NCBI GenBank assembly: GCA_920105625.2 | Contig: OV050032.1 | Coordinates: 130,717,810-130,781,809 of the forward strand | Reading direction: 5' to 3' | Origin: Clusia tigrina | Taxonomy: Eukaryota; Arthropoda; Insecta; Diptera; Clusiidae | Length of the DNA: 64,000 nt | Shown: positions 1 to 64,000 of the stretch, piece by piece | Layout: each line of letters begins with the position of its first letter | How positions within the stretch are numbered: the first letter of the stretch is position 1 | Program-made: the position numbers and the translations under genes | Notes under the pieces: generated by a model | What the model saw: the letters and a program-made list of their open reading frames with translations, nothing else | Database searches by the model: none | Told to the model about the DNA's origin: nothing

Positions 1-716
1 AAAGTTAAACCGAATCTTAGTAGCAGCTGCAGAAATTTATCGAGGCGATACAGTCCTTCACTTACAGTTTTGCTCAGAATAATAACGTCGTCTAGGTATA
101 CTAGAATATCACCACGATTCATCTCATCAGCAATTTGATTCATTACCCTTTGAAAACAGGCGGGTGCGTTAACTAATCCGAATGGCATGCGATTATATTC
201 GTAGTGACCGCTAGTAGTTACAAACGCAGTATATTGTTTTGAAGATTCGTCAATTTCGATTTGGTGATAACCCATTCGTAGATCAAGAGTAGTAAATATT
301 TTACTTCCGGCCAATTGTGCGAATTGTTCCTCTATAACTGGCATAGGATATGGCGTCTTTACGGTTATGCTGTTAAGAAGTCGATAGTCGACGCAAAGTC
401 GCTTTTCAACATTTTTCTTTTCGACTAGGACAACTGGCGAAGCATATGGCGAATTCGATGTTCGTATTATTTTGTATTCCAGTAATTCACGTACGATGTT
501 GGTAACGGCTGCACGTTGTGCGAATGGTATTCGGTATGCTTTCAGATTTATTGGCTTGTCCTTCGTTAGCTTTATTTCCATTTTCGATACCGTGCACTTG
601 CCCAGTTCAGAAATGTTTTTGGCGAAACATTTTCGATTAACTGAAAGAATTTGTTTTAGCTCCGAGCGTTGTTTTTCATCGACTGCTTTGTCCACCTTGA
701 TTTTGTCATCGGTTTC
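1..716 (-). pseudogene. Element A0 reverse transcriptase, N-terminal part (edge-truncated)
   Basis: The minus-strand frame reads as a Ty3/gypsy RT and runs open to the window edge. It contains the fingers/palm signature around CVDYRLLN, the FTTLDLRMGYHQI block, the MPFGLVNAPA block and the catalytic YLDDV motif. The same region at 20518-21193 in A1 gives an open 226-codon frame. The join to the preceding protease is out of frame (a TAG follows GDEAG), and this break is shared by every A copy here, so no intact Pol can be made. Bases 20-27 (cttagtag) are the unoccupied integration site of element B. Confidence 0.8.
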
Positions 717-1107
717 TATCCAGCTTCATCTCCTTTGATTACAAATCTTTTTCCATCGCGGCATAATATATCTCGACCAAGCAAAATATCTTCTGGGATA
801 AGATTATCGTCGACTATAAAGAGATCTGTGGTCAAGATGTTACCATCAATCTCTAACGATGTGTTGATCTTAGCGTTACACACGTATGTGCCACCTGCAA
901 AACCAGCTAATAATTTCGTACATTTTTCCACATCTCCGAAAGTTTTTTGCCCGACCTATACGAATTAAGCATATCTGACTACCCGAATCAATAAAAGAGG
1001 TTATTACGTTACCGTTTATTCTGATTTGTTTAACAACGTCGCTGTTTGATTTACCGTCCGAAATTTTATTCACGTTTGTTCTTGTCTCGTTTGCGGGTTT
1101 TTTTTGA
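716..1107 (-). pseudogene. Element A0 aspartic protease, frameshifted
   Basis: A retroviral-type protease active site FIDSGSQICLI is visible (DSG form of the D-[ST]-G motif), followed in another frame by the flap and ILLGRDIL region. The frame changes within a run of six A residues between the two parts (minus strand, near 948), a lesion present in A0, A1 and A2. A0 also has extra T residues near 1100 that break the link to the upstream zinc knuckles, while A1 reads through there. The protease would process Gag-Pol if intact. Confidence 0.7.
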
Positions 1108-2248
1108 GCACTCGTCACTTCTATGGTTCGTACGTAGACAATGTATGCATCGTGGTCTGCGTTGTGGTTCAGGACATTTAACCGAAAAATTACCTTTTTG
1201 GTGACAATTAAAACATTCAATTTCACGAGAATTCCATTTGTCATGAAATTTTTGTATATCCGGTTTAATATCAAAATTTACGCTGTTTTTATTTTGATTG
1301 TATACTTTTTACATTTACATTTTTTTTAGGATTGTATTCGACACTTCTATTACGATTGTACGATTGTTCGTTTTTCACAGGATTATATTCGCAGTAGGTG
1401 TTAATATCGCGTAACAAATCGTTTAGTTTTCGATAATTTTTCGAAATGATTCTTCTTAAATCACTGTCGTTTACACCGTTTATGATATGATAAGCAATGT
1501 CCTCTTCGCGTAGTCCTGCTTTGTTACCAATTGCCATCATCTTATAAAAATATTCCTGCGGTGTTTCATTTGCACGTCGGTGTAAATTTACTAGTCTGAT
1601 ATGAACATTAGCCACACTATCGTCGCAAGGAAAATCTTGTAAAAATTTTAATTTAAATCGTTGCCATGACACAAAAATTTCTTGAGAGTCAATCCACAAT
1701 TTAGCCGAACCGAGTAATTTCTGTTGTACTCGTATAACGAATAATAATGTACGAGTATTATCGGACCATTTGTATGCATCTTTTAACATTTCTATGCGCT
1801 TTATAAATTGTTCCGAATTAAGCGAAGAGTCTATCGTAGGGTTAAATTCTGGCAATAACGATGCCATGTCGCGCACACTTTCACATGAATTAACGAAAGG
1901 TCTGTCTTGCATGTTCATGTCACGATTTCGAGGAATATCATTCTCTACTTTGTTTCCATTACCCGTATTATTTATGTGCGTTTGTACAACCGACATTAAA
2001 TTTTGCATCATATTCGCTAAGGAATTCACTTGCGCTTGCAGCATTTTCGTGTTTTCGTCCGCTCCTGACTATAATGACGTCGCACAGTTTTTAGAATCTT
2101 CCATTTCGCCAGTAACAAAAATTTCGTCGCTGTGTACTGATTCACATAATCGTTGAACCAGCTCAGCCTTCGTACCCGAACTCGATACTTCTCTTTCACG
2201 CAAGAGACTCTTTAACTGTTCAACTTTCAGGGCATTCATTTTTATCAT
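1108..2248 (-). pseudogene. Element A0 Gag (SAP-like N-terminus, zinc knuckles), broken
   Basis: The first in-frame ATG is at 2246-2248; the longer start suggested by an open frame is a TTG. Residues 4-35 match the SAP-motif pattern (ALKVEQLKSLLREREV followed by SGTKAELVQRL). An in-frame TAG at 2069-2071 replaces a Glu codon found in A1, leaving an open 251-codon frame from 2044 to 1289. The zinc knuckles at about 1108-1215 lie in another frame, reached through a one-base difference in an A-run that all copies share. The first knuckle has Asn where A1 has the metal-binding His; the second (CIHCLRTNHRSDEC) is intact. Gag would form the particle and bind genomic RNA. Confidence 0.75.
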
Positions 2249-2788
2249 TTTCTCTTTCTTTTTTTTCGAGTCAAAATTTTATTTTTAACAGTTTTTGTAA
2301 TTGTTGAGAATTCGTTTTCTTTTCTCTTAACGTTTTCGTTTCTTTTCTTTCACTCCCTCAATTTAACGTTGCGACAACTCAGACAAAACGTATGACTGGG
2401 CATGCTCGAACAACCGACAACAACAACAAAAACGTATTGCTGCTGAGTCAACGCGTACGTACACACCAACAAACTAACAACAACAAAAGCGCATTGTTGC
2501 TGCAGCTAACGCAGTTGGTTCGATTTCAAATTTCAACGATCGGTTTGACGAAACACAAGCTAACACGGAGAGTTTTTCGTTTTGCTATACACAACGATTG
2601 CATACATATGTACATATGCATATGCAATAAAACGCGAGTCGTTCAACCAAGTTTTTTTTTCTCTTACGCTTTTTTTTCTATTTTATAACGGTTTTTTTTC
2701 TTCGTTCTTTGGCCCTTGCTTTGTAACGGACGTACGTAAATATGTTTATCGTTTGTTCTTTTCTTACATCAAACACGCACTGTAAGAT
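2249..2788 (-). other. Element A0 leader between primer site and Gag
   Basis: About 540 bases with no credible ORF. The region is rich in AAC/CAA triplets (2400-2500) and long T-runs (2640-2700). In A0 it is uninterrupted; at the position matching about 2567 (caagctaacacgg) A1 and A2 carry element C flanked by a GCAC duplication. It is probably the untranslated 5' leader of the genomic RNA. Confidence 0.6.
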
Positions 2789-2804
2789 TATTCCACTTCT
2801 GATA
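2789..2804 (-). promoter_or_regulatory. Primer-binding site of element A, tRNA-Leu type
   Basis: Immediately inside the LTR the minus strand reads TATCAGAAGTGGAATA. This resembles the complement of a fly tRNA-Leu 3' end (TGTCAGAAGTGGGATT) with two or three mismatches. A Leu primer is typical of mdg3/micropia-type elements. The tRNA sequence is from memory and should be aligned. Confidence 0.55.
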
Positions 2805-3075
2805 TGTCCAGGGACGGCCAATTTTTATATGATCGTCAATTAAAAGAAACACGAAACTAATTGCTTATATTTTATAAATATAAAAGCTTTTATTTGATTA
2901 ATTTTAAATAAAGCGATTTCAATAAAGTATAGAACAATATGTATTATTTTACTATGTGATGATGGTTCATTGGTGCTTGCGCGACGATGGTTACGAACAG
3001 ACTGAAGAGCTCTCTCTCTCTATGCATTCTATGGCGCAGTTGCATGATGGTTCGGAAGGGTTGCCATATGTGAGA
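2805..3075 (-). repeat. Element A LTR (5' LTR of A0)
   Basis: This 271-bp sequence recurs at 8988-9235, 29050-29320, 35047-35317, 41047-41317 and 46051-46323. On the minus strand it ends in CCTGGACA; its start is TCTCACAT here but TGTCACAT in the 3' LTRs, so the canonical TG is mutated to TC in the 5' LTR. CTTA at 3076-3079 matches the CTTA on the far side of A elsewhere. The LTR contains a CT-rich stretch and an ATAAATATAAA run that could serve in 3' processing. Confidence 0.85.
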
Positions 3076-4102
3076 CTTATTCTTTTCACAACAATTTGTA
3101 AAGATATGTTGAATATCTTCCTCAAATTGTTTGTAGAACTATGAATTTCTTCCGTCTGTTCATTTTGTTCAGTTATGCTTTTCAATGATGTACCATTACT
3201 ATCTGAATCAGAGGAAGAATCTGAACCGCAATCTGAAAAGCGATTTTCTTCGGGAAAGTTTATGTAACGAATTCTTCCCTTTTTTAGTAATTTTTTAAAC
3301 CGCCCCGATTTTCGTTTGTCAAATTCGTTGTCGGTTTCGGAGCTACTTTCACGTTGCAAACGAGCAGCAATTCTTTTCTCTTGCTGTAAACGCATTTTCT
3401 CTCGATCAAACTTACCAACTTTTTTCTATATCACAGATTGTGAGCCAACTGTGTTATCCAATCTTGATTTTATGGTAATTTGACTATCGTTTGCTATACT
3501 ATTCTCTATATGTATATTTGTCGCAAAGGATTCTATATTTGTTACATGTTCATCTCTAGAGTGATAATTAGTTATGAGTTCATCATTATTTTCATGAGTA
3601 TATCCCGAAATGACAATCTTATCCGCTTTTAGGACCGGCGTAGGAACAGGGTTTTCATCTTCACTAAGTTCATTGTTCACTAAATTGAGAGTCTTCTTTT
3701 TGAAGAACGTTTTCTTCCAACTGGTACCAGTGATTAATTGTTCCACAAAATTATTGCAAATATTGCTCCACCTAAAATCCGAGACTTTTCGCTGATTATC
3801 ATTTTCTATTTGATCTAATGAAACCGCTAATTCTAAGTTCCCAATATTAACTGACTCTTTTTTAATTTCTGGAATTTTTTTCAATGTAGCTTCTTCCATA
3901 AAAGGAGGACTAAAAGTAAAACCCTTTAGTTCAGCTTTCGTTCGTATTCGCGCAGCTATTAGTGAATTAGTTTCTGTTTTGATCGGAGCAATTGTTGATG
4001 GCAAAAATTCCGTTGAATGGGTAACGGGTTCATTCTTAACGGTACGTATAACGTCATTATCACCAATTATAAGCGTACCATTTTTTTTTAAACAAGGAAC
4101 CT
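3076..4102 (-). pseudogene. BCOR-like gene, upstream half, copy U1
   Basis: The minus strand is largely open from about 4000 to 3140. It encodes a low-complexity acidic/basic linker with Ser-rich DSSSDSDSN, a basic KLLKKGRIRYINF block and two psi-K-x-E-like sites (VKNE, IKTE). It lies directly upstream of the element A insertion site, and the far side of that site continues into the ankyrin exon. An in-frame TAG (3426-3428) and a later frame change near 3130 are shared by all copies, and U1 alone has an extra T in the run at 4081. No ATG exon was recognised, so the amplified fragment is probably 5'-truncated. A short unrecognised intron could explain some breaks. Its downstream partner lies to the left of the window. 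Confidence 0.6.
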
Positions 4103-6088
4103 CAAAAAACGTTTCGCGTCTTTACTAGCCACATATGTACTTCAGTGAGTTGCTTATATGATGCACTAAACACATCTACACTTCTACAATAGGAAATACA
4201 CTGTTTATAGCTGCAGGAAAGCTTTTCAGCCGATCAACACAGGCAATGAGGATATCTTCTATTCCTCTTTCTTGGAGGTCATTAGGTCATAATTTCAGCC
4301 AAATAAAAACCTAACATGTGGTCGGGCAACTTCCGCCTACAGGTGGCCCAGGGGCAAGGAATTGACACAAACAAAAACCAGCATTTGAACAACAAGTGAC
4401 GAAGACAAAGCCAGGAGAATCGTCGACGGTATATGTGGAACAGTGGCAACACAACTCGTGGAAAAGGTATAAAAGCCCCATCCACCAGCCACACAGACGT
4501 TTATTTCTGATTGATACGCAAAGGTGTCAGTAAAAAACCAAGCGATGGACACGATCTACTGACGAAACGCAGATTCAGATTTCTCAGTTGCCACCAAAGA
4601 TAGCTTCGGTATATCACTTAGGGCAACATGACTTCTCCACAGGAAACAATATATGCTTTTAACAGATCTCGCTGAAAAATAGGCACAGACAAATTCTCTT
4701 TATGATCTAACTGCTTGAAGCAGTCACACTCGTCTCAACGAATTTATCGTCCGCGCTTCCATGATGCACTCAACGCAAAATACCACTACATTTTGTCCAA
4801 CTAGCGAGAAGACTTATTGTAGTCATTTGGTTATAAAGAATAGAAATATAGACCTAGTGAATGAGTTTCGTTATTCGTATTGTAAATTTCTGTAAGACCC
4901 CTGAACACTGTTCAAAGTCGTTAGGGGCACAGATAGGATAATTTTTAGTGGGCTCCTCAAAAGAGATTATATGGAAGGGAGGCGTGTCCTTTATCTATCG
5001 ACCCCATTTCTTTTATCAGACTTTATAGCGTCAATATACAAATTCACAGCAAATTCTGTCCACAAATTTTGTATAGACCATAAGTTATAAGTATGTGAAA
5101 ATAGTGGGAGTGGCTTTCAAAATAACATGTGTTTGTTGTTTTATAGTAGCGCTCTGAATCCTCGTGTGAAATTTCGTTGAGAAATCTATATGTAGAGACC
5201 CAGTAATGAATATTGGTTAATTGTTGGCGTGGCAATAGTATTATTCTGCCCATATTTTGTATACATACTAGTATGGGCCCAATTGACAATTTATTTGTAG
5301 TTAGGCTAATTTTAAATTTAGTGGTGCCGCAAGTTCTTTAAATGAAAGTGGGCGTCTCATTTCTTGCATATGGCTTTATGTCAACCTGCTTCTGCATATA
5401 TGGGAGGTTGTCATAGGCTTTTCCCAGATGGGTTCATATATAGGTATTTCCTTGTGTCTTAAGGTACAGGCTATACTTTTGCAAAGTTTCATTAAGATAT
5501 CTCTATCGGTGCGGAAAAATGTTCGTTCCAGGCGGACAGATGGACGAACAAAATCAAATAGCTCAGAAAGTGATTGTGATAATATGTCTAGATATATTTC
5601 TACAACTGCCACTCCTCAATATGGTAATTGAGAAATAAATTACTGGTTAAAAAACAGAAATGGCAATAAATAAGTTCTCTGCTATATCAGAAAAATTTAT
5701 ATTAAATGAAAATGTTTTATTTAACTTTAAAAGAATTTTGAAGTTTTGCTTCTGTTCATAAATCAATTGATTGAAAAATTCGTCAGTGGTATTTTGATAG
5801 CCAGATATCAGTATTTGTAGTTAATACCAAACATATAGCTACTGCTATCGAATTGCGGAAATCTTAAACCTAATAACGAAACAAGTTTCTAACATTTTTA
5901 GAAAATATTTATCATTTTTATTTTGGTTAAACGTCGGTCGTACATTGACCATAAATATACCAACGTCTTAAATGTAAAATTACGAACTGCTTCCATTATA
6001 TCAATTCAATATGCACACGTTTTTATCATCTCTTATAGCACCTTATTATCACGTTCATTGCTGCAATGTACATACACATGTAGTTAAT
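4103..6088. other. Spacer between BCOR-like fragments, unit 1
   Basis: No convincing gene is visible. A plus-strand TATA-like element lies at 4468-4474, inside a GC-richer stretch (4300-4560) with short overlapping frames of no recognisable family. Near 5500-5545 is a segment with attaagatatctc and ggcggacagatggacgaac, a type of motif I recall as dispersed in fly intergenic DNA. The stretch is repeated in units 2 and 3 almost unchanged and in unit 4 from its position 4808 onward. Confidence 0.5.
4468..4474 (+). promoter_or_regulatory. Candidate TATA box in spacer
   Basis: TATAAAA in the context ggaaaaggtataaaagcccc is a good match to a core promoter. It is conserved in units 2 (about 30711) and 3 (about 36708) and lost by deletion in unit 4. 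No ORF follows closely on the plus strand, so it may be the relic of another gene or element. Confidence 0.3.
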
Positions 6089-8987
6089 TTAAAATTTCAT
6101 TAAAATTGTTTTTACACCTAATAAATTTCTAACATTGTCGTTGTATTTAATTAGAACAACCTTTGATGTGCATATATTTATTTTTTCTCCAACGCACAAA
6201 AGTTGTAAACATGTCGCTTTCTCCAGGAAATCAGACATTTTCAGCTCCCTCATCAGACTTTTGTGTGTGGAAGCTATTGAAGAAGATGGATATATCTAAA
6301 ATAAAATTATACAGAAACAAAGTCGATAAATAAAATGTCATTATCACTTTAATATAGTTCACCACGCTACTTACTTTATTTAGGATAGTATCCTTAGATT
6401 TTACTTTAAGCAAATTGCACAAATCGCTAAGAAGAACCCACTTATATGTGCCTTCATCTTTTAACAAATATAATGGCGGTAATAAGACATCAGCCTCTTC
6501 GAATTCAAATATTTCACCTTCACTGTCAGAATTTTCTACCAAGAATTCGGGGTTTTTGTCATTGTATAATCGAACGGAATTGAAACGATCAATATTGCCA
6601 AGCACTACTGCACATTTGTCCATAGTATTCGTAGAATTACTCTCCTCATACTGATTGAAATCTTGTCTGTTTGTTATCAAACTGGATACCGAAGTTTTTC
6701 TAAGAGCTCTGCTCATATCACATGTGAAGCTCGGTGCCCCAGTAAAAATATCATAACCATTTTCCGCTTCATCTGAAAGCAGATCATAAAAATTAAGAAA
6801 TTATATATAATTATTATGCATTATATACTTGTATTCGTCCATACCAAATATTTCCCATGGACCATTAAAAATCAATGGTTTTCTATCAGGTCCATTATTT
6901 TGTACGTCGCTTAAATGATTATTTAAAATATCTCTCATACCAGTGCTTGAAGCTAACATTAAAGGGGTTTGGCCTAAAAACAAATAAAAACAATCACAAA
7001 TTATGACATGTTACCTACATTATCCTCACCCTTACCTGAATATGTAACAAGTGGAGGATCCGCACCATATGACAACAGTAAACGAACAAGTTCTTCATGA
7101 TCATGTTCGCTTGCTTCATGCAGAGGGCGAATTCCAGAATGCGCAGCTTCAGAATGATTGGCCCCAAATTGTAATAACACTCTAGCTATTTGTAACCAGC
7201 CATTTGTACAAGCTTCGTGCAGAGGTGTATAACCTGCGTTGTCCTTCTGATCTGGATTCATTCCCATGCGTTCGAGGCAATAAACAATTACATCGATATA
7301 ACCCTGCCGAGCTGCTTTATGCATTGTGCTCTGACCAACTCCTTTATTTAGAACCCACTTCTGTATTTCTCGACAGACATCACTTTCAGCTTTAATTTTT
7401 AATTCATTATTCTCGTCAGGTTTTATTAATTTATGTGAATGCGAGGCGGCGCCTGACGCAATTATCGATTTTTTTTTTTTGCGAATATAATCGAAGCCTG
7501 AACTACCTTTCCTTCGTAAATATTTTCCAGTTCTGCGACGCTTATAATTAGTCAATGTACTTGACATATTAGACAAGTTATTTCGCTGATTTTCGTAAAC
7601 GTGTTTTTCATAATTTTCTAAGGTACTTTCAGTAACTTCTTCTGGTTTTATTAGAGAGACTTGAGCTATAGTTCTATCTAAGGATGACACCGTTGTTGCA
7701 GCTCTTGAAAGTTTTCGCAATTTTTCCTCACTGATAACAACATTCATTTGTTGTAAAAATTGTTCATATTTTTGTTCGTAAGTCATCTTCTCGCTACCTT
7801 CTAAAGATTGGATCATTTCAGGAGGAGCCGAAGCAGGCCGATCATCCCCGACAAATATCTCACGAATTATTTCTCTCTTTTTCTGCAGCTTGGATTCAGT
7901 ACGAGTCTTCGTTTGCAAAACTTTTGTTTCAAAGATGCTGAAATGTCTTTTTTTCCTCAAATTTGTTTCTTTGTTGTCGTCTAACTTAAAATCTGGTAGT
8001 AATTCATTTACTGTACTCGCCTCAGTGTTTTGCGAGATTCCATGTTGTACATTTACTGGTGCGCTATTAATAATAGCTTTTGCTTTAGATTTAAATCGTG
8101 TAGCAGAGTTAATGACGCGTGAATGCAACAAATCTATAATTGATCTAGGTTCTTCTGGAAAATTTTGGGAATCCATATGCGATTTTATTTCAGATTTGAA
8201 GCAATCCCGTTCAGATTTATCGAATGGTGTTATTAATTTATCTGTTTTACTCATATATTTTGAAAATGCTGACCTTTCATCTATATCCCGTTCCAAATCT
8301 GGGAGTGATGATGTTATCTTGTGATTATTAGGATGTTTTATTGTTATTAAACTTGGCGGAACTTTAAGGGAACGTTTGTAGCGATAAACTTCCATTAGTA
8401 AGTCTACTTGTTTTTCCTTTGCTTTTTTATTTGACGATATTGCTGCATTGTTTTTTTCATTCTTATGCTTCACGCTTTTAATAATTTTCTTTTTATTTGC
8501 ATTGTTTTTATTAATAATGTTAGGTTTTTTTTCAGTTTTCGAACGTAATCGTGTGGACATTATTACACTAGCTTCTCTCATCAATGACTCATTGCACATT
8601 GCTTTTTTGTTAATAGCATATTTTCGTACATATTTCCGTTTTATTTTTGTCATTGAATTACGGATAATTTTTTCATTGCGCAAAACCTTACTGTTGGCCA
8701 ACTGGAGTTCCAGTTCCCTTTTTCGCTTTGAACGTGTCATTGTATTTAAATCAACCCTCGAATATAATCTTTCTTTTGTTTCCAATTTCTCTGACTTACT
8801 TTTATTATTAAGTTCATCCTCATATTGCACTTTTTTATATAGGTTTTTTAGTCTCTCTCTAACTAAAACTACGGGCTCATTTTTCAAACATATTCTGTTT
8901 TCATCTATTTCATTTTTAGCATCTTTCGTCATCACATTTATCTTAGTTTCAACACTTCTTAAGCATTCATTATTTAAATCTGACTTA
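6089..8987 (-). CDS. BCOR-like: BCOR-like corepressor, downstream half, copy D1 (ankyrin repeats and PUFD-type C-terminus)
   Basis: Four exons are proposed on the minus strand: 8987-7036, 6973-6845, 6772-6375 and 6295-6089 (stop). Donors are GTAAGG, GTATGG and GTAAGT, and all acceptors end in AG; introns are 62, 72 and 79 nt. The first exon is open for 644 codons and ends in about three ankyrin repeats (GYTPLHEACTNGWLQIARVL; RLLLSYGADP). Splicing gives a TYSG-QTPLML junction as in BCOR, followed by acidic FEFEEADVLLPPLYLL and WVLLSDLC segments that match the BCOR PUFD domain, which binds PCGF1-type Polycomb RING proteins. This is the only copy with all exons open. The 5' half is separated by element A1. 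I recall CG14073 as the Drosophila counterpart, unverified. Function would be Polycomb-linked repression. Confidence 0.75.
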
Positions 8988-9235
8988 TGTCCAGGGACGG
9001 CCGATTTTTATATGATCGTCAATTAAAAGAAACACGAAACTGATTGCTTATATTTTATAAATATAAATGTTTTTATTTGATGAATTTTAAATAAAGCGAT
9101 TTCAATAAAGGATAGAACAATATGTATTATTTTACTATGTGATGATGGCTACGAACAGACTGAAGAGCTTTCTCTCTCTCTATGCATTCTATGGCGCAGT
9201 TGCATGATGGTTCGGAAGGGTTGCCATATGTGACA
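8988..9235 (-). repeat. Element A1 3' LTR
   Basis: This copy is 248 bp, about 25 bp shorter than the others because the ttcattggtgcttgcgcgac stretch is missing. On the minus strand it begins TGTCACATATGG and ends CCTGGACA. CTTA (8984-8987) is the left half of the target duplication; the right half is at 29321-29324. The final codons of the A1 integrase frame run into this LTR. Confidence 0.85.
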
Positions 9236-10532
9236 GCTCGGCCATTCCTACATTCAAATCGTCCTCGATTTGTAGCTCAGTATCATTGTCGTCATCTTCG
9301 GCATCTAACTCGGGATAGCTTCCACACCAGCGCTTAAGTTTGTCGGAAGAGAAAACAGAATTAAATTTTCGAGATGTTACCTGAAGACTCGGAATGTCCT
9401 CAATTAGGTAGCGATCGTTTCCGAGATAACGTGTGACAATGTAGGGCCCTCGAAACTTCGGCTCCAATTTTCGCGATTCGCCAGTAGCGCTAGGCTCATT
9501 TGCGATAACCACGAGGTCGCTGATAACATACGTGCGAGGAGTAGCATGCTTCTTATCGAACCTAGTCTTCCATTTATCTCGTTCACGCGCTATGTTGATC
9601 AAAGCTTGACTGTGCTTCTCGTTATGTGTGATGTCAGTTACGGTTTCAGCAAGGTCATCTTGTACTGCATTGACGAGGTGATTCTGGACGAGGTCATTAA
9701 TTTTGAAATTAAAAACAAGTTCATTGGGGGTAAATCCGGTTGTTGAATTGGTTTGCGAGTTTACAATCCATTGAAGTTCGTTGAGTTTAGCGTCCCAATT
9801 CCTAACGTCTTCGGTCGTCATTCTGAGATAATTAAGTATAATTGCGTTTGCTCGCTCAACTTGTCCATTTGCTCTGGGTGTACGAACTGCATTTTTGATA
9901 TGTTGTATTTTGTAAATGTCACAATATTTCTCAAACGCCTTAGAGGTGAACGCAGTTCCTCTATCGGAGACTATTTTAACAGGAAGTCCAAAATAGCCAG
10001 TAATTTCGTTTAATGCATTGATAACAGGAATGATTTTAGTGTTTTTGACGGCTTTTACGATTAGGAATTTTGAAAAAGTATCGGAAATTGCAAGTATGTG
10101 GGTATTCCCCTTTCTCGATCGTATGAACGGGCCCAGATGGTCGATGTGGAGTAATCGGAATGGTATCGGCTCAGGAGGTTCGAAGTGCATACGTCCTTCG
10201 GGTTTACCCCTTTGCGTCCGGTTGTAACAGCAAGAAACGCAGGGAGCGATATATTCTTTAACATATTTTCTCATCTTCGGGAACCAAAACAATTTTTGTA
10301 TTAGTTGTATCGTTTTGTCGACTGCAAAATGTCCCATATCGTCGTGGAAATGTTTCACTATTCTCCATTGAACTGATCTAGGTACGACGAATTTCAGTTC
10401 TTTATCCACTTTTCGGTACAATCGGTGGTTAACAATCTCGTAATCCGCTTTCAGCTGTGTTCGCTCGGATGATTTTACTTTTTCGATTAATACCGCCATA
10501 ATATGAGTTAACCTCTGATCTTGTAGCTGCAT
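9189..10532 (-). CDS. Element A1 integrase
   Basis: An open frame of 447 codons with an ATG start. It carries the HHCC zinc-binding set near residues 61-102 (HFHDDMGHF and CVSCC). The catalytic triad is D131 (LLHIDHLGP), D190 (IVSDRGTAF) and E226 (GQVERANA), with spacing that fits a D,D-35-E enzyme. A GPY/F-like module follows (FRGPYIVTRYL). The enzyme would insert the cDNA copy into chromosomes. It was probably made as the C-terminus of a Pol polyprotein, and the frame leading in from RNase H is now shifted by one base. Its last 16 or so codons lie inside the 3' LTR. It is the only undamaged domain of A. Confidence 0.85.
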   Translation of the reverse strand: MQLQDQRLTHIMAVLIEKVKSSERTQLKADYEIVNHRLYRKVDKELKFVVPRSVQWRIVKHFHDDMGHFAVDKTIQLIQKLFWFPKMRKYVKEYIAPCVSCCYNRTQRGKPEGRMHFEPPEPIPFRLLHIDHLGPFIRSRKGNTHILAISDTFSKFLIVKAVKNTKIIPVINALNEITGYFGLPVKIVSDRGTAFTSKAFEKYCDIYKIQHIKNAVRTPRANGQVERANAIILNYLRMTTEDVRNWDAKLNELQWIVNSQTNSTTGFTPNELVFNFKINDLVQNHLVNAVQDDLAETVTDITHNEKHSQALINIARERDKWKTRFDKKHATPRTYVISDLVVIANEPSATGESRKLEPKFRGPYIVTRYLGNDRYLIEDIPSLQVTSRKFNSVFSSDKLKRWCGSYPELDAEDDDNDTELQIEDDLNVGMAELSHMATLPNHHATAP

Positions 10533-10534
10533 CG

Positions 10535-11095
10535 TTAAGGCCCAATCATCGATATCGTCCGCGACGTTGAAAATAAATCCAGCTGGGTGACTTCCGTAGG
10601 ATGTTCAACTGGTGATCGGCTTAAAGCATCGACGTGAGCTAGTCGGCTACCTTGTCGATGTACAGGTTCAAAATTATACTCTAGTAGCTTCATCCACCAC
10701 CTAGCGATTCTAGCTTTCAGCTCTTTCTTTTCTCGAACTGTGGCGATAGCGGAGCAATCTGTAACGAGGCGAAAATGTTTTCCTAGTACGTAAATTTGGA
10801 ATCGTTCCAGCGATTCTACCACAGCTAGTACTTCTAACTCATAACTGTGATAGCGTTGTTCTGCATCTGTGCAGTGTCGACTGAAATAGAAAACAGGTTG
10901 ACAGTTCTTGCTATCGTGCGACTGAAGTAATATTCCAGCCAATCCAACGATACTCGCGTCCGTATGTATTTCATGTATCGCTGATGAATCGTATAAGGTT
11001 AGTACGGGAGCAATAGTTAACATTTGTTTTAACCTGCCGAATGCATGTTGTTGTTCGTCTGCCCAAATAAAATTATCTTTTTCCGATTTGTGTAA
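10535..11095 (-). pseudogene. Element A1 RNase H
   Basis: The 162-codon frame at 10535-11023 has the RNase H carboxylates (HTDASIVGLAG, SYELEVLAV, VTDCSAIA) and the terminal LAHVDALSR block typical of Ty3/gypsy. Upstream, KLLHKSEKDNFIW continues the domain to about 11095. A short deletion with frame change separates it from the RT thumb (stop near 11100), and a one-base frame change near 10560 separates it from integrase. Both breaks recur in A2. Confidence 0.75.
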
Positions 11096-11330
11096 AAGTT
11101 TAGTTTGAAATTAACGAATAATCAGGTACGAATTTTCGAAAGAACCCGGTTAATCCAAGGAATCTACGTATTTCGGTTACGTTTGTCGGCGTCTTGAAAT
11201 GTTTAATCGCGCTTATTTTATGTTCGCCCGGTTTTATTCCTTCTCCGTTTATAACATGTCCAAGATAAACAATTTCGGTTTGTAGAAAATTACATTTGTC
11301 AAGTCTTAAAGTTAAACCGAATCTTAGTAG
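11096..11330 (-). pseudogene. Element A1 RT C-terminal part, cut by element B1
   Basis: The frame encodes the RT thumb/connection (FLQTEIVYLGHVINGEGI, RRFLGLTGFFRKFVPDY). It is interrupted at 11330 by the B1 LTR and resumes at 20518. The open frame that appears to extend to 11381 picks up LTR codons and is not native beyond 11330. Confidence 0.8.
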
Positions 11331-11488
11331 TGTAACGACTCGTTTTCGCTGGGGTAAAAACTCAGCGGGTCCCAGGGTCACTTACAGAAATTTATTTCAA
11401 TAGCGTTAGTTTTTATAAGTGTTTTTATTTATTTTCAAAATTACTACTTATTTCCTATACATATATATAATTATATTTAATTACTACC

Positions 11489-11977
11489 CTATTCTGTGTG
11501 CTCGTGGTAGTGTCCGTGGTTTGTACTAGTGTCCCAGGGAGAGTCGGTCAAAACCATAAACTCCACTGGCTCTGTCTGCGTTGCGAATGTGTCCCAGGGA
11601 GAGTCGGTCAAAACCATAAACTCCACTGGCTCTGTCTGCGTTGCGTGTGTGTCCCAGGGAGAGTCGGTCAAAACCATAAACTCCACTGGCTCTGTCTGCG
11701 TTGCGTATGTGTCCCAGGGAGAGTCGGTCAAAACCATAAACTCCACTGGCTCTGTCTGCGTTGCGTGTGTGTCCCAGGGAGAGTCGGTCAAAACCATAAA
11801 CTCCACTGGCTCTGTCTGCGTTGCGTGTGTGTCCCAGGGAGAGTCGGTCAAAACCATAAACTCCACTGGCTCTGTCTGCGTTGACTTATTGTCAACAGTC
11901 AAAGTACCTAGTTTCGATGCTTGGTGCGTCTCTAGGAGCTTGGTGCGTTGTCTACTTACGGAGCGATGCTGGATCAA
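11489..11977 (-). other. Repeat-encoded open frame in the B LTR leader
   Basis: The minus-strand frame is open for 162 codons but begins with TTG, and the first in-frame ATG lies inside the first repeat. It consists of 20-residue repeats with the core TQTEPVEFMVLTDSPWD, six times. The TQT cores, including KSTQTE in the first, fit the dynein light chain LC8 binding pattern. Openness is weak evidence because the 60-bp period is divisible by three and plus-strand frames are open too. It may be only a by-product of RNA hairpin repeats. Confidence 0.25.
11531..11883 (-). repeat. Six tandem 60-bp repeats in the B LTR
   Basis: Near-perfect units, differing mainly at the gaatgtg/tgtgtg/tatgtg position. 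On the minus strand each can fold as CCAG-U-GGAG pairing with CUCC-CUGG around a 19-nt loop that contains AUGGUUUU and ACCG. The loop core resembles that of the element C hairpins. The repeats lie downstream of the TATA box and upstream of AATAAA, so they would be in the R region of the transcript. Copies are at 19029-19381, 48619-48971 and 56053-56405. Confidence 0.85.
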
Positions 11978-12004
11978 AGAGGCTTGGTGTTTGGTTCACT
12001 CCGC

Positions 12005-12011
12005 TTATATA
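12005..12011 (-). promoter_or_regulatory. TATA box of the element B LTR promoter
   Basis: The minus strand reads GCTATATAAGC. Transcription would be expected to begin near 11980, inside the motif CAAGCCTCTTTGATC (11986-11972). A consensus splice donor GTAAGT follows at 11959-11954. The other LTR has the same box at 19503-19509. The order TATA, motif, GTAAGT recurs upstream of ORF3. Confidence 0.6.
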
Positions 12012-12198
12012 GCGAAAGCTTGCCAGGGGATCAGTGCTCGTTGTTGTTGTGGCCCAGTTGTCCTTAGGCCACCTTCAACTTCCGCTGGTTGTCCACCTTG
12101 TTGTAGTTCCCCTAGTTGTCCATCGTAGTTGTTGCTTGCAGTAGTGTGGCCTGATCGCTGCTGTTAGTTGTCGCTTTGCTGTTGTTGTAGTTAATATA

Positions 12199-12630
12199 TC
12201 GTTCACACTCCGCTTGCTTACGGCTCTGTGTTTACGATCGGTGCGGTCTCGTTGTCATCCGTGCTCCGCCTTCGGTCGCTGTAGTGTTGTTGTTGTTAAT
12301 ATATTCTTTCACACTCCGCCTGCTTATGGCTCTGTGTTTACGATCGGTGCGCTCTCGTTGTCATCCGTACTCCGCCTTCGGTCGCTGTAGTGTTGTTGTT
12401 GTTAAAATACTGGTTTCTACTTCTTTGTGTTTACGATCGGCTCGCGTATGTGTGGTGCGCTCTCGTTGTCATCCGTGCTCCGCCTTCGGTCGCTGTAGTG
12501 TTGTTGTTGTTGCAGAGATTGGTTTGCACTCTGCCTGCTTACTGCTTTGTGTGTGCGATCGGTTAGCGTGTGTGTGATGCTCTTTCGGGTTTCTCTGTGT
12601 TCCGCCTTTGGTCGCTGCACTGTTGTAGAA
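12199..12630 (-). repeat. Four imperfect repeats of about 108 bp in the B LTR U3
   Basis: Each unit contains cgatcgg, ctctcgttgtcatcc, ccgcctt(c/t)ggtcgct and a CAA-rich run on the minus strand. The first two units are most alike and the last is the most diverged. Lying upstream of the TATA box, they could be enhancer repeats. The short frames across them show no family. Confidence 0.75.
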
Positions 12631-12986
12631 ATGTTTGCTTGCTGTTTCTTTTCTCCTTTATAGCCGTACTAGTCCCTCTTGATGTTTTTTGTACTATTAA
12701 GCCGTCGTCGTCATCAGTCTAACTCTTTCGGTTTCTGCGCTCCTCACCACCTGTACGTTTATTGGTCCGATCGTCTGTGCGTAAATGTTTTGTTATACTT
12801 ATCCGCTGTCTTTGTTGTTGCATTTAGCGTGGGAGGTGGTTACCTTTTTAAGCTGCATGATATCGGGGATGGTTGCATGCTTGAATATTGTTTGTGGTTA
12901 AAACAAATAAAATATGGTGGACATCGTTATTTGTTTTTGGACTTAACACGGTCTCTGGTGGTAGCATATAGTTTTTGTTGTGTATG

Positions 12987-13011
12987 CGGAAAATACTTCT
13001 GGTATTTTCCG
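12987..13011 (-). repeat. Palindrome at the LTR terminus of element B
   Basis: CGGAAAATAC and GTATTTTCCG form a perfect 10-bp inverted repeat around a 5-nt spacer, starting 9 bases from the LTR end. The element C LTR has a comparable arrangement (CCAAAAT and ATTTTGG around a cttctg-containing spacer). It could bind a dimeric protein or mark the end for integrase. Confidence 0.6.
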
Positions 13012-13019
13012 TCTTTACA

Positions 13020-13031
13020 CGTCCTCCCGAC
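13020..13031 (-). promoter_or_regulatory. Polypurine tract of element B1
   Basis: Next to the 3' LTR the minus strand reads GTCGGGAGGACG. Element C has TAGGGAGGGCG in the same place. This is the expected primer for plus-strand DNA synthesis. Confidence 0.55.
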
Positions 13032-13032
13032 T

Positions 13033-13395
13033 TTATGGACGAAGGAGGAACGTTGCTTCTCCGTGGTGCACTATGACCCGGTACGGTGGTTGTTCGAACC
13101 GTAGGCGTTTTTTTCTAGCTTGGGTTTCTTTTAGTATCTTTATCGTTTTTCTTACCAGTGCCGTGGGCAGCCCATTCGCCTTGGGTCCCTCTAGTTCCTG
13201 TACACTGTAGAAATGGACGTCTTCCTTGTGGGGTTCCTTTAATGCGGGTAGTATTCCAGGTGAATCTTTGTTGTACTTCTGTCTTTTCCAGGTGGTCTCC
13301 GTATCGCTGTCCGAGGTTTCTGATTCTTCCTGTTGGTAGTTTCGTGTCCCATGCGGGTCCAGTGGAGGTGATTCCTTCGCTTGTTTTGAGAGCAT
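13033..13395 (-). pseudogene. Element B1 ORF3, C-terminal domain (out of frame with the Ulp1 part)
   Basis: The minus-strand frame ends 13 bases before the 3' LTR. An acidic stretch (EESETSDSDTETTW) is followed by a conserved block (VHFYSVQELEGPKANGLP through RKKRLRFEQPPYRVIV). A clear homologue of this block exists in element C at about 27380-27575, so the protein sequence is conserved between the families. It overlaps the end of the Ulp1 frame in another register; the frame changes near the T-run at about 13405. That could be one indel or a recoding site. The element C homologue shows that the frame itself is real. Role unknown. Confidence 0.65.
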
Positions 13396-14192
13396 TTCCG
13401 CAGTTTTTTTCGTTTTTCGGCCCCAACTAATTGTTTAAGTAGGTGATATATTTCTGCTCGTTTGTGGGTGGCGTCCTCAGGGCTGAACCAGGTAGACAAG
13501 TCAGCCGTGTCCCATGTGTTTCCTGGTATGGATTGTGTTAGGAACTTCTCTGCGTTTTGGAGTAGATAAATGCCACAGTCGGTATTGTTTATCTGTTGCG
13601 GCGTTTTAAGTCGATGGGAGGGTACCCTGGTGGCATTTATGGGTATTGGTGGGTCTTCCATAAATTTACTGCGGTATTCCTCGTTCAGGTATCTTCTCAG
13701 TATTTCGGCCTCCTCTTCGTGTGAACCTCGGTCCAGGGAGTCGAATATTAATATTGTGGCACCTTTTGTCCCTGTCACCAGAGTTCCGGGGAAACAGACA
13801 ACGGCCAAATACCAATGATTTGCCTTTTTTATGGGCACCATTATTAAATCGGTGTCGAAAAGGTTCTTCCCCTTTGTCCATCGTTTTACGCCCATGTGCA
13901 TGTCGGTTGCAGTTCCCCGTTGTCTGGTGAGTCGGGTGAAAAAATTAGTACTACAAATGTGCACTCTACCCCGCTTTCTGCTGGGTACCAGGTTCTCTCG
14001 GAGCCATCTCAAATAGAAATCGATTAGCACATCGTTAAGTAGGCAGTTCGGCCGTAGGCGAGCGATATCCGAACTCCTGATAGCGATGCCTCCGGTGGTT
14101 GTCGGGTAAATCGTGATGACTTCGTCGCCGGACGGGGTGTTGTCTTCTTCTACTTGGACGCGTGCGGCCTGGATTATCGTTATTTGAGCCAT
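13239..14192 (-). CDS. Element B1 ORF3: Ulp1/SENP-type (C48) cysteine protease
   Basis: A 317-codon frame with an ATG in good context. Residues about 40-250 form a C48 protease domain: LLNDVLIDFYLRWL, ICSTNFFTRL, LIMVPIKKANHWYLAV, ILIFDSL and PQQINNTDCGIYLLQ. The predicted catalytic set is complete: His126, Asp151, Gln200 and Cys206. The blocks most resemble the SENP6/7 (Ulp2-like) branch, from memory of those families. Known members cleave SUMO or other ubiquitin-like proteins. It sits where errantiviruses carry env, after integrase and before the PPT. It has its own TATA box about 110 bases upstream. After residue about 255 the frame departs from the conserved C-terminal domain. No signal peptide or membrane segment is seen, so it is not an envelope protein. 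Confidence 0.85.
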   Translation of the reverse strand: MAQITIIQAARVQVEEDNTPSGDEVITIYPTTTGGIAIRSSDIARLRPNCLLNDVLIDFYLRWLRENLVPSRKRGRVHICSTNFFTRLTRQRGTATDMHMGVKRWTKGKNLFDTDLIMVPIKKANHWYLAVVCFPGTLVTGTKGATILIFDSLDRGSHEEEAEILRRYLNEEYRSKFMEDPPIPINATRVPSHRLKTPQQINNTDCGIYLLQNAEKFLTQSIPGNTWDTADLSTWFSPEDATHKRAEIYHLLKQLVGAEKRKKLRKCSQNKRRNHLHWTRMGHETTNRKNQKPRTAIRRPPGKDRSTTKIHLEYYPH

Positions 14193-14244
14193 CGTGGGTT
14201 TTTTTTGGTTTTTTTTTCTTTGGTTTGTTAGTTTCGAGAACGTT

Positions 14245-14306
14245 GTTTTACTTACGTGCGCTGAAGATCAAAGAGGCTTGTATGGTGGCGTGGAGGCCCT
14301 TTTATA
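14245..14306 (-). promoter_or_regulatory. Internal promoter and leader of ORF3
   Basis: On the minus strand, GGGTATAAAAGG (TATA at 14306-14300) is followed 19 bases later by CAAGCCTCTTTGATC (14280-14266) and then by a GTAAGT donor-like site (14255-14250). The same 15-base motif lies 18 bases after the LTR TATA box and 12 bases before a GTAAGT there. The ORF3 ATG is about 75 bases below the motif. This suggests a subgenomic transcript made from a copy of the LTR core promoter. Confidence 0.6.
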
Positions 14307-14407
14307 CCCGTTTTGGTGAGGTAACGGTATTCCACGAGAGCGGCAATCTGGTTCTCTCAGCTCTTAGTTTTCCGCTCTCCTGGTCCTCTCACCGTTTCTC
14401 CTTTGTA

Positions 14408-15832
14408 TTAGTGTGGGTCATTGTTGTCTTCCTCGTGGTTACCAGGCGCACAGTATGTTTTAATTTCGCTGAGATGAGCGGTCTTCCTGCGTTTGTCTCC
14501 CTTTCGCTGCAGCTCCATGATTACCGGTGAAATGAAGTTTACTATCTGGTAGGGTCCCTCATATCGCGGTGCTAGCTTGGCGGCGAAGTGCTCTGTTGCT
14601 TTGGACAAGTGGTGTTGCTTGACTAACACCCATTGTCCAACATCCGGTTTCCACTCTCGGCGTCGCAGATTATAATGTCTTCTTTGATCCTGTGTTGCTC
14701 GTTCCAAGTTTTGCCTCACTATGCGATAAGCTTCTTGTAGTTGATCTACCCGTTCGTTAGCAGTCTGTGGGGTTAGCCCTGTACCCAACGTTGTCTCATC
14801 GTACAGCGCCTTTGGTAGTCGCGGTTCACGCCCTTGTATCAGATAAGCCGGACTGTATCCCGTTGTCTCCGATACACTAGTATTAATGGCAAGAGTCAAT
14901 TCGGGAAGCAAGTCGTCCCACTTCTGCTGCCGTTGACTCGCAAATTGGGCCACCATAGTCTTGATGGTGCGATTGGTGCGTTCCACCGCATTTTCCTGCG
15001 GAGTGTAGGGCGCCGTGAACTGATGTTTGATGCCATACCCTTCGGTGAACCGGCGGAACGCTCGACTACTAAATTGAGACCCATTGTCCGTCACTAGGAT
15101 TTTAGGTACTCCAAAGCGAGACAGGATGTGTTCCCGAAAAGCCCGTTGCAATGTCTCGGTGGTGGCTTTTCGGAGGGGGGCCATCTCGGTCCATTTGGAG
15201 AATTTATCGAAGAACACGACTAGCATGGTGTTGCCATGTGTGGACCGGGGTAAGGGCCCGACAAAGTCGGCGCACAAGATAGACCAAGGTTCAGTGGGGA
15301 TGTGGCTCAACATTTTCCCAGCTGGTTGTTGGTGGCTGCTTTTAAATCGTTGGCAGGAGGAGCATTGACGCACGTATCGACTTGTATCGCGGAATAGCCT
15401 CGGCCAGTAATATCGGTTGGCTATCCGTGCTATTGTTTTCCTGATACCTAAGTGTCCTGCCGTGAGTGCATCGTGATTTTCCTGTAGGACCCGGTTCCTG
15501 AGCGCTCTTGGCACACACAGTTTCCACGGGACGCAATCTTCGTCGCCGCGATAACTCGAGATGTGCCTGAATAACTGTCCACCTTCCAATTGGTAATCAG
15601 CATATTTCTCCGGCCTAGCGATGACCTCTGCTTTTCGTTTCTGCCACCAGGGGCAGTCTGGTTCTGTTCGGTCCTCAATGGTAATGGTGCAGGCGGCTTC
15701 TGTTGGCTGTCTAGACAAGGCGTCGGCTAACACGTTCAATTTTCCCTTCCGGTATTGCACGTCGAATGTGTACTGTTGCAGTTCAAGGGCCCATCTTGCG
15801 ATACGACCTGCAGGGCTTTCGATGGAGTTTAA
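14408..15832 (-). CDS. Element B1 integrase
   Basis: The frame is open from the TAG at about 15835 to 14408. From the methionine at 15760 there are 450 codons: the end of RNase H (LADALSRQ), an HHCC domain (H96, H103, C133, C136) and the catalytic D165 (CADFVGP), D225 (VTDNGSQF) and E260 (ENAVERTN). A GPY/F-type module follows (YEGPYQIVNFI). No chromodomain is seen. In an intact element this is the C-terminal part of Pol. ORF3's promoter begins about 100 bases downstream. Confidence 0.85.
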   Translation of the reverse strand, partial: LNSIESPAGRIARWALELQQYTFDVQYRKGKLNVLADALSRQPTEAACTITIEDRTEPDCPWWQKRKAEVIARPEKYADYQLEGGQLFRHISSYRGDEDCVPWKLCVPRALRNRVLQENHDALTAGHLGIRKTIARIANRYYWPRLFRDTSRYVRQCSSCQRFKSSHQQPAGKMLSHIPTEPWSILCADFVGPLPRSTHGNTMLVVFFDKFSKWTEMAPLRKATTETLQRAFREHILSRFGVPKILVTDNGSQFSSRAFRRFTEGYGIKHQFTAPYTPQENAVERTNRTIKTMVAQFASQRQQKWDDLLPELTLAINTSVSETTGYSPAYLIQGREPRLPKALYDETTLGTGLTPQTANERVDQLQEAYRIVRQNLERATQDQRRHYNLRRREWKPDVGQWVLVKQHHLSKATEHFAAKLAPRYEGPYQIVNFISPVIMELQRKGDKRRKTAHLSEIKTYCAPGNHEEDNNDPH

Positions 15833-17683
15833 CTATTTTAATGATAGGTGATCCGTGATGACCGTAAATTGGTATCCCTCGAGGTAGGGTCGCATCTTTC
15901 TAATACCCCACACGATCGCTAAGCACTCCTTTTCTGTGGGTGAATAGTTCCGCTCTGCGTTATTTAAGTGGCGGCTGGCGTAGGCTATCACGCGTTCCAT
16001 CCCGTCGACATCTTGAGTGAGTACCGCGCCTAGTCCGTAGTCGCTTGCGTCGGTTTGGAGCACAAACTTCTTAGTAAAATCCGGGCACGCCAGGACTGGT
16101 GCCTCTGTCAATTTCTGCTTCAACTGTTCGAACGCGTGCTGTTGCTCTCCAGCCCACTTGAAGTGTTTGCCCTTTTTTAGCAATAGTGTTAACGGGTGTA
16201 CTGTCTTGGCGAAGTCTGGAACAAAACGACGGTACCATGACGCAACACCCAGGCAGCGTCGCACCTCTCGTATGTTTTGGGGTGGTTCGAGTTCTCTGAT
16301 GGCCGCGATTTTATCTGGATCAGTGTGGATTCCTTGGTCACTGACCACGTGACCCAAATACTTTAATTTCCTCTGGAAGAACGCGCATTTGTCTTTATTC
16401 AATTTAAGGTTGGCCTTTCGCAGGCGTCGGAATACTTCGGTTATGTTCTGTTGGTGTTCCTCTAGTGTTCGCCCTGTGACGATGATATCATCCAGGTATG
16501 CGAACGCGTGCGGCTCCATCTCAGGACCTATTACCTGGTCTAAAGCTTGTTGAAAGGTCGCAGGTGCTGAATGTAGCCCGAATGGCATTACTTTCCACTG
16601 GAAGAGTCCACGGCCTGGCACCGTGAATGCGGTGTACTCTTTGCTGTGGGCATCCATGGGAATTTGCCAGTACCCGTTCTTTAAGTCTAGGGTGCTAATG
16701 TATTTCGCCTCCCGTAAGCGGTCCAATATATGCTGTATCCTGGGCAACGGGTATGCATCCGGTATGGATCTGGCATTCAGTTGCCTGTAGTCTATGCACA
16801 GTCTCCACCTCCCGTCTTTTTTTCGCACGAGGACGATTGGGGCGCTATGTGGGCTATGTGAAGGCTCTATACATCCCTTTTTCAGCAATTCTTCCACTTC
16901 GGCGTTGATTACTTCCTGCTGTGCGGGATTCCTGGGGTAATATCGTTGCTTTATTGGCCTGTCGTCACGCATCACAATTTTGTGACTCGTGATGTTGGCT
17001 ACTCCAGGCTTGTCCTCAAACTTAGCCAGCTCGGTCTTCAGAAATCCTTCGATAGTCTCCTTTTCCGTAATGGTCTCTTCTTGAATGGACGTGCACCGTG
17101 TAATGTCGCTGTTTTGCACGCCCCCAATCTGAGGTCCTAGTACGATTTCTTGGTCCCCGCATTCGATTTTTGTTCCCATCGTCGACATGAAATCGAGTCC
17201 CAGAAGGAGGTCGTCTGTTGAGTCGGGCATGGTGAGTAGCTCTAGTTCGCAGCTTCGGCCCCCTAATTTTATGTTCACTCGCAGTACCTCCGTGATCTCT
17301 CGTGTGCGTCCGTCAGCCATACGTGCACGTATGTGTGTAGGAATTACCCTACCGGTGGTTGCACGTAACTGACGGCTAAGGTTTTCGCTGATGAAACTCC
17401 GAGTGGCTCCGGTATCGACAGTGGCCGTCACTTCGTTGGTGTCGATGGTGACTGCAGCACAGATACGCTGCCCATCGCAACGTAAAGCGTTTAGTGTTGT
17501 TGAGGGCTGTTGCTGATGGGCTGCGCCCCGCCTCGCTCTTGACGGCAGCCCCGCTCGTTTCCCCCTTGCGCTCTGCAGCACTCCACTGTTCTTATGTTCC
17601 TCTGGCCGCACTCCCAACAGAATAGAACCTGAGCATTTCGGCAGTGTCGCGCCAAATGCCCCGTCTGTCCGCAGCGTCTGCAA
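15833..17683 (-). pseudogene. Element B1 protease-RT-RNase H, ended by a nonsense codon
   Basis: The 616-codon frame holds the aspartic protease (TVDTGATRSF, LLLGLDFM), RT (LCIDYRQLNA, LKNGYWQIPM, MPFGLHSAPA, YLDDIIV) and most of RNase H ([33 protein letters not shown]). It stops at a TAG where related elements have Trp in the LKWL motif, and the same frame continues into integrase, so the lesion is a single nonsense change. It is shared by B2. The frame is -1 relative to Gag and overlaps it by about 190 bases, so expression would need -1 frameshifting; the methionine at 17683 is not a likely start. Confidence 0.85.
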
Positions 17684-18657
17684 GCTGTGCGCACATCGAT
17701 GCGTGCCTCTGCTCCAGTGTGACTAATCGGCGCTACCTGTCGATTGCGGGCCTCACGTGGTGGTGTACGCTCGACTCGTGATTGTACAGAGGGTATTCGG
17801 TGTGGGTCCCGGTCGCCACGGAAGCCTTCCAAGTCTTCGGCCATCTCCACTAGTTCTTCCAGCGTTCCAAAATCCACGTACCATTGGTACTCTTCCAAGC
17901 TATTCCGGAAAATGCGCTCTAGCTTCTGTGATTCTGTGTACCCTGCTTGCCGCATCAGATTTTGCATCTCCAACACATACTCTTTGAATTTCTCACGTGG
18001 TTTTTGCCGCCTCTGTCGGATCTCATCCTCCAACTTCTCCAGGTATCTGGCAGGCAAGAAGAATTTAAGAAAATCCTTCCGGAATAAATTCCATGCTGTC
18101 CAGGAACGATTGTTATTGCGATACCATAGAAGCGCACGATCTTTTAACAGTTCCGGCATGGTACGTGGGAGCATATCCTTGTTGAGCCCATATACTTCCG
18201 AGAGCTCCTCCACTCGTTCAAGGAATGCCAGCGGGTCACGGCCACCGTCGTATTTAATAGACCATTTCCTCACATGATCGATGACTCCGGCGTACTGTGC
18301 CTGGTGTGGCTGGTCAATGGCCGTTGGTGACACAGCGCGATGCAGTGATGTCCTCCGAAACTCTGCCTCCCATGCCGCTGGTATTTCACCTGTGAATATA
18401 TGGCCTGGTCTGTCCACGCTCAGCGTATTGCGGGTACCTATGGGCGTAGCCAGCTTGGGTGACGTACTCCTGACGTACCTGGATTTTAGTTTTTCAAAGC
18501 GGTTTCGTTGTTCTTCAGTCAATTCAGTCTCCGTGAAGAACTCAGATAGTTGCTTGCGGAGATCTTCCACGGTTCCTGCAGCTTCTATGCCGAATTCCAC
18601 AGCGAAAATCACCAGCTCCTCTTTGCGCAGCGTGTACAACCAACTTGTTTTCACCAT
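17491..18657 (-). CDS. Element B1 Gag
   Basis: 388 codons from an ATG at 18657. Residues about 8-42 resemble a SAP motif (LRKEELVIFAVEFGIEA, then GTVEDLRKQL). The central part is a Ty3-type capsid (DPLAFLERVEELSEVYGL, RALLWYRNNN, FFLPARYLEKLEDEI). Near the C-terminus are one CCHC knuckle (CRRCGQTGHLARHC) and a second Cys-rich motif without His (CWECGQRNIRTVECC). The protein would assemble the particle and package RNA. The untranslated leader from the primer site is about 150 bases. It is closely related to the element C Gag. Confidence 0.88.
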   Translation of the reverse strand: MVKTSWLYTLRKEELVIFAVEFGIEAAGTVEDLRKQLSEFFTETELTEEQRNRFEKLKSRYVRSTSPKLATPIGTRNTLSVDRPGHIFTGEIPAAWEAEFRRTSLHRAVSPTAIDQPHQAQYAGVIDHVRKWSIKYDGGRDPLAFLERVEELSEVYGLNKDMLPRTMPELLKDRALLWYRNNNRSWTAWNLFRKDFLKFFLPARYLEKLEDEIRQRRQKPREKFKEYVLEMQNLMRQAGYTESQKLERIFRNSLEEYQWYVDFGTLEELVEMAEDLEGFRGDRDPHRIPSVQSRVERTPPREARNRQVAPISHTGAEARIDVRTACRRCGQTGHLARHCRNAQVLFCWECGQRNIRTVECCRAQGGNERGCRQERGGAQPISNSPQQH

Positions 18658-18810
18658 CCTGTGTTCGTCTTAGATGATGATGAAAACAATGGGTGTTTAT
18701 GTGTATAACCTGGTGCTGATTCGGCACTCCTCTGAGTGACTGCGTAGATCGACGTAGTTGTTTATCACTATGTTTTTTTAAAATCCGATGCGTTGAATTT
18801 CTTTTGAAAG

Positions 18811-18827
18811 TCCCTGCTCGGGCGCCA
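18811..18827 (-). promoter_or_regulatory. Primer-binding site of element B1, tRNA-Lys type
   Basis: The minus strand reads TGGCGCCCGAGCAGGGA, one base inside the 5' LTR. It differs by one base from the tRNA-Lys3 primer site of lentiviruses as I recall it. Element C carries the identical sequence. A lysine primer site is reported for Osvaldo. Confidence 0.75.
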
Positions 18828-18828
18828 C

Positions 18829-20517
18829 TGTAACGACTCGTTTTCGCTGGGGTAAAAACTCAGCGGGTCCCAGGGTTACTTACAGAAATTTATTTCAATA
18901 GCGTTAGTTTTTATAAGTGTTTTTATTTATTTTCAAAATTACTACTTATTTCCTATACATATATATAATTATATTTAATTACTACCCTACTCTGTGTGCT
19001 CGTGGTAGTGTCCGTGGTTTGTACTAGTGTCCCAGGGAGAGTCGGTCAAAACCATAAACTCCACTGGCTCTGTCTGCGTTGCGAATGTGTCCCAGGGAGA
19101 GTCGGTCAAAACCATAAACTCCACTGGCTCTGTCTGCGTTGCGTGTGTGTCCCAGGGAGAGTCGGTCAAAACCATAAACTCCACTGGCTCTGTCTGCGTT
19201 GCGTGTGTGTCCCAGGGAGAGTCGGTCAAAACCATAAACTCCACTGGCTCTGTCTGCGTTGCGTGTGTGTCCCAGGGAGAGTCGGTCAAAACCATAAACT
19301 CCACTGGCTCTGTCTGCGTTGCGTGTGTGTCCCAGGGAGAGTCGGTCAAAACCATAAACTCCACTGGCTCTGTCTGCGTTGACTTATTGTCAACAGTCAA
19401 AGTACCTAGTTTCGATGCTTGGTGCGTCTCTAGGAGCTTGGTGCGTTGTCTACTTACGGAGCGATGCTGGATCAAAGAGGCTTGGTGTTTGGTTCACTGC
19501 GCTTATATAGCGAAAGCTTGCCAGGGGATCAGTGCTCGTTGTTGTTGTGGCCCAGTTGTCCTTAGGCCACCTTCAACTTCCGCTGGTTGTCCACCTTGTT
19601 GTAGTTCCCCTAGTTGTCCATCGTAGTTGTTGCTTGCAGTAGTTGGGCCTGATCGCTGCTGTTAGTTGTCGCTTTGCTGTTGTTGTAGTTAATATATCGT
19701 TCACACTCCGCTTGCTTACGGCTCTGTGTTTACGATCGGTGCGGTCTCGTTGTCATCCGTGCTCCGCCTTCGGTCGCTGTAGTGTTGTTGTTGTTAATAT
19801 ATTCTTTCACACTCCGCCTGCTTACGGCTCTGTGTTTACGATCGGTGCGCTCTCGTTGTCATCCGTGCTCCGCCTTCGGTCGCTGTAGTGTTGTTGTTGT
19901 TAAAATACTGGTTTCTACTTCTTTGTGTTTACGATCGGCTCGCGTATATGTGGTGCGCTCTCGTTGTCATCCGTGCTCCGCCTTCGGTCGCTGTAGTGTT
20001 GTTGTTGTTGCAGAGATTGGTTTGCACTCTGCCTGCTTACTGCTTTGTGTGTGCGATCGGTTAGCGTGTGTGTGATGCTCTTTCGGGTTTCTCTGTGTTC
20101 CGCCTTTGGTCGCTGCACTGTTGTAGAAATGTTTGCTTGCTGTTTCTTTTCTCCTTTATAGCCGTACTAGTCCCTCTTGATGTTCTTTGTACTATTAAGC
20201 CGTCGTCGTCATCAGTCTAACTCTTTCGGTTTCTGCGCTCCTCACCACCTGTACGTTTATTGGTCCGATCGTCTGTGCGTAAATGTTTTGTTATACTTAT
20301 CCGCTGTCTTTGTTGTTGCATTTAGCGTGGGAGGTGGTTACCTTTTTAAGCTGCATGATATCGGGGATGGTTGCATGCTTGAATATTGTTTGTGGTTAAA
20401 ACAAATAAAATATGGTGGACATCGTTATTTGTTTTTGGACTTAATACGGTCTCTGGTGGTAGTATATAGTTTTTGTTGTGTATGCGGAAAATACTTCTGG
20501 TATTTTCCGTCTTTACA
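18829..20517 (-). repeat. Element B1 5' LTR
   Basis: Same length and layout as the 3' LTR: 60-bp repeats at 19029-19381, TATA at 19503-19509, U3 repeats at about 19697-20130 and palindrome at 20485-20509. About a dozen substitutions distinguish it from the 3' LTR. The same distinguishing bases recur in the two LTRs of B2, so the B2 copy arose by duplication of B1 or its ancestor, not by a new insertion. Confidence 0.9.
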
Positions 20518-21240
20518 GTAGCAGCTGCAGAAATTTATCGAGGCGATACAGTCCTTCACTTACAGTTTTGCTCAGAATAATAACGTCGTCTAGGTATACT
20601 AGAATATCACCACGATTCATCTCATCAGCAATTTGATTCATTACCCTTTGAAAACAGGCGGGTGCGTTAACTAATCCGAATGGCATGCGATTATATTCGT
20701 AGTGACCGCTAGTAGTTACAAACGCAGTATATTGTTTTGAAAATTCGTCAATTTCGATTTGGTGATAACCCATTCGTAGATCAAGAGTAGTAAATATTTT
20801 ACTTCCGGCCAATTGTGCGAATTGTTCCTCTATAACTGGCATAGGATATGGCGTCTTTACGGTTATGCTGTTAAGAAGTCGATAGTCGACGCAAAGTCGC
20901 TTTTCAACATTTTTCTTTTCGACTAGGACAATTGGCGAAGCATATGGCGAATTCGATGTTCGTATTATTTTGTATTCCAGTAATTCACGTACGATGTTGG
21001 TAACGGCTTCACGTTGTGCGAATGGTATTCGGTATGCTCTCAGATTTATTGGCCCGTCCTTCGTTAGCTTTATTTCCATTTTCGATACCGTGCACTTGCC
21101 CAGTTCAGAAATGTTTTTGGCGAAACATTTTCGATTAACTGAAAGAATTTGTTTTAGCTCCGAGCGTTGTTTTTCATCGACTGCTTTGTCCACCTTGATT
21201 TTGTCATCGGTTTCTATCCAGCTTCATCTCCTTTGATTAC
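20518..21240 (-). pseudogene. Element A1 reverse transcriptase, N-terminal part
   Basis: An open frame of 226 codons from 21193, with FTTLDLRMGYHQI, MPFGLVNAPA and YLDDV. It is cut on its C-terminal side by B1 at the GTAG duplication and continues at 11330. Upstream, the frame is separated from protease by a small deletion near 21235 (TAG after GDEAG). The native protein began further upstream as part of Pol. Confidence 0.8.
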
Positions 21241-21603
21241 AAATCTTTTTCCATCGCGGCATAATATATCTCGACCAAGCAAAATATCTTCTGGGATAAG
21301 ACTATCGTCGACTATAAAGAGATCTGTGGTCAAGATGTTACCATCAATCTCTAACGATGTGTTGATCTTAGCGTTACACACGTATGTGCCACCTGCAAAA
21401 CCAGCTAATAATTTCGTACATTTTTCCACATCTCCGAAAGTTTTTTGCCCGACCTATACGAATTAAGCATATCTGACTACCCGAATCAATAAAAGATGTT
21501 ATTACGTTACCGTTTATTCTGATTTGTTTAACAACGTCGCTGTTTGATTTACCGTCCGAAATTTTATTCACGTTTGTTCTTGTCTCGTTTGCGGGTGTTT
21601 TTG
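21214..21603 (-). pseudogene. Element A1 aspartic protease
   Basis: FIDSGSQICLI carries the active-site Asp. In A1 this frame is continuous with the upstream zinc knuckles, so Gag and PR were a single reading frame in the ancestor. After LIRIG the frame changes at a six-A run, and the remaining half (GGTYVCNAKI, ILLGRDIL) is read in another frame. The lesion is common to all A copies here. Confidence 0.7.
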
Positions 21604-23358
21604 AGCACTCGTCACTTCTATGGTTCGTACGTAGACAATGTATGCATCGTGGTCTGCGTTGTGGTTCAGGACATTTAACCGAAAAATGACCTTTTTGGTG
21701 ACAATTAAAACATTCAATTTCACGAGAATTCCGTTTGTCATGAAATTTTTGTATATCCGGTTTAATATCAAAATTTACGCTGTTTTTATTTTGATTGTAT
21801 ACTTTTTACATTTACATTTTTTTTAGGATTGTATTCGACACTTCTATTACGATTGTACGATTGTTCGTTTTTCACAGGATTATATTCGCAGTAGGTGTTA
21901 ATATCGCGTAACAAATCGTTTAGTTTTCGATAATTTTTCGAAATGATTCTTCTTAAATCACTGTCGTTTACACCGTTTATGATATGATGTGCAATGTCCT
22001 CTTCGCGTAGTCCTGCTTTGTTACCAATTGCCATCATCTTATAAAAATATTCCTGCGGTGTTTCATTTGCACGTCGGTGTAAATTTGCTAGTCTGATATG
22101 AACATTAGCCACACTATCGTCGCAAGGAAAATCTTGTAAAAATTTTAATTTAAATCGTTGCCATGACACAAAAATTTCTTGAGAGTCAATCCACAATTTA
22201 GCCGAACCGAGTAATTTCTGTTGTGCGAGATTTGATCAAAAAATAACCGTTATTTTCAATTTTTTCAAAAAGTATTTATTTATTCATCAGCAACTAGCTT
22301 GTCCCCTTCAAAGTAATTCCCCTCAGATATAATACACTTATGCCAGCTTTTTTTCCAATCCTCGAAACACTTCTGAAACGCTTTTTTTGGTATCGCCAAC
22401 AGCCCCTGTTTCGATTTTTCTTTTATCTCCTCAATCGTAGCAAAACGCTTTCCTTTCATCGGTGTCTTCAGTTTTGGAAAGAGGAAAAAGTCAGCGGGGG
22501 CCAAGTCCGGTGAATACGGTGGTTGAGGTATGATAACGGTTTTGTTTTTGGCCAAAAACAGCTCCGACGATTAGCCAAAATGATTTTCTTCACTGCGTCA
22601 ATGTTTTCATCGGTTGTTGACGTGCTCGGGCGACCAGGACGAGCATCGTCATTGACATCTTCTCGGCCTTCCTTAAACCGGTTATACCACAATTGAACTT
22701 GTGTTCTATATATAACTAATATTGAACTTGTGTTCTATATATAACAGACATGTGTACCAACATAACAGAAAAAAAATGCGAACATCGAACATACGTAACT
22801 CAGAAAATTTGAAAATAGCGGTTATTTTTTGATCACACCTCGTATAACGAATAATAATGTACGAGTATTATCGGACCATTTGTATGCATCTTTTAACATT
22901 TCTATGCGCTTTATAAATTGTTCCGAATTAAGCGAAGAGTCTATCGTAGGGTTAAATTCTGGCAATAACGATGCCATGTCGCGCACACTTTCACATGAAT
23001 TAACGAAAGGTCTGTCTTGCATGTTCATGTCACGATTTCGAGGAATATCATTCTCTACTTTGTTTCCATTACTCGTATTATTTATGTGCGTTTGTACAAC
23101 CGACATTAAATTTTGCATCATATTCGCTAAGGAATTCACTTGCGCTTGCAGCATTTTCGTGTTTTCGTCCGCTCCTGACTCTAATGACGTCGCACAGTTT
23201 TTAGAATCTTCCATTTCGCCATTAACAAAAATTTCGTCGCTGGGTACTGATTCACATAATCGTTGAACCAGCTCAGCCTTCGTACCCGAACTCGATACTT
23301 CTCTTTCACGCAAGAGACTCTTTAACTGTTCAACTTTCAGGGCATTCATTTTTATCAT
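21604..23358 (-). pseudogene. Element A1 Gag, split by a mariner insertion
   Basis: The ATG is at 23356-23358. The N-terminus has the SAP-like ALKVEQLKSLLREREV; the part up to 22843 is open. The mariner remnant (22226-22842) interrupts the capsid region, which resumes as 136 codons at 22196-21786. Two CCHC knuckles (CFNCHQKGHFSVKC and CIHCLRTNHRSDEC) lie at 21713-21604 in the next frame, after a one-base difference in an A-run near 21810. Unlike A0, there is no TAG near residue 60 and the first knuckle is intact. Confidence 0.8.
22226..22842 (-). mobile_element. Internally deleted mariner-family element
   Basis: Terminal inverted repeats are visible: CGAGATTTGATCAAAAAATAACC at the left matches the complement of GGTTATTTTTTGATCACACC with CTCG at the right, with a few mismatches. 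The minus strand encodes part of a transposase: helix-turn-helix/linker WYNRFKEGREDVNDDARPGR, then directly the C-terminal PPYSPDLAPADFFLFPKLK block. The catalytic middle is missing. A0 has the empty site (gttgtactcgtataacg), consistent with TA targeting. A 25-bp direct duplication (attgaacttgtgttctatatataac) lies near 22704-22745. It cannot encode active transposase. Confidence 0.85.
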
Positions 23359-24460
23359 TTTCTCTTTCTTTTTTTTTCGAGTCAAAATTTTATTTTTAAC
23401 AATTTTTGTAATTGTTGTGAATTCGTTTTCTTTTCTCTTAACGTTTTCGTTTCTTTTCTTTCACTCCCTCAATTTAACGTTGCGACAACTCAGACAAAAC
23501 GTATGACTGGGCATGCTCGAACAACCGACAACAACAACAAAAACGTATTGCTGCTGAGTCAACGCGTACGTACACACCAACAAACTAACAACAACAAAAG
23601 CGCATTGTTGCTGCAGCTAACGCAGTTGGTTCGATTTCAAATTTCAATGATCGGTTTGACGAAACACAAGCACTGTAAGAACCAAAATCTTCTGTGGGAA
23701 ATTTTGGCCCACACTACAAATGACAGAGTCGCTACGAAACTATATACACACACACATCACGATAAAATACCCGAACCGAAGCAACTGCATTAGAAATTTA
23801 ACGAAAAAACTACATACGTTGTAACCGATTAGCGCGGCCGTGGTAGGAGCGCAGATCAGCAGCAGCATATTATACCAGTTGGAATAATAACTAGGATTAC
23901 AACAAAAGCAACCTCACGCACAGCCAACGATCTTGCCAATCAGCGCTATGCTTGCAAAGAGCGAGGAAAAACACAGCGACGAGGAATACAACAAATACAT
24001 GCCGGACAAGAGAAGGTGAGTGCACGAACTCAGCGGTGGAATTTGCCGAGTGCGTTCGCTCGGAAATTTTACACCAACAACACGAAGAAACGAGAGCGAC
24101 GCACAAGAGGGACAACGACAGAACCACCACCACGCCAACGGCCGGCAAGTACAAAGCACAAGAGGGAAATGCTGGTTGTCAGTTAAATTAAATATTTAAC
24201 AACAACAACACTATTGGATTCCGGACAGCGCTGCTGGCAGGCAACAATACTGCAGGCTAACCAGGGACCGTTGGAGTGAGGTGGCTGACCGCCAGAAGTT
24301 GAAGGTGGCCCAAGTGCAAAAGACGGCAACACCAACAAGCCTGACTGCAACAACAACAAGCCGGCCACAACAACAACAATCGACTACTGGCCAACGGAAG
24401 TAAAAACACACAACGGTGGCCTGCGAACAACAACATGTGTCAGCCGCTGCGTTCTGGGAC

Positions 24461-24467
24461 TATATAA
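24461..24467 (+). promoter_or_regulatory. TATA box of the element C LTR promoter
   Basis: Context ggactatataaacc. A start site is expected near 24490 (cttcttcgg), placing the hairpin array and the AATAAA at 25084-25089 inside the R region. The 3' LTR has the same box at about 28359. Confidence 0.6.
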
Positions 24468-24556
24468 ACCACGTAGCCCAGGCAGTAGGTCTCTTCTTCG
24501 GACACCAGCATCCTGACTAGCAACAGCTCTACAAAGTACCATACGAACATAAAAAG

Positions 24557-24985
24557 CTTAGCAAGAACCTCTGGTTTTTAACCGTTTTCTTGCTAAGTCA
24601 TACACAGACAGAGACTACAGGGATTCAGTGAGAGCCTCTGGTTTTTAATCGTTCTCCCACTGAATCACTGAGACACATACGCAACCGAGACTTAGGAAGC
24701 TTAGCAAGAACCTCTGGTTTTTAATCGTTTTCTTGCTAAGCCATACACAGGCAGAGACTACAGGGATTCAGTGAGAGCCTCTGGTTTTTAATTGTTCTCC
24801 CACTGAATCACTGAGACACATACGCAACCGAGACTTAGAAAGCTTAGCAAGAACCTCTGGTTTTTAATCGTTTTCTTGCTAAGCTATACACAGGCAGAGA
24901 CTACAGGGATTCAGTGAGAGCCTCTGGTTTTTAATCGTTCTCCCACTGAATCACAGAGACACATACTTACCGGGACGTAGAGACA
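24557..24985 (+). repeat. Array of alternating constant-loop hairpins (three 143-bp units)
   Basis: Six hairpins lie at 24557-24597, 24622-24666, 24700-24740, 24765-24809, 24843-24883 and 24908-24952. Odd ones have the stem CTTAGCAAGAA/TTCTTGCTAAG; even ones have GATTCAGTGAGAG/CTCCCACTGAATC. Both stems close the same 19-nt loop CCTCTGGTTTTTAATCGTT (single-base variants in two). Two unrelated paired stems around one loop strongly suggest a folded RNA or cruciform element. The 143-bp unit is not a multiple of three, so the array is not a coding repeat. The 3' LTR has a single pair. Confidence 0.9.
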
Positions 24986-25189
24986 GGCAAACAAGTATAC
25001 ACTAAGCAAGTTGATTTGTATAGAGTTAAGGAAGTAGTATTGTTTTGAGCAAGGACTAACAAGAGTCCATAATCAATACACTAAATAAATACGTTGAAAT
25101 TAATTTAACACACAGGATTTTATATTTTTCTGTATACGACCCCTGGAGCCGCTGAGTTTTACCCCAGCTATAGAAAAGAGTCGTTACAG

Positions 25190-25206
25190 TGGCGCCCGAG
25201 CAGGGA
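25190..25206 (+). promoter_or_regulatory. Primer-binding site of element C1, tRNA-Lys type
   Basis: TGGCGCCCGAGCAGGGA follows the 5' LTR after one spacer base. It is identical to the site in element B. Confidence 0.75.
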
Positions 25207-25279
25207 CTATAAAGACAAGGAAATTCACCGCATCCGACGCTCACCCATAGTCTTCGCCATTAACCAGGAAAGTCACAGG

Positions 25280-26866
25280 ATGGGGAAAACAAGCTGGGTG
25301 TACGTGCTACGGAAAGATGAGTTGGTGATTTTTGCAGAGGAATTCGGTTTGGAAACTACAGGCACAGTAGATGACCTCCGAAAGCGGCTTTCTGAATTTT
25401 TCACAGAAACGGTACTGACTCAGGAGCAACAATACCGGTTGATGAATCTACAACGCAGGCATGTTAAAAACACATCACCAAAGCCGGCTGCATCCATAGT
25501 TCCCAGCGAAACGCTGGAAGTGGACAGGCCAAGCACATACGCAGGTGCAACTCTACCCGCGTGGAATCCAGAGGTACGGGGAATACCACAGCATCCTTAC
25601 GTTTCACCTGCACCAATGGATCAACAATACAACGGGTCTACACAGTACGCCGCTGTTATTGATCAAGTACGGAAGTGGTCTCTTAACTTTGACGGTGGGC
25701 GTGATCCACTGGCGTTTATTGAGCGAGTGGAAAAACTTGCAGATGTGTACGGAATAAACAAAGATTTCCTTCCGCGTACTATGCCTGAACTCTTGAGAGA
25801 ACGAGCACTCATGTGGTTCAGAAACAACAATCGAGCGTGGCGGGAATGGAGCACATATAGGAAGGACTTCCTGAAATTCTTTTTACCGGCCCGTTTCATG
25901 GAGAAACTCGACGACCAGATCCGACAGCGTCACCAGAGGCATCGAGAGTCATTCAAGCAGTATGTACTCGAACTGCAAAATCTTATGCGACACGTGGATT
26001 ATTCGGAGGAGCAGAAACTGGAAAGAATCTTCCAGAACAGTCTGCCACAATATCAGCTATACGTGCGCCGTAGAGATTTCGTATCGCTACAGGAGCTGAT
26101 AGAGATGGCCGAGGATTTGGAGAGCATACGGGGAGAAGGCGAACAGCTAGCAGCGCCACCCACACAAAGGCGAACAGAGCAAGGTCCACCTCGAGAGGTA
26201 AGGAACCGACAGGTGACGGTAGAGAGCAAAGTAGTACCCATAGATCCTAGAACAGCCTGCCGGCGTTGTGGCCAAAATGGTCACATAGCACGACTATGTC
26301 GCAACGTGCAAATACTGTTTTGTTGGGAGTGTGGCCGTAGGGGAGTTAGGACGATCGAGTGCTGCAACCAGAGAGCACCACCCAACAGAAGACTACCGTC
26401 AGACACGCAGCATGGAACAGAGCAGCGACACCAGACTTTACCATGGAAAAACGCATTGCACTGTGTCGGGCGACGAATCTGCGCTAACGTTTCTATTGGC
26501 ACAGAAACTGTCACCGCGACGCTGGACACAGGTGCAACGCACAGTTTTATGAGCAGACGCCTAGCACACAAGTTACGAGCTTCTACCGGCAAATTGGAAA
26601 AATCCAATACCAGAGCGCTTATGGCAGACGGAAGTGCTAGGAGGGTCAAAGAGACATTTGTGACGAAGGTAAGGTTTGGAGGGCAGGCATGCCAGATAGA
26701 ACTACTTATCATGCCTGACTCCAGTGATGATCTACTCCTAGGAGTGGATTTCATGACAAGCCTGGGAACGACATTGAAGTGCGGCGATCAGGAGATCACG
26801 CTGGGACCTCATAACGGATGTGTGCAACCACGAGACTTTGCAACGTGCACGACAAATCCGCGTTGA
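25280..26866 (+). CDS. Element C1 Gag-protease
   Basis: 528 codons from an ATG 73 bases below the primer site. Residues about 9-42 are SAP-like (LRKDELVIFAEEFGLETTG). The capsid region contains DPLAFIERVEKLADVYGI and FFLPARFMEKLDDQI. CCHC is at 327-340 (CRRCGQNGHIARLC), with a second Cys motif at 348-362 (CWECGRRGVRTIECC). The aspartic protease follows in the same frame with Asp416 (LDTGATHSF) and LLLGVDFM. In element B the protease is in the -1 frame relative to Gag, so here Gag and PR are fused. The frame ends soon after the protease, where sequence corresponding to RT is missing. It would make particles able to mature but not reverse-transcribe. Confidence 0.88.
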   Translation: MGKTSWVYVLRKDELVIFAEEFGLETTGTVDDLRKRLSEFFTETVLTQEQQYRLMNLQRRHVKNTSPKPAASIVPSETLEVDRPSTYAGATLPAWNPEVRGIPQHPYVSPAPMDQQYNGSTQYAAVIDQVRKWSLNFDGGRDPLAFIERVEKLADVYGINKDFLPRTMPELLRERALMWFRNNNRAWREWSTYRKDFLKFFLPARFMEKLDDQIRQRHQRHRESFKQYVLELQNLMRHVDYSEEQKLERIFQNSLPQYQLYVRRRDFVSLQELIEMAEDLESIRGEGEQLAAPPTQRRTEQGPPREVRNRQVTVESKVVPIDPRTACRRCGQNGHIARLCRNVQILFCWECGRRGVRTIECCNQRAPPNRRLPSDTQHGTEQRHQTLPWKNALHCVGRRICANVSIGTETVTATLDTGATHSFMSRRLAHKLRASTGKLEKSNTRALMADGSARRVKETFVTKVRFGGQACQIELLIMPDSSDDLLLGVDFMTSLGTTLKCGDQEITLGPHNGCVQPRDFATCTTNPR

Positions 26867-26891
26867 GAACTTCCCACAAGTAAATGCATCA

Positions 26892-27596
26892 ATGCCTTCC
26901 AAGAGGCCAACTAACGTCAGAAAATCTAAAGAACAGAGACACAACAGAGAATACAGCGGAAGCCAACGCAGTAGCAAATATACATCACCAGGAACAAGTA
27001 TTACACACACGAACGCGTTCACTTGCCACGGATTCTGCCGAGGGAAAACCAAAAACGAATTACCACAAGGGCCTCAGGAGAAGGACACGGGCGCACCAAG
27101 TGGTAGTGAGATCACGACATTAAGGCGTCAAACGACCATGACAAGCAGCGCATCTTCCAGTTATTCCGCAAGGTGTTCGCCAGCGCGGGAAACCCGAGAA
27201 ATGCCACGTAGACAAACCGACAGATCAAGGGACAACCACCGTGCAATCAAGTGCACCAAACACAACAGAAGCGACGCCCATAGCCACCGCAGCAACAGTA
27301 GTAGACAACGGAACGGTGCTACAGGGAGCCCGTCAACAGAGAAACGGATGCCAAATACAGACGACTCAGCCACACAATGGAACCATGTCACATTCCAGAG
27401 TTTAGAAGAGCTACAGGAATCGAAAGGAGCTGGTCTACCACAGGGCTTAGTAACAGAAATTTTGCGTAAAGCCAAAGGGGCTCAGCAAAAACGAACACGA
27501 GGGCGAATACGATTTAGGCGAGACGCATACAGAGTGACCCTCAAACGTGACGCTGTCATCATTTTTCATCGTCGGCAAAGTAGGGAGGGCGTGTAA
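26892..27596 (+). CDS. Element C1 second ORF: basic protein with the ORF3 C-terminal domain
   Basis: The first in-frame ATG lies 25 bases after the Gag-PR stop, giving 235 codons. The N-terminal two thirds is basic and Ser/Arg-rich (RQTDRSRDNHRAIK, SHRSNSSRQRNG) with no recognised family. The last 65 residues (HVTFQSLEELQESKGAGLP through GRIRFRRDAYRVTL) are homologous to the end of element B ORF3. The stop codon is supplied by the first bases of the 3' LTR (TGTAA), so the frame spans the polypurine tract. No Ulp1 catalytic blocks are present. Expression would need reinitiation, splicing or another promoter. Confidence 0.6.
   Translation: MPSKRPTNVRKSKEQRHNREYSGSQRSSKYTSPGTSITHTNAFTCHGFCRGKTKNELPQGPQEKDTGAPSGSEITTLRRQTTMTSSASSSYSARCSPARETREMPRRQTDRSRDNHRAIKCTKHNRSDAHSHRSNSSRQRNGATGSPSTEKRMPNTDDSATQWNHVTFQSLEELQESKGAGLPQGLVTEILRKAKGAQQKRTRGRIRFRRDAYRVTLKRDAVIIFHRRQSREGV
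27577..27591 (+). promoter_or_regulatory. Polypurine tract of element C1
   Basis: AAAGTAGGGAGGGCG directly precedes the 3' LTR and matches the GGGAGG core of the element B tract. It is also translated as the last codons of the second ORF. Confidence 0.6.
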
Positions 27597-28799
27597 GAAC
27601 CAAAATCTTCTGTGGGAAATTTTGGCCCACACTACAAATGACAGAGTCGCTACGAAACTATATACACACACACATCACGATAAAATACCCGAACCGAAGC
27701 AACTGCATTAGAAATTTAACGAAAAAACTACATACGTTGTAACCAATTAGCGCGGCCGTGGTAGGAGCGCAGATCAGCAGCAGCATATTATACCAGTTGG
27801 AATAATAACTAGGATTACAACAAAAGCAACCTCACGCACAGCCAACGATCTTGCCAATCAGCGCTATGCTTGCAAAGAGCGAGGAAAAACACAGCGACGA
27901 GGAATACAACAAATACATGCCGGACAAGAGAAGGTGAGTGCACGAACTCAGCGGTGGAATTTGCCGAGTGCGTTCGCTCGGAAATTTTACACCAACAACA
28001 CGAAGAAACGAGAGCGAAGCACAAGAGGGACAACGACAGAACCACCACCACGCCAACGGCCGGCAAGTACAAAGCACAAGAGGGAAATGCTGGTTGTCAG
28101 TTAAATTAAATATTTAACAACAACAACACTATTGGATTCCGGACAGCGCTGCTGGCAGGCAACAATACTGCAGGCTAACCAGGGACCGTTGGAGTGAGGT
28201 GGCTGACCGCCAGAAGTTGAAGGTGGCCCAAGTGCAAAAGACGGCAACAACAACAAGCCGGCCACAACAACAACAATCGACTACTGGCCAACGGAAGTAA
28301 AAACACACAACGGTGGCCTGCGAACAACAACATGTGTCAGCCGCTGCGACCTGGGACTATATAAACCACGTAGCCCAGGCAGTAGGTCTCTTCTTCGGAC
28401 ACCAGCATCCTGACTAGCAACAGCTCTACAAAGTACCATACGAACATAAAAAGCTTAGCAAGAACCTCTGGTTTTTAATCGTTTTCTTGCTAAGTCATAC
28501 ACAGACAGAGACTACAGGGATTCAGTGAGAGCCTCTGGTTTTTAATCGTTCTCCCACTGAATCACAGAGACACATACTTACCGGGACGTAGAGACAGGCA
28601 AACAAGTATACACTAAGCAAGTTGATTTGTATAGAGTTAAGGAAGTAGTATTGTTTTGAGCAAGGACTAACAAGAGTCCATAATCAATACACTAAATAAA
28701 TACGTTGAAATTAATTTAACACACAGGATTTTATATTTTTCTGTATACGACCCCTGGAGCCGCTGAGTTTTACCCCAGCTATAGAAAAGAGTCGTTACA
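27592..28799 (+). repeat. Element C1 3' LTR (1208 bp)
   Basis: Matches the 5' LTR apart from the two missing 143-bp hairpin units, a 21-bp deletion near 28248 and scattered substitutions. One hairpin pair remains at 28454-28494 and 28519-28563. TATA box at about 28359. Confidence 0.9.
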
Positions 28800-28803
28800 G
28801 CAC

Positions 28804-29049
28804 ACACACGGAGAGTTTTTCGTTTTGCTATACACAACGATTGCATACATATGTACATATGCATATGCAATAAAACGCGAGTCGTTCAACCAAGTTTTTT
28901 TTTCTCTTACGCTTTTTTTTCTATTTTATAACGGTTTTTTTTTCTTCGTTCTTTGGCCCTTGCTTTGTAACGTAACGTTTGTAAGTATGTTTATCGTTTG
29001 TTCTTTTCTTACATCAAACACGCACTGTAAGATTATTCCACTTCTGATA
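28804..29049 (-). other. Element A1 leader remainder and primer site
   Basis: Sequence between C1 and the A1 5' LTR. It matches 2566-2804 of A0, with the tRNA-Leu-like primer site at 29034-29049. There are no ORFs of note. Confidence 0.7.
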
Positions 29050-29320
29050 TGTCCAGGGACGGCCAATTTTTATATGATCGTCAATTAAAAGAAACACGAA
29101 ACTAATTGCTTATATTTTATAAATATAAAGGTTTTTATTTGATTAATTTTAAATAAAGCGATTTCAGTAAAGAATAGAACAATATGTATTATTTTACTAT
29201 GTGATGATGGTTCATTGGTGCTTGCGCGACGATGGTTACGAACAGACTGAAGAGCTCTCTCTCTCTATGCATTCTATGGCGCAGTTGCATGATGGTTCGG
29301 AAGGGTTGCCATATGTGAGA
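29050..29320 (-). repeat. Element A1 5' LTR
   Basis: A 271-bp copy with the TC start variant on the minus strand. The right CTTA target duplication is at 29321-29324. Confidence 0.88.
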
Positions 29321-30345
29321 CTTATTCTTTTCACAACAATTTGTAAAGATATGTTGAATATCTTCCTCAAATTGTTTGTAGAACTATGAATTTCTTCCGT
29401 CTGTTCATTTTGTTCAGTTTTGCTTTTCAATGATGTACCATTACTATCTGAATCAGAGGAAGAATCTGAACCGCAATCTGAAAAGCGATTTTCTTCGGGA
29501 AAGTTTATGTAACGAATTCTTCCCTTTTTTAGTAATTTTTTAAACCGCCCCGATTTTCGTTTGTCAAATTCGTTGTCGGTTTCGGAGCTACTTTCACGTT
29601 GCAAACGAGCAGCAATTCTTTTCTCTTGCTGTAAACGCATTTTCTCTCGATCAAACTTACCAACTTTTTTCTATATCACAGATTGTGAGCCAACTGTGTT
29701 ATCCAATCTTGATTTTATGGTAATTTGACTATCGTTTTCTATACTATTCTCTATATGTATATTTGTCGCAAAGGATTCTATATTTCTTCCATGTTCATCT
29801 CTAGAGTGATAATTAGTTATGAGTTCATCATTATTTTCTTGAGTATATCCCGAAATGACAATCTTATCCGCTTTTAGGACCGGCGTAGGAACAGGGTTTT
29901 CATCTTCACTAAGTTCATTGTTCACTAAATTGAGAGTCTTCTCTTTGAAGAACGTTTTCTTCCAACTGGTACCAGTGATTAATTGTTCCACAAAATTATT
30001 GCAAATATTGCTCCACCTAAAATCCGAAACTTTTCGCTGACTATCATTTTCTATTTGATCTAATGAAACCGCTAATTCTAAGTTCCCAATATTAACTGAC
30101 TCTTTTTTAATTTCTGGAATTTTTTCAATGTAGCTTCTTTCATAAAAGGAGGACTAAAGGTAAAACCCTTTAGTTCAGCTTTCGTTCGTATTCGCGCAGC
30201 TATTAGTGAATTAGTTTCTGTTTTGATCGGAGCAATTGTTGATGGCAAAAATTCCGTTGAATGGGTAACGGGTTCATTCTTAACGGTACGTATAACGTCA
30301 TTATCACCAATTATAAGCGTACCATTTTTTTTAAACAAGGAACCT
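29321..30345 (-). pseudogene. BCOR-like gene, upstream half, copy U2
   Basis: Partner of D1 across A1. It carries the same in-frame TAG (about 29671) and the later frame change as U1, plus a one-base change near 30120 that splits the open frame at 30078. The T-run near 30315 has 8 T against 9 in U1. It encodes VKNEP and IKTE psi-K-x-E-like sites and the Ser/Asp-rich tract. No start exon was seen. Confidence 0.6.
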
Positions 30346-32229
30346 CAAAAAACGTTTCGCGTCTTTACTAGCCACATATGTAATTCAGTGAGTTGCTTAT
30401 ATGATGCACTAAACACATCGACACTTCTACAATAGGAAATACACTGTTTATAGCTGCAGGAAAGCTTTTCAGCCGATCAACACAGGCAATGAGGATATCT
30501 TCTATTCCTCTTTCTTGGAGGTCATTAGGTCATAATTTCAGCCAAATAAAAACCTAACATGTGGTCGGGCAACTTCCGCCTACAGGTGGCCCAGGGGCAA
30601 GGAATTGACACAAACAAAAACCAGCATTTGAACAACAAGTGACGAAGACAAAGCCAGGAGAATCGTCAACGGTATATGTGGAACAGTGGCAACACAACTC
30701 GTGGAAAAGGTATAAAAGCCCCATCCACCAGCCACACAGACGTGTATTTCTGATTGATACGCAAAGGTGTCAGTAAAAAACCAAGCGATGGACACGATCT
30801 ACTGACGACGCGCAGATTGAGATTTCTCAGTTGCCACCAAAGATAGCTTCGGTATACCACTAAGGGCAACATGACTTCTCCACAGGAAACAATATATGCT
30901 TTTAACAGATCTCGCTGAAAAATAGGCACAGACAAATTCTCTTTATGATCTAACTGCTTGAAGCAGTCACACTCGTCTCAACGAATTTATCGTCCGCGCT
31001 TCCATGATGCACTCAACGCAAAATACCACTACATTTTGTCCAACTAGCGAGAAGACTTATTGTAGTCATTTGGTTATAAAGAATAGAAATATAGACCTAG
31101 TGAATGAGTTTCGTTATTCGTATTGTAAATTTCTGTAAGACCCCTGAACACTGTTCAAAGTCGTTAGGGGCACAGATAGGATAATTTTTAGTGGGCTTCT
31201 CAAAAGAGATTATATGGAAGGGAGGCGTGTCCTTTATCTATCGACCCCATTTCTTTTATCAGACTTTATAGCGTCAATATACAAATTCACAGCAAATTCT
31301 GTCCACAAATTTTGTATAGACCATAAGTTATAAGTATGTGAAAATAGTGGGAGTGGCTTTCAAAAAAACATGTGTTTGTTGTTTTATAGTAGCGCTCTGA
31401 ATCCTCGTGTGAAATTTCGTTGATGAATCTATATGTAGAGACCCAGTAATGAATATTGGTTAATTGTTGTCATGGCAATAGTATTATTCTGCCCATATTT
31501 TGTATACACACTAGTATGGGCCCCATTGACAATTTATTTGTAGTTAGGCTAATTTTAAATTTAGTGGTGCCGCAAGTTCTTTAAATGAAAGTGGGCGTCT
31601 CATTTCTTGCATATGGCTTTATGTCAACCTGCTTCTGCATATATGGGAGGTTGTCATAGCCTTTTCCCAGATGGGTTCATATATAGGTATTTCCTTGTGT
31701 CTTAAGGTACAGGCTATACTTTTGCAAAGTTTCATTAAGATATCTCTATCGGTGCGAAAAAATGTTCGTTCCAGGCGGACAGACGGACGAACAAAATCAA
31801 ATAGCTCAGAAAGTGATTGTGATAATATGTCTAGATATATTTCTACAACTGCCACTCCTCAATATGGTAATTGAGAAATAAATTGCTGGTTAAAAAATAG
31901 AAATGGCAATAAATAAGTTCTCTGCTATATCAGAAAAATTTATATTAAATGAAAATGTTTTATTTAACTTTAAAAGAATTTTGAAGTTTTGCTTCTGTTC
32001 ATAAATCAATTGATTGAAAAATTCGTCAGTGGTATTTTGATAGCCAGATATCAGTATTTGTAGTTAATACCAAACATATAGCTACTGCTATCGAATTGCG
32101 GAAATCTTAAACCTAATAACGAAGCAAGTTTCTAACATTTTTAGAAAATATTTATCATTTTTATTTTGGTTAAACGTCGGTCGTACATTGACCATAAATA
32201 TACCAACGTCTTAAATGCAAAATTACGAA
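30346..32229. other. Spacer, unit 2
   Basis: Equivalent to 4103-5970 of unit 1, including the TATA-like element (about 30711) and the ggacagacggacgaac segment (about 31780). No gene seen. Confidence 0.5.
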
Positions 32230-35046
32230 TTATGAATATATTTATTTTTTCTCCAACGCACAAAAGTTGTAAACATGTCGCTTTCTCCAGGAAATCAGAC
32301 ATTTTCAACTCCCTCATCAGACTTTTGTGTGTGGAAGCTATTGAAGAAGATGGATATATCTAGAACAAAATTATACAGAAACAAAGTCGATAAATAAAAT
32401 GTCATTATCACTTTAATATAGTTCATCACGCTACTTACTTTATTTAGGATAGTATCGATTTTACTTTAAGAAAATTGCACAAATCGCTAAGAAGAACCCA
32501 CTTATCTGTGCCTTCATCTTTTAACAAATATAATGGCGGTAATAAGACATCAGCCTCTTCGAATTCAAATATTTCACCTTCACTGTCAGAATTTTCTACC
32601 AAGAATTCGGGGTTTTTGTCATTGTATAATCGAACGGAATTGAAACGATCAATATTGCCAAGCACTACTGCACATTTGTCCATAGTAGTCGTAGAATTAC
32701 TCTCCTCATACTGATTGAAATCTTGTCTGTTTGTTATCAAACTGGATACCGAAGATTTTCTAAGAGCTCTGCTCATATCACATGTGAAGCTCGGTGCCCA
32801 AGTAAAAATATCATAACCATTTTCCGCTTCATCTGAAAGCAGATCATAAAAATTAAGAAATTATATATAATTATTATGCATTATATACTTGTATTCGTCC
32901 ATACCAAATATTTCCCATGGACCATTAAAAATCAATGGTTTTCTATCAGGTCCATTATTTTGTACGTCGCTTAAATGATTATTTAAAATATCTCTCATAC
33001 CAGTGCTTGAAGCTAACATTAAAGGGGTTTGGCCTAAAAACAAATAAAAACAATCACAAATTATGACATGTTACCTACATTATCCTCACCCTTACCTGAA
33101 TATGTAACAAGTAGAGGATCCGCACCATATGACAACAGTAAACGAACAAGTTCTTCATGATCATTTTCGCTTGCTTCATACAGAGGGCGAATTCCAGAAT
33201 GCGCAGCTTCAGAATGATTGGCCCCAAATTGTAATAACACTCTAGCTATTTGTAACCAGCCATTTGTACAAGCTTCGTGCAGAGGTGTATAACCTGCGTT
33301 GTCCTTCTGATCTGGATTCATTCCCATGCGTTCGAGGCAATAAACAATTACATCGATATAACCCTGCCGAGCTGCTTTATGCATTGTGCTCTGACCAACT
33401 CCTTTATTTAGAACCCACTTCTGTATTTCTCGACAGACATCACTTTCAGCTTTAATTTTTAATTCATTATTCTCGTCAGGTTTTATTAATTTATATGAAT
33501 GCGAGGCGGCGCCTGACGCAATTATCGATTTTTTTTTTTTGCGAATATAATCGAAACCTGAACTACCTTTCCTTCGTAAATATTTTCCAGTTCTGCGACG
33601 CTTAAAATTAGTCAATGTACTTGACATATTAGACAAGTTATTTCGCTGATTTTCGTAAACGTGTTTTTCATAATTTTCTAAGGTACTTTCAGTAACTTCT
33701 TCTGGTTTTATTAGAGAGACTTGAGCTATAGTTCTATCTAAGGATGACACCGTTGTTGCAGCTCTTGAAAGGTTTCGCAATTTATCCTCACTGATAACAA
33801 CATTCATTTGTTGTAAAAATTGTTCATATTTTTGTTCGTAAGTCATCTTCTCGCTACCTTCTAAAGATTGGATCATTTCAGGAGGAGCCGAAGCAGGCCG
33901 ATCATCCCCGACAAATATCTCACAAATTATTTCTCTCTTTTTCTGCAGCTTGGATTCAGTACGAGTCTTCGTTTGCAAAACTTTTGTTTCAAAGATGCTG
34001 AAATGTCTTTTTTTCCTCAAATTTGTTTCTTTGTTGTCGTCTAACTTAAAATCTGGTAGTAATTCATTTACTGTACTCGCCTCAGTGTTTTGCGAGATTC
34101 CATGTTGTACATTTACTGGTGCGCTATTAATAATAGCTTTTGCTTTAGATTTAAATCGTGTAGCAGAGTTAATGACGCGTGAATGCAACAAATCTATAAT
34201 TGATCTAGGTTCTTCTGGAAAATTTTGTGAATCCATATGCGATTTTATTTCAGATTTGAAGCAATCCGGTTCAGATTTATCGAATGGTGTTATTAATTTA
34301 TCTGTTTTACTCATATATTTTGAAAATGCTGACCTTTCATCTATATCCCGTTCCAAATCTGGGAGTGATGATGTTATCTTGTGATTATTAGGATGTTTTA
34401 TTGTTATTAAACTTGGCGGAACTTTAAGGGAACGTTTGTAGCGATAAACTTCCATTAGTAAGTCTACTTGTTTTTCCTTTGCTTTTTTATTTGACGATAT
34501 TGCTGCATTGTTTTTTTCATTCTTATGCTTCACACTTTTAATAATTTTCTTTTTATTTGCATTGTTTTTATTAATAATGTTAGGTTTTTTTCAGTTTTCG
34601 AACGTAATCGTATGGACATTATTACACTAGCTTCTCTCATCAATGACTCATTGCACATTGCTTTTTTGTTAATAGCATATTTTCGTACATATTTCCGTTT
34701 TATTTTTGTCATTGAATTACGGATAATTTTTTCATTGCGCAAAACCTTACTGTTGGCCAACTGGAGTTCCAGTTCCCTTTTTCGCTTTGAACGTGTCATT
34801 GTATTTAAATCAACCCTCGAATATAATCTTTCTTTTATTTCCAATTTCTCTGACTTACTTTTATTATTAAGTTCATCCTCATATTGCACTTTTTTATTTA
34901 GGTTTTTTAGTCTCTCTTTAACTATAACTACGGGCTCATTTTTCAAAAATATTCTGTTTTCATCTATTTCATTTTTAACATCTTTCGTCATCACATTTAT
35001 CTTAGTTTCAACACTTCTTAAGCATTCATTATTTAAATCTGACTTA
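32230..35046 (-). pseudogene. BCOR-like gene, downstream half, copy D2
   Basis: Exons correspond to 35046-33096, 33033-32905, 32832-32439 and 32359 downward. It has a one-base loss in the T-run near 34590 (frameshift splitting 154 and 490 codons) and a 4-bp deletion near 32456 in the PUFD exon. A deletion of about 200 bp near 32230 removes the end of the last exon. The ankyrin block itself is open (33061-33420). It is joined to U3 through a solo LTR. Confidence 0.75.
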
Positions 35047-35317
35047 TGTCCAGGGACGGCCGATTTTTATATGATCGTCAATTAAAAGAAACACGAAACT
35101 GATTGCTTATATTTTATAAATATAAATGTTTTTATTTGATTAATTTTAAATAAAGCGATTTCAGTAAAGAATAGAACAATATGTATTATTTTACTATGTG
35201 ATGATGGTTCATTGGTGCTTGCGCGACGATGGTTACGAACAGACTGAAGAGCTCTCTCTCTCTATGCATTCTATGGCGCAGTTGCATGATGGTTCGGAAG
35301 GGTTGCCATATGTGAGA
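35047..35317 (-). repeat. Solo LTR of element A
   Basis: 271 bp flanked by CTTA on both sides (35043-35046 and 35318-35321), with no internal A sequence. It is the expected product of LTR-LTR recombination at the same insertion site as A1. Confidence 0.9.
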
Positions 35318-36345
35318 CTTATTCTTTTCACAACAATTTGTAAAGATATGTTGAATATCTTCCTCAAATTGTTTGTAGAACTATGAATTTCTTCCGTCTG
35401 TTCATTTTGTTCAGTTTTGCTTTTCAATGATGTACCATTACTATCTGAATCAGAGGAAGAATCTGAACCGCAATCTGAAAAGCGATTTTCTTCGGGAAAG
35501 TTTATGTAACGAATTCTTCCCTTTTTTAGTAATTTTTTAAACCGCCCCGATTTTCGTTTGTCAAATTCATTGTCGGTTTCGGAGCTACTTTCACGTTGCA
35601 AACGAGCAGCAATTCTTTTCTCTTGCTGTAAACGCATTTTCTCTCGATCAAACTTACCAACTTTTTTCTATATCACAGATTGTGAGCCAACTGTGTTATC
35701 CAATGTTGATTTTATGGTAATTTGACTATCGTTTTCTATACTATTCTCTATATGTATATTTGTCGCAAAGGATTCTATATTTCTTCCATGTTCATCTCTA
35801 GAGTGATAATTAGTTATGAGTTCATCATTATTTTCTTGAGTATATCCCGAAATGACAATCTTATCCGCTTTTAGGACCGGCGTAGGAACAGGGTTTTCAT
35901 CTTCACTAAGTTCATTGTTCACTAAATTGAGAGTCTCTCTTTGAAGAACGTTTTCTTCCAAACTGGTACCAGTGATTAATTGTTCCACAAAATTATTGCA
36001 AATATTGCTCCACCTAAAATCCGAAACTTTTCGCTGACTATCATTTTCTATTTGATCTAATGAAACCGCTAATTCTAAGTTCCCAATATTAACTGACTCT
36101 TTTTTAATTTCTGGAATTTTTTCAATGTAGCTTCTTTCATAAAAGGAGGACTAAAGGTAAAACCCTTTAGTTCAGCTTTCGTTCGTATTCGCGCAGCTAT
36201 TAGTGAATTAGTTTCTGTTTTGATCGGAGCAATTGTTGATGGCAAAAATTCCGTTGAATGGGTAACGGGTTCATTCTTAACGGTACGTATAACGTCATTA
36301 TCACCAATTATAAGCGTACCATTTTTTTTAAACAAGGAACCTCAA
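35318..36345 (-). pseudogene. BCOR-like gene, upstream half, copy U3
   Basis: Near-identical to U2, with an extra disturbance near 35935-35960 (loss of two bases and gain of one) that garbles a few codons, and a C-to-G change near 35705. It keeps the shared TAG. It pairs with D2. Confidence 0.6.
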
Positions 36346-38227
36346 AAAACGTTTCGCGTCTTTACTAGCCACATATGTAATTCAGTGAGTTGCTTATATG
36401 ATGCACTAAACACATCGACACTTCTACAATAGGAAATACACTGTTTATAGCTGCAGGAAAGCTTTTCAGCCGATCAACACAGGCAATGAGGATATCTTCT
36501 ATTCCTCTTTCTTGGAGGTCATTAGGTCATAATTTCAGCCAAATAAAAACCTAACATGTGGTCGGGCAACTTCCGCCTACAGGTGGCCCAGGGGCAAGGA
36601 ATTGACACAAACAAAAACCAGCATTTGAACAACAAGTGACGAAGACAAAGCCAGGAGAATCGTCAACGGTATATGTGGAACAGTGGCAACACAACTCGTG
36701 GAAAAGGTATAAAAGCCCCATCCACCAGCCACACAGACGTGTATTTCTGATTGATACGCAAAGGTGTCAGTAAAAAACCAAGCGATGGACACGATCTACT
36801 GACGACGCGCAGATTGAGATTTCTCAGTTGCCACCAAAGATAGCTTCGGTATACCACTAAGGGCAACATGACTTCTCCACAGGAAACAATATATGCTTTT
36901 AACAGATCTCGCTGAAAAATAGGCACAGACAAATTCTCTTTATGATCTAACTGCTTGAAGCAGTCACACTCGTCTCAACGAATTTATCGTCCGCGCTTCC
37001 ATGATGCACTCAACGCAAAATACCACTACATTTTGTCCAACTAGCGAGAAGACTTATTGTAGTCATTTGGTTATAAAGAATAGAAATATAGACCTAGTGA
37101 ATGAGTTTCGTTATTCGTATTGTAAATTTCTGTAAGACCCCTGAACACTGTTCAAAGTCGTTAGGGGCACAGATAGGATAATTTTTAGTGGGCTTCTCAA
37201 AAGAGATTATATGGAAGGGAGGCGTGTCCTTTATCTATCGACCCCATTTCTTTTATCAGACTTTATAGCGTCAATATACAAATTCACAGCAAATTCTGTC
37301 CACAAATTTTGTATAGACCATAAGTTATAAGTATGTGAAAATAGTGGGAGTGGCTTTCAAAAAAACATGTGTTTGTTGTTTTATAGTAGCGCTCTGAATC
37401 CTCGTGTGAAATTTCGTTGATGAATCTATATGTAGAGACCCAGTAATGAATATTGGTTAATTGTTGTCATGGCAATAGTATTATTCTGCCCATATTTTGT
37501 ATACACACTAGTATGGGCCCCATTGACAATTTATTTGTAGTTAGGCTAATTTTAAATTTAGTGGTGCCGCAAGTTCTTTAAATGAAAGTGGGCGTCTCAT
37601 TTCTTGCATATGGCTTTATGTCAACCTGCTTCTGCATATATGGGAGGTTGTCATAGCCTTTTCCCAGATGGGTTCATATATAGGTATTTCCTTGTGTCTT
37701 AAGGTACAGGCTATACTTTTGCAAAGTTTCATTAAGATATCTCTATCGGTGCGAAAAAATGTTCGTTCCAGGCGGACAGACGGACGAACAAAATCAAATA
37801 GCTCAGAAAGTGATTGTGATAATATGTCTAGATATATTTCTACAACTGCCACTCCTCAATATGGTAATTGAGAAATAAATTGCTGGTTAAAAAATAGAAA
37901 TGGCAATAAATAAGTTCTCTGCTATATCAGAAAAATTTATATTAAATGAAAATGTTTTATTTAACTTTAAAAGAATTTTGAAGTTTTGCTTCTGTTCATA
38001 AATCAATTGATTGAAAAATTCGTCAGTGGTATTTTGATAGCCAGATATCAGTATTTGTAGTTAATACCAAACATATAGCTACTGCTATCGAATTGCGGAA
38101 ATCTTAAACCTAATAACGAAGCAAGTTTCTAACATTTTTAGAAAATATTTATCATTTTTATTTTGGTTAAACGTCGGTCGTACATTGACCATAAATATAC
38201 CAACGTCTTAAATGCAAAATTACGAAT
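36346..38227. other. Spacer, unit 3
   Basis: Almost identical to the unit 2 spacer, including the TATA-like element near 36708. No gene seen. Confidence 0.5.
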
Positions 38228-41046
38228 TATGAATATATTTATTTTTTCTCCAACGCACAAAAGTTGTAAACATGTCGCTTTCTCCAGGAAATCAGACATT
38301 TTCAACTCCCTCATCAGACTTTTGTGTGTGGAAGCTATTGAAGAAGATGGATATATCTAGAACAAAATTATACAGAAACAAAGTCGATAAATAAAATGTC
38401 ATTATCACTTTAATATAGTTCATCACGCTACTTACTTTATTTAGGATAGTATCCTTAGATTTTACTTTAAGAAAATTGCACAAATCGCTAAGAAGAACCC
38501 ACTTATCTGTGCCTTCATCTTTTAACAAATATAATGGCGGTAATAAGACATCAGCCTCTTCGAATTCAAATATTTCACCTTCACTGTCAGAATTTTCTAC
38601 CAAGAATTCGGGGTTTTTGTCATTGTATAATCGAACGGAATTGAAACGATCAATATTGCCAAGCACTACTGCACATTTGTCCATAGTAGTCGTAGAATTA
38701 CTCTCCTCATACTGATTGAAATCTTCTCTGTTTGTTATCAAACTGGATACCGAAGATTTTCTAAGAGCTCTGCTCATATCACATGTGAAGCTCGGTGCCC
38801 AAGTAAAAATATCATAACCATTTTCCGCTTCATCTGAAAGCAGATCATAAAAATTAAGAAATTATATATAATTATTATGCATTATATACTTGTATTCGTC
38901 CATACCAAATATTTCCCATGGACCATTAAAAATCAATGGTTTTCTATCAGGTCCATTATTTTGTACGTCGCTTAAATGATTATTTAAAATATCTCTCATA
39001 CCAGTGCTTGAAGCTAACATTAAAGGGGTTTGGCCTAAAAACAAATAAAAACAATCACAAATTATGACATGTTACCTACATTATCCTCACCCTTACCTGA
39101 ATATGTAACAAGTAGAGGATCCGCACCATATGACAACAGTAAACGAACAAGTTCTTCATGATCATTTTCGCTTGCTTCATGCAGAGGGCGAATTCCAGAA
39201 TGCGCAGCTTCAGAATGATTGGCCCCAAATTGTAATAACACTCTAGCTATTTGTAACCAGCCATTTGTACAAGCTTCGTGCAGAGGTGTATAACCTGCGT
39301 TGTCCTTCTGATCTGGATTCATTCCCATGCGTTCGAGGCAATAAACAATTACATCGATATAACCCTGCCGAGCTGCTTTATGCATTGTGCTCTGACCAAC
39401 TCCTTTATTTAGAACCCACTTCTGTATTTCTCGACAGACATCACTTTCAGCTTTAATTTTTAATTCATTATTCTCGTCAGGTTTTATTAATTTATGTGAA
39501 TGCGAGGCGGCGCCTGACGCAATTATCGATTTTTTTTTTTGCGAATATAATCGAAACCTGAACTACCTTTCCTTCGTAAATATTTTCCAGTTCTGCGACG
39601 CTTAAAATTAGTCAATGTACTTGACATATTAGACAAGTTATTTCGCTGATTTTCGTAAACGTGTTTTTCATAATTTTCTAAGGTACTTTCAGTAACTTCT
39701 TCTGGTTTTATTAGAGAGACTTGAGCTATAGTTCTATCTAAGGATGACACCGTTGTTGCAGCTCTTGAAAGGTTTCGCAATTTATCCTCACTGATAACAA
39801 CATTCATTTGTTGTAAAAATTGTTCATATTTTTGTTCGTAAGTCATCTTCTCGCTACCTTCTAAAGATTGGATCATTTCAGGAGGAGCCGAAGCAGGCCG
39901 ATCATCCCCGACAAATATCTCACAAATTATTTCTCTCTTTTTCTGCAGCTTGGATTCAGTACGAGTCTTCGTTTGCAAAACTTTTGTTTCAAAGATGCTG
40001 AAATGTCTTTTTTTCCTCAAATTTGTTTCTTTGTTGTCGTCTAACTTAAAATATGGTAGTAATTCATTTACTGTACTCGCCTCAGTGTTTTGCGAGATTC
40101 CATGTTGTACATTTACTGGTGCGCTATTAATAATAGCTTTTGCTTTAGATTTAAATCGTGTAGCAGAGTTAATGACGCGTGAATGCAACAAATCTATAAT
40201 TGATCTAGGTTCTTCTGGAAAATTTTGTGAATCCATATGCGATTTTATTTCAGATTTGAAGCAATCCGGTTCAGATTTATCGAATGGTGTTATTAATTTA
40301 TCTGTTTTACTCATATATTTTGAAAATGCTGACCTTTCATCTATATCCCGTTCCAAATCTGGGAGTGATGATGTTATCTTGTGATTATTAGGATGTTTTA
40401 TTGTTATTAAACTTGGCGGAACTTTAAGGGAACGTTTGTAGCGATAAACTTCCATTAGTAAGTCTACTTGTTTTTCCTTTGCTTTTTTATTTGACGATAT
40501 TGCTGCATTGTTTTTTTCATTCTTATGCTTCACACTTTTAATAATTTTCTTTTTATTTGCATTGTTTTTATTAATAATGTTAGGTTTTTTTCAGTTTTCG
40601 AACGTAATCGTATGGACATTATTACACTAGCTTCTCTCATCAATGACTCATTGCACATTGCTTTTTTGTTAATAGCATATTTTCGTACATATTTCCGTTT
40701 TATTTTTGTCATTGAATTACGGATAATTTTTTCATTGCGCAAAACCTTACTGTTGGCCAACTGGAGTTCCAGTTCCCTTTTTCGCTTTGAACGTGTCATT
40801 GTATTTAAATCAACCCTCGAATATAATCTTGCTTTTATTTCCAATTTCTCTGACTTACTTTTATTATTAAGTTCATCCTCATATTGCACTTTTTTATTTA
40901 GGTTTTTTAGTCTCTCTTTAACTATAACTACGGGCTCATTTTTCAAAAATATTCTGTTTTCATCTATTTCATTTTTAGCATCTTTCGTCATCACATTTAT
41001 CTTAGTTTCAACACTTCTTAAGCATTCATTATTTAAATCTGACTTA
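38228..41046 (-). pseudogene. BCOR-like gene, downstream half, copy D3
   Basis: Exons correspond to 41046-39097, 39034-38906, 38833-38436 and 38356 downward. The T-run near 39530 has 11 T (12 in D1), and the run near 40590 has 7 (8 in D1), giving two frameshifts in the long exon. The PUFD exon at 38436-38833 is intact, unlike D2, but the last exon carries the same deletion of about 200 bp as D2. Confidence 0.75.
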
Positions 41047-41317
41047 TGTCCAGGGACGGCCGATTTTTATATGATCGTCAATTAAAAGAAACACGAAACT
41101 GATTGCTTATATTTTATAAATATAAATGTTTTTATTTGATTAATTTTAAATAAAGCGATTTCAGTAAAGAATAGAACAATATGTATTATTTTACTATGTG
41201 ATGATGGTTCATTGGTGCTTGTGCGACGATGGTTACGAACAGACTGAAGAGCTCTCTCTCTCTATGCATTCTATGGCGCAGTTGCATGATGGTTCGGAAG
41301 GGTTGCCATATGTGAGA
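41047..41317 (-). repeat. Solo LTR of element A
   Basis: A second solo LTR with CTTA on both sides, identical in structure to 35047-35317. It probably arose by duplication of the same recombinant unit. Confidence 0.9.
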
Positions 41318-41868
41318 CTTATTCTTTTCACAACAATTTGTAAAGATATGTTGAATGTCTTCCTCAAATTGTTTGTAGAACTATGAATTTCTTCCGTCTG
41401 TTCATTTTGTTCAGTTTTGCTTTTCAATGATGTACCATTACTATCTGAATCAGAGGAAGAATCTGAACCGCAATCTGAAAAGCGATTTTCTTCGGGAAAG
41501 TTTATGTAACGAATTCTTCCCTTTTTTAGTAATTTTTTAAACCGCCCCGATTTTCGTTTGTCAAATTCGTTGTCGGTTTCGGAGCTACTTTCACGTTGCA
41601 AACGAGCAGCAATTCTTTTCTCTTGCTGTAAACGCATTTTCTCTCGATCAAACTTACCAACTTTTTTCTATATCACAGATTGTGAGCCAACTGTGTTATC
41701 CAATCTTGATTTTATGGTAATTTGACTATCGTTTTCTATACTATTCTCTATATGTATATTTGTCGCAAAGGATTCTATATTTGTTACATGTTCATCTCTA
41801 GAGTGATAATTAGTTATGAGTTCATCATTATTTTCTTGAGTATATCCCGAAATGACAATCTTATCCGC
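41318..41868 (-). pseudogene. BCOR-like gene, upstream half, copy U4 (truncated)
   Basis: Retains the basic/acidic linker and the TAG but ends abruptly at about 41868, where it is joined to spacer sequence equivalent to 4808 of unit 1. About 1.17 kb, including the upstream part of the exon and the spacer TATA element, is deleted. Confidence 0.65.
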
Positions 41869-43183
41869 TCCGAGAAGACTTATTGTAGTCATTTGGTTAT
41901 AAAGAATAGAAATATAGACCTAGTGAATGAGTTTCGTTATTCGTATTGTAAATTTCTGTAAGACCCCTGAACACTGTTCAAAGTCGTTAGGGGCACAGAT
42001 AGGATAATTTTTAGTGGGCTCCTCAAAAGAGATTATATGGAAGGGAGGCGTGTCCTTTATCTATCGACCCCATTTCTTTTATCAGACTTTATAGCGTCAA
42101 TATACAAATTCACAGCAAATTCTGTCCACAAATTTTGTATAGACCATAAGTTATAAGTATGTGAAAATAGTGGGAGTGGCTTTCAAAAAAACATGTGTTT
42201 GTTGTTTTATAGTAGCGCTCTGAATCCTCGTGTGAAATTTCGTTGAGAAATCTATATGTAGAGACCCAGTAATGAATATTGGTTAATTGTTGGCGTGGCA
42301 ATAGCATTATTCTGCCCATATTTTGTATACACACTAGTATGGGCCCAATTGACAATTTATTTGTAGTTAGGCTAATTTTAAATTTAGTGGTGCCGCAAGT
42401 TCTTTAAATGAAAGTGGGCGTCCCATTTCTTGCATATGGCTTTATGTCAACCTGCTTCTGCATATATGGGAGGTTGTCATAGGCTTTTCCCAGATGGATT
42501 CATATATAGGTATTTCCTTGTGTCTTAAGGTACAGGCTATACTTTTGCAAAGTTTCATTAAGATATCTCTATCGGTGCGAAAAAATGTTCGTTCCAGGCG
42601 GACAGACGGACGAACAAAATCAAATAGCTCAGAAAGTGATTGTGATAATATGTCTAGATATATTTCTACAACTGCCACTCCTCAATATGGTAATTGAGAA
42701 ATAAATTGCTGGTTAAAAAATAGAAATGGCAATAAATAAGTTCTCTGCTATATCAGAAAAATTTATATTAAATGAAAATGTTTTATTTAACTTTAAAAGA
42801 ATTTTGAAGTTTTGCTTCTGTTCATAAATCAATTGAATGAAAAATTCGTCAGTGGTATTTTGATAGCCAGATATCAGTATTTGTAGTTAATACCAAACAT
42901 ATAGCTACTGCTATCGAATTGCGGAAATCTTAAACCTAATAACGAAGCAAGTTTCTAACATTTTTAGAAAATATTTATCATTTTTATTTTGGTTAAACGT
43001 CGGTCGTACATTGACCATAAATATACCAACGTCTTAAATGTAAAATTACGTACTGCTTCCATTATATCAATTCAATATGCACACGTTTTTATCATCTCTT
43101 ATAGCACTTTATTATCACGTTCATTGCTGCAATGTACATACACATGTAGTTAGTTTAAAATTTCATTAAAATTGTTTTTACAC
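41869..43183. other. Spacer, unit 4
   Basis: Equivalent to unit 1 positions 4808-6088, and closer to unit 1 than to units 2 and 3 because it keeps the stretch of about 200 bp around 43030-43240. No gene seen. Confidence 0.5.
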
Positions 43184-46050
43184 CTATAAATTTTTAACAT
43201 TGTCGTTGTATTTAATTAGAACAACCTTTGATGTGCATATATTTATTTTTTCTCCAACGCACAAAAGTTGTAAACATGTCGCTTTCTCCAGGAAATCAGA
43301 CATTTTCAACTCCCTCATCAGACTTTTGTGTGTGGAAGCTATTGAAGAAGATGGATATATCTAAAACAAAATTATACAGAAACAAAGTCGATAAATAAAA
43401 TGTCATTATCACTTTAATATAGTTCATCACGTTACTTACTTTATTTAGGATAGTATCCTTAGATTTTACTTTAAGAAAATTGCACAAATCGCTAAGAAGA
43501 ACCCACTTATCTGTGCCTTCATCTTTTAACAAATATAATGGCGGTAATAAGACATCAGCCTCTTCGAATTCAAATATTTCACCTTCACTGTCAGAATTTT
43601 CTACCAAGAATTCGGGGTTTTTGTCATTGTATAATCGAACGGAATTGAAACGATCAATATTGCCAAGCACTACTGCACATTTGTCCATAGTATTCGTAGA
43701 ATTACTCTCCTCATACTGATTGAAATCTTGTCTGTTTGTTATCAAACTGGATACCGAAGTTTTTCTAAGAGCTCTGCTCATATCACATGTGAAGCTCGGT
43801 GCCCCAGTAAAAATATCATAACCATTTTCCGCTTCATCTGAAAGCAGATCATAAAAATTAAGAAATTATATATAATTATTATGCATTATATACTTGTATT
43901 CGTCCATACCAAATATTTCCCATGGACCATTAAAAATCAATGGTTTTCTATCAGGTCCATTATTTTGTACCGCGCTTAAATGATTATTTAAAATATCTCT
44001 CATACCAGTGCTTGAAGCTAACATTAAAGGGGTTTGGCCTAAAAACAAATAAAAACAATCACAAATTATGACATGTTACCTACATTATCCTCACCCTTAC
44101 CTGAATATGTAACAAGTGGAGGATCCGCACCATATGACAACAGTAAACGAACAAGTTCTTCATGATCATGTTCGCTTGCTTCATGCAGAGGGCGAATTCC
44201 AGAATGCGCAGCTTCAGAATGATTGGCCCCAAATTGTAATAACACTCTAGCTATTTGTAACCAGCCATTTGTACAAGCTTCGTGCAGAGGTGTATAACCT
44301 GCGTTGTCCTTCTGATCTGGATTCATTCCCATGCGTTCGAGGCAATAAACAATTACATCGATATAACCCTGCCGAGCTGCTTTATGCATTGTGCTCTGAC
44401 CAACTCCTTTATTTAGAACCCACTTCTGTATTTCTCGACAGACATCACTTTCAGCTTTAATTTTTAATTCATTATTCTCGTCAGGTTTTATTAATTTATG
44501 TGAATGCGAGGCGGCGCCTGACGCAATTATCGATTTTTTTTTTGCGAATATAATCGAAGCCTGAACTACCTTTCCTTCGTAAATATTTTCCAGTTCTGCG
44601 ACGCTTATAATAAGTCAATGTACTTGACATATTAGACAAGTAATTTCGCTGATTTTCGTAAACGTGTTTTTCATAATTTTCTAAGGTACTTTCAGTAACT
44701 TCTTCTGGTTTTATTAGAGAGACTTGAGCTATAGTTCTATCTAAGGATGACACCGTTGTTGCAGCTCTTGAAAGTTTTCGCAATTTATCCTCACTGATAA
44801 CAACATTCATTTGTTGTAAAAATTGTTCATATTTTTGTTCGTAAGTCATCTTCTCGCTACCTTCTAAAGATTGGATCATTTCAGGAGGAGCCGAAGCAGG
44901 CCGATCATCCCCGACAAATATCTCACGAATTATTTCTCTCTTTTTCTGCAGCTTGGATTCAGTACGAGTCTTCGTTTGCAAAACTTTTGTTTCAAAGATG
45001 CTGAAATGTCTTTTTTTCCTAAAATTTGTTTCTTTGTTGTCGTCTAACTTAAAATCTGGTAGTAATTCATTTACTGTACTCGCCTCAGTGTTTTGCGAGA
45101 TTCCATGTTGTACATTTACTGGTGCGCTATTAATAATAGCTTTTGCTTTAGATTTAAATCGTGTAGCAGAGTTAATGACGCGTGAATGCAACAAATCTAT
45201 AATTGATCTAGGTTCTTCTGGAAAATTTTGTGAATCCATATGCGATTTTATTTCAGATTTGAAGCAATCCGGTTCAGATTTATCGAATGGTGTTATTAAT
45301 TTATCTGTTTTACTCATATATTTTTAAAATGCTGACCTTTCATCTATATCCCGTTCCAAATCTGGGAGTGATGATGTTATCTTGTGATTATTAGGATGTT
45401 TTATTGTTATTAAACTTGGCGGAACTTTAAGGGAACGTTTGTAGCGATAAACTTCCATTAGTAAGTCTACTTGTTTTTCCTTTGCTTTTTTATTTGACGA
45501 TCTTGCTGCATTGTTTTTTTCATTCTTATGCTTCACACTTTTAATAATTTTCTTTTTATTTGCATTGTTTTTATTAATAATGTTAGGTTTTTTTTCAGTT
45601 TTCGAACGTAATCGTGTGGACATTATTACACTAGCTTCTCTCATCAATGACTCATTGCACATTGCTTTTTTGTTAATAGCATATTTTCGTACATATTTCC
45701 GTTTTATTTTTGTCATTGAATTACGGATAATTTTTTCATTGCGCAAAACCTTACTGTTGGCCAACTGGAGTTCCAGTTCCCTTTTTCGCTTTGAACGTGT
45801 CATTGTATTTAAATCAACCCTCGAATATAATCTTTCTTTTATTTCCAATTTCTCTGACTTACTTTTATTATTAAGTTCATCCTCATATTGCACTTTTTTA
45901 TTTAGGTTTTTTAGTCTCTCTTTAACTATAACTACGGGCTCATTTTTCAAAAATATTCTGTTTTCATCTATTTCATTTTTAGCATCTTTCGTCATCACAT
46001 TTATCTTAGTTTCAACACTTCTTAAGCATTCATTATTTAAATCTGGCTTA
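43184..46050 (-). pseudogene. BCOR-like gene, downstream half, copy D4
   Basis: Exons correspond to 46050-44101, 44038-43910, 43837-43440 and 43360-43184. A Ser codon is changed to TAA near 45325, and the T-run near 44535 has 10 T, so the long exon is broken twice. The last exon is retained but ends at an early TAG (43184-43186), about 8 residues short of D1. It sits beside A2 and resembles D1 more than D2/D3. Confidence 0.75.
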
Positions 46051-46323
46051 TGTCCAGGGACGGCCGATTTTTATATGAGCGTCAATTAAAAGAAACACGA
46101 AACTGATTGCTTATATTTTATAAATATAAATGTTTTTATTTGATTAATTTTAAATAAAGCGATTTCAATAAAGGATAGAACAATATATATTATTTTACTA
46201 TGTGATGATGGTTCATTGGTGCTTGCGCGACGATGGTTACGAACAGACTGAAGAGCTCTCTCTCTCTCTATGCATTCTATGGCGCAGTTGCATGATGGTT
46301 CGGAAGGGTTGCCATATGTGACA
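46051..46323 (-). repeat. Element A2 3' LTR
   Basis: 273 bp, with the full-length middle that A1's 3' LTR has lost. The minus strand starts TGTCACATATGG. The left CTTA duplication is at 46047-46050. Confidence 0.88.
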
Positions 46324-47620
46324 GCTCGGCCATTCCTACATTCAAATCGTCCTCGATTTGTAGCTCAGTATCGTTGTCGTCATCTTCGGCATCTAACTCG
46401 GGATAGTTTCCACACCAGCGCTTAAGTTTGTCGGAAGAGAAAACAGAATTAAATTTTCGAGATGTTACCTGAAGACTCGGAATGTCCTCAATTAGGTAGC
46501 GATCGTTTCCGAGATAACGTGTGACAATGTAGGGCCCTCGAAACTTCGGCTCCAATTTTCGCGATTCGCCAGTAGCGCTAGGCTCATTTGCGATAACCAC
46601 GAGGTCGCTGATAACATACGTGCGAGGAGTAGCATGCTTCTTATCGAACCTAGTCTTCCATTTATCTCGTTCACGCGCTATGTTGATCAAAGCTTGACTG
46701 TGCTTCTCGTTATGTGTGATGTCAGTTACGGTTTCAGCAAGGTCATCTTGTACTGCATTGACGAGGTGATTCTGGACGAGGTCATTAATTTTGAAATTAA
46801 AAACAAGTTCATTGGGGGTAAATCCGGTTGTTGAATTGGTTTGCGAGTTTACAATCCATTGAAGTTCGTTGAGTTTAGCGTCCCAATTCCTAACGTCTTC
46901 GGTCGTCATTCTGAGATAATTAAGTATAATTGCGTTTGCTCGCTCAACTTGTCCATTTGCTCTGGGTGTACGAACTGCATTTTTGATATGTTGTATTTTG
47001 TAAATGTCACAATATTTCTCAAACGCCTTAGAGGTGAACGCAGTTCCTCTATCGGAGACTATTTTAACAGGAAGTCCAAAATAGCCAGTAATTTCGTTTA
47101 ATGCATTGATAACAGGAATGATTTTAGTGTTTTTGACGGCTTTTACGATTAGGAATTTTGAAAAAGTATCGGAAATTGCAAGTATGTGGGTATTCCCCTT
47201 TCTCGATCGTATGAACGGGCCCAGATGGTCGATGTGGAGTAATCGGAATGGTATCGGCTCAGGAGGTTCGAAGTGCATACGTCCTTCGGGTTTACCCCTT
47301 TGCGTCCGGTTGTAACAGCAAGAAACGCAGGGAGCGATATATTCTTTAACATATTTTCTCATCTTCGGGAACCAAAACAATTTTTGTATTAGTTGTATCG
47401 TTTTGTCGACTGCAAAATGTCCCATATCGTCGTGGAAATGTTTCACTATTCTCCATTGAACTGATCTAGGTACGACGAATTTCAGTTCTTTATCCACTTT
47501 TCGGTACAATCGGTGGTTAACAATCTCGTAATCCGCTTTCAGCTGTGTTCGCTCGGATGATTTTACTTTTTCGATTAATACCGCCATAATATGAGTTAAC
47601 CTCTGATCTTGTAGCTGCAT
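46277..47620 (-). CDS. Element A2 integrase
   Basis: 447 codons, with the same HHCC and D131/D190/E226 catalytic residues as the A1 copy and only a few substitutions (for example Asn for Ser in the CGNYPEL segment). The frame ends inside the LTR at 46277. Confidence 0.85.
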   Translation of the reverse strand: MQLQDQRLTHIMAVLIEKVKSSERTQLKADYEIVNHRLYRKVDKELKFVVPRSVQWRIVKHFHDDMGHFAVDKTIQLIQKLFWFPKMRKYVKEYIAPCVSCCYNRTQRGKPEGRMHFEPPEPIPFRLLHIDHLGPFIRSRKGNTHILAISDTFSKFLIVKAVKNTKIIPVINALNEITGYFGLPVKIVSDRGTAFTSKAFEKYCDIYKIQHIKNAVRTPRANGQVERANAIILNYLRMTTEDVRNWDAKLNELQWIVNSQTNSTTGFTPNELVFNFKINDLVQNHLVNAVQDDLAETVTDITHNEKHSQALINIARERDKWKTRFDKKHATPRTYVISDLVVIANEPSATGESRKLEPKFRGPYIVTRYLGNDRYLIEDIPSLQVTSRKFNSVFSSDKLKRWCGNYPELDAEDDDNDTELQIEDDLNVGMAELSHMATLPNHHATAP

Positions 47621-47622
47621 CG

Positions 47623-48183
47623 TTAAGGCCCAATCATCGATATCGTCCGCGACGTTGAAAATAAATCCAGCTGGGTGACTTCCGTAGGATGTTCAACTGG
47701 TGATCGGCTTAAAGCATCGACGTGAGCTAGTCGGCTACCTTGTCGATGTACAGGTTCAAAATTATACTCTAGTAGCTTCATCCACCACCTAGCGATTCTA
47801 GCTTTCAGCTCTTTCTTTTCTCGAACTGTGGCGATAGCGGAGCAATCTGTAACGAGGCGAAAATGTTTTCCTAGTACGTAAATTCGGAATCGTTCCAGCG
47901 ATTCTACCACAGCTAGTACTTCTAACTCATAACTGTGATAGCGTTGTTCTGCATCTGTGCAGTGTCGACTGAAATAGAAAACAGGTTGACAGTTCTTGCT
48001 ATCGTGCGACTGAAGTAATATTCCAGCCAATCCAACGATACTCGCGTCCGTATGTATTTCATGTATCGCTGATGAATCGTATAAGGTTAGTACGGGAGCA
48101 ATAGTTAACATTTGTTTTAACCTGCCGAATGCATGTTGTTGTTCGTCTGCCCAAATAAAATTATCTTTTTCCGATTTGTGTAA
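47623..48183 (-). pseudogene. Element A2 RNase H
   Basis: Same 162-codon frame and flanking frame changes as A1, with HTDASIVGLAG, YELEVLAV and VTDCSAIA. One substitution (FRIYVLGK for FQIYVLGK) was noted. Confidence 0.75.
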
Positions 48184-48418
48184 AAGTTTAGTTTGAAATT
48201 AACGAATAATCAGGTACGAATTTTCGAAAGAACCCGGTTAATCCAAGGAATCTACGTATTTCGGTTACGTTTGTCGGCGTCTTGAAATGTTTAATCGCGC
48301 TTATTTTATGTTCGCCCGGTTTTATTCCTTCTCCGTTTATAACATGTCCAAGATAAACAATTTCGGTTTGTAGAAAATTACATTTGTCAAGTCTTAAAGT
48401 TAAACCGAATCTTAGTAG
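48184..48418 (-). pseudogene. Element A2 RT C-terminal part, cut by element B2
   Basis: Contains YLGHVINGEGI and RRFLGLTGFFRKFVPDY, and is interrupted at the GTAG site (48415-48418) by the B2 LTR. Confidence 0.8.
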
Positions 48419-50107
48419 TGTAACGACTCGTTTTCGCTGGGGTAAAAACTCAGCGGGTCCCAGGGTCACTTACAGAAATTTATTTCAATAGCGTTAGTTT
48501 TTATAAGTGTTTTTATTTATTTTCAAAATTACTACTTATTTCCTATACATATATATAATTATATTTAATTACTACCCTATTCTGTGTGCTCGTGGTAGTG
48601 TCCGTGGTTTGTACTAGTGTCCCAGGGAGAGTCGGTCAAAACCATAAACTCCACTGGCTCTGTCTGCGTTGCGAATGTGTCCCAGGGAGAGTCGGTCAAA
48701 ACCATAAACTCCACTGGCTCTGTCTGCGTTGCGTGTGTGTCCCAGGGAGAGTCGGTCAAAACCATAAACTCCACTGGCTCTGTCTGCGTTGCGTATGTGT
48801 CCCAGGGAGAGTCGGTCAAAACCATAAACTCCACTGGCTCTGTCTGCGTTGCGTGTGTGTCCCAGGGAGAGTCGGTCAAAACCATAAACTCCACTGGCTC
48901 TGTCTGCGTTGCGTGTGTGTCCCAGGGAGAGTCGGTCAAAACCATAAACTCCACTGGCTCTGTCTGCGTTGACTTATTGTCAACAGTCAAAGTACCTAGT
49001 TTCGATGCTTGGTGCGTCTCTAGGAGCTTGGTGCGTTGTCTACTTACGGAGCGATGCTGGATCAAAGAGGCTTGGTGTTTGGTTCACTCCGCTTATATAG
49101 CGAAAGCTTGCCAGGGGATCAGTGCTCGTTGTTGTTGTGGCCCAGTTGTCCTTAGGCCACCTTCAACTTCCACTGGTTGTCCACCTTGTTGTAGTTCCCC
49201 TAGTTGTCCATCGTAGTTGTTGCTTGCAGTAGTGTGGCCTGATCGCTGCTGTTAGTTGTCGCTTTGCTGTTGTTGTAGTTAATATATCGTTCACACTCCG
49301 CTTGCTTACGGCTCTGTGTTTACGATCGGTGCGGTCTCGTTGTCATCCGTGCTCCGCCTTCGGTCGCTGTAGTGTTGTTGTTGTTAATATATTCTTTCAC
49401 ACTCCGCCTGCTTACGGCTCTGTGTTTACGATCGGTGCGCTCTCGTTGTCATCCGTACTCCGCCTTCGGTCGCTGTAGTGTTGTTGTTGTTAAAATACTG
49501 GTTTCTACTTCTTTGTGTTTACGATCGGCTCGCGTATGTGTGGTGCGCTCTCGTTGTCATCCGTGCTCCGCCTTCGGTCGCTGTAGTGTTGTTGTTGTTG
49601 CAGAGATTGGTTTGCACTCTGCCTGCTTACTGCTTTGTGTGTGCGATCGGTTAGCGTGTGTGTGATGCTCTTTCGGGTTTCTCTGTGTTCCGCCTTTGGT
49701 CGCTGCACTGTTGTAGAAATGTTTGCTTGCTGTTTCTTTTCTCCTTTATAGCCGTACTAGTCCCTCTTGATGTTCTTTGTACTATTAAGCCGTCGTCGTC
49801 ATCAGTCTAACTCTTTCGGTTTCTGCGCTCCTCACCACCTGTACGTTTATTGCTCCGATCGTCTGTGCGTAAATGTTTTGTTATACTTATCCGCTGTCTT
49901 TGTTGTTGCATTTAGCGTGGGAGGTGGTTACCTTTTTAAGCTGCATGATATCGGGGATGGTTGCATGCTTGAATATTGTTTGTGGTTAAAACAAATAAAA
50001 TATGGTGGACATCGTTATTTGTTTTTGGACTTAACACGGTCTCTGGTGGTAGCATATAGTTTTTGTTGTGTATGCGGAAAATACTTCTGGTATTTTCCGT
50101 CTTTACA
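48419..50107 (-). repeat. Element B2 3' LTR
   Basis: 1689 bp. The 60-bp repeats are at 48619-48971, the TATA box at 49093-49099, U3 repeats at about 49287-49718 and the palindrome at 50075-50099. A handful of substitutions separate it from the B1 3' LTR. Confidence 0.9.
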
Positions 50108-50120
50108 CGTCCTCCCGACT

Positions 50121-50483
50121 TTATGGACGAAGGAGGAACGTTGCTTCTCCGTGGTGCACTATGACCCGGTACGGTGGTTGTTCGAACCGTAGGCGTTTTT
50201 TTCTAGCTTGGGTTTCTTTTAGTATCTTTATCGTTTTTCTTACCAGTGCCGTGGGCAGCCCATTCGCCTTGGGTCCCTCTAGTTCCTGTACACTGTAGAA
50301 ATGGACGTCTTCCTTGTGGGGTTCCTTTAATGCGGGTAGTATTCCAGGTGAATCTTTGTTGTACTTCTGTCTTTTCCAGGTGGTCTCCGTATCGCTGTCC
50401 GAGGTTTCTGATTCTTCCTGTTGGTAGTTTCGTGTCCCATGCGGGTCCAGTGGAGGTGATTCCTTCGCTTGTTTTGAGAGCAT
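50121..50483 (-). pseudogene. Element B2 ORF3, C-terminal domain
   Basis: Same frame and sequence as 13033-13395, including the frame change relative to the Ulp1 part. Confidence 0.65.
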
Positions 50484-51280
50484 TTCCGCAGTTTTTTTCG
50501 TTTTTCGGCCCCAACTAATTGTTTAAGTAGGTGATATATTTCTGCTCGTTTGTGGGTGGCGTCCTCAGGGCTGAACCAGGTAGACAAGTCAGCCGTGTCC
50601 CATGTGTTTCCTGGTATGGATTGTGTTAGGAACTTCTCTGCGTTTTGGAGTAGATAAATGCCACAGTCGGTATTGTTTATCTGTTGCGGCGTTTTAAGTC
50701 GATGGGAGGGTACCCTGGTGGCATTTATGGGTATTGGTGGGTCTTCCATAAATTTACTGCGGTATTCCTCGTTCAGGTATCTTCTCAGTATTTCGGCCTC
50801 CTCTTCGTGTGAACCTCGGTCCAGGGAGTCGAATATTAATATTGTGGCACCTTTTGTCCCTGTCACCAGAGTTCCGGGGAAACAGACAACGGCCAAATAC
50901 CAATGATTTGCCTTTTTTATGGGCACCATTATTAAATCGGTGTCGAAAAGGTTCTTCCCCTTTGTCCATCGTTTTACGCCCATGTGCATGTCGGTTGCAG
51001 TTCCCCGTTGTCTGGTGAGTCGGGTGAAAAAATTAGTACTACAAATGTGCACTCTACCCCGCTTTCTGCTGGGTACCAGGTTCTCTCGGAGCCATCTCAA
51101 ATAGAAATCGATTAGCACATCGTTAAGTAGGCAGTTCGGCCGTAGGCGAGCGATATCCGAACTCCTGATAGCGATGCCTCCGGTGGTTGTCGGGTAAATC
51201 GTGATGACTTCGTCGCCGGACGGGGTGTTGTCTTCTTCTACTTGGACGCGTGCGGCCTGGATTATCGTTATTTGAGCCAT
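50327..51280 (-). CDS. Element B2 ORF3: Ulp1/SENP-type cysteine protease
   Basis: 317 codons with no visible amino-acid difference from the B1 copy; His126, Asp151, Gln200 and Cys206 are retained. The internal TATA box is at 51388-51394, with the CAAGCCTCTTTGATC motif and GTAAGT downstream as in B1. Confidence 0.85.
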   Translation of the reverse strand: MAQITIIQAARVQVEEDNTPSGDEVITIYPTTTGGIAIRSSDIARLRPNCLLNDVLIDFYLRWLRENLVPSRKRGRVHICSTNFFTRLTRQRGTATDMHMGVKRWTKGKNLFDTDLIMVPIKKANHWYLAVVCFPGTLVTGTKGATILIFDSLDRGSHEEEAEILRRYLNEEYRSKFMEDPPIPINATRVPSHRLKTPQQINNTDCGIYLLQNAEKFLTQSIPGNTWDTADLSTWFSPEDATHKRAEIYHLLKQLVGAEKRKKLRKCSQNKRRNHLHWTRMGHETTNRKNQKPRTAIRRPPGKDRSTTKIHLEYYPH

Positions 51281-51332
51281 CGTGGGTTTTTTTTGGTTTT
51301 TTTTTCTTTGGTTTGTTAGTTTCGAGAACGTT

Positions 51333-51394
51333 GTTTTACTTACGTGCGCTGAAGATCAAAGAGGCTTGTATGGTGGCGTGGAGGCCCTTTTATA
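51333..51394 (-). promoter_or_regulatory. Internal promoter and leader of B2 ORF3
   Basis: Same arrangement as 14245-14306: TATAAAA, a 15-base motif 19 bases later, then GTAAGT. Confidence 0.6.
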
Positions 51395-51495
51395 CCCGTT
51401 TTGGTGAGGTAACGGTATTCCACGAGAGCGGCAATCTGGTTCTCTCAGCTCTTAGTTTTCCGCTCTCCTGGTCCTCTCACCGTTTCTCCTTTGTA

Positions 51496-52920
51496 TTAGT
51501 GTGGGTCATTGTTGTCTTCCTCGTGGTTACCAGGCGCACAGTATGTTTTAATTTCGCTGAGATGAGCGGTCTTCCTGCGTTTGTCTCCCTTTCGCTGCAG
51601 CTCCATGATTACCGGTGAAATGAAGTTTACTATCTGGTAGGGTCCCTCATATCGCGGTGCTAGCTTGGCGGCGAAGTGCTCTGTTGCTTTGGACAAGTGG
51701 TGTTGCTTGACTAACACCCATTGTCCAACATCCGGTTTCCACTCTCGGCGTCGCAGATTATAATGTCTTCTTTGATCCTGTGTTGCTCGTTCCAAGTTTT
51801 GCCTCACTATGCGATAAGCTTCTTGTAGTTGATCTACCCGTTCGTTAGCAGTCTGTGGGGTTAGCCCTGTACCCAACGTTGTCTCATCGTACAGCGCCTT
51901 TGGTAGTCGCGGTTCACGCCCTTGTATCAGATAAGCCGGACTGTATCCCGTTGTCTCCGATACACTAGTATTAATGGCAAGAGTCAATTCGGGAAGCAAG
52001 TCGTCCCACTTCTGCTGCCGTTGACTCGCAAATTGGGCCACCATAGTCTTGATGGTGCGATTGGTGCGTTCCACCGCATTTTCCTGCGGAGTGTAGGGCG
52101 CCGTGAACTGATGTTTGATGCCATACCCTTCGGTGAACCGGCGGAACGCTCGACTACTAAATTGAGACCCATTGTCCGTCACTAGGATTTTAGGTACTCC
52201 AAAGCGAGACAGGATGTGTTCCCGAAAAGCCCGTTGCAATGTCTCGGTGGTGGCTTTTCGGAGGGGGGCCATCTCGGTCCATTTGGAGAATTTATCGAAG
52301 AACACGACTAGCATGGTGTTGCCATGTGTGGACCGGGGTAAGGGCCCGACAAAGTCGGCGCACAAGATAGACCAAGGTTCAGTGGGGATGTGGCTCAACA
52401 TTTTCCCAGCTGGTTGTTGGTGGCTGCTTTTAAATCGTTGGCAGGAGGAGCATTGACGCACGTATCGACTTGTATCGCGGAATAGCCTCGGCCAGTAATA
52501 TCGGTTGGCTATCCGTGCTATTGTTTTCCTGATACCTAAGTGTCCTGCCGTGAGTGCATCGTGATTTTCCTGTAGGACCCGGTTCCTGAGCGCTCTTGGC
52601 ACACACAGTTTCCACGGGACGCAATCTTCGTCGCCGCGATAACTCGAGATGTGCCTGAATAACTGTCCACCTTCCAATTGGTAATCAGCATATTTCTCCG
52701 GCCTAGCGATGACCTCTGCTTTTCGTTTCTGCCACCAGGGGCAGTCTGGTTCTGTTCGGTCCTCAATGGTAATGGTGCAGGCGGCTTCTGTTGGCTGTCT
52801 AGACAAGGCGTCGGCTAACACGTTCAATTTTCCCTTCCGGTATTGCACGTCGAATGTGTACTGTTGCAGTTCAAGGGCCCATCTTGCGATACGACCTGCA
52901 GGGCTTTCGATGGAGTTTAA
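51496..52920 (-). CDS. Element B2 integrase
   Basis: Same 450-codon frame as B1 with intact HHCC and D, D, E residues, followed by the GPYQI module. Confidence 0.85.
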   Translation of the reverse strand, partial: LNSIESPAGRIARWALELQQYTFDVQYRKGKLNVLADALSRQPTEAACTITIEDRTEPDCPWWQKRKAEVIARPEKYADYQLEGGQLFRHISSYRGDEDCVPWKLCVPRALRNRVLQENHDALTAGHLGIRKTIARIANRYYWPRLFRDTSRYVRQCSSCQRFKSSHQQPAGKMLSHIPTEPWSILCADFVGPLPRSTHGNTMLVVFFDKFSKWTEMAPLRKATTETLQRAFREHILSRFGVPKILVTDNGSQFSSRAFRRFTEGYGIKHQFTAPYTPQENAVERTNRTIKTMVAQFASQRQQKWDDLLPELTLAINTSVSETTGYSPAYLIQGREPRLPKALYDETTLGTGLTPQTANERVDQLQEAYRIVRQNLERATQDQRRHYNLRRREWKPDVGQWVLVKQHHLSKATEHFAAKLAPRYEGPYQIVNFISPVIMELQRKGDKRRKTAHLSEIKTYCAPGNHEEDNNDPH

Positions 52921-54707
52921 CTATTTTAATGATAGGTGATCCGTGATGACCGTAAATTGGTATCCCTCGAGGTAGGGTCGCATCTTTCTAATACCCCACA
53001 CGATCGCTAAGCACTCCTTTTCTGTGGGTGAATAGTTCCGCTCTGCGTTATTATTAGTCCGTAGTCGCTTGCGTCGGTTTGGAGCACAAACTTCTTAGTA
53101 AAATCCGGGCACGCCAGGACTGGTGCCTCTGTCAATTTCTGCTTCAACTGTTCGAACGCGTGCTGTTGCTCTCCAGCCCACTTGAAGTGTTTGCCCTTTT
53201 TTAGCAATAGTGTTAACGGGTGTACTGTCTTGGCGAAGTCTGGAACAAAACGACGGTACCATGACGCAACACCCAGGCAGCGTCGCACCTCTCGTATGTT
53301 TTGGGGTGGTTCGAGTTCTCTGATGGCCGCGATTTTATCTGGATCAGTGTGGATTCCTTGGTCACTGACCACGTGACCCAAATACTTTAATTTCCTCTGG
53401 AAGAACGCGCATTTGTCTTTATTCAATTTAAGGTTGGCCTTTCGCAGGCGTCGGAATACTTCGGTTATGTTCTGTTGGTGTTCCTCTAGTGTTCGCCCTG
53501 TGACGATGATATCATCCAGGTATGCGAACGCGTGCGGCTCCATCTCAGGACCTATTACCTGGTCTAAAGCTCGTTGAAAGGTCGCAGGTGCTGAATGTAG
53601 CCCGAATGGCATTACTTTCCACTGGAAGAGTCCACGGCCTGGCACCGTGAATGCGGTGTACTCTTTGCTGTGGGCATCCATGGGAATTTGCCAGTACCCG
53701 TTCTTTAAGTCTAGGGTGCTAATGTATTTCGCCTCCCGTAAGCGGTCCAATATATGCTGTATCCTGGGCAACGGGTATGCATCCGGTATGGATCTGGCAT
53801 TCAGTTGCCTGTAGTCTATGCACAGTCTCCACCTCCCGTCTTTTTTTCGCACGAGGACGATTGGGGCGCTATGTGGGCTATGTGAAGGCTCTATACATCC
53901 CTTTTTCAGCAATTCTTCCACTTCGGCGTTGATTACTTCCTGCTGTGCGGGATTCCTGGGGTAATATCGTTGCTTTATTGGCCTGTCGTCACGCATCACA
54001 ATTTTGTGACTCGTGATGTTGGCTACTCCAGGCTTGTCCTCAAACTTAGCCAGCTCGGTCTTCAGAAATCCTTCGATAGTCTCCTTTTCCGTAATGGTCT
54101 CTTCTTGAATGGACGTGCACCGTGTAATGTCGCTGTTTTGCACGCCCCCAATCTGAGGTCCTAGTACGATTTCTTGGTCCCCGCATTCGATTTTTGTTCC
54201 CATCGTCGACATGAAATCGAGTCCCAGAAGGAGGTCGTCTGTTGAGTCGGGCATGGTGAGTAGCTCTAGTTCGCAGCTTCGGCCCCCTAATTTTATGTTC
54301 ACTCGCAGTACCTCCGTGATCTCTCGTGTGCGTCCGTCAGCCATACGTGCACGTATGTGTGTAGGAATTACCCTACCGGTGGTTGCACGTAACTGACGGC
54401 TAAGGTTTTCGCTGATGAAACTCCGAGTGGCTCCGGTATCGACAGTGGCCGTCACTTCGTTGGTGTCGATGGTGACTGCAGCACAGATACGCTGCCCATC
54501 GCAACGTAAAGCGTTTAGTGTTGTTGAGGGCTGTTGCTGATGGGCTGCGCCCCGCCTCGCTCTTGACGGCAGCCCCGCTCGTTTCCCCCTTGCGCTCTGC
54601 AGCACTCCACTGTTCTTATGTTCCTCTGGCCGCACTCCCAACAGAATAGAACCTGAGCATTTCGGCAGTGTCGCGCCAAATGCCCCGTCTGTCCGCAGCG
54701 TCTGCAA
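52921..54707 (-). pseudogene. Element B2 protease-RT-RNase H with a 64-bp deletion
   Basis: Protease and RT match B1. After [10 protein letters not shown] a 64-bp deletion (junction near 53052) shifts the frame, and the open part ends at 53007. The RNase H TAG seen in B1 is also present downstream (near 52923). One RT substitution (QRALDQ for QQALDQ) was noted. Confidence 0.85.
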
Positions 54708-55681
54708 GCTGTGCGCACATCGATGCGTGCCTCTGCTCCAGTGTGACTAATCGGCGCTACCTGTCGATTGCGGGCCTCACGTGGTGGTGTACGCTCGACT
54801 CGTGATTGTACAGAGGGTATTCGGTGTGGGTCCCGGTCGCCACGGAAGCCTTCCAAGTCTTCGGCCATCTCCACTAGTTCTTCCAGCGTTCCAAAATCCA
54901 CGTACCATTGGTACTCTTCCAAGCTATTCCGGAAAATGCGCTCTAGCTTCTGTGATTCTGTGTACCCTGCTTGCCGCATCAGATTTTGCATCTCCAACAC
55001 ATACTCTTTGAATTTCTCACGTGGTTTTTGCCGCCTCTGTCGGATCTCATCCTCCAACTTCTCCAGGTATCTGGCAGGCAAGAAGAATTTAAGAAAATCC
55101 TTCCGGAATAAATTCCATGCTGTCCAGGAACGATTGTTATTGCGATACCATAGAAGCGCACGATCTTTTAACAGTTCCGGCATGGTACGTGGGAGCATAT
55201 CCTTGTTGAGCCCATATACTTCCGAGAGCTCCTCCACTCGTTCAAGGAATGCCAGCGGGTCACGGCCACCGTCGTATTTAATAGACCATTTCCTCACATG
55301 ATCGATGACTCCGGCGTACTGTGCCTGGTGTGGCTGGTCAATGGCCGTTGGTGACACAGCGCGATGCAGTGATGTCCTCCGAAACTCTGCCTCCCATGCC
55401 GCTGGTATTTCACCTGTGAATATATGGCCTGGTCTGTCCACGCTCAGCGTATTGCGGGTACCTATGGGCGTAGCCAGCTTGGGTGACGTACTCCTGACGT
55501 ACCTGGATTTTAGTTTTTCAAAGCGGTTTCGTTGTTCTTCAGTCAATTCAGTTTCCGTGAAGAACTCAGATAGTTGCTTACGGAGATCTTCCACGGTTCC
55601 TGCAGCTTCTATGCCGAATTCCACAGCGAAAATCACCAGCTCCTCTTTGCGCAGCGTGTACAACCAACTTGTTTTCACCAT
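54515..55681 (-). CDS. Element B2 Gag
   Basis: 388 codons, same as B1, with the SAP-like start, the CCHC knuckle CRRCGQTGHLARHC and the Cys-rich CWECGQRNIRTVECC. Confidence 0.88.
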   Translation of the reverse strand: MVKTSWLYTLRKEELVIFAVEFGIEAAGTVEDLRKQLSEFFTETELTEEQRNRFEKLKSRYVRSTSPKLATPIGTRNTLSVDRPGHIFTGEIPAAWEAEFRRTSLHRAVSPTAIDQPHQAQYAGVIDHVRKWSIKYDGGRDPLAFLERVEELSEVYGLNKDMLPRTMPELLKDRALLWYRNNNRSWTAWNLFRKDFLKFFLPARYLEKLEDEIRQRRQKPREKFKEYVLEMQNLMRQAGYTESQKLERIFRNSLEEYQWYVDFGTLEELVEMAEDLEGFRGDRDPHRIPSVQSRVERTPPREARNRQVAPISHTGAEARIDVRTACRRCGQTGHLARHCRNAQVLFCWECGQRNIRTVECCRAQGGNERGCRQERGGAQPISNSPQQH

Positions 55682-55834
55682 CCTGTGTTCGTCTTAGATG
55701 ATGATGAAAACAATGGGTATTTATGTGTATAACCTGGTGCTGATTCGGCACTCCTCTGAGTGACTGCGTAGATCGACGTAGTTGTTTATCACTCTGTTTT
55801 TTTAAAATCCGATGCGTTGAATTTCTTTTGAAAG

Positions 55835-55851
55835 TCCCTGCTCGGGCGCCA
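55835..55851 (-). promoter_or_regulatory. Primer-binding site of element B2, tRNA-Lys type
   Basis: TGGCGCCCGAGCAGGGA on the minus strand, one base from the 5' LTR, as in B1. Confidence 0.75.
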
Positions 55852-55852
55852 C

Positions 55853-57541
55853 TGTAACGACTCGTTTTCGCTGGGGTAAAAACTCAGCGGGTCCCAGGGT
55901 TACTTACAGAAATTTATTTCAATAGCGTTAGTTTTTATAAGTGTTTTTATTTATTTTCAAAATTACTACTTATTTCCTATACATATATATAATTATATTT
56001 AATTACTACCCTACTCTGTGTGCTCGTGGTAGTGTCCGTGGTTTGTACTAGTGTCCCAGGGAGAGTCGGTCAAAACCATAAACTCCACTGGCTCTGTCTG
56101 CGTTGCGAATGTGTCCCAGGGAGAGTCGGTCAAAACCATAAACTCCACTGGCTCTGTCTGCGTTGCGTGTGTGTCCCAGGGAGAGTCGGTCAAAACCATA
56201 AACTCCACTGGCTCTGTCTGCGTTGCGTGTGTGTCCCAGGGAGAGTCGGTCAAAACCATAAACTCCACTGGCTCTGTCTGCGTTGCGTGTGTGTCCCAGG
56301 GAGAGTCGGTCAAAACCATAAACTCCACTGGCTCTGTCTGCGTTGCGTGTGTGTCCCAGGGAGAGTCGGTCAAAACCATAAACTCCACTGGCTCTGTCTG
56401 CGTTGACTTATTGTCAACAGTCAAAGTACCTAGTTTCGATGCTTGGTGCGTCTCTAGGAGCTTGGTGCGTTGTCTACTTACGGAGCGATGCTGGATCAAA
56501 GAGGCTTGGTGTTTGGTTCACTGCGCTTATATAGCGAAAGCTTGCCAGGGGATCAGTGCTCGTTGTTGTTGTGGCCCAGTTGTCCTTAGGCCACCTTCAA
56601 CTTCCGCTGGTTGTCCACCTTGTTGTAGTTCCCCTAGTTGTCCATCGTAGTTGTTGCTTGCAGTAGTTGGGCCTGATCGCTGCTGTTAGTTGTCGCTTTG
56701 CTGTTGTTGTAGTTAATATATCGTTCACACTCCGCTTGCTTACGGCTCTGTGTTTACGATCGGTGCGGTCTCGTTGTCATCCGTGCTCCGCCTTCGGTCG
56801 CTGTAGTGTTGTTGTTGTTAATATATTCTTTCACACTCCGCCTGCTTACGGCTCTGTGTTTACGATCGGTGCGCTCTCGTTGTCATCCGTGCTCCGCCTT
56901 CGGTCGCTGTAGTGTTGTTGTTGTTAAAATACTGGTTTCTACTTCTTTGTGTTTACGATCGGCTCGCGTATATGTGGTGCGCTCTCGTTGTCATCCATGC
57001 TCCGCCTTCGGTCGCTGTAGTGTTGTTGTTGTTGCAGAGATTGGTTTGCACTCTGCCTGCTTACTGCTTTGTGTGTGCGATCGGTTAGCGTGTGTGTGAT
57101 GCTCTTTCGGGTTTCTCTGTGTTCCGCCTTTGGTCGCTGCACTGTTGTAGAAATGTTTGCTTGCTGTTTCTTTTCTCCTTTATAGCCGTACTAGTCCCTC
57201 TTGATGTTCTTTGTACTATTAAGCCGTCGTCGTCATCAGTCTAACTCTTTCGGTTTCTGCGCTCCTCACCACCTGTACGTTTATTGGTCCGATCGTCTGT
57301 GCGTAAATGTTTTGTTATACTTATCCGCTGTCTTTGTTGTTGCATTTAGCGTGGGAGGTGGTTACCTTTTTAAGCTGCATGATATCGGGGATGGTTGCAT
57401 GCTTGAATATTGTTTGTGGTTAAAACAAATAAAATATGGTGGACATCGTTATTTGTTTTTGGACTTAACACGGTCTCTGGTGGTAGCATATAGTTTTTGT
57501 TGTGTATGCGGAAAATACTTCTGGTATTTTCCGTCTTTACA
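55853..57541 (-). repeat. Element B2 5' LTR
   Basis: 1689 bp. 60-bp repeats at 56053-56405, TATA at 56527-56533, palindrome at 57509-57533. It shares the diagnostic bases of the B1 5' LTR. Confidence 0.9.
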
Positions 57542-58264
57542 GTAGCAGCTGCAGAAATTTATCGAGGCGATACAGTCCTTCACTTACAGTTTTGCTCAGA
57601 ATAATAACGTCGTCTAGGTATACTAGAATATCACCACGATTCATCTCATCAGCAATTTGATTCATTACCCTTTGAAAACAGGCGGGTGCGTTAACTAATC
57701 CGAATGGCATGCGATTATATTCGTAGTGACCGCTAGTAGTTACAAACGCAGTATATTGTTTTGAAAATTCGTCAATTTCGATTTGGTGATAACCCATTCG
57801 TAGATCAAGAGTAGTAAATATTTTACTTCCGGCCAATTGTGCGAATTGTTCCTCTATAACTGGCATAGGATATGGCGTCTTTACGGTTATGCTGTTAAGA
57901 AGTCGATAGTCGACGCAAAGTCGCTTTTCAACATTTTTCTTTTCGACTAGGACAATTGGCGAAGCATATGGCGAATTCGATGTTCGTATTATTTTGTATT
58001 CCAGTAATTCACGTACGATGTTGGTAACGGCTTCACGTTGTGCGAATGGTATTCGGTATGCTCTCAGATTTATTGGCCCGTCCTTCGTTAGCTTTATTTC
58101 CATTTTCGATACCGTGCACTTGCCCAGTTCAGAAATGTTTTTGGCGAAACATTTTCGATTAACTGAAAGAATTTGTTTTAGCTCCGAGCGTTGTTTTTCA
58201 TCGACTGCTTTGTCCACCTTGATTTTGTCATCGGTTTCTATCCAGCTTCATCTCCTTTGATTAC
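57542..58264 (-). pseudogene. Element A2 reverse transcriptase, N-terminal part
   Basis: 226-codon frame from 58217 with YLDDV, cut by B2 on its C-terminal side. Same PR/RT frame break as A1. Confidence 0.8.
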
Positions 58265-58627
58265 AAATCTTTTTCCATCGCGGCATAATATATCTCGACC
58301 AAGCAAAATATCTTCTGGGATAAGACTATCGTCGACTATAAAGAGATCTGTGGTCAAGATGTTACCATCAATCTCTAACGATGTGTTGATCTTAGCGTTA
58401 CACACGTATGTGCCACCTGCAAAACCAGCTAATAATTTCGTACATTTTTCCACATCTCCGAAAGTTTTTTGCCCGACCTATACGAATTAAGCATATCTGA
58501 CTACCCGAATCAATAAAAGATGTTATTACGTTACCGTTTATTCTGATTTGTTTAACAACGTCGCTGTTTGATTTACCGTCCGAAATTTTATTCACGTTTG
58601 TTCTTGTCTCGTTTGCGGGTGTTTTTG
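58238..58627 (-). pseudogene. Element A2 aspartic protease
   Basis: FIDSGSQICLI active site and the ILLGRDIL half in two frames, as in A1. Confidence 0.7.
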
Positions 58628-60382
58628 AGCACTCGTCACTTCTATGGTTCGTACGTAGACAATGTATGCATCGTGGTCTGCGTTGTGGTTCAGGACATTT
58701 AACCGAAAAATGACCTTTTTGGTGACAATTAAAACATTCAATTTCACGAGAATTCCGTTTGTCATGAAATTTTTGTATATCCGGTTTAATATCAAAATTT
58801 ACGCTGTTTTTATTTTGATTGTATACTTTTTACATTTACATTTTTTTTAGGATTGTATTCGACACTTCTATTACGATTGTACGATTGTTCGTTTTTCACA
58901 GGATTATATTCGCAGTAGGTGTTAATATCGCGTAACAAATCGTTTAGTTTTCGATAATTTTTCGAAATGATTCTTCTTAAATCACTGTCGTTTACACCGT
59001 TTATGATATGATGTGCAATGTCCTCTTCGCGTAGTCCTGCTTTGTTACCAATTGCCATCATCTTATAAAAATATTCCTGCGGTGTTTCATTTGCACGTCG
59101 GTGTAAATTTGCTAGTCTGATATGAACATTAGCCACACTATCGTCGCAAGGAAAATCTTGTAAAAATTTTAATTTAAATCGTTGCCATGACACAAAAATT
59201 TCTTGAGAGTCAATCCACAATTTAGCCGAACCGAGTAATTTCTGTTGTGCGAGATTTGATCAAAAAATAACCGTTATTTTCAATTTTTTCAAAAAGTATT
59301 TATTTATTCATCAGTAACTAGCTTGTCCCCTTCAAAGTAATTCCCCTCAGATATAATACACTTATGCCAGCTTTTTTTCCAATCCTCGAAACACTTCTGA
59401 AACGCTTTTTTTGGTATCGCCAACAGCCCCTGTTTCGATTTTTCTTTTATCTCCTCAATCGTAGCAAAACGCTTTCCTTTCATCGGTGTCTTCAGTTTTG
59501 GAAAGAGGAAAAAGTCAGCGGGGGCCAAGTCCGGTGAATACGGTGGTTGAGGTATGATAACGCTTTTGTTTTTGGCCAAAAACAGCTCCGACGATTAGCC
59601 AAAATGATTTTCTTCACTGCGTCAATGTTTTCATCGGTTGTTGACGTGCTCGGGCGACCAGGACGAGCATCGTCATTGACATCTTCTCGGCCTTCCTTAA
59701 ACCGGTTATACCACAATTGAACTTGTGTTCTATATATAACTAATATTGAACTTGTGTTCTATATATAACAGACATGTGTACCAACATAACAGAAAAAAAA
59801 TGCGAACATCGAACATACGTAACTCAGAAAATTTGAAAATAGCGGTTATTTTTTGATCACACCTCGTATAACGAATAATAATGTACGAGTATTATCGGAC
59901 CATTTGTATGCATCTTTTAACATTTCTATGCGCTTTATAAATTGTTCCGAATTAAGCGAAGAGTCTATCGTAGGGTTAAATTCTGGCAATAACGATGCCA
60001 TGTCGCGCACACTTTCACATGAATTAACGAAAGGTCTGTCTTGCATGTTCATGTCACGATTTCGAGGAATATCATTCTCTACTTTGTTTCCATTACTCGT
60101 ATTATTTATGTGCGTTTGTACAACCGACATTAAATTTTGCATCATATTCGCTAAGGAATTCACTTGCGCTTGCAGCATTTTCGTGTTTTCGTCCGCTCCT
60201 GACTCTAATGACGTCGCACAGTTTTTAGAATCTTCCATTTCGCCAGTAACAAAAATTTCGTCGCTGTGTACTGATTCACATAATCGTTGAACCAGCTCAG
60301 CCTTCGTACCCGAACTCGATACTTCTCTTTCACGCAAGAGACTCTTTAACTGTTCAACTTTCAGGGCATTCATTTTTATCAT
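58628..60382 (-). pseudogene. Element A2 Gag, split by the mariner remnant
   Basis: ATG at 60380-60382, SAP-like N-terminus, and a capsid interrupted by 59250-59866. Zinc knuckles at 58628-58737 are both intact (CHQKGHF form). Same A-run frame change as A1. Confidence 0.8.
59250..59866 (-). mobile_element. Internally deleted mariner-family element, copy 2
   Basis: Same borders and internal deletion as 22226-22842, with a few substitutions (for example KSVII for KTVII before the PPYSPDLAPADFF block). Confidence 0.85.
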
Positions 60383-60697
60383 TTTCTCTTTCTTTTTTTT
60401 TCGAGTCAAAATTTTATTTTTAACAATTTTTGTAATTGTTGTGAATTCGTTTTCTTTTCTCTTAACGTTTTCGTTTCTTTTCTTTCACTCCCTCAATTTA
60501 ACGTTGCGACAACTCAGACAAAACCTATGACTGGGCATGCTCGAACAACCGACAACAACAACAAAAACGTATTGCTGCTGAGTCAACGCGTACGTACACA
60601 CCAACAAACTAACAACAACAAAAGCGCATTGTTGCTGCAGCTAACGCAGTTGGTTCGATTTCAAATTTCAATGATCGGTTTGACGAAACACAAGCAC

Positions 60698-62212
60698 TGT
60701 AAGAACCAAAATCTTCTGTGGGAAATTTTGGCCCACACTACAAATGACAGAGTCGCTACGAAACTATATACACACACACATCACGATAAAATACCCGAAC
60801 CGAAGCAACTGCATTAGAAATTTAACGAAAAAACTACATACGTTGTAACCAATTAGCGCGGCCGTGGTAGGAGCGCAGATCAGCAGCAGCATATTATACC
60901 AGTTGGAATAATAACTAGGATTACAACAAAAGCAACCTCACGCACAGCCAACGATCTTGCCAATCAGCGCTATGCTTGCAAAGAGCGAGGAAAAACACAG
61001 CGACGAGGAATACAACAAATACATGCCGGACAAGAGAAGGTGAGTGCACGAACTCAGCGGTGGAATTTGCCGAGTGCGTTCGCTCGGAAATTTTACACCA
61101 ACAACACGAAGAAACGAGAGCGAAGCACAAGAGGGACAACGACAGAACCACCACCACGCCAACGGCCGGCAAGTACAAAGCACAAGAGGGAAATGCTGGT
61201 TGTCAGTTAAATTAAATATTTAACAACAACAACACTATTGGATTCCGGACAGCGCTGCTGGCAGGCAACAATACTGCAGGCTAACCAGGGACCGTTGGAG
61301 TGAGGTGGCTGACCGCCAGAAGTTGAAGGTGGCCCAAGTGCAAAAGACGGCAACACCAACAAGCCTGACTGCAACAACAACAAGCCGGCCACAACAACAA
61401 CAATCGACTACTGGCCAACGGAAGTAAAAACACACAACGGTGGCCTGCGAACAACAACATGTGTCAGCCGCTGCGTTCTGGGACTATATAAACCACGTAG
61501 CCCAGGCAGTAGGTCTCTACTTCGGACACCAGCATCCTGACTAGCAACAGCTCTACAAAGTACCATACGAACATAAAAAGCTTAGCAAGAACCTCTGGTT
61601 TTTAACCGTTTTCTTGCTAAGTCATACACAGACAGAGACTACAGGGATTCAGTGAGAGCCTCTGGTTTTTAATCGTTCTCCCACTGAATCACTGAGACAC
61701 ATACGCAACCGAGACTTAGGAAGCTTAGCAAGAACCTCTGGTTTTTAATCGTTTTCTTGCTAAGCCATACACAGGCAGAGACTACAGGGATTCAGTGAGA
61801 GCCTCTGGTTTTTAATTGTTCTCCCACTGAATCACTGAGACACATACGCAACCGAGACTTAGAAAGCTTAGCAAGAACCTCTGGTTTTTAATCGTTTTCT
61901 TGCTAAGCTATACACAGGCAGAGACTACAGGGATTCAGTGAGAGCCTCTGGTTTTTAATCGTTCTCCCACTGAATCACAGAGACACATACTTACCGGGAC
62001 GTAGAGACAGGCAAACAAGTATACACTAAGCAAGTTGATTTGTATAGAGTTAAGGAAGTAGTATTGTTTTGAGCAAGGACTAACAAGAGTCCATAATCAA
62101 TACACTAAATAAATACGTTGAAATTAATTTAACACACAGGATTTTATATTTTTCTGTATACGACCCCTGGAGCCGCTGAGTTTTACCCCAGCTATAGAAA
62201 AGAGTCGTTACA
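60698..62212 (+). repeat. Element C2 5' LTR
   Basis: 1515 bp with the same three hairpin units as the C1 5' LTR, TATA at 61485-61491 and AATAAA at 62108-62113. Confidence 0.9.
61581..62009 (+). repeat. Constant-loop hairpin array, copy 2
   Basis: Six hairpins in three 143-bp units, same stems and 19-nt loop as 24557-24985, including the same loop variants in the first and fourth hairpins. Confidence 0.9.
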
Positions 62213-62213
62213 G

Positions 62214-62230
62214 TGGCGCCCGAGCAGGGA
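62214..62230 (+). promoter_or_regulatory. Primer-binding site of element C2, tRNA-Lys type
   Basis: TGGCGCCCGAGCAGGGA, one base after the LTR. Confidence 0.75.
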
Positions 62231-62303
62231 CTATAAAGACAAGGAAATTCAACGCATCCGACGCTCACCCATAGTCTTCGCCATTAACCAGGAAAGTCAC
62301 AGG

Positions 62304-63890
62304 ATGGGGAAAACAAGCTGGGTGTACGTGCTACGGAAAGATGAGTTGGTGATTTTTGCAGAGGAATTCGGTTTGGAAACTACAGGCACAGTAGATGACC
62401 TCCGAAAGCGGCTTTCTGAATTTTTCACAGAAACGGTACTGACTCAGGAGCAACAATACCGGTTGATGAATCTACAACGCAGGCATGTTAAAAACACATC
62501 ACCAAAGCCGGCTGCATCCATAGTTCCCAGCGAAACGCTGGAAGTGGACAGGCCAAGCACATACGCAGGTGCAACTCTACCCGCGTGGAATCCAGAGGTA
62601 CGGGGAATACCACAGCATCCTTACGTTTCACCTGCACCAATGGATCAACAATACAACGGGTCTACACAGTACGCCGCTGTTATTGATCAAGTACGGAAGT
62701 GGTCTCTTAACTTTGACGGTGGGCGTGATCCACTGGCGTTTATTGAGCGAGTGGAAAAACTTGCAGATGTGTACGGAATAAACAAAGATTTCCTTCCGCG
62801 TACTATGCCTGAACTCTTGAGAGAACGAGCACTCATGTGGTTCAGAAACAACAATCGAGCGTGGCGGGAATGGAGCACATATAGGAAGGACTTCCTGAAA
62901 TTCTTTTTACCGGCCCGTTTCATGGAGAAACTCGACGACCAGATCCGACAGCGTCACCAGAGGCATCGAGAGTCATTCAAGCAGTATGTACTCGAACTGC
63001 AAAATCTTATGCGACACGTGGATTATTCGGAGGAGCAGAAACTGGAAAGAATCTTCCAGAACAGTCTGCCACAATATCAGCTATACGTGCGCCGTAGAGA
63101 TTTCGTATCGCTACAGGAGCTGATAGAGATGGCCGAGGATTTGGAGAGCATACGGGGAGAAGGCGAACAGCTAGCAGCGCCACCCACACAAAGGCGAACA
63201 GAGCAAGGTCCACCTCGAGAGGTAAGGAACCGACAGGTGACGGTAGAGAGCAAAGTAGTACCCATAGATCCTAGAACAGCCTGCCGGCGTTGTGGCCAAA
63301 ATGGTCACATAGCACGACTATGTCGCAACGTGCAAATACTGTTTTGTTGGGAGTGTGGCCGTAGGGGAGTTAGGACGATCGAGTGCTGCAACCAGAGAGC
63401 ACCACCCAACAGAAGACTACCGTCAGACACGCAGCATGGAACAGAGCAGCGACACCAGACTTTACCATGGAAAAACGCATTGCACTGTGTCGGGCGACGA
63501 ATCTGCGCTAACGTTTCTATTGGCACAGAAACTGTCACCGCGACGCTGGACACAGGTGCAACGCACAGTTTTATGAGCAGACGCCTAGCACACAAGTTAC
63601 GAGCTTCTACCGGCAAATTGGAAAAATCCAATACCAGAGCGCTTATGGCAGACGGAAGTGCTAGGAGGGTCAAAGAGACATTTGTGACGAAGGTAAGGTT
63701 TGGAGGGCAGGCATGCCAGATAGAACTACTTATCATGCCTGACTCCAGTGATGATCTACTCCTAGGAGTGGATTTCATGACAAGCCTGGGAACGACATTG
63801 AAGTGCGGCGATCAGGAGATCACGCTGGGACCTCATAACGGATGTGTGCAACCACGAGACTTTGCAACGTGCACGACAAATCCGCGTTGA
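62304..63890 (+). CDS. Element C2 Gag-protease
   Basis: 528 codons with no amino-acid difference seen from C1. CCHC at 327-340 and protease Asp416 are retained. Confidence 0.88.
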   Translation: MGKTSWVYVLRKDELVIFAEEFGLETTGTVDDLRKRLSEFFTETVLTQEQQYRLMNLQRRHVKNTSPKPAASIVPSETLEVDRPSTYAGATLPAWNPEVRGIPQHPYVSPAPMDQQYNGSTQYAAVIDQVRKWSLNFDGGRDPLAFIERVEKLADVYGINKDFLPRTMPELLRERALMWFRNNNRAWREWSTYRKDFLKFFLPARFMEKLDDQIRQRHQRHRESFKQYVLELQNLMRHVDYSEEQKLERIFQNSLPQYQLYVRRRDFVSLQELIEMAEDLESIRGEGEQLAAPPTQRRTEQGPPREVRNRQVTVESKVVPIDPRTACRRCGQNGHIARLCRNVQILFCWECGRRGVRTIECCNQRAPPNRRLPSDTQHGTEQRHQTLPWKNALHCVGRRICANVSIGTETVTATLDTGATHSFMSRRLAHKLRASTGKLEKSNTRALMADGSARRVKETFVTKVRFGGQACQIELLIMPDSSDDLLLGVDFMTSLGTTLKCGDQEITLGPHNGCVQPRDFATCTTNPR

Positions 63891-63915
63891 GAACTTCCCA
63901 CAAGTAAATGCATCA

Positions 63916-64000
63916 ATGGCTTCCAAGAGGCCAACTAACGTCAGAAAATCTAAAGAACAGAGACACAACAGAGAATACAGCGGAAGCCAACGCAGTAGCA
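63916..64000 (+). CDS. Element C2 second ORF, 5' end only
   Basis: ATG 25 bases after the Gag-PR stop. The second codon is Ala here and Pro in C1. The frame runs open to the window edge. Confidence 0.5.
   Translation, partial: MASKRPTNVRKSKEQRHNREYSGSQRSS

What the first reader, a model, noticed from the sequence alone, without database searches (positions are those of the whole stretch)
13239..14192. A Ty3/gypsy retrotransposon carries a complete Ulp1/SENP-type protease as its third ORF
The position normally used by env in insect retroviruses holds a C48 cysteine protease with His126, Asp151, Gln200 and Cys206 all present, and SENP6/7-like blocks. Ulp1-like domains are known in plant Mutator-like DNA transposons, but I do not recall one in a fly LTR element. 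SUMO is needed for piRNA-guided and Polycomb silencing, so an element-borne deSUMOylase could relieve silencing or process a ubiquitin-like partner. The catalytic assignment is strong; the role is inference.
Basis: partly seen in the sequence, partly recalled or inferred. Interest (0 to 1): 0.87.

Follow-up and report, generated by a model that had tools for sequence, protein, structure and literature searches.

The report
SUMO-protease gene inside fly retrotransposon
A fly retrovirus-like jumping gene carries, where an envelope gene would sit, an intact-looking gene for an enzyme that removes SUMO tags from proteins, with what looks like its own promoter; because flies use SUMO tags to silence such elements, it may be a counter-silencing tool, but this is untested.

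Summary
The 317-codon ORF at 13239-14192 (-) scores 99.7 bits to Peptidase_C48. Its nearest solved relative by sequence is human SENP7 (106 bits against 70 for SENP2), and His126, Asp151, Gln200 and Cys206 are in place. It lies between integrase and 3' LTR of a nested Ty3/gypsy element (11331-20517; LTRs differ at 12 of 1689 sites; TSD CTAC). New here: (1) ORF3 has an LTR-like core promoter: a TATA box at LTR spacing and a 15-nt block whose six hits in 64 kb are four LTRs and two ORF3 leaders; (2) an overlapping frame (ORF4, 13033-13395) looks coding, with a similar module in a sister element; (3) pol is broken in both window copies, which are one insertion duplicated with its flanks, ORF3 identical. 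No close ORF3 relative was found in a length-limited search; pol has many relatives, 18 of 120 listed named Drosophila. The own genome could not be reached, so "one-off capture" versus "family gene" is open. Best reading: an element-borne SENP6/7-like deSUMOylase acting on SUMO-dependent silencing; activity likely, role inferred.

The parts
13239..14192 (-). ORF3: C48 (Ulp/SENP) protease, SENP6/7-like; His126, Asp151, Gln200, Cys206
14266..14306 (-). Putative internal core promoter of ORF3: TATAAAAG from 14306, then the LTR-type block CAAGCCTCTTTGATC at 14280-14266
14193..14281 (-). Putative ORF3 leader: 89 nt, no ATG, 48% A
13033..13395 (-). ORF4: 120 aa from ATG, -1 frame relative to ORF3; similar module in the sister element
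13404..13410 (-). A_AAA_AAA heptamer in the ORF3 frame, possible -1 slip into ORF4 (weak: no stimulatory structure)
11331..13019 (-). 3' LTR, 1689 bp
18829..20517 (-). 5' LTR, 1689 bp; 12 differences from the 3' LTR
20518..20521 (-). Target-site duplication CTAC, 5' side (3' side 11327-11330)
18810..18827 (-). Primer-binding site next to the 5' LTR; Lys-tRNA assignment is recalled, not tested
17491..18657 (-). gag: 388 aa, Retrotrans_gag; zinc knuckle and SAP-like N-terminus below their cut-offs
17557..17563 (-). gag-pol -1 frameshift heptamer G_GGA_AAC
14408..17556 (-). pol: PR, RT, RNase H, integrase; interrupted by one in-frame stop at 15833-15835
18987..19355 (-). 122-aa reading frame over the 60-bp repeats in the 5' LTR (also 11489-11857 in the 3' LTR), with five TQT motifs
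50327..51280 (-). ORF3 of the segmental duplicate (element 48419-57541), identical to the first
23674..28800 (+). Sister element E2: LTRs, gag 62% identical, PR 48% identical, no RT, integrase or C48 match, 3' ORF with an ORF4-like module
26820..27596 (+). E2 3' ORF (258 aa) carrying the ORF4-like module

Best explanation
A drosophilid Ty3/gypsy element acquired the catalytic domain of a host SUMO isopeptidase of the Ulp2/SENP6-7 type and carries it as a separate gene, driven by a copy of its own LTR core promoter. The protein most likely removes SUMO, chiefly SUMO chains or multi-SUMO groups, from nuclear proteins of the host silencing machinery (Panoramix and partners in piRNA-guided silencing are the best candidates), so that the element stays transcribed. 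Shown by sequence: the domain, its active site, its place in the element, the LTR-like promoter block, an ATG-free leader. Inferred: expression, SUMO cleavage, nuclear action, target, benefit to the element.
Against: One insertion seen (two segmental copies), pol broken, no expression data. The sister element in the window has no C48 match, though it is a deletion derivative. A 42-bp shared block with a TATA box is a modest basis for a promoter; over 150 nt the LTR aligns no better with the ORF3 leader (16.5) than with the sister LTR (18.0). PMC4281951 says SENP6/7 are inefficient on single SUMO, so a mono-SUMO substrate would suit them less. The structural model is of middling confidence (mean pLDDT 66.7; three of five models below 50; block 191-200, which holds Gln200, at 52) and was built with SENP-like rows, so it is not independent of the sequence match. 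The gene could also be a passenger.
Confidence: 0.42

Rival explanations
1. The deSUMOylase acts on the element's own proteins. It strips SUMO chains from Gag or integrase and so spares them from SUMO-targeted ubiquitin ligases or frees them for nuclear entry and integration.
For: Chain editing by SENP6 protects substrates from RNF4-type degradation (PMC4281951, passages). Authors on Ginger1 and Mutator propose a transposition role for Ulp1 domains (PMC2836005, passages). Placement after integrase resembles the C-terminal placement in Ginger1.
Against: ORF3 is not fused to integrase and seems to have its own promoter. No SUMO site in Gag or integrase was tested.
Confidence: 0.23
2. Passenger: a chance capture of host SENP6/7 sequence in one element copy, with no selected role.
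For: Only one insertion seen; no close relative of ORF3 among 611 and 6024 candidates, while pol has many; pol is broken; E2 has no C48 match.
Against: Complete ORF and active site; LTR-like promoter block and clean leader; identity to SENP6/7-like proteins only slightly below that of a wasp host protein, and nothing closer than about 40% found, so a very recent capture is not supported. The drosophilid host protein itself was out of reach of the length-limited search, so this is weak.
Confidence: 0.22
3. ORF3 is a maturation or host-shut-off protease that cuts proteins, as adenovirus, poxvirus I7L and ASFV pS273R CE-clan proteases do, rather than a deSUMOylase.
Confidence: 0.06
4. ORF3 dampens insect immune signalling, mimicking host Verloren (Velo).
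For: [quoted passage not shown] PMC4281951 lists it as Drosophila Ulp2 (passages).
Against: No link between IMD and retrotransposon control was examined; the Velo sequence was not compared with ORF3.
Confidence: 0.05

Closest known systems
Ulp2/SENP6-SENP7 branch of peptidase family C48
   Same: Fold, active site, closest sequence match among solved structures
   Different: Short: 7 residues where SENP7 has about 60 between the two matched halves of the domain; no long N-terminal region; carried by a retroelement
Ginger1 and Mutator-like DNA transposons with Ulp1 domains (PMC2836005, passages)
   Same: Mobile element with a C48 domain; the Ginger1 integrase is Gypsy-like
   Different: There the domain is part of the transposase of a cut-and-paste element; here it is a separate gene of an LTR retrotransposon with an LTR-like promoter
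Cryptons with C48 peptidase (PMC3212892, passages) and Polintons with Ulp1-like protease (PMC10175614, passages)
   Same: C48 or Ulp1-like peptidase carried by a mobile element; in some CryptonS elements on an additional protein
   Different: Tyrosine-recombinase or self-synthesising DNA transposons, not LTR retrotransposons
Bdelloid LTR retrotransposons with enzymatic ORF3 (PMC5408684, passages)
   Same: Third gene is a captured enzyme in place of env
   Different: Those are GDSL esterase and DEDDy exonuclease; the words Ulp1, C48, SUMO and peptidase do not occur in its text
Osvaldo/Ulysses/Isis group of Drosophila Ty3/gypsy elements (PMC5408442, PMC3098803, PMC3136932, passages)
   Same: Drosophila hosts; long LTRs in Ulysses (2 kb); a pol-env probe is named for Isis; Lys-type PBS (recalled)
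   Different: No reference sequence was on hand; Ulysses is described with two ORFs; whether any third gene there is C48- or ORF4-like is unknown

Membership tests
Peptidase family C48 (Ulp/SENP) | PF02902 above the curated cut-off | tested here: met
   99.7 against 20.7 bits
Peptidase family C48 (Ulp/SENP) | Catalytic His-Asp-Cys and oxyanion Gln | tested here: met
   H126, D151, Q200, C206
Peptidase family C48 (Ulp/SENP) | Cleaves SUMO | not testable with these tools
   needs an assay
Ulp2/SENP6-7 branch | Nearest to SENP6/7 among solved C48 proteins | tested here: met
Ulp2/SENP6-7 branch | Conserved insertions within the catalytic domain (PMC4281951) | tested here: not met
   7 residues against about 60 in SENP7; P0001 and the wasp P0125 are also short there. 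Hence filed as C48, SENP6/7-like, not as a SENP6/7
Ty3/gypsy LTR retrotransposon | LTRs TG..CA, TSD | tested here: met
Ty3/gypsy LTR retrotransposon | Order PR-RT-RNase H-IN, H2C2 integrase | tested here: met
   GPY near the integrase C-terminus read
Ty3/gypsy LTR retrotransposon | Intact pol (autonomous copy) | tested here: not met
   one in-frame stop in copy 1; a 64-bp deletion that shifts the frame into stops in copy 2
Errantivirus with env | Env-like third ORF with transmembrane segment | tested here: not met
   no Pfam match but C48 in ORF3, none in ORF4; maximum 19-residue hydropathy 1.41 and 0.16
Ginger1/Mutator Ulp1 transposase | C48 within the transposase, terminal inverted repeats | tested here: not met
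   separate ORF; direct LTRs
Osvaldo/Ulysses group | Groups with Osvaldo/Ulysses pol | not tested
   no labelled reference sequence available

The most novel reading that the evidence does not exclude
The element carries two separate tools against the same silencing complex: ORF3 strips the SUMO that Panoramix needs, and a reading frame over the LTR repeats (122 aa, five ATQTEP motifs) makes a multivalent decoy for the dynein light chain LC8/Cut-up that dimerises Panoramix (PMC7861614, passages). As far as I know (recalled, not searched for as such) no retroelement is known to attack piRNA-guided co-transcriptional silencing by enzyme and decoy.
Probability: 0.06. Interest if true: 0.95.

Novelty: new variant of a known kind. 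Interest (0 to 1): 0.72.

Why it matters
C48 domains are known in DNA transposons and enzymatic third ORFs in LTR elements. I saw no report of the combination (a stand-alone SENP6/7-like deSUMOylase in an LTR retrotransposon, with a core promoter like that of its own LTR) in the listings or in the passages opened; most listed papers were seen only as title and abstract start. Flies silence retrotransposons through SUMO-dependent steps, and suppressors aimed at piRNA-guided transcriptional silencing are little known (recalled). An element-borne deSUMOylase makes that question directly testable with one small enzyme and existing reporters.

Tried and rejected
Own genome: the genome search was sent 13 times and never answered, so copy number, independent insertions, dN/dS and the host SENP6/7 gene stay unknown. 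DNA scans for relatives: ORF3 (no pattern match), integrase (4 stretches), profile A1 and gag in viral contigs, and ORF3 in genome contigs; none was confirmed. These collections are viral and prokaryotic, so their silence says little about insects.

dN/dS on the two window copies: rejected, because they are one insertion duplicated with its flanks (same junctions and TSD) and identical over the 1421 bp compared around ORF3.

A programmed -1 frameshift from ORF3 to ORF4 at A_AAA_AAA: possible but weak. The ORF3 frame holds five such heptamers and the RNA downstream folds no better than shuffles (z 0.34); the gag-pol site also shows no clear structure (z -0.70). Start at the ORF4 ATG, or a homopolymer indel shared by both copies, is as likely.

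LC8-decoy peptide: kept only as the bold case. Against it: the sister element has related TQT-coding DNA without an open frame; its repeats form hairpins (z -4.6 for one unit, -1.7 for the other, -1.9 for both together), pointing to DNA or RNA function; two frames over the 60-bp repeats are open on the other strand as well. In the C48 element the repeats fold no better than shuffles (z -0.06 and -0.58).

Splicing as in gypsy env: neither supported nor excluded; GTAAGT follows the block in both LTR and ORF3 leader and may be a splice donor.

Full report
WHAT IS THERE. On the minus strand, 11331-20517 is one LTR retrotransposon: 5' LTR 18829-20517, 3' LTR 11331-13019, each 1689 bp, TGTAAAG...TTACA, differing at 12 sites, with the 4-bp duplication CTAC at both outer junctions. 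It sits inside pol of another Ty3-type element: that element's integrase and RNase H are confirmed by Pfam, and pieces that read like its RT lie at 20513-21193 on one side and 11100-11381 on the other (by eye). Inside the C48 element are gag (388 aa; Retrotrans_gag, zinc knuckle just under its cut-off), a G_GGA_AAC heptamer where gag passes to pol by -1, and pol with PR, RT, RNase H, H2C2/rve integrase. Pol has one in-frame stop at 15833-15835 in this copy. The second copy (48419-57541) is the same insertion carried by a segmental duplication, since its junctions are the same; a 64-bp deletion shifts its pol frame into stops. Apart from the deletion, the internal regions differ at 7 aligned sites, two of them at the deletion's edges and none in ORF3 or ORF4. 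The host is probably a drosophilid: of the 120 listed pol relatives 18 are named Drosophila, up to 76% identity over half of the query, and many are unnamed.

HOW RARE. Among 611 candidates only 2 proteins reached E 0.001 with ORF3 alone: a stickleback C48 protein and a Peniophora protein. With the three-sequence profile 7 of 6024 did, including those two. The search admits only proteins of about 0.55 to 1.75 times the query length, so full-length host SENP6/7 proteins could not appear, and it needs shared 5-residue words. In the same database the element's PR-RT piece had 6333 significant relatives among the 7965 candidates scored. A close ORF3 in other sequenced elements would probably have been found; none was. 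Over the domain ORF3 is 38%, 39% and 37% identical to P0001 (stickleback), P0123 (unnamed, 77% identical to P0124) and P0124 (Callorhinchus), and 39% to a wasp SENP6-like protein (P0125); the wasp protein is 41-44% identical to those three. This fits an enzyme kept under constraint, in the host before capture or in the element after it; the two cannot be told apart here.

ITS OWN PROMOTER. Between pol and ORF3 lies TATAAAAG (from 14306), then after 18 nt the block CAAGCCTCTTTGATC, then CGTAAGTA. The LTR has TATATAAG, the same block one base nearer, and CGTAAGTA. The block occurs six times in the window, exactly, in four LTRs and two ORF3 leaders, with up to two mismatches allowed; shuffles gave at most one hit. 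The local alignment score, 38, was not reached in 1000 dinucleotide shuffles (maximum 35), and the other internal stretches sampled reached 29. Upstream of TATA and beyond about +60 the two regions do not align convincingly by eye. The sister element's LTR has a TATA box and a more diverged version of the block, so for the block itself the ORF3 copy is nearer to this element's own LTR; over 150 nt, however, the LTR scores 16.5 with the ORF3 leader and 18.0 with the sister LTR. From the putative start to the ORF3 ATG there are 89 nt without any ATG; the unspliced gag leader holds 7. The simplest reading is a separate ORF3 mRNA from a copied LTR core promoter. This is sequence inference; no transcript was seen.

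ORF4. The frame at 13395-13033 overlaps the end of ORF3. A sister element at 23674-28800 (+) has gag 62% identical, PR 48% identical, no RT, integrase or C48 match better than E 0.7, and a 3' ORF whose end resembles ORF4: score 86 against a maximum of 60 in 2000 shuffles, and 25-35 in the other five frames; tblastn gives only E 0.026. Differences by codon position over 82 aligned codons are 41, 37 and 53, against 104, 78 and 219 over 379 codons in gag: a modest excess at third positions. Residues 61-120 of ORF4 are predicted with pLDDT 80-89, pTM 0.45 overall, but match no known fold significantly. So the third-gene region is probably protease plus a small domain of unknown kind, and ORF3 from about residue 266 may be the unused frame. 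The sister's deletion would have removed any C48 it once had.

MECHANISM. Sequence supports a SUMO isopeptidase expressed apart from Gag-Pol. Among possible targets the silencing machinery is best motivated: changing four SUMO-acceptor lysines of Panoramix abolishes repression of a tethered reporter and fusion of non-cleavable SUMO restores it, while cleavable SUMO is largely removed by endogenous enzymes (PMC13195609, passages). So a strong extra deSUMOylase could plausibly relieve silencing. Own-protein protection is the main rival; a passenger capture is not excluded. The authors of the Ginger paper proposed a role of Ulp1 and OTU domains in transposition, for instance through DNA repair (PMC2836005, passages).

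LITERATURE. For C48/Ulp1/SENP in LTR elements: 9 papers; 1; 36, 20 listed; 3; 210, 15 listed. From these I opened passages of PMC2836005, PMC5408684, PMC6338049, PMC7264820, PMC12992720, PMC3212892 and PMC10175614; they report C48 or Ulp1-like proteases in Ginger1, Mutator, Crypton and Polinton-type elements, and I saw none in an LTR retrotransposon. The rest were seen as listings. Repbase and subscription papers, among them the original Osvaldo, Isis and Ulysses descriptions, were not available. One study states that all 17 of its Metaviridae lineages with a predicted env third ORF lie in the gypsy/gypsy clade (PMC12992720, passages), while a pol-env probe is named for Isis elsewhere (PMC3098803, passages) and Ulysses is given two ORFs (PMC3136932, passages).

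VERDICT. Real feature, well beyond chance; a new variant of a known kind. The claim that would raise it (a selected gene of a living family) needs the genome that could not be searched.

Noticed in passing
23674-28800 (+), its duplicate from about 60698 to the window's end: Sister LTR element with gag and PR but no RT or integrase match; its LTRs hold alternating hairpin units (stems differ, loop CCTCTGGTTTTTAATCGTT nearly the same), z -4.6 for one unit, -1.7 for the other: perhaps an RNA or DNA structural element.
   Followed up: partly
18987-19355 and 11489-11857 (-): 60-bp tandem repeats in the LTR form a 122-aa frame with five ATQTEP motifs, like LC8/Cut-up ligands; in the sister element related DNA is not open.
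   Followed up: partly
7001-8935 (-) and copies near 33064-34994, 39065-40994, 44069-45998: Ankyrin-repeat gene (BCOR-like by recall) in four copies, 87-100% identical by piece; the first is open over 644 codons, the others are split between frames.
   Followed up: partly
4805-15964 with 41871-53052, and 16031-26976 with 53055-64000: Large segmental duplication, 99.3% and 99.8% identical, that carries the element and its surroundings.
   Followed up: no
9189-11381 and 20513-23385 (-): Outer Ty3-type element into which the C48 element inserted; its integrase is about 27% identical to that of the C48 element.
   Followed up: no
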